The notes under the pieces are model-generated. The model was given only the letters and a program-made list of their open reading frames with translations. It did no database searches and was not told the origin of the DNA. Made by a program: the position numbers and the translations under genes. 64,000 nucleotides of DNA from Persicaria tinctoria (taxonomy: Eukaryota; Streptophyta; Magnoliopsida; Caryophyllales; Polygonaceae). This document shows positions 1 to 64,000 of the stretch, in pieces. The stretch covers positions 31,936,467-32,000,466 of the forward strand of contig JBANSL010000004.1 in assembly GCA_037127255.1 (NCBI GenBank), given 5' to 3'. Position 1 is the stretch's first letter; each line of letters starts with the position of its first letter.

Positions 1-1240
1 CAGTGAGGACACTGTAATGTTTAAGTATGGGGTGGGGAAAGGGCTTACTTTATCCATATTTGACTTTATTTGACCATATTTGTGCATATTTAAAGTTTAT
101 TTCTTGAATTGCTTATACATGGCTACTTTGGAATTTATTATTAATTTATGTGCTTATATGCATGTTTTCCAAAAATTTGAAAAAATGACCCCCCATTGAA
201 AATTTTGATTAATGTCATGGAAGCTTTATATTGAGCTCGACGATGCAAAATTAGATTCATTAGAGATATAGCATGAAATTGCCTAGTAAAGGGAAGTCAC
301 AATGAAGTGCATATTTCGATGAAAACCATGAAAGGAGGTAAATTTGATATTGCTTTTGACATGTTGCATGATAAGAGGATGGAGGACTTTATATTTCCAT
401 ATATGCTCATATGTTTATATTTTTCTAGCCTTACCTAAGCTTATGCATGACAAAAGCCATATTATGCCTTATTTTATACATTGCTCCACATGATCTAAAT
501 ATTTTCCATTCTTTACCTTATTTCCTATCCGGGGATTATGTTGAGAATGATGTTACATTATGGAGATTGTTATATGGTTGTTGTTATAATATTTGGAGTT
601 TGGCAGGAAATTGTTTGAAATATATGGAAAATTTAATGAGTGAAAGAAAATCCGATCACCTCAGGAGATAAAGGTAGATCGACCCTGCTTACTGAGATAA
701 TAGTTCAGTGAGATAGGACACACAGGTGAGGAGTCCAAAGCACTAAGTATCCGGGGCCATTCATGACACCCATGTTTGCGACTCGCGAGAAGGCAGTGCT
801 GAGGTTAGAGAGGTAAAAGCATTATATTAAAAAAAAAGCATTGAGCAAAAGAGAGAAAGGTGATGATTTTTATGAAGAAGGAATGTGGTTGAGAAGGTTT
901 GGAAATAATGCATTTCCCCGGATTATTAAGACCACATTGCAAAAAATTGCCCACCTTTAGCCTTTTGCCAATCTACTCCTTATTGAGCTTAAATTAAAAT
1001 CCTCTTAATTATTAATTCTTTGTCACTTATGAAATGTTTTGCATAACCCTCCTTTTGTGAGTAGATGTTGCTTTTTATTTCCACATGCATGGATTTGTGA
1101 CACTAGTACCTTTTCAAGGATGGAAATTGAATGCAGGGTTATATGACAATGAATCTATGACGTTGAGAGTTTTGATTTCTTCCCCTGAATGACAAATAAA
1201 AGTATTGCTTGAGGACAAGCAAGCTTAAGTATGGGGTATT
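1..1240 (+). mobile_element. Element A, 3' non-coding internal part
   Basis: This is the tail of an LTR retrotransposon that enters from the left edge. It matches, block by block, the non-coding stretch between the ORF and the 3' LTR of element B (from about 9640) and of element D (from about 21970). It holds a polypurine-like motif (TAAGTATGGGGTGGGG) near 22-37 and a second one ending at 1240, immediately before the LTR. No convincing coding sequence is present. A short ORF at 447-671 recurs in D but not in B, which suggests chance conservation of element DNA. Confidence 0.85.
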
Positions 1241-2309
1241 TGATGTGATCCGAATCTGCGACGTTTTATAGTAACTTTTATATCGTTTTCTGCATACAAT
1301 TTATGCATTTGGGCTAGAATAGTACATAATCTATGTAGTTTATGTTTATTTTCCAAATTATGGAATCTACACTAGTTTTTGTTTAAATTCGCAGAATTCG
1401 AGGAAATTTACGGCAGTTCTGAGAAAGGAAGAAAAGCTCAAAAGTCAACTACAGAAGTCCACGGGCAAGAAGCAGCGGAACCAGGACAAATCAAGCTGGA
1501 AGCAAGGAAAAATCGACTCGAGAACATCAAGTCGATATCGACTACACCTTGTCGATATCGAGTACCACTAAGTCGATTTCCAGTAAGCTACCTAGAATCG
1601 ACCAAGGAAAGATGAGAAGCGTTAGTCGATATCGACTTCTTTTAGTCGATATCGAGTTGGCCACATATCGAGTCAGAGACACCAGACATCAACAAGTGAA
1701 GCAGGGAGCTGTAGCAGGTTATTCGATATCGACAACATCTGGTCGATATCGAGGAAACACCTAGTCGATTTCCATGTCTGAGCCAAGATTGACGAAGCTG
1801 AGCTGAAACCGAGCAGAATTTAGTCGATGTCGAGTAACTTTACTCAATATCGAGGACGACCCAAGTCGACATGTGTCCTATTAGCTGACATGGAGTTGTT
1901 GAGCACAAGACGAAGAAAACGCTAGTCGATATCAAGGACTCCTACTCGATATCGAGTACATCTCAGTGGCGGATTCCGAGCTATCCGAATATCTTGTTAA
2001 GTATCTATCCCGAAGCCGATGGTGATATTTTCGAGACCAAATTCTATCCACATCTATCAAGAGCTATCAAGTCAAGGGAGAAGATATTTTACCTACTTTA
2101 GATATAATTCCTTTTAGATATAATTATTTATTTCCATGTTTAATCTTTAAAGTAAGTAGATAGATAGAAATAGATATAGATAGACTTTCTTACCTTGATT
2201 AGCAAGGGTTGGAAGCCTATAAATGAAGCCCTAGGGGGCTGATTTTCATTCATTCAAGTCAAGTCGTCTTAGGGCGCAAGGAGGAGAAGAGAGAGAGAAG
2301 GCGAGAGAG

Positions 2310-2383
<74 letters not shown>

Positions 2384-3179
2384 GCGAAAGAGGAAGGAGA
2401 CGAACGGTTGTAAGTTTTAGTTTATTTTATGTTAAAGTTAATTTCTTTTATTATGTTTTGTTTCTAATTTCCTTCTTCTAGGGTTGGGGTGATCCCAACA
2501 TAGATATGTCTGTTTGATTTATGAATTTATGAATTTGTATGTCTTTATCATCATCTGCCAATGTGCTTAATCCTTTGCGAGAGTTGATGAAATTCCTTAT
2601 TCATGATATTGAAGCGAAACTCGACTTGGGTCGTCCTCGATAGTAATTTGGATAGTAATTAGGGTGTATTTGCGAGATCCGACTAATCCTAATTAAGAAA
2701 AGGTAGAAACAAATTAGGTTTTTATGCGAGAGCCTCTATTACCTAAATTGTTGGAATTTGCGAATGTCGATTCTTTGATATAAAGCATGCATCTTTATGT
2801 GATTTATGATCTACACATGTGTTTATTGTTGTGGTGATCCCTAACCTTGGAAGTTTGCATCTTTATTTGTTTTATTTTATTATTTTTATTCGGCACATAT
2901 TCTACTCGATATCAAACCACCATTCTCTCTCCATCCCTCGACATCGACCAACTCTTAGCCGACATCGACAACAACCCTCATCACCCCTTCCCGCTATTCC
3001 TAAACACCAAAACACACTAAACCTAGAACCGCTGACTTCTCTCTTGAGGACGAACCTGACTTCACTATTCTATAGCGGGCTCTTGACTAAAAATTTATTT
3101 GGTCGAGAAACCCTCTCGTCAACTAGCTTATTACTATATTAAAAAAAAAACTTTAACCCAATCTACTCACTACTAATCA
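1241..3179 (+). mobile_element. Element A 3' LTR
   Basis: The LTR begins TGATGTGATC directly after a polypurine-like TAAGTATGGGGTATT and ends near CTACTAATCA. Its layout matches the LTRs of B, C and D: a U3 rich in TCGATATCGA palindromes (about ten between 1530 and 1960), a TATA box (TATAAATG, 2218-2225), a (GA)n run, a decayed leader, and a 3' end resembling theirs. The 5' end is well supported. The 3' end is placed by alignment to the U5 ends of the other copies and may be off by a few bases. The candidate target duplicate to the right is GGCAA (3180-3184); the left copy lies outside the window. Confidence 0.8.
2312..2381 (+). repeat. (GA)n microsatellite in the LTR leader
   Basis: About 70 bp of uninterrupted GA dinucleotides, with imperfect GA-rich flanks from about 2280 to 2400. 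It lies about 95 bp downstream of the TATA box, so it would fall in the transcribed leader of element A. The LTRs of B, C and D have no such run. Confidence 0.97.
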
Positions 3180-3420
3180 GGCAAAAAAGAACATGGCAAC
3201 AAATCGGGGGAAAAAAGAAGTAAAATACAGCAATAGTCAAGTGCATGATGGAGCATTAAGTCTTACTTGTTCCTTGATGATGGAAAGAGATTTTAGCTTC
3301 AGACTCATTCTAGTTTACCTTAGTCCAATTAACTTGATTATGTGCTTTCTATTTTCTTAATGAAATGAATACGCACACCTTGAATCTCTTTATTTCAGAA
3401 ACTTACAGTCCTATTTGAGC

Positions 3421-3573
3421 TTATAGATCATTCATCTCACTTTTCATCAAGGAGATGACCACTAAATAACCCCAAACCTGCACTATATAGGCAGCAAAAT
3501 AAGATCCCAAAGCTGAAATTAATTGTGCAAAACAATCAAAAATCGACTCTTGGTATCCCATCATTGCAAACAA
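3421..3573 (-). pseudogene. Terminal exon of an unidentified host gene
   Basis: On the minus strand a pyrimidine-rich acceptor (ACTTTTTCAG) is followed by 50 open codons and TAA. The peptide is hydrophobic, with stretches such as SYFAAYIVQVWGYLVVISLM, suggesting a membrane segment near a C-terminus. Downstream on the same strand (around 3390) is an AATAAA-like polyadenylation signal. An upstream exon of the same gene is at 13534-13655. The two exons meet in compatible phase and are now separated by the 9.5-kb element B, inserted 31-35 bp upstream of this acceptor. I do not recognise the protein family. The gene is probably broken, although splicing around the insertion cannot be excluded. Confidence 0.5.
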
Positions 3574-3611
3574 CTGAAAAAGTGCAGAAAATAAAACTCC
3601 AACAGCCCAGT

Positions 3612-5858
3612 TGTTGTGAGCGGAATCTGCCATGTTTTACAGTAACTTTTATATCGATTTCTGTATACATTTCATTCATTTGGGTTAAGATAGTACATAA
3701 TCTATGTAGTTTATGCTTATTTGCCAAAATTATGGAATCTACACCAGTTTCTGTTTAAATCGCAGAAATCGAGGCATTTACAGCAATTCTACAGAAGGTC
3801 GGAGAAGCTCGGAAAACCACTACAGAAGTCCAAGGTCAAAACAGCGGAACAAATCGGAGAGCCAAGTCTAGGCGACATCGAGTAACCCTACTCGACCTAG
3901 ACGAGCCATGGCCGAGCAGCCTTGGTCGAGCACACCCTGATCGAGCAAGCCAGACACCCGAGCTCCGGACCCTACTCGACCTCGACAAGCCCTGGTCGAG
4001 GTCGACGAAGCCCAGTCCCCATGTCCGGAGTCGACAAGGAGAAGAGCCGAGCTTGCCGAGAAAAAACCACACGAGGACGACCAGGAGGACTCGCTGCCGC
4101 GGAAAGAAGGACTCGCTGCCGCGGAACGAAGGACCCGCTGCCGCGGACGAAGCCATCCGCTGCCAGCGGAAGGAGCAACTCGAGAAGACCTAGTCGGCCA
4201 ACCTTACTCGAGGTCGACTAGGGCTCGTCGAGATCGACGAGCCGCCCTGAGCCATGTCCGAGCAACCCGAGGAGATCTACCCGAGAAGGTCCGGTCGATG
4301 ACCTAATCCCACTCGAGGTCGACAAGGCCAACTCGAGGTCGACGAGCACCAGTGAGCCAGAGTCCGAGCCACATCGAGCAGAGCCGAGCCAAGCCGAGCC
4401 ACCCAACTCGAGGTCGAGGAGACCTTGTCGAGGTCGACTAGACCCAGATTCCAGAAGCTTCTCGACTTGGCTTGTCCGAGTAGAATTTGGATGTCTTGGC
4501 CATGAAGGAATCCGAGAGTTGCTGGGATCTATCCGATCTATCAAATCTATCCATGGAAGGCGGAATCTATCAACATGAAGACATACCTACCATAATTAGT
4601 TTTATCTTTTCCTTATGGATTTAATTCCATTAAACAATTTATTTATCTTTCAAGCAATTTAGATAGAGATAGATATCTTCTTTCCTAGATTAGCTAGGGA
4701 ATGAAGGCTATAAATAAAGCCCTAGGGGGCTGATTTTCATTCATTCAAATTCAGTTAGATTCAATTTCAGAGAGAAGTAAGTAGTTCCACAGAGAGTTTA
4801 GGAGTTCTAAGGTTTTTAGGGTTTTGGCTTACAGCGAAAGTTGATTGCCAAGATTGTAAAAGGCTTTTGAATATAGTTTTAATGCAAGTTTCTTTTCATC
4901 AATCAATGTCTGCGATTGCAATGAGGCGTGAGTAGTCCACCCACTTCTGGGGCTGGGGTGAGCCCGACGGTGGCCATGTGAGGCGATGCGATAAAGGTCA
5001 GATCTTTTTGTGTGATTCATCTTCTATCCCTATAAGCATGATTCTTTTGCGAGAGTTGAAGGTGATCCTTGTTTGTGTTATTGAAGCGAAAGTGATCTTA
5101 ATGCAACTTGGATTAATTATGTGAAAAAAGGTTAGTAACAATTAGGGTTTATGCGAGAGCCTCTATATGCCTATTTGTTAATGACGAAAGTTATTTAGAT
5201 GGAAAGCATGATCTTTTATGCCTTTATGTGTTGTTTTGCATGGTTATCGTTGTGGTGTTGAAAACCTAGCCTTGGAGGTCTTTTATTATATTGCTTTATT
5301 TCACCGAAATTCTGAGTTCTGTGTTTGAATTTGCAAGCTTTAAAGTTTCTGTCTTTTTCCTGTTTCTGGTCGACCTAGACGAAGCTTCGTCGAGATCGAG
5401 TTACCCCTTGTCGATCTCGAGTTGGGTTTGTCTTAGTCGAGTTGTCTTTTCTTCTTTTTCTGGTCGATTTTCACTTTCTGAGTCACTGTGTTGGTCGATC
5501 TCGAGTACTGTTTGTCGAGATCGACGAGAGCCTTTGCCCTTTATTTGCTGCGTTGTTCTTTCTTTGTTTGCTTTACTTTCTGTCTTTTACTTGTTCTTTG
5601 CTTTTGTTTTAGTTGCCCTTGCCGGGTTATTTGTTTCTTTCTTTCTGTTTCTGCGATTCTGTCTGTTCTGCTCTGCTGCTGTGTCTGTGAGAATCTGATA
5701 GCTACCTGAGAACTGCTGACGTGCTTCCTCGTGGATTCGATCCTGACTTTTCTCTTACTACAACGGGAGGAAGTCTTGTATTATTTGTTGAGACAGGGAA
5801 GTCAATCTGAACTATATTTCATATTTATTTCATACTTGACCATCCTCCTAGTCAACAA
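3612..5858 (+). mobile_element. Element B 5' LTR
   Basis: A 2247-bp LTR, TGTTGTGAGC...GTCAACA. U3 holds a cluster of TCGA-NN-TCGA palindromes (about 3890-4440). The core promoter is TATAAATA at 4709-4716 and is followed by a CCCTAGGGGGC hairpin-like sequence. The U5 part contains a second palindrome cluster (5370-5525) and a pyrimidine-rich tail. Several ORFs of about 100 codons in this LTR (for example 3836-4156 and 5291-5698) read through the palindromes or the T-rich tract and are not credible genes. Confidence 0.92.
4709..4716 (+). promoter_or_regulatory. TATA box of element B 5' LTR
   Basis: TATAAATA sits 1.1 kb inside the LTR in a context (AAGGC-TATAAATA-AAGCCCTAGGGGGC) conserved in the 3' LTR (11962-11969), in C (14812-14819) and in D (24264-24271), and in reverse in F (44871-44877). 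It is the likely start-site selector for genomic RNA of the family. Confidence 0.75.
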
Positions 5859-5861
5859 ATT

Positions 5862-5879
5862 TGCGCTGTTGCCGGGGAA
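5862..5879 (+). promoter_or_regulatory. Primer binding site of element B (tRNA-Asp type, two mismatches)
   Basis: Directly after the LTR end and AAT comes TTGCGCTGTTGCCGGGGA. The sister copy C has TGGCGCCGTTGCCGGGGA at the same place, which matches the 3' end of plant tRNA-Asp, the primer used by Athila-like elements. B differs at two positions within the part that pairs with the tRNA 3' end, which may weaken priming. Confidence 0.8.
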
Positions 5880-5940
5880 GCAATCAATCACGCCCTAGGT
5901 AGTCAGTTCTCACTATTTCTTTGAGTTAGATTGCAGGTAT

Positions 5941-8900
5941 ATGCGTCGTTCTGGTCAAACACCTGAGTTTGACAGCTTAGACGAACCGGAGCGCTACCTA
6001 CACATCCAGTCCAAACTCAAAAGGATCATGTCGGCCGCTGAAACACAGGAACAGCTGATCGCTAGGCTTATCAGGGAACTAGCCACAAGGGATGCCGCTA
6101 TCAACGCTAAAGATGCTGCTATCGCCGCTGAGAGAGCAGCAAGGGAACAAGCACAAGCTGAGCTTGCCCAGTATCCAACCACGACAGAGGACTACATGCA
6201 CCCAACTCTCGTCGTGCCTGAATCGGCGATTCTAATCCCTGAAAACTCTTTTGAAATTCGCACTCAATTTCTTATAGAGCTTAAAAATAATGCCTTTTAC
6301 GGAAGATTTAATGAGTGTCCTCTTGAACATATTACTAACTTTCATGATATGTGCCGTACTCTTGCAGAAGGCACAACTCTGGAATATGTCAAGATGAAAT
6401 CTTTCCGCTGGTCGCTCGTTGGGCCTGCACTGAAATGGCTGGAAGGGCTGAAGGCAAAATCACTCACAACCTGGGCCCAAGTAGAGCAAGAGTTTCTGAA
6501 CAAATTCTTCCCATCTGCCAAAACAGCACATCTCCGCCAGAAAATCACCGCCTTTAAACAGCAGAAAGGGGAACCGCTGGCAAGGGCATGGGAGCGCTAC
6601 AAGGAACTGCTACGATCTTGCCCTACTCATGGACAGCCACCCTACATCATTCGGGAGATCTTCTTCAACTCTCTTGATCAAGTCACTAAGGACAGAATCA
6701 ACAATTATACCCGCTATGAGTATCTGACAATGCCACCCAGTGACGCATGGGGAGTGCTGGAGAAGCTCACTACCTACGACAACAAGTATGGGTCTACTGC
6801 AACTTATGAAGAGAACCCATACGCCAGGCCAGCACCATCCATGCCCCTCTATGAGCCATCAAAGGAGATCGATCCAGATGTCTGGGAACAATACTACAGA
6901 GATCAGAACAGGAAGCTCATCAAGCAAGTAAAGTATCTCTCTGTCAACCAGCCTTGCATAGAATGTGGATCCCAAAAGCACACCACTCCTGAGTGCCCAC
7001 ACACAGTGCAAGTCAGGATGGCAGAGCACCATGAGGATGCAGCTTACGCAGGGGGACCCAATCGCTACATGGGGGACCAAAGGTTTCAGCAACCACAATG
7101 GAACCAAGGAGTCCCTAGGAATCCCCCGCCCTACAGAGCTCCAGGACATCCAGAAAGGGACCAGAAAAAGGATGATATACAGCTAGTCCTGGAGGAAATA
7201 CGGAGGAACCACTCAGAAACTAGGCAGTCCTTCAACTCCGTCTATACTCAGATGCAAGGTGTCAACTCTAGGCTTGGGGAAATTGATATCTGGCGGAAAA
7301 CAGTTGATACACAGATTGGTCAGCTAGCCTCAGGAATCCCCAGACAGTCAGGCGCACTCCCTGGATCTTCAGAACCAAATCCAAAGGGAAAGACTAGACA
7401 CGTCGCTGCTGTAAAACTCAGAAGCGGCCATCAACTGCAAGAACCAGAGGTTGGAAAGCAGCAGAACGACGAAGAACAGCAAGTCGACCTCGACAAGTCC
7501 GTAGTCGATCTTGACAAGGCCGTACTCGACCTCGACAAGACTCTCGTCGACCTCGAGGAGAAATTGCCAGAATCTTCGTCTGCGCCGAACAGCAACTCGA
7601 CTGCACCCAATCCAGTCGATCTCGGCAAGACTCTTGTCGATGTCGAGGAGCCCTTGGTCGAGAAATCTGCAGCAACTCCAACGTCTGTTCTGGCTCCGAC
7701 TCAGAAAAAGAAGCTGCCTTTCCCCACAAAATCTCTAAAGGACCCAGCGGAGAAAAAGTTTCAGCGCTTCATCAAGATGCTTCAGAAGCTGAACGTCACT
7801 ATCCCCTTCACAGAAGCTCTCAATGAAATGCCGTCCTACGTCAAGTTCCTAAAGGAGATTCTGAGCAAAAAGCGATCGATGGCAGAAATCACAGAGGAGT
7901 GCAGCCATCTGGACATATTGGAGAAGAGGCCGGATCCAGGTAAGTTTGCTATAACTATTGGATTTGGTCCATACAGAATTAATGCCCTATGTGATCTTGG
8001 AGCCAGTGTTAGTATTATGCCTTTAACGATTTGGTCCAAGATTAAGATAGGTGCCTTAGAGCATGTGGATGCTAGACTGTACATGGCCAACAACACAGTG
8101 GTCATTCCAACAGGCATGGTGGAAAATGTACCAGTACAAGTAGGTAAATTCTTCGTTCCTGCTGATTTCTTAATTGTTGATATGCAAGAAGATCCTGCTT
8201 GTCCAATTATTCTAGGGAGACCATTCTTGGCGATTGTGGATGCCAACATAAGCGTACGGAAAGGAGTGCTCACCTTCAACATCAGCGATGAGGTAATTGA
8301 GTATTCCTTCAACAAAACTGAAAGGCATACGGGTCCGATGGAAGAGGTCAAATCTATCTCAGCTGGCTACATCACCTGCGGGGAACCCAAGGTCAGAAAT
8401 ATGACCCCTGAGGAGATAGAAAAAAGGGACATGGAGGCCCAGGTGGAGGAGATCATGGAAATACTTAAGGAAAACACAGAGAATCCAATCGACACAGACC
8501 AAGGTAAGTCGTTGTGGATTAATTATTTTTCGGATGCCTTGACAGGAGCTAAGTATGGGGTCAAGATCGACCAAACCCTAGTCGATCTCGACCAAACCAA
8601 GGAGACTCCACCAGAGCCAGTTTCGTCGAGCAGCCAGACGGAAGCCAAACCCTCGTCGATCTCGAGTAGGCTACTCGAGGTCGACAAGAACCCAGCCAAC
8701 ACGACTCCTGCTTCCTCGACACAGAAGCCGCCTAACGCACCATCCCTAGTCGAGATCGACAAGGGTCTTGTCGAGATCGACCACTCTTCGACGGCCTCGG
8801 CTTCTTCTTCCTCGATGATGGTGACTCCAGGACCAAAGCCCTACTCGACCTCGAGTAGGCTTGTCGAGGTCGACCACCACCCAGTGCCACCAGACATGCC

Positions 8901-9399
8901 TTCCTCGATGAGCCACCCGCCAGGAGCAAAGTCCTTGTCGATGTCGAGTAGCCTACTCGAGGTCGACGAGCCACCCTCTTCATCGACTTCTGCTTCTTCG
9001 ACCAGGACACCACCAGAGCCTGCAGTCTCGTCGATCTCGAGGAGCCCTAGTCGAGATCGACCAAATACCGTGGTCCCCGATTCCGTTTCTGCGAAGGTAA
9101 GTCAAGGTATGGATCTTTCTTCTCCTATTTCCATCAAAGATTTATCTATACATGGGAGAGGTTTGCCTTGGTATGTGCGATTGTGCAGGATTTCCAATGA
9201 TGAGCCTAAGGAGTATGAAATTGGAGACAAGCTCTATGTCTCTAAATCAAAGGATCATTGGTTTCCCAACAAATTCAACAAGAAGCGGATGGGACCGTTC
9301 GTGGTGAACAAGATCCATTCTGGAGGATTACAGCTGATGGACAAGAATGGAGTCTTATTTGAGGCCCAAGCTACATGGGCCCTGCAGATGCCACCTTGA
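5941..9399 (+). CDS. Gag-protease polyprotein with repeat hinges and an integrase-like tail
   Basis: An open 1152-codon ORF. Residues about 20-80 are an alanine/glutamate-rich helical region, and about 85-270 are a retrotransposon Gag core. A CCHC zinc knuckle begins at Cys339 (CIECGSQKHTTPEC). Residues about 515-570 are repeats of the type VDLDK. An aspartic protease has its active site DLGAS at residue 685 and a typical ILGRPFL near 760. A second Asp/Ser-rich hinge (about 874-1040) carries more VDLD/VEID/LLEVD units. The last 90 residues (WFPNKFNKK, GPFVV, QATWAL) resemble the C-terminal end of a gypsy integrase. The whole RT-RNase H-integrase core expected after the protease is missing with the frame kept open. 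Element D has the same architecture, so this is a lineage trait. The product would assemble particles and self-process but needs a helper polymerase. Confidence 0.9.
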   Translation: MRRSGQTPEFDSLDEPERYLHIQSKLKRIMSAAETQEQLIARLIRELATRDAAINAKDAAIAAERAAREQAQAELAQYPTTTEDYMHPTLVVPESAILIPENSFEIRTQFLIELKNNAFYGRFNECPLEHITNFHDMCRTLAEGTTLEYVKMKSFRWSLVGPALKWLEGLKAKSLTTWAQVEQEFLNKFFPSAKTAHLRQKITAFKQQKGEPLARAWERYKELLRSCPTHGQPPYIIREIFFNSLDQVTKDRINNYTRYEYLTMPPSDAWGVLEKLTTYDNKYGSTATYEENPYARPAPSMPLYEPSKEIDPDVWEQYYRDQNRKLIKQVKYLSVNQPCIECGSQKHTTPECPHTVQVRMAEHHEDAAYAGGPNRYMGDQRFQQPQWNQGVPRNPPPYRAPGHPERDQKKDDIQLVLEEIRRNHSETRQSFNSVYTQMQGVNSRLGEIDIWRKTVDTQIGQLASGIPRQSGALPGSSEPNPKGKTRHVAAVKLRSGHQLQEPEVGKQQNDEEQQVDLDKSVVDLDKAVLDLDKTLVDLEEKLPESSSAPNSNSTAPNPVDLGKTLVDVEEPLVEKSAATPTSVLAPTQKKKLPFPTKSLKDPAEKKFQRFIKMLQKLNVTIPFTEALNEMPSYVKFLKEILSKKRSMAEITEECSHLDILEKRPDPGKFAITIGFGPYRINALCDLGASVSIMPLTIWSKIKIGALEHVDARLYMANNTVVIPTGMVENVPVQVGKFFVPADFLIVDMQEDPACPIILGRPFLAIVDANISVRKGVLTFNISDEVIEYSFNKTERHTGPMEEVKSISAGYITCGEPKVRNMTPEEIEKRDMEAQVEEIMEILKENTENPIDTDQGKSLWINYFSDALTGAKYGVKIDQTLVDLDQTKETPPEPVSSSSQTEAKPSSISSRLLEVDKNPANTTPASSTQKPPNAPSLVEIDKGLVEIDHSSTASASSSSMMVTPGPKPYSTSSRLVEVDHHPVPPDMPSSMSHPPGAKSLSMSSSLLEVDEPPSSSTSASSTRTPPEPAVSSISRSPSRDRPNTVVPDSVSAKVSQGMDLSSPISIKDLSIHGRGLPWYVRLCRISNDEPKEYEIGDKLYVSKSKDHWFPNKFNKKRMGPFVVNKIHSGGLQLMDKNGVLFEAQATWALQMPP

Positions 9400-10864
9400 G
9401 CATTAATGAAAGTCGGCCTAGCGACTATAAAATCTAGAGCATGTACATAGACTTTTTAGGACATATGAGACTTTGTTTTTGTTTTTTCTTTTGTGGGTAT
9501 ATGTCTTCTACTTTTTCAGGTCAATGGATAGAACCAAAGCTTACTCGGACTAAGAGGTGCTCCATTCGAAATTTTGCAGCTCTGCACACATGTCTTGTGA
9601 GTTTCTTTCTTTACCCTTTACCCTTGTTTTTATATACAGTGAGGACACTGTAATGTTTAAGTATGGGGTGGGGGAAGGGCTTACATTATGCATATTTTCC
9701 ACACTTGACATTATGTGTGCATTATTTCTTGGAATTGCTACATGGCTATTTTGGAATGCATTATTTATTTATGTGCTTATATGCATGTTTTCCAAAAATC
9801 TTGAAAAATGACCCCCATTGAAATTTTTGAATAATGTCATGGAAGCTTATATTGGACTCAACGATGCAAAATTGGATTCATTAGAGATATAACATGAAAT
9901 TGCCTAGTAAGGGGAAGTCACAATGAAGTGCATTATTTCTTGAAAACCATGAAAGGAGGTAAAATTTGAAGTTGCTTTTGACATGTTGCATGATAAGATG
10001 ATGGAGGACTTTATATTTCCATATAATGCTCATATTGTTTATATCCTAGCCTTACCTATGCTTACGCATCACAAAAGCCATAACATGCCTTATTTCAAAT
10101 ATATGCTCCACATGATCTAAATATTTGCCATTCTTTACCTTATCCGGGGATTATGTTGAGAATGATGTTACATTATGGAGATGTTATATGGTGTTTTGTG
10201 TTGTTATTATCATTATTGGAGTTTGGAAGGAATTTGTTTGAAATATATGGAAAATTTAAGGAGTGAAAGAAAATCCAATCACCTCAGGAGATAAAGGTAG
10301 ATTGACCCTGCTCTCTAAGATAATAGTTTGGAGAGATGGGACACATTGTGAGGAGTCCAAAGCACTAAGTATCCGGGGCCATTCATGACACCCATGTTTG
10401 CGACTCGCGAGAAGGCAGTGCTGAGGTCAGAGAGGTAAAAGCAGTATTATTGAGAAAAAGCATGATGAAAGGTGATGAATCTTATGGAGAAGAATGTGGT
10501 ATGAAAAATCAAAAGTTTGAAAGTGATCCATTTCCCCGGATCAAAAGCACCACATTGCCAGAAATCGCCCACCTTTTAGCCTTTTACCTATCTACTCCTT
10601 CATGAGCTTAAATTAAAGTCTTCTTGATTATCAATGCTTTGTCACGTATGAATTATTTGTGCATAACCCTCCTTTTGTGAGTAGATATTGCTTTTATATA
10701 TTTGCACATGCGTGAATCTGTGACACTAGTACCTTTGCGAGGATGGTAATTGACTGCAGGGACATATAAAGAATGAATCTAAGATGTTGAGAGTTTTGAT
10801 TTCTTCCCCTGAATGACAAATAAAAGTATTGCTTGAGGACAAGCAAGCTTAAGTATGGGGTGTT
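9400..10864 (+). other. Conserved non-coding region between ORF and 3' LTR of element B
   Basis: 1.46 kb without a credible ORF, conserved with A (1-1240) and D (21699-23170). It includes a TTTAAGTATGGGGTGGGGG motif at about 9655-9673 and ends in the polypurine tract at 10851-10864. Athila elements carry an extra ORF at this place; none is intact here. Confidence 0.8.
10851..10864 (+). promoter_or_regulatory. Polypurine tract of element B
   Basis: AAGTATGGGGTGTT lies immediately upstream of the 3' LTR and is preceded by GCTTGAGGACAAGCAAGCTT, a block common just before the 3' LTR of Athila/Tat-like elements. It would prime plus-strand synthesis. The same block precedes the LTRs of A and D. 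Confidence 0.75.
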
Positions 10865-13107
10865 TGTTGTAAGCGGAATCTGCCATGTTTTACAGTAACT
10901 TTTATATCGATTTCTGTATACATTTCATTCATTTGGGTTAAGATAGTACAGAATCTATGTAGTTTATGCTTATTTGCCAAAATTATGGAATCTACACCAG
11001 TTTCTGTTTAAATCGCAGAAATCGAGGCATTTACAGCAATTCTACAGAAGGTCGGAGAAGCTCGGAAAACCACTACAGAAGTCCAAGGTCAAAACAGCGG
11101 AACAAATCGGAGAGCCAAGTCTAGTCGACATCGAGTAACCCTACTCGACCTAGACGGGCCATGGCCGAGCAGCCTTGGTCGAGCACACCCTGATCGAGCA
11201 AGCCAGACACCCGAGCTCTGGACCCTACTCGACCTCGACAAGCCCTGGTCGAGGTCGACGAAGCCTAGTCCCCATGTCCGGAGTCGACAAGGAGAAGAGC
11301 CGAGCTTGCCGAGAAAAAACCACCCGAGGACGACCAGGAGGACTCGCTGCCGCGGAAAGAAGGACTCGCTGCCGCGGAACGAAGGACCCGCTGCCGCGGA
11401 CGAACCCATCCGCTGCCAGCGGAAGGAGCAGCTCGAGAAGACCTAGTCGGCCAACCTTACTCGAGGTCGACTAGGGCTCGTCGAGATCGACGAGCTGCCC
11501 TAAGCCATGTCCGAGCAACCCGAGGAGATCTACCCGAGAAGGTCCGGTCGATGACCTAATCCCACTCGAGGTCGACAAGGCCAACTCGAGGTCGACGAGC
11601 ACCAGTGAGCCAGAGTCCGAGCCACATCGAGCAGAGCCGAGCCAAGCCGAGCCACCCAACTCGAGGTCGAGGAGACCTTGTCGAGGTCGACTAGACCCAG
11701 ATTCCAGAAGCTTCTCGACTTGGCTTGTCCGAGTAGAATTTGGATGTCTTGGCCATGAAGGAATCCGAGAGTTGCTGGGATCTATCCGATCTATCAAATC
11801 TATCCATGGAAGGCGGAATCTATCAACATGAAGACATACCTACCATAATTAGTTTTATCTTTTCCTTATGGATTTAATTCCATTAAACAATTTATTTATC
11901 TTTCAAGCAATTTAGATAGAGATAGATATCTTCTTTCCTAGATTAGCTAGGGAATGAAGGCTATAAATAAAGCCCTAGGGGGCTGATTTTCATTCATTCA
12001 AATTCAGTTAGATTCAATTTCAGAGAGAAGTAAGTAGTTCCACAGAGAGTTTAGGAGTTCTAAGGTTTTTAGGGTTTTGGCTTACAGCGAAAGTTGATTG
12101 CCAAGATTGTAAAAGGCTTTTGAATATAGTTTTAATGCAAGTTTCTTTTCATCAATCAATGTCTGCGATTGCAATGAGGCGTGAGTAGTCCACCCACTTC
12201 TGGGGCTGGGGTGAGCCCGACGGTGGCCATGTGAGGCGATGCGATAAAGGTCAGATCTTTTTGTGTGATTCATCTTCTATCCCTATAAGCATGATTCTTT
12301 TGCGAGAGTTGAAGGTGATCCTTGTTTGTGTTATTGAAGCGAAAGTGATCTTAATGCAACTTGGATTAATTATGTGAAAAAGGGTTAGTAACAATTAGGG
12401 TTTATGCGAGAGCCTCTATATGCCTATTTGTTAATGACGAAAGTTATTTAGATGGAAAGCATGATCTTTTATGCCTTTATGTGTTGTTTTGCATGGTTAT
12501 CGTTGTGGTGTTGAAAACCTAGCCTTGGAGGTCTATTATATTGATTTATTTCACCGAAATTCTGAGTTCTGTGTTTGAATTTGCAAGCTTTAAAGTTTCT
12601 GTCTTTTTCCTGTTTCTGGTCGACCTAGACGAAGCTTCGTCGAGATCGAGTTACCCCTTGTCGATCTCGAGTTGGGTTTGTCTTAGTCGAGTTGTCTTTT
12701 CTTCTTTTTCTGGTCGATTTTTACTTTCTGAGTCACTGTGTTGGTCGATCTCGAGTACTGTTTGTCGAGATCGACGAGAGCCTTTGCCCTTTATTTGCTG
12801 CGTTGTTCTTTCTTTGTTTGCTTTACTTTCTGTCTTTTACTTGTTCTTTGCTTTTGTTTTAGTTGCCCTTGCCGGGTTATTTGTTTCTTTCTTTCTGTTT
12901 CTGCGATTCTGTCTGTTTTGCTCTGCTGCAGTGTCTGTGAGAATCTGATAGCTACCTGAGAACTGCTGACGTGCTTCCTCGTGGATTCGATCCTGACTTT
13001 TCTCTTACTACAACGGGAGGAAGTCTTGTATTATTTGCTGAGACAGGGAAGTCAATCTGAACTATATTTCATATTTATTTCATACTTGACCATCCTCCTA
13101 GTCAACA
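10865..13107 (+). mobile_element. Element B 3' LTR
   Basis: A 2243-bp copy of the 5' LTR, starting TGTTGTAAGC and ending GTCAACA. Differences from the 5' copy are scattered single bases and a small deletion near 12533. The TATA box is at 11962-11969. It is followed by the target duplicate CTAGT and then host intron DNA. Confidence 0.92.
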
Positions 13108-13713
13108 CTAGTAACCAGCAAGTTCATCACATGAAACCAACCCCATCAGTTGAACTAAGAGTAACCAACCTCGTCAGTAGAAAAAACAACCCCCAAGTAA
13201 TGTGTACAAATTCTGAAAAATTCAGCAAGCACCTTCTTCAATTACCTTTATTCATAAAACCACACAAACATTCAAACTGAACAAGAGAAATCATAGATGA
13301 AAGGCAGATGAAAGGCATTTGCAAACAAGTAGGTGCAATCAAAATATAAGAGCACAAACAAAACAAGCTGCAAGGTGCCCATAACTAATAGAAAACGCAA
13401 GCAGTAAAGTTTGTAATCATCCAGTAACAACATTTCAGATTGATAACAACATTTCAGATTATTGCAATACTATTAACAAGATAATTATCTGATGTATTCA
13501 TGCTAAGAAGTAAATTGACCAAAGATATATTACCTTCTCCGATAGGAAATGACCATTGTCAATTGGATTTAATCTGAAATGACCATCTTTGTTCCCATGA
13601 CAGTAGAGTTTCCTTGCTCCAAACAAGCAATTGATCAACAAGCCCAGTTGAGATGCTCAGAGAGAACAAATATGCCTAGTTTCCCCAATAATCAAGTAGC
13701 GGTATAGCACGAT
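13108..13713 (-). other. Host DNA between elements B and C (intron and one exon)
   Basis: About 600 bp of non-repeat DNA. Read on the minus strand it holds an exon at 13534-13655 and an AT-rich intron from 13533 down to the B insertion. The LTR of element C starts right after it at 13714; the candidate target site there is ACGAT (13709-13713). Confidence 0.6.
13534..13655 (-). pseudogene. Internal exon of the unidentified host gene split by element B
   Basis: On the minus strand TTCTCTCTGAG (acceptor) is followed by 122 bp that stay open in one frame and end at GAGAAG before the donor GTAATA. The peptide contains GLLINCLFGARKLYCHG and FRLNPIDNGHFLSEK, which look like conserved protein rather than random reading. 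It ends in phase 0, matching the phase-0 start of the exon at 3421-3573. Upstream exons would lie beyond 13714, where element C now sits; none was found. I do not recognise the family. Confidence 0.5.
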
Positions 13714-15855
13714 TGTTGTGAGCTGAATTTGCCATGTTTTACATTTACTTTTATGTCGATTTCTGCATGCATTTCATTCATTTGGGCTAAGATAGTACAG
13801 AACCTATGTAGTTTATGTTTATTTGCCAAATTATGGAATCTACACCAGTTTCTGTTTAATTCGCAGAATACGAGGCGCTTTACAGCAAATCTACAGAAGG
13901 TCAGAAAAGCTCGGAAAACGGCTACGGAAGTCCAAGGTCAAGGAAGCAGCGGAACCAGTCGAATCAATCTGAGAGTCAAGGTTACTCGATCTCGACGAGC
14001 TTGTCCGAGCAGCCTTGGTCGACATAGCCTCATCGAGAAAGCCAAGACCAACCCGACTTCCGGACCCAACTCCATCTCGACAAGACCCTAGTCGAGATCG
14101 ACGAAGCCCAGTGCCACACCCGGAGTCGACGAGGAGAAAAGCTGATCGAGAAGCCGAGGAGGAGAAGCCGAGCACACCTCTACTCGATCTCGACTAACCC
14201 TTTGTCGAGATCTTCAAGCGCCACAACGCCAGTCCGAGTCCGTGCCAAGGAGAAGCTGCTCGACCAAAGAAGGCCACACCTTAGTCGATCTCGAGGAGCC
14301 CTAGTCGAGATCGACGATGCCCAGAGCCCAGATCCGAGTTTGTCGAGCACGCCTACCCGAGAAGACCCAGTCGGTGAAACATCCCTACTCGATCTCGACA
14401 AGGAGTAGTCGAGATCGACGAGCACCATGAACCATGTCCGAGCCACATCGAGCAGATCTAGCCGAGAAGCCAAGTCGACGATGAATCCTAGTCGAGGTCG
14501 ATGAAGCCCTTGTCGATGCCGAGTAGAACCGATTCCAGAAAACGCGTCGTCGTGAGCTGCGCTAGTCGAGCTGGGATTTCTTGGGCATGAAGGAATCCGA
14601 GAATGGCCGAATTCTATCCAAATTCTATCAAATCCATCATTGAAGACAAGATCTATCAACTCATGAAGACTTACCTATTTAGATTTATCTTTTCCCTTTT
14701 AGATTTATTTCCTTAAAGCATTTTATTTATCTTTTAGCAAAGTAGATATAATTTTAGATATAGATAGATGATTATTTCCTTGATTAGCGGGGTTTGATCA
14801 CTATAAATAAGGCCCTAGGGGCTCAGTTTTATTAATTCAATTTCAGAGACAATTAGTTAGTTACATAAAGAGGAGATTGTAAGTTGGAGTTTATTTTATG
14901 CAATTTAGTTCTTTTCATCAATCAATGTCTGCGATTGCGATGAGGCGTGAGTAGTCCACCCACTTCTGGGGCTGGGGTGAGCCCGACGGTGGCCATGTGA
15001 GGTGACGCGGTAAAGGTCAGATCTTGTTATGCAATTCATCTTCTATCCCTATGAGCATGATTCTTTTGCGAGAGTTGAAGGTGATCCTTATTTGTATTAT
15101 TGAAGCGAAAGTGATCTTAATGCAACTTGGGTTAATTATGTGAAAAAGGGTTAGTAACAATTAGGATTTATGCGAAAGCCTCTATATGCCTATTTGTTAA
15201 TAACGAAAGTTATTTGATGGAAAGCATGATCTTTTATGCCTTTATGTATTACTTTGCATGGTTATCGTTGTGGTGTTGAAACCCTGGCTTTGGAAGTCTT
15301 TTATTATATTGAATTTATTTTCGTTGAAATTTTGAGTTCTGTGTTCGGAATTTGCCTTTAAAGTTTCTGAGTTTTACTCGATCTAGAGTTACTGTTGTCG
15401 ATCTAGAGGAAGCCTTAGTCGATCTCGAGTAGGCTTTGTCGAGATCGAGTAGCTGTTGGTCTTGATCGAGTTATTGTCGTCGATTTCTGTTTTCTGTCGA
15501 CATGCCTTTGTCGATATCGAGGAGCATGTGGTCGAGATCGACTAGCCTTTGCTTTGCTTTTAGTTTCTGCTTTGCTTTGTCTTTTCTGTCTTCGTTTAGT
15601 TCATTGCTTTTGTTTGTTCTTTTCTGTTTTATTCCCGTTTCTTTCCTTGTTTCTGTGTTTCTATCTTTCTGCTATTCTGTCTGTGAGATCTGTTGCTACC
15701 TGAGAACTGCTGACGTGCTTCCTCGTGGATTCGATCCTGACTATTCTCTTACTACAACGGGAGGAAGTCTTGTATTTATTTTGCTGAGACAGGGAAGTCA
15801 GTCTGAACTCTATTTTATATTTATTTCATACTTGACCATCCTCCTCCTAACAACA
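13714..15855 (+). mobile_element. Element C 5' LTR
   Basis: A 2142-bp LTR, TGTTGTGAGC...CAACA, of the same family as B but clearly diverged. Its palindromes are mostly TCGATCTCGA/TCGAGATCGA (U3 about 13985-14530, U5 about 15375-15545). TATAAATA is at 14812-14819. It is followed directly by a well-kept primer site. No matching 3' LTR or right-hand target duplicate can be assigned, because the element is cut off inside gag at about 16665. Confidence 0.85.
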
Positions 15856-15858
15856 AAT

Positions 15859-15876
15859 TGGCGCCGTTGCCGGGGA
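15859..15876 (+). promoter_or_regulatory. Primer binding site of element C (tRNA-Asp type)
   Basis: TGGCGCCGTTGCCGGGGA follows the LTR end and AAT. It is the best-preserved primer site of the family in this window and matches the 3' end of tRNA-Asp as known for Athila-type elements. Confidence 0.85.
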
Positions 15877-15938
15877 AGCAATCATTCGCGCCTTAGGTAG
15901 TCAGTTCTCACTTTTCTCTTGAGTGAATTCGCAGGTGT

Positions 15939-16664
15939 ATGCGCCGTTATGGTATCCCACCTGAGTTTGACGCCTTAGACGAACCGGAACGCCTCCTACA
16001 CATCAGAGCTAGACTGCAAAGAGCCATGGCAGCCGCTGAAACACAGGAGCAGCCGATATAGAGGCTTACCAGGGAACTAGCCGCAAAGGATACTACTATC
16101 GTCAATGAGAGAACAGCAAGGGAACAAGCAAATGAGCGCGCAAGGCAAGCAGAAGCTGAGCTTACCCAATATCCAACCACTGCAGAGGATTATATGCATC
16201 CCACTCTCGTCGTGCCTGAATCGGCGATTCTAATCCCTGATAACTCTTTCGAAATTCGCATTCAATTTCTTATAGAGCTTAAAAATAATGCCTTTTATGG
16301 TAGATTTAATGAGTGCCCTCTTGAACATATTACAAACTTTTCTGACATGTGTCGCACTCTTGCTGAAGGTACAACCCTGGAATATGTCAAGATGAAATCT
16401 TTTCGCTGGTCTCTCGCTGGGCCTGCACTGAAATGGCTGGAAGGGCTGAAAGCAAGATCACTCACAACCTGGGCCCAAGTAGAGCAAGAGTTTCTGAACA
16501 AATTCTTCCCACCCGCCAAAACAACACATCTCCGCCAGAAAATCACCGCCTTCAGACAGAAGCAAGGGGAACCGCTGGCAAAGGCATGGGAGCGCTACAA
16601 AGAACTTCTGCGATCTTGCCCTACTCATGGAAAGCCACCCTACGTCATTCAGGAGATCTTGCCC
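15939..16664 (+). pseudogene. Truncated gag of element C
   Basis: It starts MRRYGIPPEF, corresponding to the start of the B polyprotein. An in-frame TAG at 16059-16061 follows 40 codons; the same frame then continues open through the Gag core (MHPTLVVPESA...) to about 16664. There the coding sequence stops in the middle of the core, and LTR-end sequence of element D begins. The zinc knuckle and protease are absent. Confidence 0.85.
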
Positions 16665-16667
16665 TGT

Positions 16668-16967
16668 GTCCTCGTTTTATTTGCTGTTTCGTTTTGTCTT
16701 TTCTTGTTTTGCTTGTTCTTTGCTTTTGTTTTAGTTGCCCTTGCCGGGTTTATTTGTTTCTTTCCTTTCTGTGTTTCTGTCTTTTCTGCTGCTTCTGTGA
16801 GAATTTACAGCTACCTAAGAACTGCTGACGTGCTTCCTTGTGGATTCGATCCTGATTTTCTCTTACTACAACGGGAGGAAGTCTTGTATTTATTTGCTGA
16901 GACAGGGAAGTCAATCTGAACTATATTTCATATTTATTTCAATACTCGATTTACTCCTGCAACAACA
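16668..16967 (+). mobile_element. Element D, remnant of the 5' LTR (last 300 bp)
   Basis: From CTGTGTCCTCG to CAACAACA this matches the last 305 bp of the solo LTR at 19113-20402 almost base for base. It is joined directly to the broken gag of C with no target duplication, so the upstream 1-2 kb of D's 5' LTR and the rest of C have been lost together. Confidence 0.85.
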
Positions 16968-16970
16968 AAT

Positions 16971-16988
16971 TGGTGCCGTTGCCGGGGA
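16971..16988 (+). promoter_or_regulatory. Primer binding site of element D
   Basis: TGGTGCCGTTGCCGGGGA directly follows the LTR remnant. It is the tRNA-Asp-type site with one C-to-T change at its fourth base, consistent with CpG decay. Confidence 0.8.
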
Positions 16989-17050
16989 AGCAATCATTCG
17001 CGCCTTAGGTAGTCAGTTCTCACTGTTTCTTTGAGTTACTTTTCAGGTGT

Positions 17051-18727
17051 ATGCGTCGTTCTGGTCAAACACCTGAGTTTGGCAGCTTAGACGAACCGGA
17101 GCGCTACCTACACATCCACTCCAAACTCAAAAGGATCATGGCGGCCGCTGAGACACATGGACAGCTGGTCGCTAGGCTTACCAGGGAATTGGCCGCAAGG
17201 GATGCTGCTATCGCCGCTAAAGATGCTGCTATCACCGCTGAGAGAACAGCATGGGAACAAGCACTGGCTGAGCTTGCCCAATATCCAACCACGGCAGAGG
17301 ACTACATGCATCCAACTCTCGTCGTGCCTGAATCGGCGATTCTAATCCCTGAAAACTCTTTTGAAATTCGCACTCAATTTCTTATAGAGCTGAAAAATAA
17401 TGCCTTCTATGGTAGATTTAATGAGTGTCCTCTTGAACATATTACAAATTTTTCTGACATGTGCCGTACTATTGCTGAAGGTACAACCTTGGAATATGTC
17501 AAGATGAAATCTTTTCGCTGGTCTCTCGCTGGACTTGCACTGAAATGGCTGAAAGCAAGATCACTCACAACCTGGGCCCAAGTAGAGCAAGAGTTTCTGA
17601 ACAAATTCTTCCCACCCGCCAAAACAGCACATCTCCGCCAGAGAATCACCGCCTTCAAACAGAAGCAAGGGGAACCGCTGGCAAAGGCATGGGAGCGCTA
17701 CAAGGAATTTCTGCGATCTTGCCCTACTCATGGACAGCCACCCTACGTCATTCAGGAGATCTTCTTCAACTCTCTTGATCAAGTCACAAAGGATAGGATC
17801 AACCACTATACTCGCTATGAGTATCTGACAATGCCGCCAAGTGACGCATGGGGTGTGCTGGAGAAGCTCACTAACTATGACAACAAGTATGGGTCTACTG
17901 CAACCTATGAAGAGAACCCATACGCCAGGCCAGCACCATCCATGCCCCTATATGAGCCACCTAAGGAGATTGATCCTAATGTTAGGGAGCAATACTACAG
18001 AGACCAGAATAAGAAGCTCATCAAGCAAGTAAAGTATCTCTCTGTCAACCAGCATTGCATAGAATGCGGATCGCAAAGGCACACCACTCCTGAGTGCCCA
18101 CACGCAGAACAAGTCAGGATGGCAGAGCATCATGAGGATGTAGCATACGCAGGGGGTCCCAGTCGCTACATGGGGGACCAAAGGTTTCAGCAACCACAAT
18201 GGAACCAAGGTATCCCTAGGAACCCCCCGCCCTACAGAGCTCCAGGACATCCGGAAAGGGACCGGAAAAAGGATGATATACAGACAGTCCTGGAGGAAAT
18301 ACGGAGGAACCACTCAGAAACTAGGCAATCCTTCAACTCAGTCTATACTCAGATGCAAGGTGTCAACTCTAGGCTTGGGGAAATTGATATATGGCGGAAA
18401 TCAGTTGATACACAGACTAGTAAGCTAGCAGCAGGAATCCCCAGACAGTCAGGTGCGCTCCCTGGATCTTCAGAACAACGGAGAAAAGCTGGTCGACCAG
18501 AGCCTACTCGATATCGAGGAAGGTCTACTCGATGTCGAGGAGAAACTTTCAGAATCCTCGTCTGCGTCGAACAGCAAATCGACTACACCCAACCTGGTCG
18601 AGGTCGACAAGGGACTAGTCGATGTCGAGGAGCCCTTAGTCGACATAGAGCAGCCTGCAGCACCTCCGACGTCTGTTCTGGCTCCGACTCAGAAAAAAGA
18701 AGCTGCCTTTCCCCACAAAATCTCTAA
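17051..18727 (+). pseudogene. gag of element D (frameshifted in the hinge)
   Basis: The first about 475 codons correspond to B's Gag (helical N-terminus, Gag core with a small deletion, zinc knuckle CIECGSQRHTTPEC). After SGALPGSSE about 90 bp are deleted relative to B and the frame shifts. The VDLD-type hinge is still recognisable in another frame at about 18480-18660 (LLDIEE, LVEVDKGLVDVEE). A second shift follows near 18700, before the protease. The reading frame is therefore broken in at least two places. Confidence 0.85.
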
Positions 18728-18765
18728 AAGACCCAGCGGAAAAGAAATTTCAGGGCTTCATTAAG

Positions 18766-19112
18766 ATGCTTCAGAAGCTCAACGTCACCATCCCCTTTAC
18801 AGAAGCTCTCAATGAAATGCCATCTTACGTCATGTTCCTGAAGAAGATTTTGAGCAAAAAGCGATCGATGGCTGAAATTACAGAGGAGTGCAGCCACTTG
18901 GACATATTAGAGAAGAGGCCGGATCCAGGTAAGTTTGCTATAACTATTGGATTTGGTCCATACAAAATTAATGCCTTATGTGATCTTGGAGCTAGTGTGA
19001 GTATAATGCCTTTAACGATTTGGTCCAAGATTAAGATAGGTTCCCTAGAGCCTGTGGATCCTAGACTTTACATGGCCAACAACACTGTGGTCATCCCAAC
19101 AGGCATGGTGGA
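18766..19112 (+). pseudogene. Protease of element D, N-terminal half
   Basis: It carries the conserved pre-protease segment (MLQKLNVTIPFTEAL) and the DLGAS active site and is interrupted at TGMV by a solo LTR at 19113. The rest of the domain resumes at 20408. Leaving out the LTR and one 5-bp duplicate puts both halves in the same frame, so the insertion hit a gene that was then in register here. Confidence 0.88.
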
Positions 19113-20402
19113 TGTTGTGAGCCTAATTTGCCATGTTTTACAGTAACTTTTATATCGATTTCTGTATACATTGCATTCATTTGGGTTTAGATAGTACAGA
19201 ATCTATGTAGTTTATGTTTATTTGCCAAAATTATGGAATCTACACAAGTTTCCGTTTAATTCGCAGAAATCGAGGCATTTTACAGCAATTCTACAGAAGG
19301 TCGGAAAAGCTCGGAAAACCGCTACAGAAGTCCAAGATCAAAGCAGCGGAACCAAGCTGAAAGTCAGGGTAACTCGATCTCGAGTTAACCCTAGTCGAGA
19401 TAGACGAGCATGTCCGAGCACCGCCTTGTCGACAGAGCCTGATCGAGAGCCAGACCAACCCGAGCTCCGGACCCAACTCGATCTCGAGGACCGCTGGTCG
19501 AGATCGATGACACCTCAACGCCACGCCCGGGGTTGACGAGAAGAAGAGCTGGTCGACAAGCCGAGGACGGAACCGAGGACGACCAGGAGCACTCGCTGCC
19601 AGCGACTCGACTCGCTGCAGCGGACCGCTAGCTGCCGCGGAAAAACTCGCTGCCCGCGGAAGAGGCAACTCGCGGAAGCGGAAAGGAAGAACCTAACTCG
19701 ATCTCGACTACGCCTTTGTCGAGGTCGACGAGCGCCTGAGTCCAGATCCGAGCTTGCCGAGTAGAGCAACCCGAGGAAGCCTAGTCGACAGAGCCATCCT
19801 ACTCGATCTCGACCAAGCATTGTCGAGGTCGACGAGCCCTGTGAACCAAGTCCGAGCCACATCGAGCAGAGCTAGCCGGGAGGTCAAGTCGAGTAGATCT
19901 GGTCTAGGTCGAGTTGGTTTGCTTCTGTCTCTTGTCGATTTTCAGTTTCAGTTTCTGCTTGTCTTGTCGATCTCGAGTACCTGTTGTCGAAATCGAGTAG
20001 AGCTTTGTCTGTCGAGTTGTTTGCTTTCGTTTCTGTTTTCTGCTTTCACCACTTTTCTTATCGATCTAGAGGACAGCTTACTCGAGATCGAGTAGCTTCT
20101 GTGTCCTCGTTTTATTTGCTGTTTCGTTTTGTCTTTTCTTGTTTTGCTTGTTCTTTGCTTTTGTTTTAGTTGCCCTTGCCGGGTTTATTTGTTTCTTTCC
20201 TTTCTGTGTTTCTGTCTTTTCTGCTGCTTATGTGAGAATTTATAGCTAACTAAGAACTGCTGACGTGCTTCCTCGTGGATTCGATCCTGATTTTCTCTTA
20301 CTACAACGGGAGGAAGTCTTGTATTTATTTGCTGAGACAGGGAAGTCAATCTGAACTATATTTCATATTTATTTCAATACTCGATTTACTCCTGCAACAA
20401 CA
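19113..20402 (+). mobile_element. Solo LTR, internally deleted, inside D's protease
   Basis: A 1290-bp LTR, TGTTGTGAGCC...CAACA, flanked by perfect GTGGA duplicates (19108-19112 and 20403-20407). Its first about 780 bp match D's 3' LTR (23171 onward), and its last about 500 bp match the U5 end of the family. About 1 kb in between, including the TATA box and leader, is missing, with the joint near 19892-19905. It therefore arose from a full insertion by LTR-LTR recombination (or from a deleted LTR donor) and no longer has the family promoter. Confidence 0.93.
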
Positions 20403-21698
20403 GTGGACAATGTGCCAGTACAAGTAGGTAAGTTCTTTGTTCCTGCTGATTTCTTAGTTGTTGATATGCAAGAGGATCCTGCTTGTCCAATTATTCTAGG
20501 AAGGCCCTTCTTGGCGACGGTGGATGCCAACATAAGCGTAAGGAAAGGAGTGCTCACCTTCAACATCAGCGATGAGGTAATTGAGTATTCCTTTAATAAA
20601 ACTGAAAGGCATACAGATCCAATGGAAGAGGTCAAATCTATCTCAGCTGGCTACATCATCTGCGGGGAACCCAAGGTCAGGAATATGACCCCTTAGGAGT
20701 TGAAAAAGAGGGACATGGAGGCCCTGGTGGAGGAGATCAAGGCAATCCTCAAGGAGAACACAGAGAATCCAATCGACACAGATCAAGGTAAGTCGTTATG
20801 GATTAATTATTTTTTGGATGCCTTGACAGGAACTAAGTATGGGGTCAAGATCGACCAAGACTCCTCGACATCGAGGACCCTAGTCAATCTCGACCAGACC
20901 AAGGAGACTCCACCAGCACCGGCCTCGTCGAGCAGTCAGACGGAAGCAGAACCCTACTCGACCTCGAGTAGACTCGTCGAGATCGACCACCACTCGGCCA
21001 ACTCGACTTCGCCTTCCTCGACGCTGACGACTCCAGAACCAGAGGCCTTGTCGATCTCGAGTACGCTACCCGATGTCGACCAACTTCAGCATCCTCGGGC
21101 ACCGTCTTCGTCGACACAGACTCCACCAGACGGACGAAGCTCGTCGATCTCGACTAAGCTTGTCGAGATCGACCACCACCCGACTCCACCAGATCCTTCC
21201 TCCTCGACGCTGCAGACACCAGGAGCAGAAGCCTACTCGAGGTCGACCAGCCTTGTCGAGATCGACAAGCCCTGTTCTTCGTCGACTTCCGCATCCTCGA
21301 GCAGACCACCACCAGAACCAGCATCCTCTTCGAGATCGACTAGTCCTAGTCGAGATCGACCAAACACTTTGGTCCCTGATCCCGTCTCTGCGAAGGTAAG
21401 CAAATGTATGGATCTTTCTTCTCCTATTTCCATTAAAGATTTATCTATACATGGGAGAGGTTTGCCTTGGTATGTGCGATTGTGCAGGATATCCAATGAT
21501 GAGCCCAAGGAGTATGAAGTTGGAGACAAGCTTTATGTCTCTAAATCAAAGGATCATTGGTTTCCCAACAAATTTAACAAGAAGTGGATGGGGCCTTTCG
21601 TGGTGAACAAGATCCATTCTGGAGGATTACATCTGATGGACAAGAATGGAGTCTTATTTGAGGCCCAGGCTACATGGGCCCTGAAAATGCCACCTTGA
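20403..21698 (+). pseudogene. Protease C-terminus, hinge and integrase-like tail of element D
   Basis: It continues B's polyprotein from VPVQVGKFFVPADF through the ILGRPFL motif. An in-frame TAG at 20694-20696 stands where B has a Glu codon. After it the frame is open for 332 codons: a Ser/Thr/Asp-rich hinge with many SSRLVEIDHH-like units (20850-21365), then the integrase-like tail (WFPNKFNKK, GPFVV). As in B, no RT, RNase H or integrase core is present. Confidence 0.88.
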
Positions 21699-23170
21699 GC
21701 TAAATGGAGAAAGTCGGCCTAGCGACTATAAAATATAGAGCTTGTACATAGACTTTTTGGGACTTTTTGGACATTGTTTTTTTTGCTTGTTTTTGGTTTT
21801 GAACATTTTTTGGTTTTTGTTTTTTCTTTTGTGGATATGTTTTCATACTTTTCAGGTCTATGGATAGAACCAAGCAATAGTCATACTCGGCCTAGGAGGT
21901 GCTTCCAGTCAAAATTTAGAAGCCCTGCACATCTGTCTAGTGAGTTTCTTTCTTTACCCTTGTTTTTATACAATGAGGACACTGTAATGTTTAAGTATGG
22001 GGTGGGGGGAGGGCTTACTTTATGCATATTTGCCATATTTGACATTATGCGTGCATTATTTCATTGAATTGCTACATGGCTATTTTTGAATGCATTATTG
22101 ATTTATGGGCTTATATGCATGTTTTCCAAATTTTGAGAAAAATGACCCCCATTGAAAATTTTGGTTAATGTCATGGAAGCTTATATTGAACTCGACGATG
22201 CAAAATTGGATTCATTAGAGATATAGCATGAAATTGCCTAGTAAAGGGAAGTCACAATGAAGTGCATTCTTTTATTGAAAACCATGAAAGGAGGTAAAAT
22301 TTGAAGTTGCTTTTGACATGTTGCATGATAAGAGGATGGAGGACTTTATATTTCCATATACATGCTCATTGTGGATATCCTAGCCTTACCTATGCTTATG
22401 CATTACAGAAAAGCCATAATATACCTTATTTTAAATATTGCTCTACATGATCTTAATATTTCCATTCTTTACCTTATCCGAGGATTATGTTGAGAATGAT
22501 GTTACATTATGGAGATTGTTATATGGTTGTTGTGTTTATCATTATTGGAGTTTGGAAGGAAATTGTTTGAATTATATGGAAAATTTAATGAGTGAAAGAA
22601 AATCCAATCACCTCAGGAGATAAAGGTAGATTGACCCTGCTCTTTGAGATAATAGTTTGGAGAGATGGGACACATTGTGAGGAGTCCAAAGCACTAAGTA
22701 TCCGGGGCCATTCATGACACCCAAGTTTGCGACTCGCGAGAAGTCAGTGCTGAGGTTAGAGAGGTAAAAGCAATATTATTGATAAAAGCATTATGAAAGG
22801 TGATGAATCTAATGAGAAAGAATGTGGTATGAAAGTTTGGAACGTACTCCATTTCCCCGGATCAAAACCACCACATTGCCAAAAATTGCCCACCTTTTAG
22901 CCTTTTATCAATCTACTCCTTATTTGAGCTTAAATTATTAATGCTTTGTCACATACAAATTGTTTTTGCATAACCCTCCTTTTGTGAGTAGATGTTGCTT
23001 TTGTATAATTGCACATGCATGGATCTGTGACATGAGTACCTTTTCGAGGATGGTAATTAATTGCAGGGTTATATGGCAATGAATCAAATATGTTGAGAGT
23101 TTTGATCTCTTCCCCTGAATGACAAATAAAAGTATTGCTTGAGGACAAGCAAGCTTAAGTATGGGGTGTT
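21699..23170 (+). other. Non-coding region and polypurine tract of element D
   Basis: 1.47 kb homologous to 9400-10864 of B and 1-1240 of A. PPT-like motifs lie at about 21990-22012 (TTTAAGTATGGGGTGGGGGG) and directly before the LTR at 23157-23170. No credible gene is present. Confidence 0.8.
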
Positions 23171-24450
23171 TGTTGTGAGCCTAATTTGTCATGTTTTACA
23201 GTAACTTTTATATCGATTTCTGTATACATTGCATTCATTTGGGTTTAGATAGTACAAAATCTATGTAGTTTATGTTTATTTGCCAAAATTATGGATTCTA
23301 CACCAGTTTCTGTTTAATTCGCAGAAATCGAGGCATTTTACAGCAATTCTACAGAAGGTCGGAAAAGCTCGGAAAACCGCTACAGAAGTCCAAGGTCAAA
23401 GCAGCGGAACCAAGCTGAAAGTCAGGGTAACTCGATCTCGAGTTGACCCTAGTCGACATAGACGAGCATGTCCGAGCACCGCCTTGTCGGCAGAGCCTGA
23501 TCGAGAGCCAGACCAACCCGAGCTCCGGACCCAACTCGATCTCGAGGACCACTGGTCGAGATCGACGACACCTCAGCGCCACGCCCGGGGTTGACGAGAA
23601 GAAGAGCTGGTCGACAAGCCGAGGACGGAACCGAGGACGACCAGGAACACTCGCTGCCAGCGACTCGACTCGCTACAGCGGACCGCTCGCTGCCGCGGAA
23701 AAACTCGCTGCCTGCGGAAGAGGCAACTCGCGGAAGCGGAAAGGAAGAACCCAACTCGATCTCGACTACGCCTTTGTCGAGGTCGACGAGCGCCTGAGTC
23801 CAGATCCGAGCTTGCCGAGTAGAGCAACCCGAGGAAGCCTAGTCGACAGAGCCATCCTACTCGATCTCGACCAAGCATTGTCGAGGTCGACGAGCCCTGT
23901 GAACCAAGTCCGAGCCACATCGAGCAGAGCTAGCCGGGAGGTCCAGTCGACGAACCATCCTTGTCGAGGTCGACGAGCCGTGGTCGATCTCGAGCAGACC
24001 AGTGTCTAGCAGCTTCTCAACGAAGACCTGTCCGACTAGAATTGGGATTCCTTGGGCGCGAAGGAAGTCGATTCTATCCTAATCCATCAAGTTCTATCCA
24101 AGGAGACAAGATCTATCAACATCATGAAGACTTACCCTATTTAGTTTTATCTTTCCCTTTTAGATTTATTTCCTTAAAACAATTTGTTTATCATTAAGGC
24201 TTTAGATATAATTTTAGATATAGATAGATATCTTCTTTCCTAGAATAGCTAGGGAATGAAGCCTATAAATAAGGCCCTAGGGGGCTCAGTTTTAGACAAT
24301 TCAATTTCAGAGACAATTAGTTAGTTCCATAGAGAAGTTTAGGAGTTCTAAGGTTTTTAGGGTTTTGGCTTTCTGCGAAAGTTGATTGCCAGAATTGTAA
24401 AGGCTTTTGAATATAGTTAATGCATGTTTCTTTTTATACATCAATGTCCG
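23171..24450 (+). mobile_element. Element D 3' LTR, truncated
   Basis: It starts TGTTGTGAGCC after the polypurine tract and is very similar to the solo LTR over U3. It includes a palindrome cluster (about 23430-24000) and TATAAATA (24264-24271). It stops in the leader at CATCAATGTC, where other copies continue TGCGATTGC. The next base belongs to the LTR of element E. About 950 bp of the LTR and any target duplicate are lost. Confidence 0.88.
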
Positions 24451-24454
24451 GCCT

Positions 24455-25321
24455 GCGCTCGACGCAAGGCCTGGGCGCGCTCTCGCTGGGAGCGGATGTC
24501 CTTGTGAGCACTGCCGATGTCCGGCCTTCTTCTTGCAACAGGTTCAAGGGTTTGGCTTGTGCTCGAGGTCGACGAAAAACAGTGGGGATGATGGTGATTG
24601 TGTTGCCGAAAATCTCAAGAACAAAAGTGATGATAGTGTTTTGGGATTGATAACCAAGAACCCTTTAATCCATAAAGGGGTTCTCAATTCTAATTCAATC
24701 TTATTAATTCAAAAGTGCATAACATGAATTTATAGAAAACTATGGGAGATCTAACCAATCCTTCCTTGCAAAGGAAAGGGGTTTGCATAGATTTATTATA
24801 TCTAAAGATAAATGAAATAAATCTAAGATAAATATTTCCTAATAAAGATAGACATTTAATAACTTGGTGGCCAAGGATTATATCTAGAATAGATATAATT
24901 AATTCCACCTTATTTATCTAAATTGCATAAAATAATAACATAATTAACTAATATAATTCGGCCCATGCACAAGAGTTACTCTGCCCATCCTTGTCGACAA
25001 GGGTCTAGGCCCACTCAGCCCAAAGGTATGTCGAGTGCTCCAAGACCAAGCCGATTATGGTTAAGTCATGGGGGATGCTGACGAGTCTTTATGAGCTCCG
25101 TGTGTGGACGCAAGCTCACTTCCCGTGCTGGCTGTGTAACCTTGAGCCAAGTGATCCAGGGTGGCCTGAATCCTTGCTCTAAAGTTCCATGGCGACGGAC
25201 AAGAAAGGCTTTAGTTGCATTTTGAATCTTCTTGGCCCTTGCACAAGTGACAGGACCATCGAATGGAACCTTCATGTTGTCCTCAATGTCACCAGGAGTC
25301 ATCGATAATTGCACGGCATCA
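24455..25321 (-). mobile_element. Element E 3' LTR, truncated
   Basis: It begins (minus strand) TGATGCCGTG at 25321, right after the polypurine tract, and parallels the 5' LTR down to about 24455, with a TATAAAT box at 24728-24734. The last about 280 bp and more of U5 present in the 5' LTR are missing. The first 256 bp also encode the integrase C-terminus. Confidence 0.85.
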
Positions 25322-26553
25322 TTCTCCTCCACTTGACTTCGATTTGTCCTCAAATCATCGTCAGAGTCATCGTCATGCACGAAAAAGGATAGATCGGCGA
25401 CGTTGAATGTAGAATGGACGTTGTACTTATCGGCAGGGAGATCCAACTTGTATGCATTAGGACCCATCTTCTGAACCACTCTGAATGGTCCATCTCCCCT
25501 GGGGTCCAGCTTAGATTTCCGTTGTTGCTGAAACCTTTCCTTCCTGAGATGCAACCAAACCAGATCACCAACGTTGAACTGCACATCCTTGCGATGCTTG
25601 TCCTTTGCGGCCTTGTATTGCGCAGTCTTCCTCTCCAGCTGCGCCTTGGTACACTCATGAAAGCGCTTGATGAAGTCCACTTGCTTAGCTGCATCCACGC
25701 TCTCCTTTTCCTTATATGGCCGAGGCATCATGTCCACAGGAGTTAGTGGATTTCGGCCATATACCACTTCGAAGGGGGTAAGCTTTGTTGCAGAGTGCCT
25801 AGACCTGTTATATGCAAATTCTACAAATGGTAGGCATTCTTCCCACCTCCGGAGGTTAGTTCGCAGCATGACTTTAAGGAGAGCCCCAAGAGTTCTATTT
25901 GTGACCTCAGTTTGGCCATCAGTTTGTGGGTGAAAAGAAGTAGAAAATAGCAGTTCTGTACCCAATTTAGACCATAGAGTTTTCCAAAAAGAGCTTAAAA
26001 ATTTAGGATCACGGTCAGAAACTATAGATGATGGAAATCCATGTAAGCGAACAACATCTTTGAAGAACCAATTAGCAACATGAATAGCATCATTAGTTTT
26101 GTGACATGGAATAAAATGAGTCATTTTGGAAAATCTGTCTACAACAACAAAGATGGAATCATGACCCTTAGAAGTTCTAGGCAATCCTACAATAAAATCC
26201 ATAGAAACATCTTCCCAGGGTGCATTAGCAATAGGAAAAGGTTGATATAGACCATTAACATTAGATTTCGATTTGGCCTTAGCACATGTAACACAACTTT
26301 TGACAAATCTCAGCACATAATTAGACATTTTAGGCCAAAATTAATGTTCCTTAAGTCCTGCTAAGGTTTTTTCGAAACCACCATGTCCTCTAGATTCATG
26401 ATTTTCTTGAGTTAACAATCGGCGAATAGAAGAAGATGGGATACAAAGCTTCCCCATCTTAAACAAATAACCATTATCAAGAAAAAATGAATCAACTTCA
26501 CCTTTAGACACACATTGAGCATATATAGTTTTAAAGAAACTATATATGCTCAA
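25066..26553 (-). pseudogene. Integrase of element E
   Basis: The first part (26553-26341) holds the HHCC zinc domain start (HESRGHGGFEKTLAGLKEH) and ends in a TAA. The main part (26328-25066, 420 codons) carries CVTCAKAK, the catalytic core with MDFIVGLP, SDRDPKF and the glutamate in QTDGQTEVTNRTL, and a C-terminal region with DLVWLHLRKERF and NVADLSFF. A tail VPFDGPVTCARAKKIQ then ends in ...RQHPP. The last 85 codons lie inside the 3' LTR. The catalytic triad is intact; the defect is the stop between the zinc domain and the core. Confidence 0.9.
25322..25335 (-). promoter_or_regulatory. Polypurine tract of element E
   Basis: On the minus strand AAGTGGAGGAGAA directly precedes the TGATG start of the 3' LTR. 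This purine run fixes the LTR start inside the integrase reading frame. Confidence 0.7.
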
Positions 26554-26702
26554 TAACCATTATCAGAAGCATACAATTCCTTTATCAAAGCAAAACCCAA
26601 AACATGTGAATCCATATGGTTTAGGAGGACATACCTGCGTGATAGCGCTTCAGCTACCACATTATCCTTTCCCTTCTTGTTGTGAACCACATAGGAAAAG
26701 GT

Positions 26703-27167
26703 CTATATAAACTTCACCCATCGAGCAAGTCGCCTGCTGAGCACTGCTTGTCCTTTGAGGTACTTTAGAGCTTCATGATCCGAATGAATCACAAACTCTT
26801 TAGGCCAGAGATAATGTTGCCAAGTCTGTAAGCAGCGAACCAGTGCAAATAGCTCCTTGTCGCAGGTAGAATAGTTGAGCTCAGCGGAGCCCAACTTTTC
26901 GCTGAAGTAGGCGATCAGACGCTTGTTCTGCAGCAGGACCCCTACAATGCCAGTGCCAGAAGCGTCACATTCGAGCTCAAAAGGTTGAGCAAAGTCAGGT
27001 AACTGCAGCACTGTGGCGTGTGTCAGACGATCATTGAGGGCGTCGAAAGCCTTTTGATGTGAGTCTGTCCAGCGAAATGTGACATCTTTCTTTGTCAGCT
27101 CATGTAGGGGGGCGGCAATCAGGCTGAAATCCTTGACAAAACGTCGATAGAAACCAGCAAGGCCCAA
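26703..27167 (-). pseudogene. RNase H of element E
   Basis: A 154-codon piece starting at the RT thumb/connection ([14 protein letters not shown]) and running through RNase H motifs ([48 protein letters not shown]). It ends in a premature stop after ARWVKFI. Typical downstream text (VVADALSRR) remains legible in another frame near 26650. In-frame stops separate it from the RT and integrase pieces. Confidence 0.88.
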
Positions 27168-27197
27168 GAATGAGTGGACATGAGTGGGTGTATGCGG

Positions 27198-28892
27198 CTA
27201 AGCCCACTCCTGAATAGCACGAATCTTCTCCTCATCCACCTTCAATCCAGATGCAGTCACTACAAAACCAAGAAAAATGGTAGACTCCGATGCAAAAGAA
27301 CACTTCTTTAAATTGGCATATAATTTTTCTTTCCTAAGACAATCAAAAACCAATTTTAAGTGATTTAAGTGATCATGCATATTCTTACTATAGATTAAGA
27401 TATCGTCAAAATAGACAACGACAAATTTTCCTAAGTGTCTTCTATGCACATGGTTCATAAGCCTCATAAAAGTAGAAGGTGCATTTGTTAATCCAAAAGG
27501 CATTACTAACCATTCATATAAGCCATACTTAGTTTTAAAAGCCGTTTTCCATTCATTACCCTGTTTCATCCTAATTTGATGATATCCAGTTCTAAGGTCA
27601 ATTTTAGAAAAAATACAAGAACCATGAAGTTCATCAAGCATATCATCTAAACGAGGAATAGGGTGGCGATACTCAACCGTTATTTGGTTGATTGCTCGAC
27701 AATCAACACACATGCGCCAGGAGCCATCCTTCTTTGGAACCAAAATGACATGCACGGCACATGGAGATAGGCTTTCTCGCACAAAGCCCTTATCCATCAA
27801 TTCTGTGACTTGCCGTTGCAGCTCCTTTGTCTCCTCAGGACTAGCTCTATAAGCGGCGCGATTGGGCAAGGCTGCCCCAAGAACAAAGTCAATTTGGAGC
27901 TCAATACCTCTAATAGGAGGCAAGCCTTGGGGGAGTTCAGCTGGAAGCACATCTAAATAATCCTGCAAAAGAGCAGCAATAGGTGTTGGAATATGACTCA
28001 ATTCAACATTAAGTAATACTTGTTTCATTACCAGGAGAATATGAGGTCGATGAGCATTCCATGTGATGGCCCCTTTCTGAGGTTGAGAGACCAGTGATCG
28101 ATGTTCTACAAAGCCCTTAAGTGATGCAGAAGAGGGCTGAGTGGACGCCGAGTGGGAAGGAGGTGGAGTCGAGGGGGCTGCAGGTGTGGCTAGAGGGGCC
28201 GTGGGCGTGGCAGTATGGGCCGCGGGTGCGGCCTGTTGTGCCGAGCTCTCCTTGAGCTTCTCCTTCCTTAGAGATTCCTTCTGGGCGGCCTGTTGTTGCT
28301 TTTTGCGAACCTGGTCCTTCAGAATAGTTTGTGGCGAAAGGGGTAGGAGAGTAACTCTCCTCCCATCAAAAGTGAAGGCATATGTATTTGCACGACCATC
28401 ATGAAGAACAGAACGATCATATAACCAAGGACGACCTAATAATATATGACTACAATCCATGCGAGCAACATCAGATAATATTTTATCATGATATGATCCA
28501 ATTGAAAGGGAAACTAAACATTGTTTGGTGACCATTATATCAGATCCATTATCCGTAATGCCATTTAATCCATAGTGAGTAGCTCTAGGAGTAGTAGTTA
28601 AATGGAGGAAATCCACTACCTTTTCACTGATGAGATTGCAGCAACTCCCACCGTCGATGATGACGCTTAAGGTAGCCTCGCGAACCACACACCTAGTGTG
28701 GAAGATGTTCTCCCTTTGATCAGCCATGGGAGATTCCAGAATGTGTAGGACCCGCCGAGTGATAATGCAAAGCAAGTTGTCGTACTCTGAAGTATCGATC
28801 TCCTCAATAGACTCAGACGGTTGGTCCTCTTCCACTTCACTCGAAATTACATGGTCTTCAACAGTCTCCTCCTCATAGTAATGGTCTCCCAA
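27198..28892 (-). pseudogene. Protease and reverse transcriptase of element E
   Basis: 564 open codons. After an acidic linker comes the protease with active site [12 protein letters not shown] (residues about 80-90) and LLGRPWL. A low-complexity Ala/Pro/Thr linker (about 205-255) follows. The RT has the PHRIDF-like segment changed to IDFVLG, then [33 protein letters not shown] and the catalytic YFDDILIYS. It ends at IQEWA before a TAG. The domain order is normal for Ty3/gypsy, and the catalytic residues I can see are present. Confidence 0.9.
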
Positions 28893-30371
28893 GTAATTGA
28901 GAAGAACCTTCTTTTTCTGAGGGCAATTGCGAGAAACATGCCCAGAACCACCACAAGTGAAGCAGCGGATGTCTTTGTTGCGATCTGTAGAGGGTGCAGC
29001 AACTCTTCTAGTTTCAACCGATAACCCTGTTCAGGTGAGTTGGAAACTCCCTTTTGCTGCATGGAAGGGTTAGAAGTAGAAGGTTTAGATTTACTAGAAG
29101 GGTTAAAGGGAACAAACCGGCGACCTTGAGAGGTCTGGTCGAAGCGAGTCCTCTGTTGCCGTAGCTGTTGTTGCTGTTGTTCATACAGAAGCTATGCTTT
29201 ATCAGACAAAGTGTTAATATCTCTAATGGAATGGATAGATAAAGGATTTTTAATAGAAATATTAAGACTAGCAAGAAATTGAGTACAGAAAGCACGTTTA
29301 GTAAGATAAACATTAGCCTGATGGGAGAGCCGTTCAAGCTTATCTCTGTAGTCATTAGGAGAGCGAGTTCCTTGGCGGAAGGATGCGATCTGCATCCTCA
29401 TGGACTTCATGTATTCCTCAGGCACATGTCTCTTCTTCAGGAGATAGCGAAGTTGTGGCCAAGTTTCAACAGGTTGCTTGTCCTGACGACGGCGCATCTC
29501 ACGAGTGCGGAACCACCAGGTGCGAGCTTTACCTACTAAATGCAATATAACAACTTTCAACTTCTCCGTTTCCTCATAGCGTAAATGGTCAAGCAGATAG
29601 TCAGTATGATTTTCCCAAACAAGATAAGCTTCAGGATCAGTGTTACCATCAAAGGTTTCTAATTTAAGCTTAACATCACGTCTCTGAATAGCTTGAGCAT
29701 TATCAAATCTAGGATGACCAAAATTAGGAGGGGGTAAATCATCAAAGTTAGGATTTACCTCATGGTAAGCATCCTCCAAATGTGGCGTCTCATAAAGATC
29801 ATTATTGATGCGGCTGTCATCCCAGTTAGAACGGGTGTGCAGTGGCTGCTGATGATGCTGATTTGTCCTCCCTTGGTGGTGATGTTGTGGGGGTGTGGCC
29901 TCACGGCGATCTTGGTTACCATTGAAGCCCGCTAGATGATCGTTGTCATTCTTTCCATTGAGAGGGTTAGGAGGAGTAGACTTAAGCTTAAAATGTAATT
30001 GACCAAAAGGGGGAGGTTTAAAAGAATAAGAGGTGTTACCTGCAACTGGCGGATTACCTGTCGGGGGGTAGGGTCTGTCGGAGGTGTACTGTCTGTAGGA
30101 GGCGGCATTCCACCCGGGGGTGTAGAACTAGAAACCTCCTGTTGTTTTAGCTCCTCAAGGTGTCGCAGAACACCAGTTATAGACCGAGTAGTAACCAGGC
30201 TAGCTTGTTGGGCCAACTGATCGTGGAAGCGCTTGTTTCAACGCTCCTCAGCAGCTTCGAGGAGTTGTCTATGTTCGGCCATAGAAGCTTTAGTAGTGGC
30301 ATGAATAATATGCTCCAAGGTCTCATCAGAAATAGGGCTAGAGGTAGTAGGGGGGTACTTTCGGCTGCCAT
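28893..30371 (-). pseudogene. gag of element E
   Basis: A start codon near 30371 (MAAEST) is followed by frameshifted text. A clean 195-codon block at 29779-29192 holds the Gag core (LKLETFDGNTDPEAYLVW, LVGKARTWW). A TAG ends this block. Further on a CCHC knuckle is legible around 28920-28965 ([14 protein letters not shown]), in the frame that leads into the protease. At least one frameshift and two stops interrupt gag. Confidence 0.82.
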
Positions 30372-31468
30372 GTTCCTACAATATCAGAAGAGCAACAAGT
30401 AACCGACGCAAAGACCAGAAACCAAGTAATGCAAGCTCTAGTGATTGCTAAGAGTGATTCAAGTTTTAGAAATCAAAGAGCGAGAAAACAAGGCACAATA
30501 TTCAAGCAATTCCCCTGGACACAGAATTTTGCAATATTGACGACAACAATTAATAATCAAAATTGCAAATTAAATCAGCCACAAGTCGGATATCAAGGAT
30601 AGAAAGTATAAACAAGCGGCTTAATGTGTAATGAATAAGAACTACAATGTGATGCTTGAATAATATGAATGTGTAATAATCGACAATAGCAATCACAAGG
30701 GCAATCAAGTGCGCACACTCCGTCAACTATTATCTGACGGTTGCAACACGGTTCAGAAAAAGAGGGGTGTGACCAAGGCTCCAGTGTCGGCACATCACAA
30801 AATCACACAAAGTAGGGTTCTTTTGTAATGCTTAAAACCGATCAAATCATCTAACATGTAGCAAGAAAAGAAATAAAAAAGGAAGAGTTACTAACTCAAC
30901 AATGTAATGTATGCTAAACTTCTCTTTCTCTTTTTTTTTAAGCTCTCGGCTTTTTTTTTTTTTTGGCTATGAAATATATGCTGTAAATAATATGCAGGAA
31001 CCGAAAATAAGAGCAAGAGAAAAAAAAAATACAAGCTACGATGATCTAAAAGTAAGCAAAAATAAAGAAAAGAGGGAAAATAGGCTAGAAACTGGAGAAA
31101 TTAGGGTTCTTTAGTGGTGCAAGTTCATATAATGCTTTTAATACAAGAATCACAGTCATAGGCATGATATGTAGCAACTAGGAATAAAAGATCACAACTT
31201 GCAGTCAAGAACTCAATATCTTCGAAATTAAAGATCCAAACAAAGAATAACAAAAATAAAGTGCCAATTTTGATGGGTGAATAATAAAGATTTAACTTTT
31301 ATGCAGCGGCTATGGTGAAAAATAGGCACGAAAAATAAATCACTCAAATAAGAAATCAAGAGAGTAAAGAACATGCATTAACCTGAAATCCGATCCTACG
31401 CCTGTGGGCTCAAGATCAAGAACCACGCCGTATATTTGCCTGATCTTGCACTGCTCTATGATATCTCC
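30372..31468 (-). other. Untranslated leader of element E
   Basis: 1.1 kb between the 5' LTR and gag, A/T-rich with several homopolymer runs (for example T tracts near 30930-30965). On the minus strand ATATCATAGAGCAGTG near 31448-31463 resembles a degenerate initiator-Met primer site (usual form TGGTATCAGAGC). No gene is seen. Confidence 0.55.
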
Positions 31469-32617
31469 TGACTGGAACAATTTAAACAAGTAATTAAATT
31501 TCTGAAATAGCGAAAGTTTCAGACTTAGTGAAATTCCAGCAATTGAGAACTAAGAAATAGCGACAGAAATTAATCAAGGGAAGCGAGAGAGAAGCGAGGA
31601 TGGATGCGCGAGATCGCTGGGCACACAGGACAGAGTCCTTAGGGTAGGCGGTGCAGACGCGCGGAGACTTCTCTCGCTGGGAGCGAGAGTGATGGCGAGA
31701 GTTGTGCGTGGGAATGAAGACGAGATCGCAGGAGCGCTCGACGCTGGGCGCCTATGCGCGCAAGGCCTGGGCGCGCTCTCGCTAGGAGCAGATGTCCTTG
31801 CGAGCGCTACCGATGTCCGACCTTCTTCTTGCGACAGGTTCAAGGGTTTGGCTTGTGCTCGAGGTCGACGAAAAACAGTGGGGATGATGGTGATTGTGTT
31901 GCCGAAAATCTCAAGAACAAAAGTGATGATAGTGTTTTGTGATTGATAACCAAGAACCCTTTAATCCATAAAGGGGTTCTCAATTCTAATTCAATCTGAT
32001 TAATTCAAAAGTGCATAACATGAATTTATAGAAAACTATGGGAGATCTAACCAATCCTTCCTTGCAAAGGAAAGGGGTTTGGATAGATTTATTATATCTA
32101 AAGATAAATGAAATAAATCTAAGATAAATATTTCCTAATAAAGATAGACATTTAATAACTTGTTGGCCAAGGATTATATCTAGAAGAGATATAATTAATT
32201 CCACCTTATTTATCTAAATTGCATAAAATAATAACCTCATTAACTAATATAATTCGGCCCATGCACAAGAGTTACTCGGCCCATCCTTGTCGACAAGGGT
32301 CTAGGCCCACTCGGCCCAAAGGTATGTCGAGTGCTCCAAGACCAAGCCGAGTATGGTTAAGCCATGGGGGATGCTGACGAATCTTCATGAGCTCCGTGTG
32401 TGGACGCAAGCTCACTTCCTGTGCTGGCGGTGTAACCTTGAGCCAAGTGATCCAGGGTGGCCTGAACCCTTGCTCTAAAGTTCCATGGTGACGGACAAGA
32501 AAGGCTTTAGTTGCAAATTGAATCTTCTTGGCCCTTGCACGAGTGACAGGACCATCGAATGGAACGTTCATGTTGTCCTCAATGTCACCAGGAGTCATCG
32601 ATAATTGCACGACATCA
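31469..32617 (-). mobile_element. Element E 5' LTR
   Basis: It starts TGATGTCGTG (minus) at 32617 and encodes, without use here, the same integrase tail (VQLSMTPGDIEDN...) as the 3' LTR. It has a TATAAAT box (32024-32030), a polyadenylation-region-like AT tract and a GC-rich leader with ACTCTCGCTCCCAGCGAGAG. The downstream end near 31469 (...CCAGTCA) is estimated from the degenerate primer site and could move by tens of bases. Confidence 0.75.
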
Positions 32618-32723
32618 GTAACAATGCCAACAAAGTTGAGGCTATAATTGAGCATTTGATTTCATTCCCTCGTCGTTCTATCAGATCATAATCTGACTAG
32701 GGTTTAAAGGTAAGGATGCTCAC

Positions 32724-33354
32724 TTTTCAGGCTTGTTTTGGATATATTTGAGGTTGTAATTGATTATCCGAATGAGACCTGGATTTGGAATAGAACCCGA
32801 AACAACCATGCCAGCAAAGTAAGGATCCCTTTGAGTTTCCCTTTTCCATCATTAGCAGTTAGCAGTAAACCTAAGGAACATGGGAAAGGCAAGAAATAAA
32901 TCAACGGATGCCTTTAAATATCTCAACCAAATATTTAACTCTAAAGTTCGACAAACAATTGAAATCAAATTAAAGTTTCTTTGCATCAAATTGGAGTTGG
33001 TTGAAACAACAAGTAACACATTAAGCCTAATGTCCACATATAACAACCGGAATCCAAATCAAATGCTCAAAGGAAACCCTAAACCTACGAATTTCTCACC
33101 AGTTAACAAACGAATCATACTAATCTCACCTATGGCCTATAAAGTGAGACAACATGACCCGTAGTGGCTAGATCTAGTAGTCAAAAACCCTAAAAGAGAC
33201 AACAATAGAGAGAGGTAGAGACTCACATGAATCTGCTACCAAAAGACTTCAGATCTAGAACTTGGACAACCAACTCCAGAACATTAGAGGACGAATCCGG
33301 CAATGGCTTTGACAAAATAGTCTCAATAGTGTTTTGAGTCCTACTGACTGCCAT
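32724..33354 (-). pseudogene. RPA70-like replication protein A, 5' part (two exons)
   Basis: Exon 1 (33354-33227) encodes MAVSRTQNTI...VVQVLDLKSFGSRF and ends at a strong donor (GTGAGT). Exon 2 (32870-32724) follows a CCTTAG acceptor. Read across a short duplication, it gives FTAN..DGKGKLKGIL and, after a frame change, VVSGSIPNPGLIRIINYNL. This is the layout of the N-terminal domain of the large subunit of replication protein A, which binds single-stranded DNA in replication and repair. A six-base duplication introduces a stop in exon 2, and a frameshift follows. The next intron is interrupted by element E at 32618, and nothing downstream remains. It is a dead 5' gene fragment; identity rests on remembered family motifs. 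Confidence 0.6.
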
Positions 33355-33879
33355 CTCTTTATCTCTCGTTGTCGGTATGGAATAAGAACGAAGAAAGGTG
33401 AATGGGGGTGTAAGCAAGATGAACGACGAGGGAGTGGAATGGGGGAGAAGTTAGGGTTTGTTTTTGTAGAAGGTGAGTGTCTGGAGGAAGTAGGGAAGGA
33501 GGCCGGTGGTGGATGCGAGATGAGAGAGAATGGAGAGTTTTTTTGTTTTGTTTTCTGAGTTAAGAGAACGAAGAGCTTTGTATGAAATGATCCATTCTAT
33601 GCACACTAGCTTCTGTTTTGATTAAGTATGGGAGGGTGTTAAAAAAAATTCTATGTATGGACTGGTGTTCAAAACAAATAGAAAATTTCATTTCGCGCAT
33701 GTTTAATTTTTTTTATAATTAAACATTAAACATCTGTCAAAAAATTCAACTGTTGTCTTAATTTTTTTTAACATCACAAATTCATTATTTGATGTAATAG
33801 ATGAATTTAACATCGGTTGTTTTGTTGACAGACTTAAATCATATGATGTCTAATTGCAGTATTCTAGTAGTGAGACATT
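33355..33879. other. Upstream region of the RPA70-like relic
   Basis: About 500 bp, purine-rich near 33380-33540, then AT-rich. It would hold the 5' UTR and promoter of the relic. I see no conserved element that I can name. Confidence 0.4.
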
Positions 33880-35660
33880 ACCTCATTGTCAGGAAGACAA
33901 CGTCGGATTACCTGGTCAGCGTAATGCCTCCATAAGAATGGGTCGTCCCAAACATAGAACTTGGCATCATCGAATGAGGCACTGCTTCGCCTATTTCTTC
34001 TTCAGCAGATATCGCAAAGCGGCATGATCAGTATAGATGATGGCCTTGGCTCCCAAAAGATAAGGACGAAACATGTCCAGTGCAAACACAACCGCTAGGA
34101 GCTCCTTCTCCGTAGTAGTGTAGCTCCGTTGTGCTCCATTCAGCATCATGGAATCATAATAGATCACATGGGAGGCCTTGTCAATCTTCTGGCCTAGCAC
34201 ATCGCCAACAACATAGTCACTCGCATCACTTATCAACTCAAAAAGAAGTGTCCAATTAGGAGATTGGATGATCTGTGCGGAACCAAGTCGGTCTCTCAAT
34301 GTATGGAAGGCTTTCTTGCACTTATCATCAAACTCAAAAGCAACATCCTTCTTGAGGAGCTTACATAATGGTGCAGTGACCTTCGAAAAGTCCTTGATGA
34401 ATCAGCGATAGAATCCAGCGTGGCCCAAAAAAATATCGTATCTCTGTGACATTGGTCGGATAGGGTAATGACAGAATGATCTCAATCTTCGCCTTGTCAA
34501 CCTCAATTCCCTTCTTAGACACGATGTGGCCCAAAAAAATACCTTGCTACACCATGAAGTGGAACTTATCAGAATTCAGAACCAAGTTGGTGTCAACACA
34601 CCTCTTCAACACGAGTGCCAGGTGAGCCAAAGATGAATCAAAATTATCGCCCTGGACTGTGAAATCATCCATACACCTTTGGAATGTTCTTGGTGCATTA
34701 CACAACCCAAAAGGCATTCTGCGATATGCAAAGGTGCCAAAAGGACACATGTGAATGTGTCCTTTTGGCTGTCAACACAGCTTGGCTCCTTCCTCTAGCA
34801 AAATTTGGTGCATACATGTATCTGGGCTTATCCATTTGATGTCTGCAATGGTCCATTCAAGAGTTGTCTTGTATTCCTTGAGCACCTCAACTAATCTACC
34901 CTCCTGGTCAAGGTTAAGCTTGTTGGAAATGATGACTGGGAGTGTATCATTCTCACATAAGAAAGCATACTTAAGGTGATCAGGTAATGGCTTATGCTCA
35001 ATTTCAGGCGGTTTGATAACAGAGGGTAAAAGCTTCTCTTCAGGTAGGGTTAAGGCCAAGTCCTCACTCTTCAGATGTGAATGGTGGGCATCTAAGGCTC
35101 CTAGGACCTCATGCAAGTATGGTCTCAACGGGTATTCCAGGGAAAGCTCATCCATAGGAGCTTCTAAAGCAACTTGCAACTCATCCTCTTTATTCAGCTC
35201 AAACACATCATCAACAATAGGCTCAATAACATCAATAGAGAATAAAGAATGCTCATCAACAGGGTATCTCATAGCATCCATAATGCAATACTGGACCTTT
35301 TCACCATTGAATTCCATAGTGAGCTTAATTACCTTCCCAATAATAAATCTTAGTTTTTGTTGTTCTAAAAAATGGCATGCCTAAAAGAATAGGTGCCTCC
35401 ACAACACCAGGTTCCAAATCCAATACAAATAAACCAGGCAGGAAAATCAACTTATCGACCATGACTAAGATATCCTCAACAAGACCTCTCGGATAAGCAT
35501 GCGAGCGGTTAGCCAAATAGACAACTACTCTAGTATCTTGCAATTTACCAAGAATCAAGGTTTTGAATAATGAGTATGAAATCACATTGATCGATGCACC
35601 CAAATCTAACACAACATGCTGAAATTTAGTGTCACCGATTGTGATGCAGTGCAAATGTCG
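33880..35660 (-). mobile_element. Athila-like pol fragment (protease, RT, RNase H, start of integrase)
   Basis: Minus strand, read leftwards. The protease has VLDLGASINVISYSLF and ILLGMPFF (35640-35330). The linker and start of RT are at 35317-34772. RT palm text (FAYRRMPFGLCNAPRTFQRC) is at 34750-34547. RNase H (ISDASDYVVGDVLGQ, YTTTEKELLAVVFALDMFR, IIYTDHAALRYLL) is at 34299-33991. A short integrase N-terminal piece (FYVWDDPFLWRHYADQVIRRC) follows directly at about 33970-33890. The spacing shows deletions: the RT centre is disrupted and the RNase H end is fused to the integrase start. No LTRs are attached. It is a dead fragment. Confidence 0.85.
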
Positions 35661-36080
35661 ACGACTCCTAGTGACATTGAGGACAACATGAAGGTGCCAT
35701 TCGATGGTCCTATCACTCGTGCAAGGGCCAAGAAGATTCAAGATGCAACTAGAGCACTTCTTTTCCATTAGCAAGAAACTATGGAGCAAGGGTTTAGGCC
35801 ACCCTGGATCACATTGCTCAGGACTACGCCACCTGCACAGGCGTTGAGCTTGCGTCCACAAACGGAGCTCATGAAGACTAGTCTACACCTACCTTGAGCA
35901 AGACACACTCGGCACACTTGGACCACTCGACAAACACTCATGTCGAGTGCAAGAAGCCCATACCGAGTGGGCTTGGGTTCATACCAAGCCGGTGCAAGAA
36001 GCCCATCTCAACCCCAAGCATGTGCCCAACACATGCCCATCTCCCAAAAGGCCCATCTAGGCCCACCAGGCGGGTTGTTG
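35656..36080 (+). mobile_element. CRM-like integrase-tail/LTR-start fragment (plus strand)
   Basis: It reads SDIEDNMKVPFDGPITRARA, a TAG, then QGFRPPWITLL and SLRPQTELMKT, matching the LTR-start segment of element E but in the opposite orientation and diverged. After the coding end it continues with CTCGAC/CCGAGTGGGC text as in E's LTR. It is fused back to back with the Athila fragment at about 35656. Confidence 0.8.
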
Positions 36081-36083
36081 CAA

Positions 36084-36223
36084 GGGGGATCGAACCCCTG
36101 ACCTTTGGCATATCATCCCATCTAAGGAAGATATGTCAACCATGTGAGCTACAACCCACATGGTTGACATAAGATGGGATAATATGCCAAAGGTCAGGGT
36201 TCCGTCACCGGCCATCTCCCACA
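36084..36223. repeat. Inverted repeat built on a tRNA-like sequence
   Basis: The left arm (about 36089-36156) and right arm (about 36158-36205) are reverse complements over about 45 bp (CTGACCTTTGGCATAT... against ...ATATGCCAAAGGTCAG), with 9 bp deleted from the right arm. On the minus strand the left arm holds TAGCTCACATGGTTGA, like a polymerase III A box, and GGGGTTCGATCCCCC, a good B box/T-arm, about 45 bp apart. The acceptor stem does not pair properly, so I read it as a tRNA-derived (SINE-like) piece duplicated in inverted orientation, not a functional tRNA. Confidence 0.6.
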
Positions 36224-37132
36224 AAGATCTCTCCCTCGATCACTTCACCGTCCTCCCACCCTTCCGTTGCCGCCATCGTCTTTCCATCACCGGCGTTCTC
36301 CTTCCCTCCCTAACATCCTCCTACCATCTCCACCGTCCCCTACTAGGATCCCTCCCTCGATTATTTCGTCATCCTCTCATAACTGATGTCGTCCTACTTC
36401 TGCCCTTCTACCACTGTCGCCATCCTCCTTCCGTTTTTCCTATGGCGACGGCGCCACTCTGTTGCCATCCTCCCACCCGTTTCGCAATTCTCTCTCATTA
36501 TTCTAGTCGTCCACTGTCCCGAGACCTGTTCGCCTTTCATCCTACTCTAGATCTGACTCTGATTCAAGCCCCAGCCCTCCGTTTCCCAGATTGCTTATTT
36601 CACCAAACTTAGGCAAATTGTTTTGAAATTCATATCTTCTTATGGTGGATTTCTGAAATTGGTAGCCAAAGTTGTGTATTTTTACGCTTGATTTTAGAGA
36701 TTAAATTTGTGTTCTTTTGAATTTGGTAGGTTGAACATGTGTATTTTTATGTTGAATTTGTAAATTTCTCATTTCGATATTATACCAAACAACATTCTAC
36801 GAGAATGACTTATTTCGATTTTTTTTTATTCACATTCCGATTTTCATTCCCATTCCGATTCCAACAATAATACCAATTGGGGCATTAGATAGTTTGATGG
36901 GAGAAACCTTTTAACCAATTGAGCCAACTTGTCTTTATGTGCTGAAGTGTTTCTAGAAAATCATCTTGAATAAATACCTCACGCTGACGACATATTTTCT
37001 ATATTTACTTGTAATCCGAGTGGATGTGTTACCAACGTTAGCTTTGGAATAAATTAAACGTCGGGATCTTACGTGTGTTTCGCTATCACAATGCTCGCGA
37101 TCTAACTCTACTATTCAATTGTCCTCTCTGAA
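36224..37132. other. Unassigned region left of the CACTA element
   Basis: Pyrimidine-rich to about 36600 (it contains a 150-codon ORF of low complexity, rich in Pro/His/Ser, which I do not accept as a gene), then AT-rich. Nothing recognisable. Confidence 0.5.
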
Positions 37133-37390
37133 CACTACAAGAAAACAGTGTAAATTTCGACGCTTTTAATGACCAATCTCGACGCTTTAAAACGTCGAAA
37201 ATTTCAATTTCGACGCTTTTTAAAAGCGTCGAAAATTCTTGCGTAACGAATGGCAAGTGCTATTTTCGACGCAGAATTCCGTCGCAACCAATCTCGACGT
37301 CCTAAAGCGTCGAAATTGGCATGTCATTTCCGACGCCATTGGGCGTCGAAAATGACATGCCATTTTCGACACCCTAAAGCGTCGAAATTG
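37133..37390 (+). repeat. CACTA left terminal and subterminal repeats
   Basis: Terminal CACTACAAGAAAA followed by at least eight copies, in both orientations, of a core TTTCGACGC (for example near 37156, 37179, 37202, 37215, 37263 and 37362). Confidence 0.88.
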
Positions 37391-37740
37391 GCACGTTATT
37401 TTTCAAAAAAAAAATGTGTATTTTTCTTCTTACATCCCCTTTCATTACACATTAATTAAAATCCTTTAATTAACCAAAAAAAAAACATAAACACAAATCC
37501 AATAAAGGATTAGTCAAATGAATCAAGATGTGTATTTTTCTTCTTTAGTGAATTAAAAATAATATACATGACACATTGACAGCTAAAATGCGAGGATCAA
37601 CAACAATAAATTGTACAATTTCTTCTTCTTTACACCTACATCATTTCAAAGTTGAACTACTGGATACACATAATAAGCAAGTTGATTAAATTCACTTGAA
37701 GATGAAAGTAGTCAATAGCACTACTCAAGGGAATGCTGAC

Positions 37741-37838
37741 CTGCCCAGTACAAGAGACGTTGTTGCTACTCCTCATGGTCTTTTCTTTCAATTGCTTTAA
37801 ATGTCGTGTACACAAGCAATGCAACTCCTACAGAACAT
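37741..37838 (-). pseudogene. HVA22-like gene fragment (one exon)
   Basis: Minus strand: acceptor CACTACAG, 98 bp, donor GTCAGC. It reads CSVGVALLVYTTFKAIERKD, then a TAG, then RLLYWA, matching the core of the TB2/DP1/HVA22 family (VG..LPVY.TFKAIE...LLYWA), membrane-shaping proteins of the endoplasmic reticulum. One in-frame stop shows it is not functional. It sits inside the CACTA element downstream of the Nudix fragment in the same orientation. A 42-bp exon-like piece at about 38040-38085 may belong to it, but I cannot confirm that. Confidence 0.65.
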
Positions 37839-39019
37839 CTGTAGTGGCAAAAAAAATAAAACCAGAAAATTTAGAGCTCAATCGGTTTAGATTTCAGTAA
37901 TTACCACCTATGAGCTTTCTACAAAACTATAAAAAAACAGATTTTTGGAAACATCTTTTTCTGGTTTTCAGCTCAGTGGACTTCAAGAATCCATAAATAA
38001 TTTCCTAAAATAGGTTATTAAGCTATATATATACTCACTGTTGTCCACTTGTAATACAAGAAATCAATCTTCCCGATAAACTGAAGACAAACATACAAGT
38101 ATAAAGAAAAAAAATCTTTACTATTGAAAACATTGAAAGCTTTGGCAAGAGTATTGCAAATCACAACTCAAAACAACAAGCAAAGCTGAAGAAAAAAAAG
38201 CAGCAACATCACCATAAAATGCTATTAAGAGATAGATGAAAATAATTATAACATTCGACAAAGAGATTCACCAACCCCATGGAAGAAAAACAAAGAATTA
38301 GCAATTAGATTACTCATCAACAATCCCATCCTCCACCCTACTTGATTGCCTATTTAAGGACATGTGGAAACAAAAAACTAAAACTGAGTACTCATATAAT
38401 CGCATCTCATCATCGGACCGTGTTCAAATTTCATATAACTAATCTATAATTGCTGAACAAATCATTGTTGGTGATTGCAAAGCTAGCTACAGGCCATGAT
38501 GGTGAGTTTTTGCAAAGATCTTGAATGATGGAATTTGTCTAGCGCCTTAAAAAAACGAAAATCAAGATTGAATTAAGATGAAAACTAATAAAAATGAGCT
38601 CATAATTAGGGAGACAGATCAAGACGTACCATATATACATTATACATACATTGGAGGCATTTTTGATCAATGGAAAAGAGGGTTTGTCTCCTTCTAGAGA
38701 TTTTGCACCTCAGATTCAAAGTCCACATCATCCACTCATTCTCGCATGTTCACTCATTCATTAATTGCTCATCCTTGATCCCATCTAGGCATGATGACAT
38801 TATATTATTCAATAACTAGTGATGAAAAATAAACCTGAAATAAAATATGACATTGAAAGATGAAAAAACAAAGATAACAAGCTCACTCCTATCGAGCATG
38901 AGTATGGAGATGTGGGATCAATAAAACATAGCAACACACCTGCAATGCAAGGAATTGAAGGGAAAATATAATAATGAAGAATAATTGAAGGAAATATTTT
39001 TGGAGAATTTTGAGTCATT

Positions 39020-39546
39020 CACATAAGACACTTTGGTAAGTGCAACTGTCATAGTGAAGGAGCTTGAAAGGCATTGCTGCAGCTGGCTTACCGAGATTCT
39101 TAGGGATAAATCCTTCAGGCAGTTTCACTATCCATCAATGTCGGCATAAGAGACAACACCTGCTGATTTAACCCTGAAGAAATAGATCATAAATGGATTA
39201 AAGTAAAGACAGTTTTATTTATAGGAAGATGATTGCTAGAAAGATGGCCTACTCTTTCAAGATGGAATGCAGTATTGCTGCCTCCTCCTCGCATTCCTTC
39301 AATATGTTTTCGGTAGGGCTGATTGCATGAGGCTGCATTGAAGAATAGTGAAACATACACAGTCATGTCAAAATATGCACATAACAAGATTTGGCAAACT
39401 TTCATTGCTAAGTAACAAACCAATCCTCCAGCTACTAGATAATCCAGCATCCCTGGAAAAGACTGTTTCACAAGGCTTCTTTTCCCGACCCAGAGGAACG
39501 TCTATCCATCCTTTTCAACGTAGCCAATCACATAGACGGAATATAT
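39020..39546 (-). pseudogene. NUDT20/24-like Nudix hydrolase fragment (three exons)
   Basis: Exon a (39546-39421) reads VIGYVEKDG, TAG, TFLWVGKRSLVKQSFPGML and DYLVAGGL. Exon b (39332-39253) reads PHAISPTENILKECEEEAAI, which contains the Nudix box core (KECEEEA; the usual Gly after EEEA is Ala). Exon c (from 39173 down to about 39020) reads GVVSYADIDG, a stop, then, after loss of about a dozen residues, KLPEGFIPKNL and PFKLLHYDS. Order, spacing and introns fit the plant nucleoside-diphosphate hydrolases of the NUDT20/24 type. The stop codons, the deletion and the Nudix-box change make it inactive. It was captured by the CACTA element in the same orientation as its neighbours. Confidence 0.85.
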
Positions 39547-40480
39547 CTGCATTACAGTGGGGAAAACAGTCATTTTGATTCATTAGTTAAGGACATATAT
39601 ACAGTCATTCACATGAGACACAACACAATATTACAAACCTTTGTTCCAAAATAGGTAGCTGCACACTGTAGAGTCTGAAATAATATAGTATAATAGTCTT
39701 ATTCGCTCCATTTTAGCAAGATTGTTGTAGAATATATATGCAGTTAAGCTATATATATTTATGGAAGACATTCACAAAGCATTCAAGCAAGTTTCTAACC
39801 TTTAATAAATGTAGGACTCAGATTCCGCAAATCCTCATGCTCAATAAAAACACACAACTTGGAATTACAAAAGCACTAGATTAATGAATGTTCAATACTG
39901 GCACATAGCGCAAGATCTGAGATAAGCTTATAAATATAAATAAGGTAGAGAAATTATCTTATATTGACAATACCATGCTTTTCAGTCACAGAAGGAAAAT
40001 AAAAGCAAATGTCTTAGATTATGTTAGAGGCAAACACATGGTATATCTCAAATGTATATTCATTAGATTAAGGCAAAATCAAGCTGGAAAATGTAAACAA
40101 GCTGTCTCATTGAAATCCACTGAAAAATCCACTGAAAAATCTTAGTATCTTTAGTATACACTAAATGTGGAAGCACTGTATTTTATTTAATCATATATAA
40201 AAGACTTACTTTACCTGTGATATGAACCCTAATTCATCAAAACAACATTCCTCTTTAATTCCTTGTTAGTAGCTAGGAAACCCAATCAGTTGCAATTCGG
40301 AAAAAAAAACAAGAAACAGATTATAAAAAATAAAATGAAAACCAGCATAAGAGAAGGAATGACAGGCAACATGTCATCAATATGTGTCAACCAAGCTAGT
40401 AGTCTAGAGGTTTACCCTTTCATCTTTGAGCTTGTTAACGGGAGGGTAGCTAAAGGGCTCAGTGATCTTCAAGCTTCTCA

Positions 40481-40576
<96 letters not shown>

Positions 40577-40762
40577 TCAACAACCACAAAAGACCATATA
40601 CAAATGGAACATTAAGTAGAAAAGAATTTAACCATCTATATATTCTTAAATTCTTAAAACTGTAATGTGACCTTTGATAAACCATAATTACTCCACCAGA
40701 TACCACAACCACGTGATTCTAGCTAAAGCTAACTCCAACCCCCACAAGGGGGAAAAACTTAC

Positions 40763-41557
40763 CTCAACATCCTGCGCAGTGGTAGTTTCTAGGGGTTGCT
40801 TTTCCAAGTTACCAATGCTACTCCTGTGCAATATACATAAAGAAATATTCAATCAGCAAAAGGATGCTTACACCTAACATCATGTCCTGCAAAATAACAA
40901 GAAATTGAAAAAGTGCTGAAAGAAACAAGATTGTACTTTGTTTCTGCACCATCATTATTCAAGAGAGTGTGGAAATTGGTGCCTCCAGCAGCTGGCAGAG
41001 GATTTACAATAGTGGCAAGAGATTGAATCGCAGCCAGACCAGCTGGAGCAGATGCAGGGTTCAAAGCAGGAATAGTAGATGTGGGAGTTGTTTGGCTGGA
41101 TACTCCACCAGGAGTGGCTGAACCATTATTTGGCATTGGTGAAACAGCAACTGTTGGAGCTGCAGTGGTGGAGATTGCAATCCCAAAGGCAGGAGAGTGA
41201 GATACTGTCCCGACATCAGCTAGTGCCACCTGGCTAGCTTTTTCAGCTTGTTCTCGAGCCAACTGAAAATTACAGGCCACTATGTAAGAATGAAGAAAAG
41301 GTAGAAAACTGAATATCCTACCATCAAATTTTGAGTACCTTCAGATCTTCAGGAATCGCCCATTTTGATTCTTTAGTGATCTTGTTGTAATAGTACCTAC
41401 CAAAGTTGAAGCCATATAAAAAAATTTAAACCCATCTGCTCTTTCCAACAAACGATCAAGGAAGTATTACAAAACTGAAAAGTAAAATGAGAGATGAGAC
41501 ATACTTCTTCCCTTCAGTGGTTGTGAACTCTTTCCAAACAGTGGATGCATCTACTCT
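40763..41557 (-). pseudogene. PRP40: PRP40-like gene fragment: WW domain and linker (four exons, open frame)
   Basis: Four exons with consensus splice signals: 41557-41505 (VDASTVWKEFTTTEGKK), 41396-41339 (YYYNKITKESKWAIPEDLK), 41262-40937 (LAREQAEKASQ... then a Pro/Ala/Thr-rich linker) and 40823-40763 (LEKQPLETTTAQDVE). Phases agree at every junction and no stop occurs across about 166 codons. This is the second WW domain and the following linker of the pre-mRNA-processing protein 40, a U1 snRNP-associated splicing factor that binds proline-rich partners through WW domains. The FF domains that should follow are absent, as is the first WW domain. The fragment could be expressed as part of a chimeric transcript. 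Gene identity is strong; function as a unit is doubtful. Confidence 0.88.
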
Positions 41558-42387
41558 CTATATGAATATGAACTTATTAGTTAAAATGCTAGAGAAAAGG
41601 AATCTTCCTTTCCCATATAAATCAAAGCAAAGTAAATTCAGATAAGTGTCGCCAAAATTCTATAAAAAGCATGAAAGACCTTAACTAAGGGAATAAGGCA
41701 GCAGAGATTGGCACCTACCAAAACTCTTACTCAGATGACAAATATTCAAAAAATCATAATACTGTGAAGGCATGACATAACAAAGATGTCTGCCAGCACA
41801 ACCAATAAGACACTACAAACAAATTGTAGTATCAATACCCACAAGTGTTGATTCTAACCAAGTCATATGTATAAAACAATATTTCTTCTGAAAAAGCCTC
41901 TCCTACAATGATGAACTTCGACTAGTATAATATGCCCAAAAAAAAAGGCCATACAATTTGGTGAAATATGAAGAAGAAAATCAATTAAGGAACATACATG
42001 GATGCCATGTGTTACAACTTAGAATTTAAATGACATGCAACACTTAATTTTGTGTGACGTCAGTAGTTTAGTCTTTAGTCAATTGCTTTTTTCCAGTTCC
42101 AATTCTTGAACCTTCTTTTCATATGTAGTGATTTCATAACAACAGTGTCAACATGGGCAAAACTCTTCATTTCAGCCTATCTAAGTTCCAGTAAAAACCT
42201 AGGCATGTATAAATAACATTTTTTATCAGACAAGGCATAAATTAATCATCCTAAAATCTAAGTTCATGTATGCAGAAACACAGTTACATAGTGCTAAGTT
42301 AACTATACTTCTACTAAAATCATTAATATAACATTTTCATATGGTTTTCTTTAATTTGACACTACTGGCCGGACTTATTCCATTTAC

Positions 42388-42479
42388 CTCAAAGCTGGTG
42401 GAAGGAGAACATCTTAGCAGAGTAAATTCCAATAAACAATTCACCGATGTAGCAGTTTCACCCGTCCAATTCCAGTCAT
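42388..42479 (-). pseudogene. Exon-like segment of unknown origin in the CACTA element
   Basis: Acceptor ATTACTTAG and donor GTAAAT enclose 92 bp that stay open in one frame (DWNWTGETATSVNCLLEF...). It lies upstream of the PRP40 exons in the same orientation. I do not recognise it; it may be a further captured fragment or chance. Confidence 0.3.
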
Positions 42480-42659
42480 CTAAGTAATGATATGAAACAA
42501 ATCCTCCGAGTCCCAACATATAAATACAGTAGCCATCCATAGATTCAGGGAAAACACTTCCACTTGATCAGTTCAATAAAATCGGGAAACAAAAGTTAAG
42601 TAGGCAATAATAAAGCCCCATTTCACACTCAGAAACCAAATCCGAGTCAGTCAGGGATG

Positions 42660-43085
42660 GAGGGAGAGATGAACATACCTATGAGATGAACAGAGGCGGA
42701 AGACAGATGTGGATCTCGAATTGCCTCCAATCTCCTGATTCGAGAAATCTATTCGCCTCCAAGGCCTCCATGTGTCTCGGATCTCGGATGTGGATCTCGA
42801 ACAGAGAGAATTGCCTCCTTGTATCTCGGATGTGGATCTCGAACAGAGTGGGGAGATGGATACCTCCTCACCTCCTGATTTGGATCTAGTCCGGAGATGA
42901 ACCTCAGTTGATCTCGAACAGAGAGGGAAGCCGAAGAGAGAGAAGAACAAGAAAGAGAGACAAACCTGCTCAAACTTGTGGTGGCCGTCTCCCATGGGCG
43001 GTGGGTGGCCGTCTCCGGTGGGCGGTGGGTGGTCGTCTCCGATGGGAGAAAATCGCAATTAGGGTTTTTCCAAAGTGTGAGGAGT
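42660..43085 (-). promoter_or_regulatory. Leader-like first exon region of the CACTA cargo
   Basis: Minus strand: about 240 bp inside the right terminal repeat, TTGGAAAAACCCTAATTGCG begins a stretch typical of plant 5' leaders. An open frame with ACCGCCCACCGG repeats (ATG near 43058) runs to CAAGTTTGAGCAG|GTTTGT, a plausible donor. Near 42781-42848 a 25-bp unit (TCTCGGATGTGGATCTCGAA) occurs twice, 42 bp apart. Its position and orientation suggest it could start transcripts through the captured fragments. Confidence 0.35.
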
Positions 43086-43169
43086 GAAGACTGAAGATAG
43101 CAGGGAGAACACGGGAAGACACTAGCGTGAGCCGTGAGGAGTCTGTTTGTTTTAATTTTTTAGGTAAGT

Positions 43170-43321
43170 CATTCTCGGCGCTTCATGATGTCGAGATTTA
43201 TGTCAATTTCGACGCATTCAGTTGTCAAAAAATTTTGACAGCTCAGATCGTCGAAAATTATCGACGCATTTTAAAAGCGTCGGAACTAAAGCGTCGAAAA
43301 TAAACCACATTTTCTGTAGTG
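43170..43321 (-). repeat. CACTA right terminal and subterminal repeats
   Basis: On the minus strand CACTACAGAAAA is followed by TTTTCGACGC, TTCCGACGC and further ATGCGTCGAAA copies. The arrangement mirrors the left end. Confidence 0.88.
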
Positions 43322-44329
43322 GAAGGAATTAACAAGATGGTGGTGCTATTCTAAAAGTGCTCTTTTCCTATCAAGGGATTTGACAACTCAGCTCCGATGG
43401 TTTTTATTTAGGGAGGTAATTTGCATAGCTCTATCAGCTTCTCTAAAATCGAATCCCTGTCTTATGGGAGGATGGGGGTATTTACAAGACTTCTTAAGCA
43501 CGCAGCTGTTGATGACCTCGTAGGGGCCTGTAACATGTCTGTTGTGAGAGGCTACTAGCGAAGTGCTACATTGCCAACGTGCTGATTGCTTTCTCATAGT
43601 AAAAATGATGTGGTGTTATTGCGGCGAGCGCCACACATGATGAGCCAATGGGAATTGGGCAGCTAAGTATTTGGATAAAGGCTTGTGGGTCGAGATACTT
43701 TCAGGTGGGCAAAGGACCTTCATTTCCAGGCGGACAATGAGAGGTCTAATCATGGTATTTGGTTGATAATTTATGTTTAGTGACGAATGACATTCTCGAC
43801 ATGTCCGCGATGGTGTACAGGGACAGATCATCGACCGACTTCTCAAGGATGCTCGAAGATAAAGTTTTTATCATTTCGATGATACTTAAATATAAAAAAA
43901 AATTCTTTTGTATTTTTTTTTTACAGGAGGGGATGCTTGAGGGTAAAAATTTTAAAACTAACACTAAAAAAATAAAAAATAAAAAATGTGGGGATGCTCG
44001 CTACAACATAGATCCGCCCGTGATGGTGAAGCCAAGGTTTATGTATATTTAGATCACAGACTTTGTTGTAAGCTAGAGTCGTGTGCCTTTATCTTACTTA
44101 TTATATTTATACTAAACTTTACCTTGTAAAATATTTTTTTAAAAAAAATTAATCGTGTCGTATCGTATATCCGATTAAAAAAAACAATTTGATCCGTAGC
44201 AACATGATTATTATCATATTTTACCATTTCGTGTTATGCTTTTACATCGTTTCGTCGTCTTTTCTTATCATATCTAATGTGTCTTATTTTTCTGTACACC
44301 ATATCCGGAGCAAAAACAATTGCTTTGGG
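43322..44329. other. Unassigned region between CACTA and element F
   Basis: AT-rich DNA with poly(A)/poly(T) runs (43895-43985, 44130-44180). Short ORFs here show no family features. It may include lost parts of the 5' LTR of element G, but nothing proves it. Confidence 0.45.
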
Positions 44330-45830
44330 ATTTCGAACTAAACTTAATGTAAAAGGCTTCCAAGATTGGGGTTTGCAACAACGATATGCAAGCATGCATA
44401 AGGCAGAGATAAACAGATAATCATGTGAATTGCATCAAAGGACAAGCTTTCGCCTTTTCCAACAATTAGACAACTCTTTCAAGAAACCCTAATTGTCTCT
44501 ACTGATTTTATGTTTACAATCCAAGTTGTTAGCATGGATCTCTATTAGATGGGTAATAAACACATAAACAAGTAGTAGATGCTCAAAACATGATAAAAGT
44601 CAGATCTTTACCTCAAGCGTGCATGGCTATCGTCGGGCTCGCCCCAACCCTAGAAGTGGGTGGACTACTCGCGCATCATCGCAAACTCAGACATCATCGA
44701 TTGAAAGAAAACTAATTGCATTAAAATAAACCAAAGTTTACAACCGCTTGAAGCCAATTCCGCTCTCGCTTCACAACTCCAATCGGCCGCTCACTCTCTC
44801 TCTCTACTTCTCATACTTACTTCTCTCTCTCTGAAATTGAAATGCCAGAAAAACCAGCCCCAAGGGCTTTATTTATAGGCTTCTAAACCTTGCTACTCAA
44901 GGATAGAATATCTATATCTATATCTAAAACTATATCTAAAAAGCTTAATGATAAATAAAAGCAACAAAGAAATTAAATCTAAAAGGGAAATAATATCTAA
45001 AGTGTCTTCAAGTGGATAGATCTCTCTTGATCACGATAGAACTTGATAGATTGGATAGAATCGGCAAACTTCGAGCCCAAGTAATCCCACACCGAGTAGA
45101 ATTGATCAAACCGCCTAACGCGTCTTCGGAAGTCTCCTCGATCTCGACAAAGGGCTACTCGATCTCGAGTAGGATTGTCGGTCGACTGGGCTTGACTCGG
45201 CGTCTCGGCTAACTGGTCCTCGACAGGCTCGGACATGACTCCTGGCGTTAGTCGATCTCGAGGAGAGCTCCTCGATCTCGACGAGTGATGTGTTATCGAC
45301 TTGGTCTTCCGAGGTTGTCGAGCAACCCTTCTCGCCCTGCTCGGATGTGGGCTCTCAGCCTTGTCGACCTCGAAGACGCTCGTCGATCTCGACGACAATG
45401 GATCATCGACTTGGCCAGCTTGGTGTATCGGGTAGCCTCTTGTCGACATGCTTGGACACATGCTCCTAGGCTTCCTCGATCTTGACGACAGTCTTGTCGA
45501 TCTCGAGTAGAAAGGTTGATCGTGGCTCGGCCTGGTGTTGTCGAGCAGCATCTCTTCGACATGGCTCGGGGAATGTGGTCTGGCACTTGTCGATATCGAT
45601 GAGAACTTAGTCGAGATCGAGTAGACTTGCTGCTTCCATATTTGCTTCTTGATTTTCTCCAGAAATGTTTCCATATTCTGCAATATTAAACAGAAACTTA
45701 TGTAGATCTCCATTTCTGACAAATAAGCATATACTACATAAATCCGACATATTCCCAATGTGAAATTTGCAAAATGTAAAGAATATGGCACTAAAATATG
45801 CATAAAAACATGGCTACTTTGGAGACATCA
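44330..45830 (-). mobile_element. Element F: partial LTR of the A-D family
   Basis: Minus strand: it starts TGATGTCTCC at 45830 and follows the plan of the family LTR. It has a TCGATCTCGA-type palindrome cluster (45130-45625), TATAAAT (plus-strand 44871-44877), a CT-rich leader, and the block around CACCCACTTCTAGGGTTGGGG (plus-strand complement at 44630-44665). Its 3' part fades out near 44330, so U5 is missing. No internal region is attached. It abuts element G at 45831; the candidate target site ATAAG has no partner. Confidence 0.78.
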
Positions 45831-45987
45831 ATAAGCACTTCTTCGTGAGCCAAAAACGTCAACAACGCCGACTGCACTAAGCGTATAAATTGACCCCGAT
45901 CCATCTTGACCGGGATTGCAGGTAAATTAGGACATTTTGTCGTCACCCTGAGGTAATAAGTATAGATGAAATTCCACAAGTGCGTCA
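45831..45987 (+). mobile_element. Element G, end of the 5' LTR
   Basis: About 157 bp between F and the primer site, ending ...AAGTGCGTCA. It is assigned to the LTR only because the primer site follows directly. The rest of the LTR was displaced or lost at the F junction. Confidence 0.6.
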
Positions 45988-45988
45988 T

Positions 45989-46006
45989 TGGCGCCTTCTG
46001 TGGGAA
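45989..46006 (+). promoter_or_regulatory. Primer binding site of element G
   Basis: TGGCGCCTTCTGTGGGAA right after CA. Tat/Ogre-like elements typically have TGGCGCCGTCTGTGGG here; this copy has one difference in that core. Confidence 0.7.
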
Positions 46007-46199
46007 CTTTTCACGATGAGAGGTTCCGTGTATCTCTACGCTTTTTTACATTACATCTTTTCTTATTGTCGTTTGTTATTGTTTACTATATTCTTCGTTT
46101 TTCTTTTACCATTGATCATGTTTCAATTAATAAGCATACCCCAATTTTTACTTTTAATTCTAACAAATTTTACTGGAATCATGAATTTTACACTGTTCG

Positions 46200-47720
46200 G
46201 TGAAGAGTTTGGAAACCAACATCATGATGTCGAAGAAACCGACGGACTCAACCTCAACAATCCCCCCCCCCCCCCCCCCCCGCAAAGAGGAAGCTCAACA
46301 CCACAATGGGATGTGGAGTAGTTACCCACCGTATCAATTCTTCGCGGAGAATTACCCACATAATCCATACTTTGGCCAGCAAGCAAACAAGATGCCATTC
46401 TACCGCGATCCCCATGCACACTATCAACACCAGGGTTCTGTACCTACAACGGTCAACCACTTCCCTAACCCTGCGGGCAACCCTCTTAATCGCGGTCTAA
46501 AACACAACGATAACATCGACGAGACGGCCTGCGACCACAACACCAGGGACGTGTCATCACGCTCTAATTCTCCTGGGGCACCTGGCCCAACCCAAAAAAG
46601 TGAGCCGACTTTCCCATATGCCTCCTGCAAACAGATAAGAGAACCACCTGTCCCTAAGAGGAGGAGGGATGTGCCCATCGCCAAATTCAAAGGAGACACT
46701 GATCCTAACGATCACCTCAAACACTTTACAACGTCGATGAGAATGAACGAGGACAACGATGCTATGTTATGCTGCTTGTTTCCGTCCACATTAAGCGGAG
46801 TGGCTCTCACATGGTTCACTAATCTGGCCCGGTCGTCCATTAACAACTTCGCACAATTATCAAGCACGTTTGTCGCCCATTTTGGTAGTGCTCGGACAAG
46901 AAAAAGGACCATGCTGGACCTCAATTCCATCAAACAGGAATCGTCAGTAGGTTTACTAATATGGTGGTGCAGATCATGAAGTTTAATCAAGAGTCCACGA
47001 GCACAGTATTGATGGGTAACCTGGCTGAAGGGAATTTCAAGATCTGCCTATTCCGAAAGGAGCTAGAGAATTATGATGATCTACGAGAGCTCATCACAAA
47101 ACAAATCCACGCTATGGAGGCTCCAAGTTCAAGTTCGCAACCCTTTGACACCAAGCCTTCTTTTTACCACAAGGTCCCCAACAAATACCGAGAGAAGGGA
47201 GGGTTCGAGAATCAGCAATGCTATAACCATCCTTGGCAATACCTCATCGCCCCACCGAGGCCTCCCCAACGAGAAGTATAATACAACCAGCGGACAGGAC
47301 AAAGCCCGCACAATGCCGCAACGAATGTAATGATAGCTCATCCCGACCATATTTCACCCCCTGTTTATGGGATTCCACCGGCTCTCTCCCGAAAGAAAGT
47401 GCCCTTAAAGATATGTGCCCCGCCAGTGAATCCCAACCAGCGTGTCACGACGCCGCAACAATAAAATCCTCCTGTGGTCCCTCCCCGAAAAAATAGACCT
47501 TCTCCTACTCCACCTTGGCCATACAATCTCCAATATGCAGCTAGAGGAAGAGGAAGAGGAAGGGGGATTACTCCCAAGGCAGGGGAGGAAGAAACGGGAA
47601 CAGAGGAGGAGGATACCGGCCTCCCCCTAGGGACGCGAGGAATGCTCCCGAAGCAAGGTCCTTATCAAACCGACATAAACATTCCAATAGGGATCAACAG
47701 AAACCACCCTAGCTAGACAG
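46200..47720 (+). pseudogene. gag of element G
   Basis: The ORF 46200-46979 contains a Pro-coding C20 tract (46262-46281) and then the Gag core: IAKFKGDTDPNDHLKHF, a methionine-rich helix and SGVALTWFTNLARSSINNF. Near 46970 the frame shifts. The core continues as KFNQESTSTVLMGNL...FRKELENYDDLRELI (46980-47100), then a basic, Arg/Gly/Pro-rich tail in broken frames to about 47720. No CCHC knuckle was found. Confidence 0.8.
46262..46281 (+). repeat. C20 homopolymer in gag of G
   Basis: Twenty consecutive C residues inside a proline-coding stretch; its length sets the reading frame of the gag start. Similar tracts occur at 61992-62009 and, as G, at 63574-63592. Confidence 0.95.
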
Positions 47721-47849
47721 ATGTATCAATACCATCGCATGGGGACCTACCTCGTCTGACATCAGCAAACAGGAGAGGAACAACTATGAAAGGGAAGCTA
47801 GATGTCCCCCCTCCGAAGCTAGCGTCAGACAAGCATCCACTGCACACGC

Positions 47850-48520
47850 GGTACTAAGTTTTTCCGTTAATGATGCTCGCGACCTCAGTATGCAATATTC
47901 GGATACTATGGTCATTCATATGCACCTAGGGACCAAAACGGTCAAGCGAGTAATGGTAGACACCGGTTCGTCAGTAGACGTCCTATATTGGAACGCCTTT
48001 GAGCAGCTTGGCATCGCGGAAAGCGCTTTGCGTTGCTACTCAGGAAAGCTAGTCTCTTTCTGAGGAGATGAAGTTGAAGTGGCTGGAACGATCGAATTAG
48101 CTCTAAAACTGGGGATGGCTCCGAATAGAAGAACTCACATGATTGAGTTCACGGTGGTCCGACTACCATCCATTTACAATGCTATCATGGGCCGAGTGAG
48201 TCTATTCAAATTCCAAGTAGTATGATCTATTTATCATTTTAGCATCAAGTTCCCATGCACCGATGGAAAGGTAGGTGAAGCCCGAGGGGAACAGGCAGAA
48301 AGCAGAGTATGTTGTTCGACTTCACCAAAAAAGGGACACGGGCGAGTGTTCGCGATCGACGAACCTGGTCAAGGGTCGTTAAAAATAGAAGAAACTGACG
48401 AAGATGACCAAGAAGCCACATCTAAAAAGCAACAAGCAGAAATGGAGGCGAGGCTCGAGAAAATGATAAAAAAAAATAGTTGAAGAAAAGGTCGCTTTAT
48501 TCCCATTCCCAAATAAAGCT
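47850..48520 (+). pseudogene. Protease of element G
   Basis: It reads VKRVMVDTGSSVDVLYWNAF with the catalytic Asp codon at 47959, then LALKLGMAP and MGRVSLFKF where the usual ILGR motif stands. In-frame stops (for example near 48061 and 48223) break it. The acidic linker with DEDDQEA follows and is cut at 48520 by element H. The text resumes at 57283. Confidence 0.82.
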
Positions 48521-49491
48521 TGATAACTCTCTCCCTTGATGAAAATTGGAATAAATATTTCAAAGGCTTTGACAGGATGTTTGTGTCAAAGGCCTTGGAG
48601 CATTAACAGTTGATGAAATACAAAACCTGTCTTATTTGTCCGAATATTATTTAATCTTAATATATACTTCCTTTATATTATATATATATCTTTCCTTCAG
48701 TACATATTGAGGAGATCGAATTCAAAATAGATCATGGCTTCGGAGTATCCATAAATAGAAGATTCAAGATCAAGTCATGATTTGAAAGAGCCGTTGATGA
48801 AGTTCTGGTGTTGAAGACCCTCACGCTCCATGCTCTTATATAGAGGAAAGGAAGAAGAAGACAGAGATAACATAGTGCTACACGAGCTTTCATTCATTCA
48901 AGCAAGATCTGTCATCCTAAGTGTCTCTCTGCTAAGCGCTCAAGAGTTTGTTGTTTATTTCAAAGCCTTTGAGAGTCACTGTGAGCTTATAGGATATATT
49001 CATTTATAGTGTTACTCGAGAGTTTATAACTCGGGAAGTTGCACTAGGCTATTGGTTTGTGAGAGTAAGAGGATTGTACTAGATAGCTGAGAGAGGTGGG
49101 GCTCTTCTAGATTGGTCTAGGACTCCAAGGGAACGTGAGTTGACTAGATTGCAATTGTATAGGAGAGAGGCTTCTCGGTGAGCTATTAGGATCCTAAGCT
49201 AAGCAATCAATAAAGCCTTTTGAATCCTAGGGTTGTGGATGAACCCTAGGCGGGGACATAGGCCAAGTTCGTGCCGAACCTCGTAAACAATTACTCGTGT
49301 TCTTTACTTATTGCTTTACCTTATTTCCGCACTTGGTTCGATTGTCTAACTTTGTGATTCGGGTTTAATCTCAAAGGTTTTTGTACAAGCTCCAAAAGTC
49401 TTGAGACTTTCTGCGAAAAACGGGCATACTCTATTCAACCCCCCTTCTAGAGTATCTTTATATTACTTTGTTTTACATTATCGAACCTTCA
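48521..49491 (+). mobile_element. Element H 5' LTR
   Basis: 971 bp, starting TGATAACTCT and ending TTCGAACC-like ACCTTCA. A TATATATATA stretch lies near 48685-48695 and a second TATA-like TTATATAGAGG near 48836-48846. The region downstream of the latter is the likely transcript leader. Confidence 0.92.
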
Positions 49492-49493
49492 AT

Positions 49494-49505
49494 TGGTATC
49501 AGAGC
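49494..49505 (+). promoter_or_regulatory. Primer binding site of element H
   Basis: TGGTATCAGAGC begins two bases after the LTR end and is the standard complement of initiator tRNA-Met in copia elements. Confidence 0.93.
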
Positions 49506-49549
49506 TTTACTCACTGTTCTTGATCTAACAATCTTGTGAGTTTTCGATC

Positions 49550-51349
49550 ATGTCTGGTGAAGCAAGCGGAGGATTTGCACAGGGAAGGTCCACAGGCAGA
49601 CCGCCACTCTTTGTAGGAAACAACTTTGTCCACTGGAGATCTTTGATGAAGATGTTCATCATAGACCAAGATCTAGAGCTTTGGAACATTATAGAGAATG
49701 GTCTGAAGGTTCCAGAGAAAGAAGGACCAAATGATACCAAAGTTGCAAAGAAGGAGTCTAAATACAACCAAGTAGATCTTGAAACCATCTCCAAAAACTA
49801 CAGGGCTATTAACTTACTTTATTGTGGTCTTAGCACTGATGAGTTTAACCGTATTTCATCTTGTAGGTCAGCTAAAGAGATTTGGGACAAGTTGGTCATC
49901 ACCTATGAAGGAACAAGCCAAGTGAAAGACACCAAGATCAGCATCTTCCTTCGAAAGTATGAGCTCTTCAAGATGAAGTCTGATGAGTCAATCAAGGCCA
50001 TGTTCACACGATTCATAGAAATCACCAACAACCTTGACTCTCTCGGCAAGAGCTTTACCAACGTTGAGAAAGTGAGGAAGATACTGAGGTGCCTTGCAAA
50101 GGAGAAATGGGGTCCAAAAGTAACAGCTATAGAGGAAGCCCAGGACCTCACCACTCTACCCCTTGATGACCTTCTTGGGAAGCTGATCACGCATGAGATG
50201 ATCCTTAATGAAGACGATGGAGAACTTCCAGCTAGCACTAAGAGCTTGGCACTCAAGTCTAAGAAGGATGAGCCCAATGATGGATCTAATTCCAATGACG
50301 AGGATGACGATGAGGATGATCCTTTTGCTCTTATCACAAGAGGCCTTGCTAGAATTCTCAAAATGAAGAAGCAATTCAACAACAAGGATGGATCAGAGTC
50401 TTCAAAATTTCGAGGTAAACCTCAATACAACAAGTATGAAAAGAAGACTAAACCGTTGTCCTGTTTTGAATGTGGTGAAACAGATCATCTTGTGAAGGAC
50501 TGCCCTCAAAAGACAAAGAGCCAGCCTAAGAAAGGTGACAAATGGAAGAAGAAAGCCATGGTGGCAACTTGGAGTGATTCCGACTCTGACTCCGATGATG
50601 AGAAGGCCAACATTTGTCTTATGGCCTCAGAAGATGAATCCCACGATGAAAAGCTTGAAGCTACTGTAAGAGAACTTAAGGAAAGTCCAAAAGAGGTATT
50701 ATCGGAATTCCTTTCAAATATGATTTCCAATGAAGAGAAGCTTAATGCCCAAACTAACATTCTTATTAAGAGAACTGTGGACCAGGAAAGAACTATTGAG
50801 GATCTGTCTATGAGGGTCAAAGGTCTTGAAGCTTCTTATTCAGGTCTTGACATTAAAGTCAAGACGCTTGACTCGGAGAAATCTGAACTCAAGCAAGATC
50901 TCTCCTCTCTAAGAAATGAGCATCATGACTTAGAGAACGAGAAGATCTCCCTGAATAATAAGATTCAAGACCAACAGACAACCCTCATAAGTTTTACCAA
51001 ATCCAAAGGTGCTCTCGATAGGATGTTGGGTGAGCAACAAAGCTCTCTAAACAAAAGTGGTATTGGTTACAATCCAATGTTTTTAAAGAAGCAACACATT
51101 ACCACTTTTGTAAAGACAAAAGCAAGCAGAACCTCTCCTATATGTCATAATTGTGCTAGAAAGGGACATGTAAAAGAGACCTGCCCTTATAGAAGAAAGG
51201 ATCCATATATTATTCGCAATACATTTCCTGTTCATTTGAGAAAAGAACGGATAACACAAGTTTGGGTTCCAAAAGGCACTCATTTACCAAATATGGTTTA
51301 CCCCAACAATGGATCCAAATTTGCTTATTGGTCTAGCCACAAAGGTTGA
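49550..51349 (+). pseudogene. gag (and start of pol) of element H
   Basis: 599 codons. Residues 10-60 are the copia Gag start (FVGNNFVHWRSLMKMFI) and 60-230 the UBN2-type Gag helix bundle (SAKEIWDKLVITYEGTSQVK, LGKLITHEM). An acidic stretch (about 245-260) follows. There is a CCHC knuckle near residue 305 (CFECGETDHLVKDC), a long coiled-coil (about 370-510) and a second knuckle near 528 (CHNCARKGHVKETC). The two knuckles around a coiled-coil are a Sirevirus-like arrangement. The next block, with the protease site, is in another frame. Confidence 0.9.
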
Positions 51350-51660
51350 TGTTTGTCTTGCAGAAGATCACCAAGGTGAAAGATCACAAATGGATTATTG
51401 ATAGTGGATGCTCATGGCATATGAATGGGAAGAGCTCTCTCTTTCATGATCTAAAGGAGCAATCCACGGGAACAATCACTCTTGGTGACAAAGGAAAATG
51501 TTACATCGTTGGTATTGGTAGTGTTGGAAGTGATTCCAACCATAGTATTAAAAATGTCTATCTTGTTAATGGTTTAAAGTATAATCTGCTTAGTGTCTCT
51601 CAATTATGTGATAGTGGTAAGAATGTCAGATTTAACAAGAAAAGATGTATAGTGTGCTGA
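51346..51660 (+). pseudogene. Protease of element H
   Basis: In the next frame: KWIIDSGCSWHMNGKSSLF, where DSG is the catalytic triad of copia protease, then the VYLVNGLKYNLLSVSQLCD motif that closes the domain. An in-frame TGA at 51658-51660 separates it from integrase; a CGA-to-TGA change would explain it. Confidence 0.88.
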
Positions 51661-51681
51661 GAAGATACAGGTGAAGTTATA

Positions 51682-53205
51682 TTGACTGCATACCGTTACA
51701 ACAATATATACGCCGTAAATGTTGATCAAGTGGCACAAGGAAGCTTAACCTGTCTAAAGGCTTTGACGGACGATCCAAAGCTCTGGCACAGGAGACTCGG
51801 TCATGTGAGTCCACATACACTACAGAAGCTTGTGTCCAAAGGGCTTGTAAGAGGGCTACCTGAAATGGACTTCAAAGGTATTGATATGTGCAACGCTTGC
51901 AAACGAGGTAAACAAACACGTACCTCGTTCAAACCCAAAAAGGTTGTAAGTTCTTCTAGACCCCTTGAACTTTTACATATGGATTTATGTGGTCTTATGC
52001 GAGTCAAATCTCCCAATGGTAAAAAGTACATGCTAGTTGTTGTTGGTGATTTTTCTAGATATACTTGGGTTGCATTTTTGAAAGAAATATCAGAGGCCTT
52101 ATTTGAGTTTTCAAAACTTTGTAAGGAGTTGCAAACTTTAAGAAACGAGCCCATAGTGTCAATTCGGAGTGATCATGGTAGGGAGTTTGATCAACTTCAG
52201 TTTGATTTGTTTTGTGCTAAATATGGCATCTCCCATAACTTTTCTGCTCCTAGGACACCTCAACAAAACGGGGTTGTGGGACGCAAGAACCGCACCTTAG
52301 AGGATATGGCCAGGACTATGCTTTTAGAAAATGCATTACCTAAAACCTATTGGGCTGAAGTTGTTAACACAGCTAACTACATTTTGAATCGTTGTCTTAT
52401 TCGTTCCATCTTAAAGAAAACTCCTTATGAACTTTTCAAAGCCCGCAAACCTCTAATATCTTACTTTAAACCCTTCGGATGTACTTGTTTTGTTCATAAC
52501 AATGGAAAAGATAACCTTGGGAAGTTTGATGCGCGTAGTGATGAAGGTATATTTCTTGGCAATTCCACGAGTAGCAAAGCTTATAGAATCTTCAATAAAA
52601 GGACCCAGGTAGTTGAAGAAAGTATACATGTTATTTTTGATGAATGCAATGACGGTGCTTTGAGTGAAAATGTTTCAGATATAGATCTTAACATCCATGA
52701 AGAGAACGGGGAAGGTGATGATACTGCTGCTAAGAACACGGAGAAGAGGAACATGCAGGAACCGATTCTTAACACTGAAGAATTGGCCCAAGGTGTTGAA
52801 GATTCGTCCAAAGCCCTTGGTGTCCAATCCAACAGTGTTGAGATGTCAGAAACTGCTATAACTAAACCTAACAGGACCACGGAGTCAGATGTACCACAAG
52901 TCAATCCCACTGGTGTGACGAATCAAGGAGCTGAGACTAGCAAAAGAAAATTCAAATACTCCTCATCACACTCATTAAAGGATATCATTTCTGACCCTAC
53001 TTCTAGTGTTCAAACTCGTTGTAAACTTAAAGATCTTTGTGCTTTTCACGCGTTTGTTTCTCTTATTGAGCCAAAGAAGGTAGATGAGGCACTTCAGGAG
53101 CCAGACTGGATCATTTCTATGCAAAATGAGCTTAACGAATTTGAAAGGAACAAAGTCTGGACCTTGAAGCCTAGGCCAAAGCATCAATCAGTCATTGGCA
53201 CTTGA
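51682..53205 (+). pseudogene. Integrase and start of RT of element H
   Basis: It has the zinc domain (LWHRRLGHVSPHTLQKLV ... CNACKRGK), the catalytic core with MDLCGLM and SDHGREFD, and the third site at TPQQNGVVGRKNRTL. Here the normally invariant Glu of VxERKN is Gly (codon 52279-52281), so the integrase should be inactive. The region after KPFGCTCFVHN is the copia-specific C-terminal domain, followed by an acidic linker and the RT start (DEALQEPDWIISMQNEL). It ends in TGA at the usual GTRWVF position. Confidence 0.88.
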
Positions 53206-53244
53206 TGGGTATTTCGAAACAAGCTCGATGAGAATGGTAAGATT

Positions 53245-53931
53245 GTGAGGAACAAGGCAAGGCTTGTTGCCCAAGGCTACAATCAAGAGGAAGGTATTGA
53301 CTACGAGGAGACCTTTGCTCCTGTAGCCAGGCTTGAAGCCATTCGCATTTTATTAGCATTTGCATCTTTTATGAGCATAAAGTTATATCAAATGGATGTC
53401 AAGTGTGCTTTTCTTAATGGTTTCTTAGAGGAAGAAGTATATGTGGCGCAACCCCCAGGTTTTGAAAGTTTAGAATTTCCTAATCACGTTTATAAACTTG
53501 ACAAAGCGCTTTATGGTTTGAAACAAGCCCCAAGAGCTTGGTACGAGCGCTTGTCAAAATATCTTTTAGAAAATGATTTTAAAAGGGGGTTGATCGACAA
53601 GACTCTTTTTATCAAAACCAAAGGAAAGGACATTTTGTTTATTCAAATCTATGTCGATGATATATTATTTGGTGCTACTAACACATCTTTGTGCAAGGAA
53701 TTTTCTGACATCATGTGCAGTGAATTTGAGATGAGCTTGATGGGTGAACTCAACTTCTTTTTGGTATTACAAGTTCATCAATCCAAGAAAGGGATCTTTG
53801 TCAACCAAAGCAAGTACACTAAGGATCTCGTGAAGAAGTTCAAGATGGATCAATCCAAGGCAGCCAAGACTCCCATGAGCTCGACATCGGATTTCAAAAA
53901 TTGCCCTTTTAGTGATTTTCTTAACCGTTAA
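53245..53931 (+). pseudogene. Reverse transcriptase of element H, RNase H missing
   Basis: It reads [55 protein letters not shown] and the catalytic [11 protein letters not shown]. The domain runs to [11 protein letters not shown] and then turns into unrelated sequence and a stop. The RNase H domain normally following (with LTASRPDI and TAEAEYVA) is not found anywhere before the 3' LTR. Same frame as the preceding block. Confidence 0.9.
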
Positions 53932-54192
53932 AGATATTTTATTTTTGGAACAAGATTTTTGGTTATTCAGTCCGATTTTAATGGAAATTTTGAATTTTGA
54001 ATTGGAAACCTTTCAAATTGGCAATGTGATGATTTCTTTCCTTGGAACTCTAAACCCGTCCTATCACTCCCTCTACTTAAACTCAATCCTGTACCCGATT
54101 ACAACCCACACTCAGAACTAATCCAAACCCCTTCACCTTCTCCTTCTTCAACATCTCAATCTGTTCTAAGAAAACCCTAGCCAATTTCCTCC
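53932..54192 (+). other. Spacer between pol and the envelope-like ORF of H
   Basis: About 260 bp without coding signal. The last 60 bp (CTTCACCTTCTCCTTCTTC...AAAACCCTAGCC) look like a plant 5' leader, which suggests separate expression of the next ORF. Confidence 0.5.
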
Positions 54193-55902
54193 ATGGCACC
54201 CAAAACCAAGAAAGTTGTCACACCCAAAAGACTTGGCGCCACCCCCAAGGGACGTCAGGCCACTGCTACCTCTCTCACACCTGAAACCGCTCCTCAAGCC
54301 ATTGTCCCAACTGTCGTCCAGAGCACCATCGCTGAGAGCACGGCCATCGTTCCCAAGGGCTCTCAAAAGCGCTCTACTAAGAAGCCGATCAGTGCTAAAC
54401 AGAAATGAAAGAGGAAGATTTTGGCTAAGGAAGTGGACGAGGAAGAGGAGGAAGATGACCTAGATGCCCTCCTGGAAAGAGATGATGCCAAGGAAGTCGA
54501 GGAGGAGGCCTTGAGGAAGAAAAGGGTCGATGAGGAGGCCAAGATGGCTAAGAAACTGGCCGAGGAAGAAGCTGAGCGGATTCGGAAGGAAGCCGAAGTC
54601 GAGGAGGTTCCATCCAAGGAGGAGCATGAGGAAGAAGAAGAAGAGCAAGAGGGATCTGGAGATAACGAGGATGCTGAAGGAGATGAAGCTGGGTCCGGTG
54701 AGGACTCGGGGTCTGAGGAATAGGAGGAAGAATCTCCCTCTCCTTCTCATCCTCCTCCCCCGTCTTCGAAGAAGCGGAAAGCCCCTACTGCTGTCAAGCC
54801 TCCATCCCCCAAGCGTACCAGGAAGGGCACTGTCAAGAGTCTTGTAGCGCCTGTCAAGAGAGCTGCTCCAATAGTTGCTCGGAGAAAGAATGCCGACCCC
54901 CCGGCCTATATCCAGGTAAATCAATCTTTGCCATCCTCTTGATTTCAAGATTCTGAGACTGCTGGTAAGTGGGTAGACGAGTTTCGAACTCGTAAGATTA
55001 GCTGTTCTGATTTTTTGGATTTTGAGTTCTTCGAAGCTTTGAAGTTACCATGCATTGAGCTTCTAAAAAATTCCCCAGCCTGGACCCTTCTCAACCTTGA
55101 AACTGTCTACTACCCCCAGCTTACTCGACTTTTCTACATTAATCTAAAAGCCAAAAACAACACCGATGGTTGGTCTTTGGGGTCTGTTGTCAAAAGGGTT
55201 AGAATCTCTCTCAACTCCAATGATTTTGCAGATTTCCTTGGCTTACCTACCCCAGTTCCACCCTCTGAATTACACCCCTCAAAAGAGAATTGCATCATCC
55301 TTGCCCGAGCCAAGTACCTCCTACCTGAAGCATCCAACAGCTCCTCAAAGCAACTCACTCATTCATCCCTAACCCTTGAGGCAAAAATTATTTTCAACAT
55401 CATTGTTCGATGCCTCTTACCCCGTCTTAACTCTGGCTCACTCCTTACTGACAATGCCATGGTCCTACTCTACCGCATCTTAAATGGCCTTGACCTTGAT
55501 CTGGCCAATACCATCCTTGGAACCATGGCTCATTCCAGAAAAGCTAGAAAAGGCTCTCCCCTCCCCTTTGCTACCCTTTTGACCCCTCTCTTCAAAGCTT
55601 CTGGAATTGATGTCAAAAATGAAGAACAGTTGCGCCATATGGGTAAGTTCGACTCTAAAGGCCTTAAAAAGATTGGCATCACTCGGTCTCCCCAAGGGAC
55701 CTTGAGTCTTGCCACTCCTTCAAAAGCCTTTCCCACTGCTCCAGCTTTCGATGAACGCATGGACAACCTAGAGTTGGGCTTGGAGGAAGTTCGCATGGAT
55801 ATCAAGGAGCTGCAGAAGGAGATTATGACGGAGATGAGCGGGATTTCCAAGATGCTGGAAGGACTGTCGACGAGGCTTACTGATGATGCTCCGGATGACT
55901 AA
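54193..55902 (+). pseudogene. Envelope-like ORF of element H
   Basis: One 570-codon frame starting MAPKTKKVVTPKRLG, broken by stops at 54406-54408 (TGA), 54721-54723 (TAG) and near 54941 (TGA). The first third is basic, then very acidic (Glu-rich, coiled-coil-like), then Pro/Lys-rich with PSPKRTRKG. From about residue 275 comes the block LTRLFYINLKAK...VRISLNSNDFADFLGLP, typical of the domain annotated as putative plant transposon protein or envelope-like in Sireviruses. The C-terminus (EERMDNLELGLEEVRMDIKEL-like) is a coiled-coil. I see neither a signal peptide nor a transmembrane segment, so the name envelope is historical. Confidence 0.75.
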
Positions 55903-56261
55903 GCCTAAAACCTACCCTACCCTATCCCACCCCTGAAAACTTGATACATTGCTGGATTGTTGGAAACGTTTTCAAAACTTTTGGTGACTTTTTGGTGACT
56001 GTTTTACCTCCTCCCTTTGTTGAAAGACAAAAAGGGGGAGATGATCTGTGGTGCTTAGACTTTGAAAACCTCTGCTTAAAGGTCTTGGAAGACCTTGGTT
56101 TTTGATTTATGGTTTTCGGTTGGATGGTTTTTGCATGCTTTAAAAATTTGATCCAACATTTGTCTAACCCTTGCAGGTACATAGTCCGATTTCTATTTTA
56201 TTATCTATGCTTGACTAAGTTGCAGGGATGCACAAGTTTTGTCTTTCATCAAGGAGGAGAT
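55903..56261 (+). promoter_or_regulatory. 3' untranslated region and polypurine tracts of H
   Basis: It contains AAAAAGGGGGAGATGAT (about 56030-56046) and, directly before the 3' LTR, AAGGAGGAGA (56251-56260). Repeated purine tracts upstream of the 3' LTR are a known Sirevirus trait. Confidence 0.75.
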
Positions 56262-57277
56262 TGATAACTACCTCCCTTGATTAAAATTGGAATAAATGTT
56301 TCAAAGGTTTTGACAGGATGTTTGTGTCAAAGACCTTGGAGCATTAAGAGTTGATGAAATACAAAACCTGTCTTATTTATCCGAATATTATTTAATCTTA
56401 ATATATACTTCCTTTATATTATATATATATATATATGTTTGACTAACCTTTTCAGGAAGTATTTCGAGATTATATCTTTCCTTTAGTACATATTGAGGAG
56501 ATCGAATTCAAAATAGATCATGGCTTCGGAGTATCCATAAATAGAAGATTCAAGATCAAGTCATGATTCGAAAGAGCCGTTGATGAAGATCTGGTGTTGA
56601 AGACCCTCACGCTCCATGCTCTTATATAAAGGAAAGGAAGAAGAAGACAGAGATAACATAGTGTTACACGAGCTTTCATTCATTCAAGCAAGATCTGTCT
56701 TCCTAAGTGTCTCTCTGCTAAGCGCTCAAGAGTTTGTTGTTTATTTCAAAGCCTTTGAGAGTCACTGTGAGCTTATAGGATATATTCATTTATAGTGTTA
56801 CTCGAGAGTTTATAACTCGGGAAGTTGCACTAGGCTATTGATTTGTGAGAGTACGAGGATTGTACTAGATAGCTGAGAGAGGTGGGGCTCTTCTAGATTG
56901 GTCTAGGACTCCAAGGGAACGTGAGTTGACTAGATTGCAATTGTATAGGAGAGAGGCTTCTCGGTGAGCTATTATGATCCTAAGCTAAGCAATCAATAAA
57001 GCCTTTTGAATCCTAGGGTTGTGGAAGAACCCTAGGTGGGGACGTAGGCCAAATTCGTGCCGAACCTCGTAAACAATTACTTGTGTTCTTTACTTATTGA
57101 TTTACCTTATTTTCGCACTTGGTTCGATTGTCTAACTTTGTGATTCAGGTTTAATATCAAAGGTTTTGGTACAAGCTCCAAAAGTCTTGAGACTTTCTGC
57201 GAAAAACGGGCATACTCTATTCAACCCCCCTTCTAGAGTATCTTTATATTACTTTGTTTTACATTATCGAACCTTCA
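56262..57277 (+). mobile_element. Element H 3' LTR
   Basis: 1016 bp, the same ends as the 5' LTR. It has an extra 45 bp near 56425-56475 (with TTTGACTAACCTTTTCAGG) absent from the 5' copy. It is followed by the AAGCT duplicate and the resumed coding text of element G. Confidence 0.92.
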
Positions 57278-57282
57278 AAGCT

Positions 57283-58190
57283 GAAGCCCTTTACCACGAC
57301 CACAACTTGGCCAACCCGGCTTTAGATCGTATAAAGCGTATATTGAAAGAATCACGGGACATCATTCGATAGTCGCCCTAGGATTTGAAGGGTCTCCCTC
57401 GCGAGATCACGGAGCACTCTTTAAGACTCAAACGAGATGCGAAGCCCGTGTGCCAAAGGAAAAGAAAGATGGCCGCTGAGAAGTCGGAAGCGGCAAAACA
57501 AGAGGTCAAAAAGCTTTTACATGGCGGATTCATACACGAAATAAGCGACTCGACATGGTTGTCGATTGTGGTATTGGTAAAAAAGAGCAATAGCAAATGG
57601 AGAATGTGTGTAAATTTTAAAGATCTGAACAAGGCTTAGGTAAAGGACAATTACCCTTTACCTTCCATTGACGAACTGGTAGACACCACGATGGGGTACA
57701 CAACCCTGAGTTTCCTTGATGCATACTCAGGCTACAATCAGATCAAAATGAGCCCCCGCGATGAAAAAAACACCGCCTTCATCACCAATCAGGGGATCTT
57801 TTGGTATAAGGTAATGCCCTTCGGGCTCAAGAACGCCGATGCAAGCTTCCAACGAATGATCGAGAAAGTCTTCAAGCCCCAAATTGGAAGAAACATCGCG
57901 GTTTACGTCGATGACATCGTAATTAAAAGCCTCACAAAAGAGAGCCACGACAATGACCTCCAGGAAATCATAGACACCCTAAGGAGGAATTGCGTTTGTC
58001 TGAATCCGAAAAAGTGTGTGTTCGGGGTGGATTCTGGAAAGTTCTTAGGTTTCATGATAATTCATCGCCAAATAGACGTTAACCCTTCAAAAGTTCAGAC
58101 GATACTCGACATGGTCCCCCAGAACATTGAACAACATCCAGAAATTGAATGGATATGTCAAATATCTGAGTAGGTTCTACTCACAACTAG
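57283..58190 (+). pseudogene. Reverse transcriptase of element G
   Basis: It includes KRKMAAEKSEAAKQEVKKLL, WRMCVNFKDLNKA followed by a stop, PLPSIDEL, FLDAYSGYNQIKM, KVMPFGLKNADASFQRM and the catalytic YVDDIVIKS (57904-57930). The thumb (FLGFMIIHRQIDVNPSK) is legible to about 58110, then frames shift. Several nonsense codons make it inactive. Confidence 0.88.
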
Positions 58191-59784
58191 TTGATCACTC
58201 CTTTCCCTTCTTTGAGCAGCTAAAAAAGAAAGGACCGGTTGAGTGGACCACCGCCCTGGATAATGCTTTCAAAAATATGGAGTACTTAGCAACATTGCTC
58301 ACCCTCATTACCCACGCGAACATGAAACTCCATAACTATATCTCGCGGTTGGGTCAACCACCATTAGTACACTGTTCACCAAGGAATCCAAGTTTCCCAT
58401 TTATTTCACTAGTAGGGTCTTACAACCGATCGAATCCAGATACACTCCCATAGAAAAGATGACACTATCGGTAGTGTTCGTAACACGAAGACTAAGGCCT
58501 TATTTCCAGGCCTATACCATCGAGGTATTATCTGATCTGCCCCTACATCAAATCCTCCATTCACCATCCCTCTCGGGAAGGATGGCAAAATGAGCAGTGG
58601 AGCTTTCGAAATTTGACATTCATTTTAAACCTAGAAAATCTCGTCTAGCCCAGGCTCTGGCCGATTTTGTTGTTGAAGCTGTTTTTACAGATTTCCAAGA
58701 TCGCGTGGGAGAATATTGGGTTATCAACGTGGATGGCTCAGTGTCGGTAAGAGGATGTGGGGCAGGAGTCACAATTACAAGTCCTAATGGAGAGGTAACT
58801 GATATGTCTTTCCAACTACTGTTCGAGGCTACCAACAACAAAGCCGAGTATGAAGCCCTCATCGCAGGTATTGAAAAGGCACTAGTCAACGGGCCTCGGG
58901 AAGTTCAAATTTTCACGGACTCAGAAGTAGTCACTCTACAAGTCAAAGGAGAGTATGAAGCGAAGACAGGAATGTTGCCTGAATATCTAGCTCGCGTGCA
59001 AACGCTCATAGTCGCCTTTGGGAAATGGTCCATTTCATATATCCCTCGTGAGAAAAACGAATGCGCCAATATTTTAGCTAGAATCAGAGCTACACTACCC
59101 CCAGGACTGGGCGATCGCGTGGTGATTGAGCAAAAGCATACAAGAGGAGTCCACGAGGGGTTTTTTAGAATATCCAACATCGAAGACTGGCAAAAACCGC
59201 TTTTAGAATACATAACTGAAGGCCCATTGATGAGCGAATTGCAGGATAGCCAAAGCATCAAAAGACGAGTTGCCCGCTTTCGAGTCAAAGACGGCCGCCT
59301 ATACAAAAGAGGTTTTAACCTCCCAAATCTCCTCTGTGTGTCGAACCAAGATGGTCTTGATCTAGGCTACTACTGGCCCACTTGCAGAGCTGATGCTGAA
59401 ATGATTATTCATATATGTGACCTCTTCCAGCGACATGCGTTGCTCAATCATCGCCCTCCTCATCCTATGAAATGCATATCGGCACCCTATTCTTTCGCAA
59501 TGTGGGGAATGGATATTTTGGGTCCTTTCCCAACAGTACCATGCCAACTGCGCTTCATCATTGTAATAGTGGATTACTTTATAAAATGGGTAGAAGCCGA
59601 AGCCATGGCTATCATCACAGCTGAAAAAGTATGGAAAAATATGATTTGCCGATTTGGAGTCCCACAAGCCATCATCACCGACCACGGTCCCCAGTTTGAC
59701 TGCGAGGGAATCCGAGATTTCTGCGCCGGGCTTCACATCGATTTCAGATTCTCATCAGTGGCTTACCCACAATCCAACGGATAA
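58190..59784 (+). pseudogene. Dual RNase H and first part of integrase of element G
   Basis: The ordinary RNase H is decayed (about 58190-58620, ending at WSFRNLTFILNL-like text). The second, archaeal-like RNase H is well kept: WVINVDGSVSVRGCGAGV, LLFEATNNKAEYEALIAGI and FTDSEVVTLQVKGEYEAK. Its presence identifies the Tat lineage. Integrase follows, but its HHCC histidine half is deleted (LLCVSNQDGLDLGYYWPTC). The core has GMDILGPF, ITDHGPQFD and YPQSNG, then TAA where Gln is expected, just before the catalytic Glu. Confidence 0.85.
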
Positions 59785-60322
59785 GCCGAAACCACGAATC
59801 ACCAGATTCTGAATGCCTTAAGGAAGAGACTAGGGACAACAAATGAAAGAGGGGTGGGCTGAAACCTTTCCACTGGTACCCTGGTCATATAGGACCTCGA
59901 CCAAGAGCCCAAATGGGGAAACGCTATTCGCAATGACTTTTGGAGTCGACGCGGTTATCCCAGTAGAATTGTTGGTACCATCAGCTAGAATTTTTTATTT
60001 CAACAAATACACCAATGACGAAGCCCTTGAACTGGAGCTCCACTTGCGAGAAGAATGTAGAGACACACCTGGTCTCAAAGCAAACGAATATCAGCGTCGA
60101 CTGGCTGAGGGGTACAACAAGCATGTCTTCCAACGCCCAATTCAAAAAGGAGACATGGTCCTTCGACAAGCAGCAGCAGGGGGTAAACTTGAACCCAAAT
60201 GGGAAAGTCCTTACGTCATCGACAAGGAAGTAGGTAGAGGTTCTTTCAAGCTTCAAAATTCAAAGGGAGCAATCCTCGCGATGTCATTGAACGTCAGAAA
60301 TCTCAAAGCTTATTTTGCATAA
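59785..60322 (+). pseudogene. Integrase C-terminal part of element G
   Basis: It starts with AETTNHQILNALRK after the stop, shifts frame near 59830, then is open for 159 codons: VPWSYRTSTKSPNGETLFAM, RIFYFNKYTNDEAL, FQRPIQKGDMVLRQ and the chromodomain-free end KLEPKWESPYVIDKEVGRGSF. It ends NVRNLKAYFA with a stop. Confidence 0.85.
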
Positions 60323-60448
60323 AGATTAGGAATATTGGAAACTTGGTGACTAAGATTTTCAGTGTATAGGAGCCAACAGGATTCCCGATTGGGTACGCCT
60401 CTACATATATATAAATGAAAGTTCAAAATCCAAAAATGATTGTCACTA
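60323..60448 (+). other. Start of the 3' region of element G
   Basis: About 125 bp of non-coding DNA after pol. Nothing recognisable except TATATATATAAATG near 60404-60416. Confidence 0.5.
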
Positions 60449-61195
60449 CGCATAAATTTAGCAATCGCGTGTCTTTCGAACACGGATGTGCAAACAATCC
60501 TCAAAGGAGAATAAATTTAGCAATCGCGTATCTTTCGAACAGGGATGTGCAAACAAGCCTCCAAGGAGAATAAAATTAGCAATCGCATGTCTTTCGAACA
60601 CGGATGTGAAAGCAAGCCTCCAAGGAGAATAAATTTAGCAATCGCATGTCTTTCGAACACGGATGTGCAAACAAGCCTCCAAGGAGAATAAATTTAGCAA
60701 TCGCGTGTCTTTTGAACACGGATGTGCAAACAAGCCTTCTGGGAGAATAAATTTAGCAATCGCGTGTCTTTCGAACACGGATGTGCAAACAAGCTTCCGA
60801 GGAGAATAAATTTAGCAATCACGTGTCATTTGACACGGATGTGCAAACAAGCCTCCAAGGAGAATAAATTTAGCAATCGCGTGGATTTCGAACACGGATG
60901 TGGAGAATAAATTTAGCAATTGCGTGTCTTTCGAACACGGCAGTGCAAACAAGCCTCCAAGGAGAATAAATTCAGCAATCGCATGTCTTTCAAACACGGA
61001 TGTGCAAACAAGCCTCCAAGGAGAATAAATTTAGCAATCACGTGTCTCTCAAACACGAATGTGCAGACATGCCTCCAAGCAGAATAAATTTAGCAATCGC
61101 GTGTCTTTCGAACACGGATGAGCAAACAAGCCTCTAAGGAGAATAAATCCATTAATCACGTGTTTTTTCGAACACAAATATGCAGACAAGCCTAA
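60449..61195 (+). repeat. 59-bp minisatellite, about 13 copies
   Basis: The unit begins GAATAAATTTAGCAATCGCG, continues TGTCTTTCGAACACGGATGT and ends GCAAACAAGCCTCCAAGGA. Copies start near 60451, 60510, 60570, 60629, 60688 and on to about 61143. One is shortened near 60900, and the last ones are diverged. Tandem repeats in the region downstream of pol are typical of Tat/Ogre-like elements and can seed satellites. Confidence 0.93.
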
Positions 61196-61340
61196 AAAAT
61201 AAACGCAACACGATCAGTATATTACATGTAAAGCGAGATACAAAAACGATTAACAAGATAGAGTTCATACAAACAACAGACGAATGATAGGCTAAAAAGG
61301 AAAACAAAACAAAACCAAATCTCGATCCACCCTCCCGAAC

Positions 61341-61735
61341 TCATTCACTCCCTTCCAAAACAACTATCGCATAGCGATTGCTCCCTTCATACTTAAAAAT
61401 GATAAGAGATCCCCTACCACAAAGCCCACTATCTTCAGCAAAAGCACACCAGCCTTTGGTTAGAATATAATGACCTTGGCTACCCCGAAATACCCTTAAG
61501 CGAAATTCTCGTCCATAAGGGGAAACTAAACAGACATGCCTTGACACGATGTGCCCATACATAGGACCGAAAGAGTCCGATAACAACTGCAAACAATCAA
61601 AGAAAAGCACTATTAAAAAGGCCATAAATACGACAACCACGAATAAAGAAGTAGAAGAACTACCAGATATTCAAGCTTCTCTTCAGAATCAATGGAGCGA
61701 AAAAAATAGCGATGACTAGGGTTGGGAGAAGTCAT
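61341..61735 (-). CDS. Small B3-domain protein, copy 1 (two exons, intact)
   Basis: Exon 1 (61735-61664) encodes 24 residues (MTSPNPSHRYFF...), donor GTAGTTC. The intron is 77 bp with acceptor TTGTTTGCAG. Exon 2 (61586-61341) encodes 81 residues and TGA. Both join in phase 0, giving 105 residues. The body reads FGPMYGHIVSRHVCLVSP, GREFRLRVFRGSQGHYILTK, GWCAFAEDSGL and GSLIIFKYEGSNRYAIVVL, the order of strands and the GW...F...GS..F.Y motif of a plant B3 DNA-binding domain of the REM type. It is antisense to element G and lies between two tandem-repeat arrays. A second, broken copy with the same exon sizes is 620 bp upstream. B3 domains bind DNA in the nucleus; a solitary B3 of this size has no other domain. 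Whether it is expressed is unknown. Confidence 0.7.
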
Positions 61736-61991
61736 GGTTCCTCACTCCAGGTCAGAAAAACAGAAACAACACGAAAAGGTGATTGAGAGAGGCTACTCCC
61801 TACACTATCATATATATCAACAAATAAAACCCATCCTGTTCAAAACGGGCATCAACACAACAAACAAGTGACCCCCTCAATCCAAAAACTTATCAGATCA
61901 ACTGCATGAAATTAAAATATCTACCCTATTACAACAGCATCGCGATGTTAGATCCCTACCCATCTTCAAAAACAAGAACCTTGAAGTGATT

Positions 61992-62009
61992 CCCCCCCCC
62001 CCCCCCCCC
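61992..62009 (+). repeat. C18 homopolymer
   Basis: Eighteen C residues that end the readable part of B3 copy 2 on the minus strand (as G18). Confidence 0.95.
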
Positions 62010-62354
62010 ACGTGTAAAAAACACCATCGATGATCCAACCTGCACATCATTATTAATCGCGAATCTTCCCCAACCTTCAGTCAAACATTAATGATTGAAG
62101 CTATCCTTGGAAACCCCAACACGAAAGTTTTTCCTAGTTGAGGAAACCAAACAAACATGGTCGGATACGACATGACCGTACATCCTTTCAAAGGCACAGG
62201 GGAGAGGCTGCAAGAAAAATCATCATTTCGTAAAGAATCGAAACTGAAAAACTATAAAGCATATCAGACATTGAGATTGTACCAAACGATGGAGCCGTTC
62301 CTCTTCATCGATACAACGGTAAAAATCTCGCATCTCATAATCGGGCGACGCCAT
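62010..62354 (-). pseudogene. Small B3-domain protein, copy 2 (broken)
   Basis: Exon 1 (62354-62283) is again exactly 24 codons (MASPDYEMRDFYRCIDEEER...), donor GTACAATC. The acceptor TTTTCTTGCAG opens exon 2 at 62217: FERMYGHVVSDHVCLVSS, KNFRVGVSKDSFNH, a TAA (62098-62100), then LTEGWGRFAINNDVQVGSSM and VFF before the G18 tract, where homology ends. Exon structure, phase and sequence mark it as a paralogue of copy 1, inactivated by the stop and by the homopolymer. Confidence 0.7.
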
Positions 62355-63216
62355 CTCTTTTTCTACCAAACAAAGATAATAAACAGTTAAAGAGAAGTAG
62401 ATGAACAGGTTGCTGCAAATCCCACGCATTTATATATCCAAAATAAAGTTGTACAGACCACGAAAACTGCAACAACATTTATTACACATGCCGGACGAGG
62501 AAGGGGGGCTGAATCGAGATTTCCCAAGATATCCTGTATGGCTTACACATGGCAGGAATCTATTCAGAATCCGACCAATTCATCTGTACATTTCAAATCC
62601 GTAAATAGTCATTTGTCACGAGAAACTTCAGATCAATCCCTATTACACCACTATAAAAAGTTGTCCTGTCACTGCATAAACCATCGCCTACAAGCAAGAA
62701 AATAGCAAGCAACATAGCAACTTCAAATTCAAACAACCCTCTCATATTCGATATTTACTTAGTAGGCGAGGAAAAATACATACACCTGTTGTTGCCTTAT
62801 TGCTTCGGCGAACATTTCGAACCCCAGTTTCCAAAACAAATCATTTTATCCACTCACATCGTAAAGGATTTCCCTGTTCATATCACATGAGGCATCTACG
62901 GTTCCCATTAAGTGGCACGAGGATGGAGAGACTTTGTCGAGACTCACAGGCTCGAACTGGAGACATCGATATTGTTCACCCATCTAGGCAAAGCAAGGTT
63001 TTAAGTCCACTTTTAGGACAAACAGGGCCATAACATCAAAGAAGAGATGGATGCCACTAGATACGATGGTCCAAAAGCAAATAGGTTCTAGTTTATCTTC
63101 ATCTGTAGGTCGCTATGTAGTAATTTTTTTTATCAAATACAATGAAATGTAATGCGAACTATCAATGAAAAGTCTCAATTCTCCATTACGATTAAATTTC
63201 AGCATATTTCGCCTTT
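62355..63216. other. Unassigned region upstream of the B3 copies
   Basis: No recognisable gene. It would contain the promoter of B3 copy 2. It is AT-rich with short ORFs of no family character. Confidence 0.45.
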
Positions 63217-63217
63217 G

Positions 63218-63545
63218 CGCCACAGACGTTGAAGATTGTTTTTAGCTCTATCGGTTTCTCCATTGCGTGGCGTACACTGGAGATTACCTACTTTTGTTCA
63301 ATCTCCTCTACGCCACAGACGTTGAAGATTGTTTTTAGCTCTATCGGTTTCTCCATTGCGTGGCGTACGCTGGAGATTACCTACTTGTGTTCAATCTCCT
63401 TTGCGCCAAGGATGTTGGAGATTGTTATTAGCTCTACCGGTTTCTCCATCACGTAGCATACACTGGATATCACCTACTTTTGTTTAATCTCTTCTGCGCC
63501 AAGGACGTTGGAGATTGTTATTAGCTCTACCGCGCTCAGTATCTC
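63218..63545 (+). repeat. 93-bp tandem repeat, about 3.5 copies
   Basis: Units start CGCCACAGACGTTGAAGATT or CGCCAAGGACGTTGGAGATT at 63218, 63311, 63404 and 63497. The period is a multiple of three, so one plus-strand frame shows a 31-residue repeat, which I regard as a by-product. Confidence 0.93.
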
Positions 63546-63573
63546 TAAGTTACATGTCCTTGAGAGCATTGCT

Positions 63574-63592
63574 GGGGGGGGGGGGGGGGGGG
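63574..63592 (+). repeat. G19 homopolymer
   Basis: Nineteen G residues just after the 93-bp repeat array, bordering the antisense ORF remnant on its 3' side. Confidence 0.95.
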
Positions 63593-64000
63593 ACTTCTTC
63601 ACGCAATCCCCAAAATGAGCAAAATGGTTGACACTTTGAATGATGCCACCGTCCACTCCTTGTATAAAAACATCGGACAGATAATCATCGAGAAAAGCAT
63701 CACCATCTGTCTCAAGGAAATGGGTCAGCCAGGTTCGACCGTCCTTTGCAAAGAAGTTGAGCTCCCCGCGAATGGCCGCCAACTCAGCCTCATAGAGAAA
63801 AGCCACTTTTACCCTCATCACCCAGCATGTAGTCGTAAAGCATATTCTTCGTCAAAACCATATCTTCGACTGAAGTAAAATGCTCCAATTAGCCTTTACC
63901 AAGGTCCAACTCCCCGCGAATGGCCGCCAACTCCACCTCAAGACCTCAGATCTGATCACCTAAGCGCGTAATCTCAACCTCATGCTACGACCCCCTCTCT
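63593..64000 (-). pseudogene. Antisense ORF remnant in the 3' region of G
   Basis: On the minus strand, entering from the window edge, the text reads EVEITRLGDQI, a stop, LEVELAAIRGELDLG, then KNMLYDYMLGDEG and EAELAAIRGELNFFAKDGR, then FLDDYLSDVFIQGVDGG and NHFAHFGDC. The ELAAIRGEL unit occurs twice (plus-strand 63749-63788 and 63908-63944), which suggests a local duplication. It resembles the helical antisense extra ORFs known downstream of pol in Tat elements, but frames are broken and most of it may lie outside the window. Confidence 0.35.

Follow-up and report, generated by a model that had tools for sequence, protein, structure and literature searches.

Retand elements of the Tat lineage carry antisense genes and tandem arrays in a long region between pol and the 3' LTR. 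According to the accessible part of one survey, antisense TRP28 ORFs are found in 97% of Retand clusters and have no relatives outside transposable elements (Vicient 2025, PMC11963269). The domains named in that part are TRP28, Smc, Mis12 and few others but no B3, and what it describes are ORFs, not intron-bearing genes or multi-gene arrays (PMC11963269). Grande gene23 is likewise an antisense gene between pol and the 3' LTR and has its own promoter; in the accessible text, gene23 and the antisense genes of RIRE2 are without a known domain, B3 included (Vicient and Casacuberta 2020, PMC7264820). Plant LTR elements are treated there as known to capture genes, and an RNA-level role is proposed for their antisense ORFs (PMC7264820). 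A B3 domain inside an LTR element is mentioned for consensuses of Aegilops tauschii, in the accessible text without lineage, orientation, copy number or selection (PMC9289625). The accessible part of PMC13317346 holds no 'B3 domain'. Our literature search, run mostly on papers outside subscription, returned this single short remark on B3 in LTR elements and nothing for Tat/Retand.

The locus described here shares with Retand elements the long region between pol and the 3' LTR, antisense genes, tandem arrays, the LTR length range and possibly the antisense TRP28 gene, of which it has a weak likeness (as far as the accessible text of PMC11963269 goes), and differs from them by a set of short B3 genes. 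We hold with good confidence that it is a Tat/Retand-like element which captured a REM-type B3 gene together with its intron, duplicated it internally and retained the copies as constrained accessory regulators. Binding of the products to the element's own arrays is not part of this reading and is treated separately below.

Element G and its B3 mini-genes

The window, that is the whole stretch of 64,000 nt of Persicaria tinctoria DNA analysed here, is located in C4; the genome measures 1.68 Gb and comprises 221 contigs. Element G lies on the + strand. The 3' end of its 5' LTR and a primer-binding-site-like sequence beginning with TTGGCGCC are found at 45913..46006 (LTR part 45913-45987, 79-82% identity to the LTR ends of the fetched stretches L053 and L051). 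They are followed by gag at 46200..46979 (PF03732, E=7.8e-9), the reverse transcriptase at 57640-58170 (PF00078, 3.5e-27) and RNase H at 58336-58590 (PF17917, 2.9e-11). A second RNase H-like domain (PF13456/PF00075; 1e-18 for PF13456) and the integrase core (rve, 2e-6, 28.4 bits, below the cut-off) occupy 58594..59781, and the integrase C-terminal region, query of the co-location test below, extends over 59834..60319. A Ty3/gypsy pol with two RNase H domains (PF17917, PF13456) before the integrase is a Retand (Tat) feature. The reverse transcriptase had no relative in viral contigs. The window copy is strongly rearranged and contains a nested copia-type element with LTRs at 48517-49492 and 56258-57278 (92.9% identical). 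Several related copies of another repeat are present at 1-24448 (e.g. 8119-12163 versus 20403-24448, 82.6% identical).

The initial annotation had read 61341-62354 as two antisense genes of two exons each, and translation together with Pfam bears this out at exactly these positions. Gene A (61341..61735, - strand) consists of exon 1 (61735-61664, 24 codons), a phase-0 GT..AG intron of 77 nt (61663-61587), exon 2 (61586-61344) and a stop codon (61343-61341). As had been claimed, it is open and encodes 105 aa in 24 + 81 codons. The domain search suggested for this product gave Pfam B3 (PF02362) with E=1.1e-9 and 38.6 bits, the curated cut-off being 30.1 bits. Gene B (61956..62354, - strand; exon 1 62354-62283, intron 62282-62208 of 75 nt, exon 2 62207-61956) is decayed. 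The internal stop and the tract of 18 G described for it are both present, the latter as C18 on the + strand at 61992-62009. With an X set at the stop for the scan, it matches Pfam B3 with E=6.4e-7 and 29.7 bits, slightly below the cut-off. G-rich expansions occur at a common site (GGH codons) in this gene and in B of L010, L032, L036 and L038, which resembles a slippage hot spot. TATA-type boxes are located on the - strand at 61811..61816 for A (about -81 from the ATG) and at 62431..62436 for B (about -82). A single-sequence AlphaFold model was unusable (pLDDT 51). Gene A had no relative in viral contigs and none in a protein database that apparently has few plants.

Both flanking arrays were recovered by TRF, the 59-bp array between integrase and A (60452..61193) and, on the far side of B and D, the 93-bp array (63212..63529), which contains GGAGATT/TCTCC motifs. 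D is a third, intronless B3 gene in sense to gag-pol (62702..63088, + strand). It was found by tblastn with a D protein and is decayed with internal stops; the relic shows 63% identity to the D of another copy over 129 residues (E=1e-53). Past the 93-bp array, a piece of an antisense accessory gene (63598..63851, - strand; tblastn to L041 and L042) continues into L039, where it encodes a coiled coil; its match to Transposase_28 stays below the 26.2-bit cut-off (E=0.1). To speak of a pair of B3 genes was correct in that both genes are real, and an underestimate in that up to six unit types occur in related elements.

Copies across the genome and place inside the element

The exon-2 translation of A (84 aa) matched at least 150 places from C1 to C20 with 59-100% identity, 150 being the number scored out of 3737 first-look candidates. 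Many B3 matches form near-equal pairs, C1/C11 through C10/C20, which suggests two haplotypes or subgenomes. We inspected the 30 best-ranked loci with 1.5-kb flanks, one of which is the window, and five 10-kb neighbourhoods (ranks 2, 27, 51, 75 and 139). A search for the B3 pair in other elements like G had been proposed; A and B are present in the same order in all five neighbourhoods. The integrase falls inside the fetched range in two of them and was not seen in the ranges of the other three. Among 33 different copies of A, 26 have B upstream on the same strand, and 7 are without a recognised B. The exon-2 starts of A and B are 621-852 bp apart in 24 of the 26 copies, 350 and 589 bp in the other two.

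A profile built from A, B, C and host B3 sequences led to the further units C, D, E and F. Units A, B and F are antisense to gag-pol, C, D and E sense. Like A, both C and D are found at no fewer than 150 places each. Pfam B3 is the best match for every unit type (B 7.3e-9, C 4.4e-7, D 3.4e-7 and 1.5e-6, more weakly E 8.3e-6 and 5.4e-4, F 1.6e-5 and 8.1e-5). A (38.6 bits), B (35.9), C (30.2) and one D (30.6) exceed the cut-off of 30.1 bits; window B, the other D (28.5) and both E and F (20-26 bits) remain below. Moreover, a profile of A and B matches the B3 chains of At1g16640, TEM1, RAV1 and NGA1. L041 carries A, B, D, E and F, L042 and L044 carry A, B, C, D and F, and L043 carries A, B and D; 'up to six' therefore counts unit types, the maximum in one fetched stretch being five.

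Repeated B3 matches to residues 16-84 of the profile were considered as members of the same family and rejected, as the one fetched (L049) proved to be a different REM-like exon. This exon (L049 2468-2722, C3:4142191) is itself dispersed, with frames of 85 aa at more than 10 places. The long ORF beside it presumably resembles a plant mobile domain protein, and another transposon may have spread what is perhaps a REM exon.

Relative to the integrase, the B3 genes keep a constant order and orientation in the cases listed. The integrase C-terminus is contained in 13 of the 30 short loci, by our own count in all 13 on the 3' side of A and on the opposite strand. For co-location we compared 150 listed matches each for A, integrase and D, out of 3737, 7461 and 4845 candidates; since each list is a small part of its family, absence from it is uninformative. 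A listed integrase lies within 12 kb of 45 of the 150 listed A, in all 45 cases with opposite orientation and the order expected, as compared to a mean of 0.37 and a maximum of 3 for randomised integrase positions. Similarly, 38 of the 150 listed D have a listed A within 5 kb, always on the opposite strand and on the 5' side of D, mostly at 1.6-1.7 kb. A listed integrase is found within 15 kb of 45 listed D (of 150), each time upstream and on the same strand.

A layout that extends to the 3' LTR comes from the copy at C19:10.74M, which reads RT-INT, 59-bp array, A, B, D, 98/48-bp arrays, F, C, an antisense Transposase_28-like gene and the 3' LTR. The antisense gene encodes a coiled coil and matches PF04195 (Transposase_28) with E=1.2e-3 and 19.5 bits, below the cut-off of 26.2 bits. 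The 3' LTR (632 bp) is related to the 5' LTRs found in two other copies (728 and 720 bp), with 72-74% identity over that middle part of it which aligns; each of these 5' LTRs is followed by a primer-binding-site-like sequence TTGGYGCC.... A 5' LTR of the C19 copy itself was not seen. The three LTR lengths are inside the Retand range of 315-1,194 bp. In contrast, pol and the 3' LTR are about 10 kb apart in the C19 copy, which may hold insertions, versus 2.9-6.6 kb in Retand (accessible part of PMC11963269).

The initial annotation placed the B3 genes inside a Tat-lineage element. This is sustained by the + strand reverse transcriptase, RNase H and integrase upstream of them, by the integrase order in 45 of 45 cases and by the 3' LTR of the C19 copy beyond the B3 block; no 3' LTR was found before 61300, a position that would have put the genes outside the element. 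The expectation of a 3' LTR beyond position 64000 held in part: one is present past the B3 block in the C19 copy, but three LTR queries found none for the window copy in the next 20 kb (L039 and L054). An Athila-like element with terminal repeats of 87-92% identity is inserted there, past the antisense gene (from about L039 2416 to about L054 4153).

A 2-kb repeat starting with TGTAACACCCC (L052 320-2388 and L053 3982-6829, about 90% identical) lies on either side of the C12 copy. We rejected it as the LTR pair, as the 5' one is outside the true 5' LTR and has no adjacent primer-binding site; it may belong to another transposon. In C13, matches to D (20041650, 20078048, 20114454, 20150860) and C (20033297, 20069693, 20106099, 20142505) recur four times in steps of about 36.4 kb, a tandem duplication with a B3-bearing element inside. 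A further large tandem duplication including the element is seen in C1, where A (46884640, 46947221, 47012828) and C (46862799, 46925564, 46988107) recur three times in steps of about 62-66 kb.

Introns and relation to host REM-type genes

The host REM-type genes L047 and L048, which we take to be VRN1-like, have a phase-0 intron immediately before the xLPxxF motif, and the introns of A and B are at that position. The antisense units thus share with host REM-type genes the B3 domain and this intron. The host genes sampled contain several B3 domains, whereas the element units are multicopy and have one domain in 100-140 aa. Exon 1 can be identified in 29/33 A and 25/26 B. The GT after the 24th codon is retained in 27/33 A and 24/26 B, the AG before exon 2 in 27/33 and 20/26, and both together in 23/33 and 18/26; introns with that GT measure 68-83 nt. 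All four inspected copies of F show an intron-like break at the REM position, three of them with a clear GT.

The sense units are without intron. This applies to D in 10 of 10 fetched loci as well as in L041 and L012, to E (3/3) and to C (2/2). By our reading of the table, all 150 C matches listed run across the junction, which lies at about residue 42 of 138. The longest of them is no more than 429 bp, too short to accommodate an intron at the REM position. Intronless sense units are expected if sense introns are spliced out in retrotransposition. The losses may amount to perhaps only two independent events.

A tree built from 34 element units and 13 host domains (47 sequences, all short) separates the units from all host domains with a support of 87. 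Nearest to the units are two host REM first domains; a split at 99 sets these two and the units apart from the remaining 11 host domains, a value from short sequences and thin host sampling. D pairs with E (100) and C with F (92), while A and B split off from all others at 88. The simplest account of these sequences is a single capture with subsequent duplication, the host sampling being too thin for proof. We regard it as probable that a REM-type gene was captured together with its intron. A Retand-like element would have taken up such a gene, and duplications within the element would then have produced A/B, C/F and D/E. Introns of antisense units would outlast retrotransposition as they are not introns in the genomic RNA, those of sense units would be removed by splicing.

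The proximity to host REM first domains, as far as the 13 sampled domains tell, makes host targets conceivable. The proteins might act on the host, e.g. by competing with REM/VRN1-type regulators, and shift silencing or development in favour of the element. We consider this unlikely, as mean identity between the unit types and the two nearest REM domains is just 23-29%.

Another possibility is that the sense units are separate captures of spliced mRNA, in which case their lack of introns would be no record of retrotransposition. C and D/E could be two such captures, the more so as host sampling is thin. However, intronless C groups with intron-bearing F, and all units stand apart from the 13 host domains. 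Moreover D has a TATAAA upstream, at the place matching that of the other boxes, in 9 of 10 fetched loci, and an mRNA copy would not carry one. Separate mRNA captures are thus quite unlikely, and capture of one gene with its intron is the origin that we prefer.

Constraint on the reading frames and possible function

Pairwise dN/dS (Nei-Gojobori) has a median of 0.14 for A in 33 copies (L041 dropped as the same place as L035), compared to 1.25 and 1.39 in the shifted frames. Pairs with pS < 0.15 give 0.65, and the value drops to 0.10 among the most divergent ones. For B the median is 0.19 in 24 copies (shifted frames 1.23 and 1.19); these were located through A and not by similarity of B, and L011 and L035 were left out due to broken starts. 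D yields 0.15 (shifted frames 0.95 and 1.22) in 12 sequences, which exclude L043 (same place as L055) and include a duplicate pair as L044 and L062 are one place. As copies of A and D were picked by similarity to a query, their dN is biased downward. The exons of A align without gaps across all 33 copies, while the intron and the 150 nt past the stop are gapped and show 36% and 42% mismatches. Stop-free are 25/33 A and 17/24 B; the remaining 8 and 7 have stops in exon 2. Distances of A and B correlate over 24 copies (r=0.76, 0 of 2000 permutations). A, B and D, the three units tested, are under purifying selection. That B3 genes are borne by the element and kept under constraint is in our view highly probable.

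TATA boxes are conserved as well. Among 28 A, 13 carry a strict TATAWA in the 160 bases ahead of the ATG, where 3.0 would be expected; for B the figure is 20 out of 25 as against 4.2, and most of these boxes lie between -76 and -87.

Antisense transcription itself, via RNA-level regulation or small RNAs, could be what acts, with proteins being secondary, as proposed for antisense ORFs of plant LTR elements in the accessible part of PMC7264820. The constraint on the protein frame and the sense orientation of half of the unit types render this very unlikely. Still less probable is functionless cargo, i.e. a host fragment passively carried by a successful element. Capture by plant LTR elements is known (PMC7264820, accessible part) and many copies are decayed, among them B and D of the window; yet dN/dS of 0.14-0.19 versus about 1 or more in shifted frames, obtained for B independently of its own similarity, led us to reject neutral cargo, and splice sites and TATA boxes are conserved. 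A chance insertion of a Tat element next to or within ordinary host genes or pseudogenes is a reading with next to no probability in spite of the rearranged window copy and the 3' LTR not found in 20 kb. The pair recurs genome-wide and is not a stray host insertion; A has at least 150 dispersed copies, the order and strand towards integrase and D are constant in the cases listed, and the C19 3' LTR lies beyond the block. A host gene with a nested element was rejected on the basis of this co-location.

A constrained, element-borne gene set leaves the question of its targets. Judged from sequence, TATA boxes and a B3 domain as the sole domain suggest that the proteins bind DNA. The products would be short DNA-binding proteins of one domain, expressed from internal promoters. 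The arrays beside the genes are candidate targets. Versions of the 59-bp array with 59-63 bp are present in L040, L041, L042 and L044 and absent from L043 among the five 10-kb neighbourhoods. The 93-bp array has counterparts with other periods in other copies, and AATCTCC-type motifs are seen in arrays of 35 to 98 bp. As raw counts without a chance level, exact AATCTCCARCGT is present in 14 of 18 stretches scanned, the fuller AATCTCC..GGAGAT dyad pattern in only 5 of 18. In a fold test of the dyad, the 98-bp unit was significant (0 of 200 shuffles fold as well), five other array units were not.

VANDALs belong to the DNA transposons, and VANC is not known to be a B3 protein. The analogy lies in the layout, since the VANDALs of Arabidopsis carry a gene for a presumed DNA-binding protein beside family-specific arrays in non-coding DNA, and VANC proteins recognise motifs within the arrays of the transposon that encodes them and lower methylation (accessible part of PMC5735166). 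Binding and demethylation are demonstrated there (PMC5735166, same part); in the B3 system it is the layout, with B3 genes beside family-specific arrays, that was observed. By analogy, the likeliest role of the B3 proteins would be to bind their own element, perhaps at the 59-63 bp and AATCTCC/GGAGATT arrays, and tune transcription or silencing. We put forward such binding to the element's own arrays as a tentative idea. The wider picture, in which up to six separately promoted B3 proteins recognise co-evolving arrays of their element as a self-encoded anti-silencing or transcription control and the introns record the passage through RNA, is rather doubtful.

Taken together our data suggests that the element encodes gene regulators of its own and that at least three of up to six B3 genes are selectively kept intact. 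The probable origin of the accessory genes is visible here, namely a plant B3 gene family including its intron. Their function is directly testable, as they combine a DNA-binding domain with candidate target arrays beside the genes. Antisense units that keep the intron and sense units that lack it amount to a natural counterpart of the intron test for retrotransposition, which was reportedly used in work on yeast Ty. Finally, B3 gene counts in plants may contain many element-borne copies.
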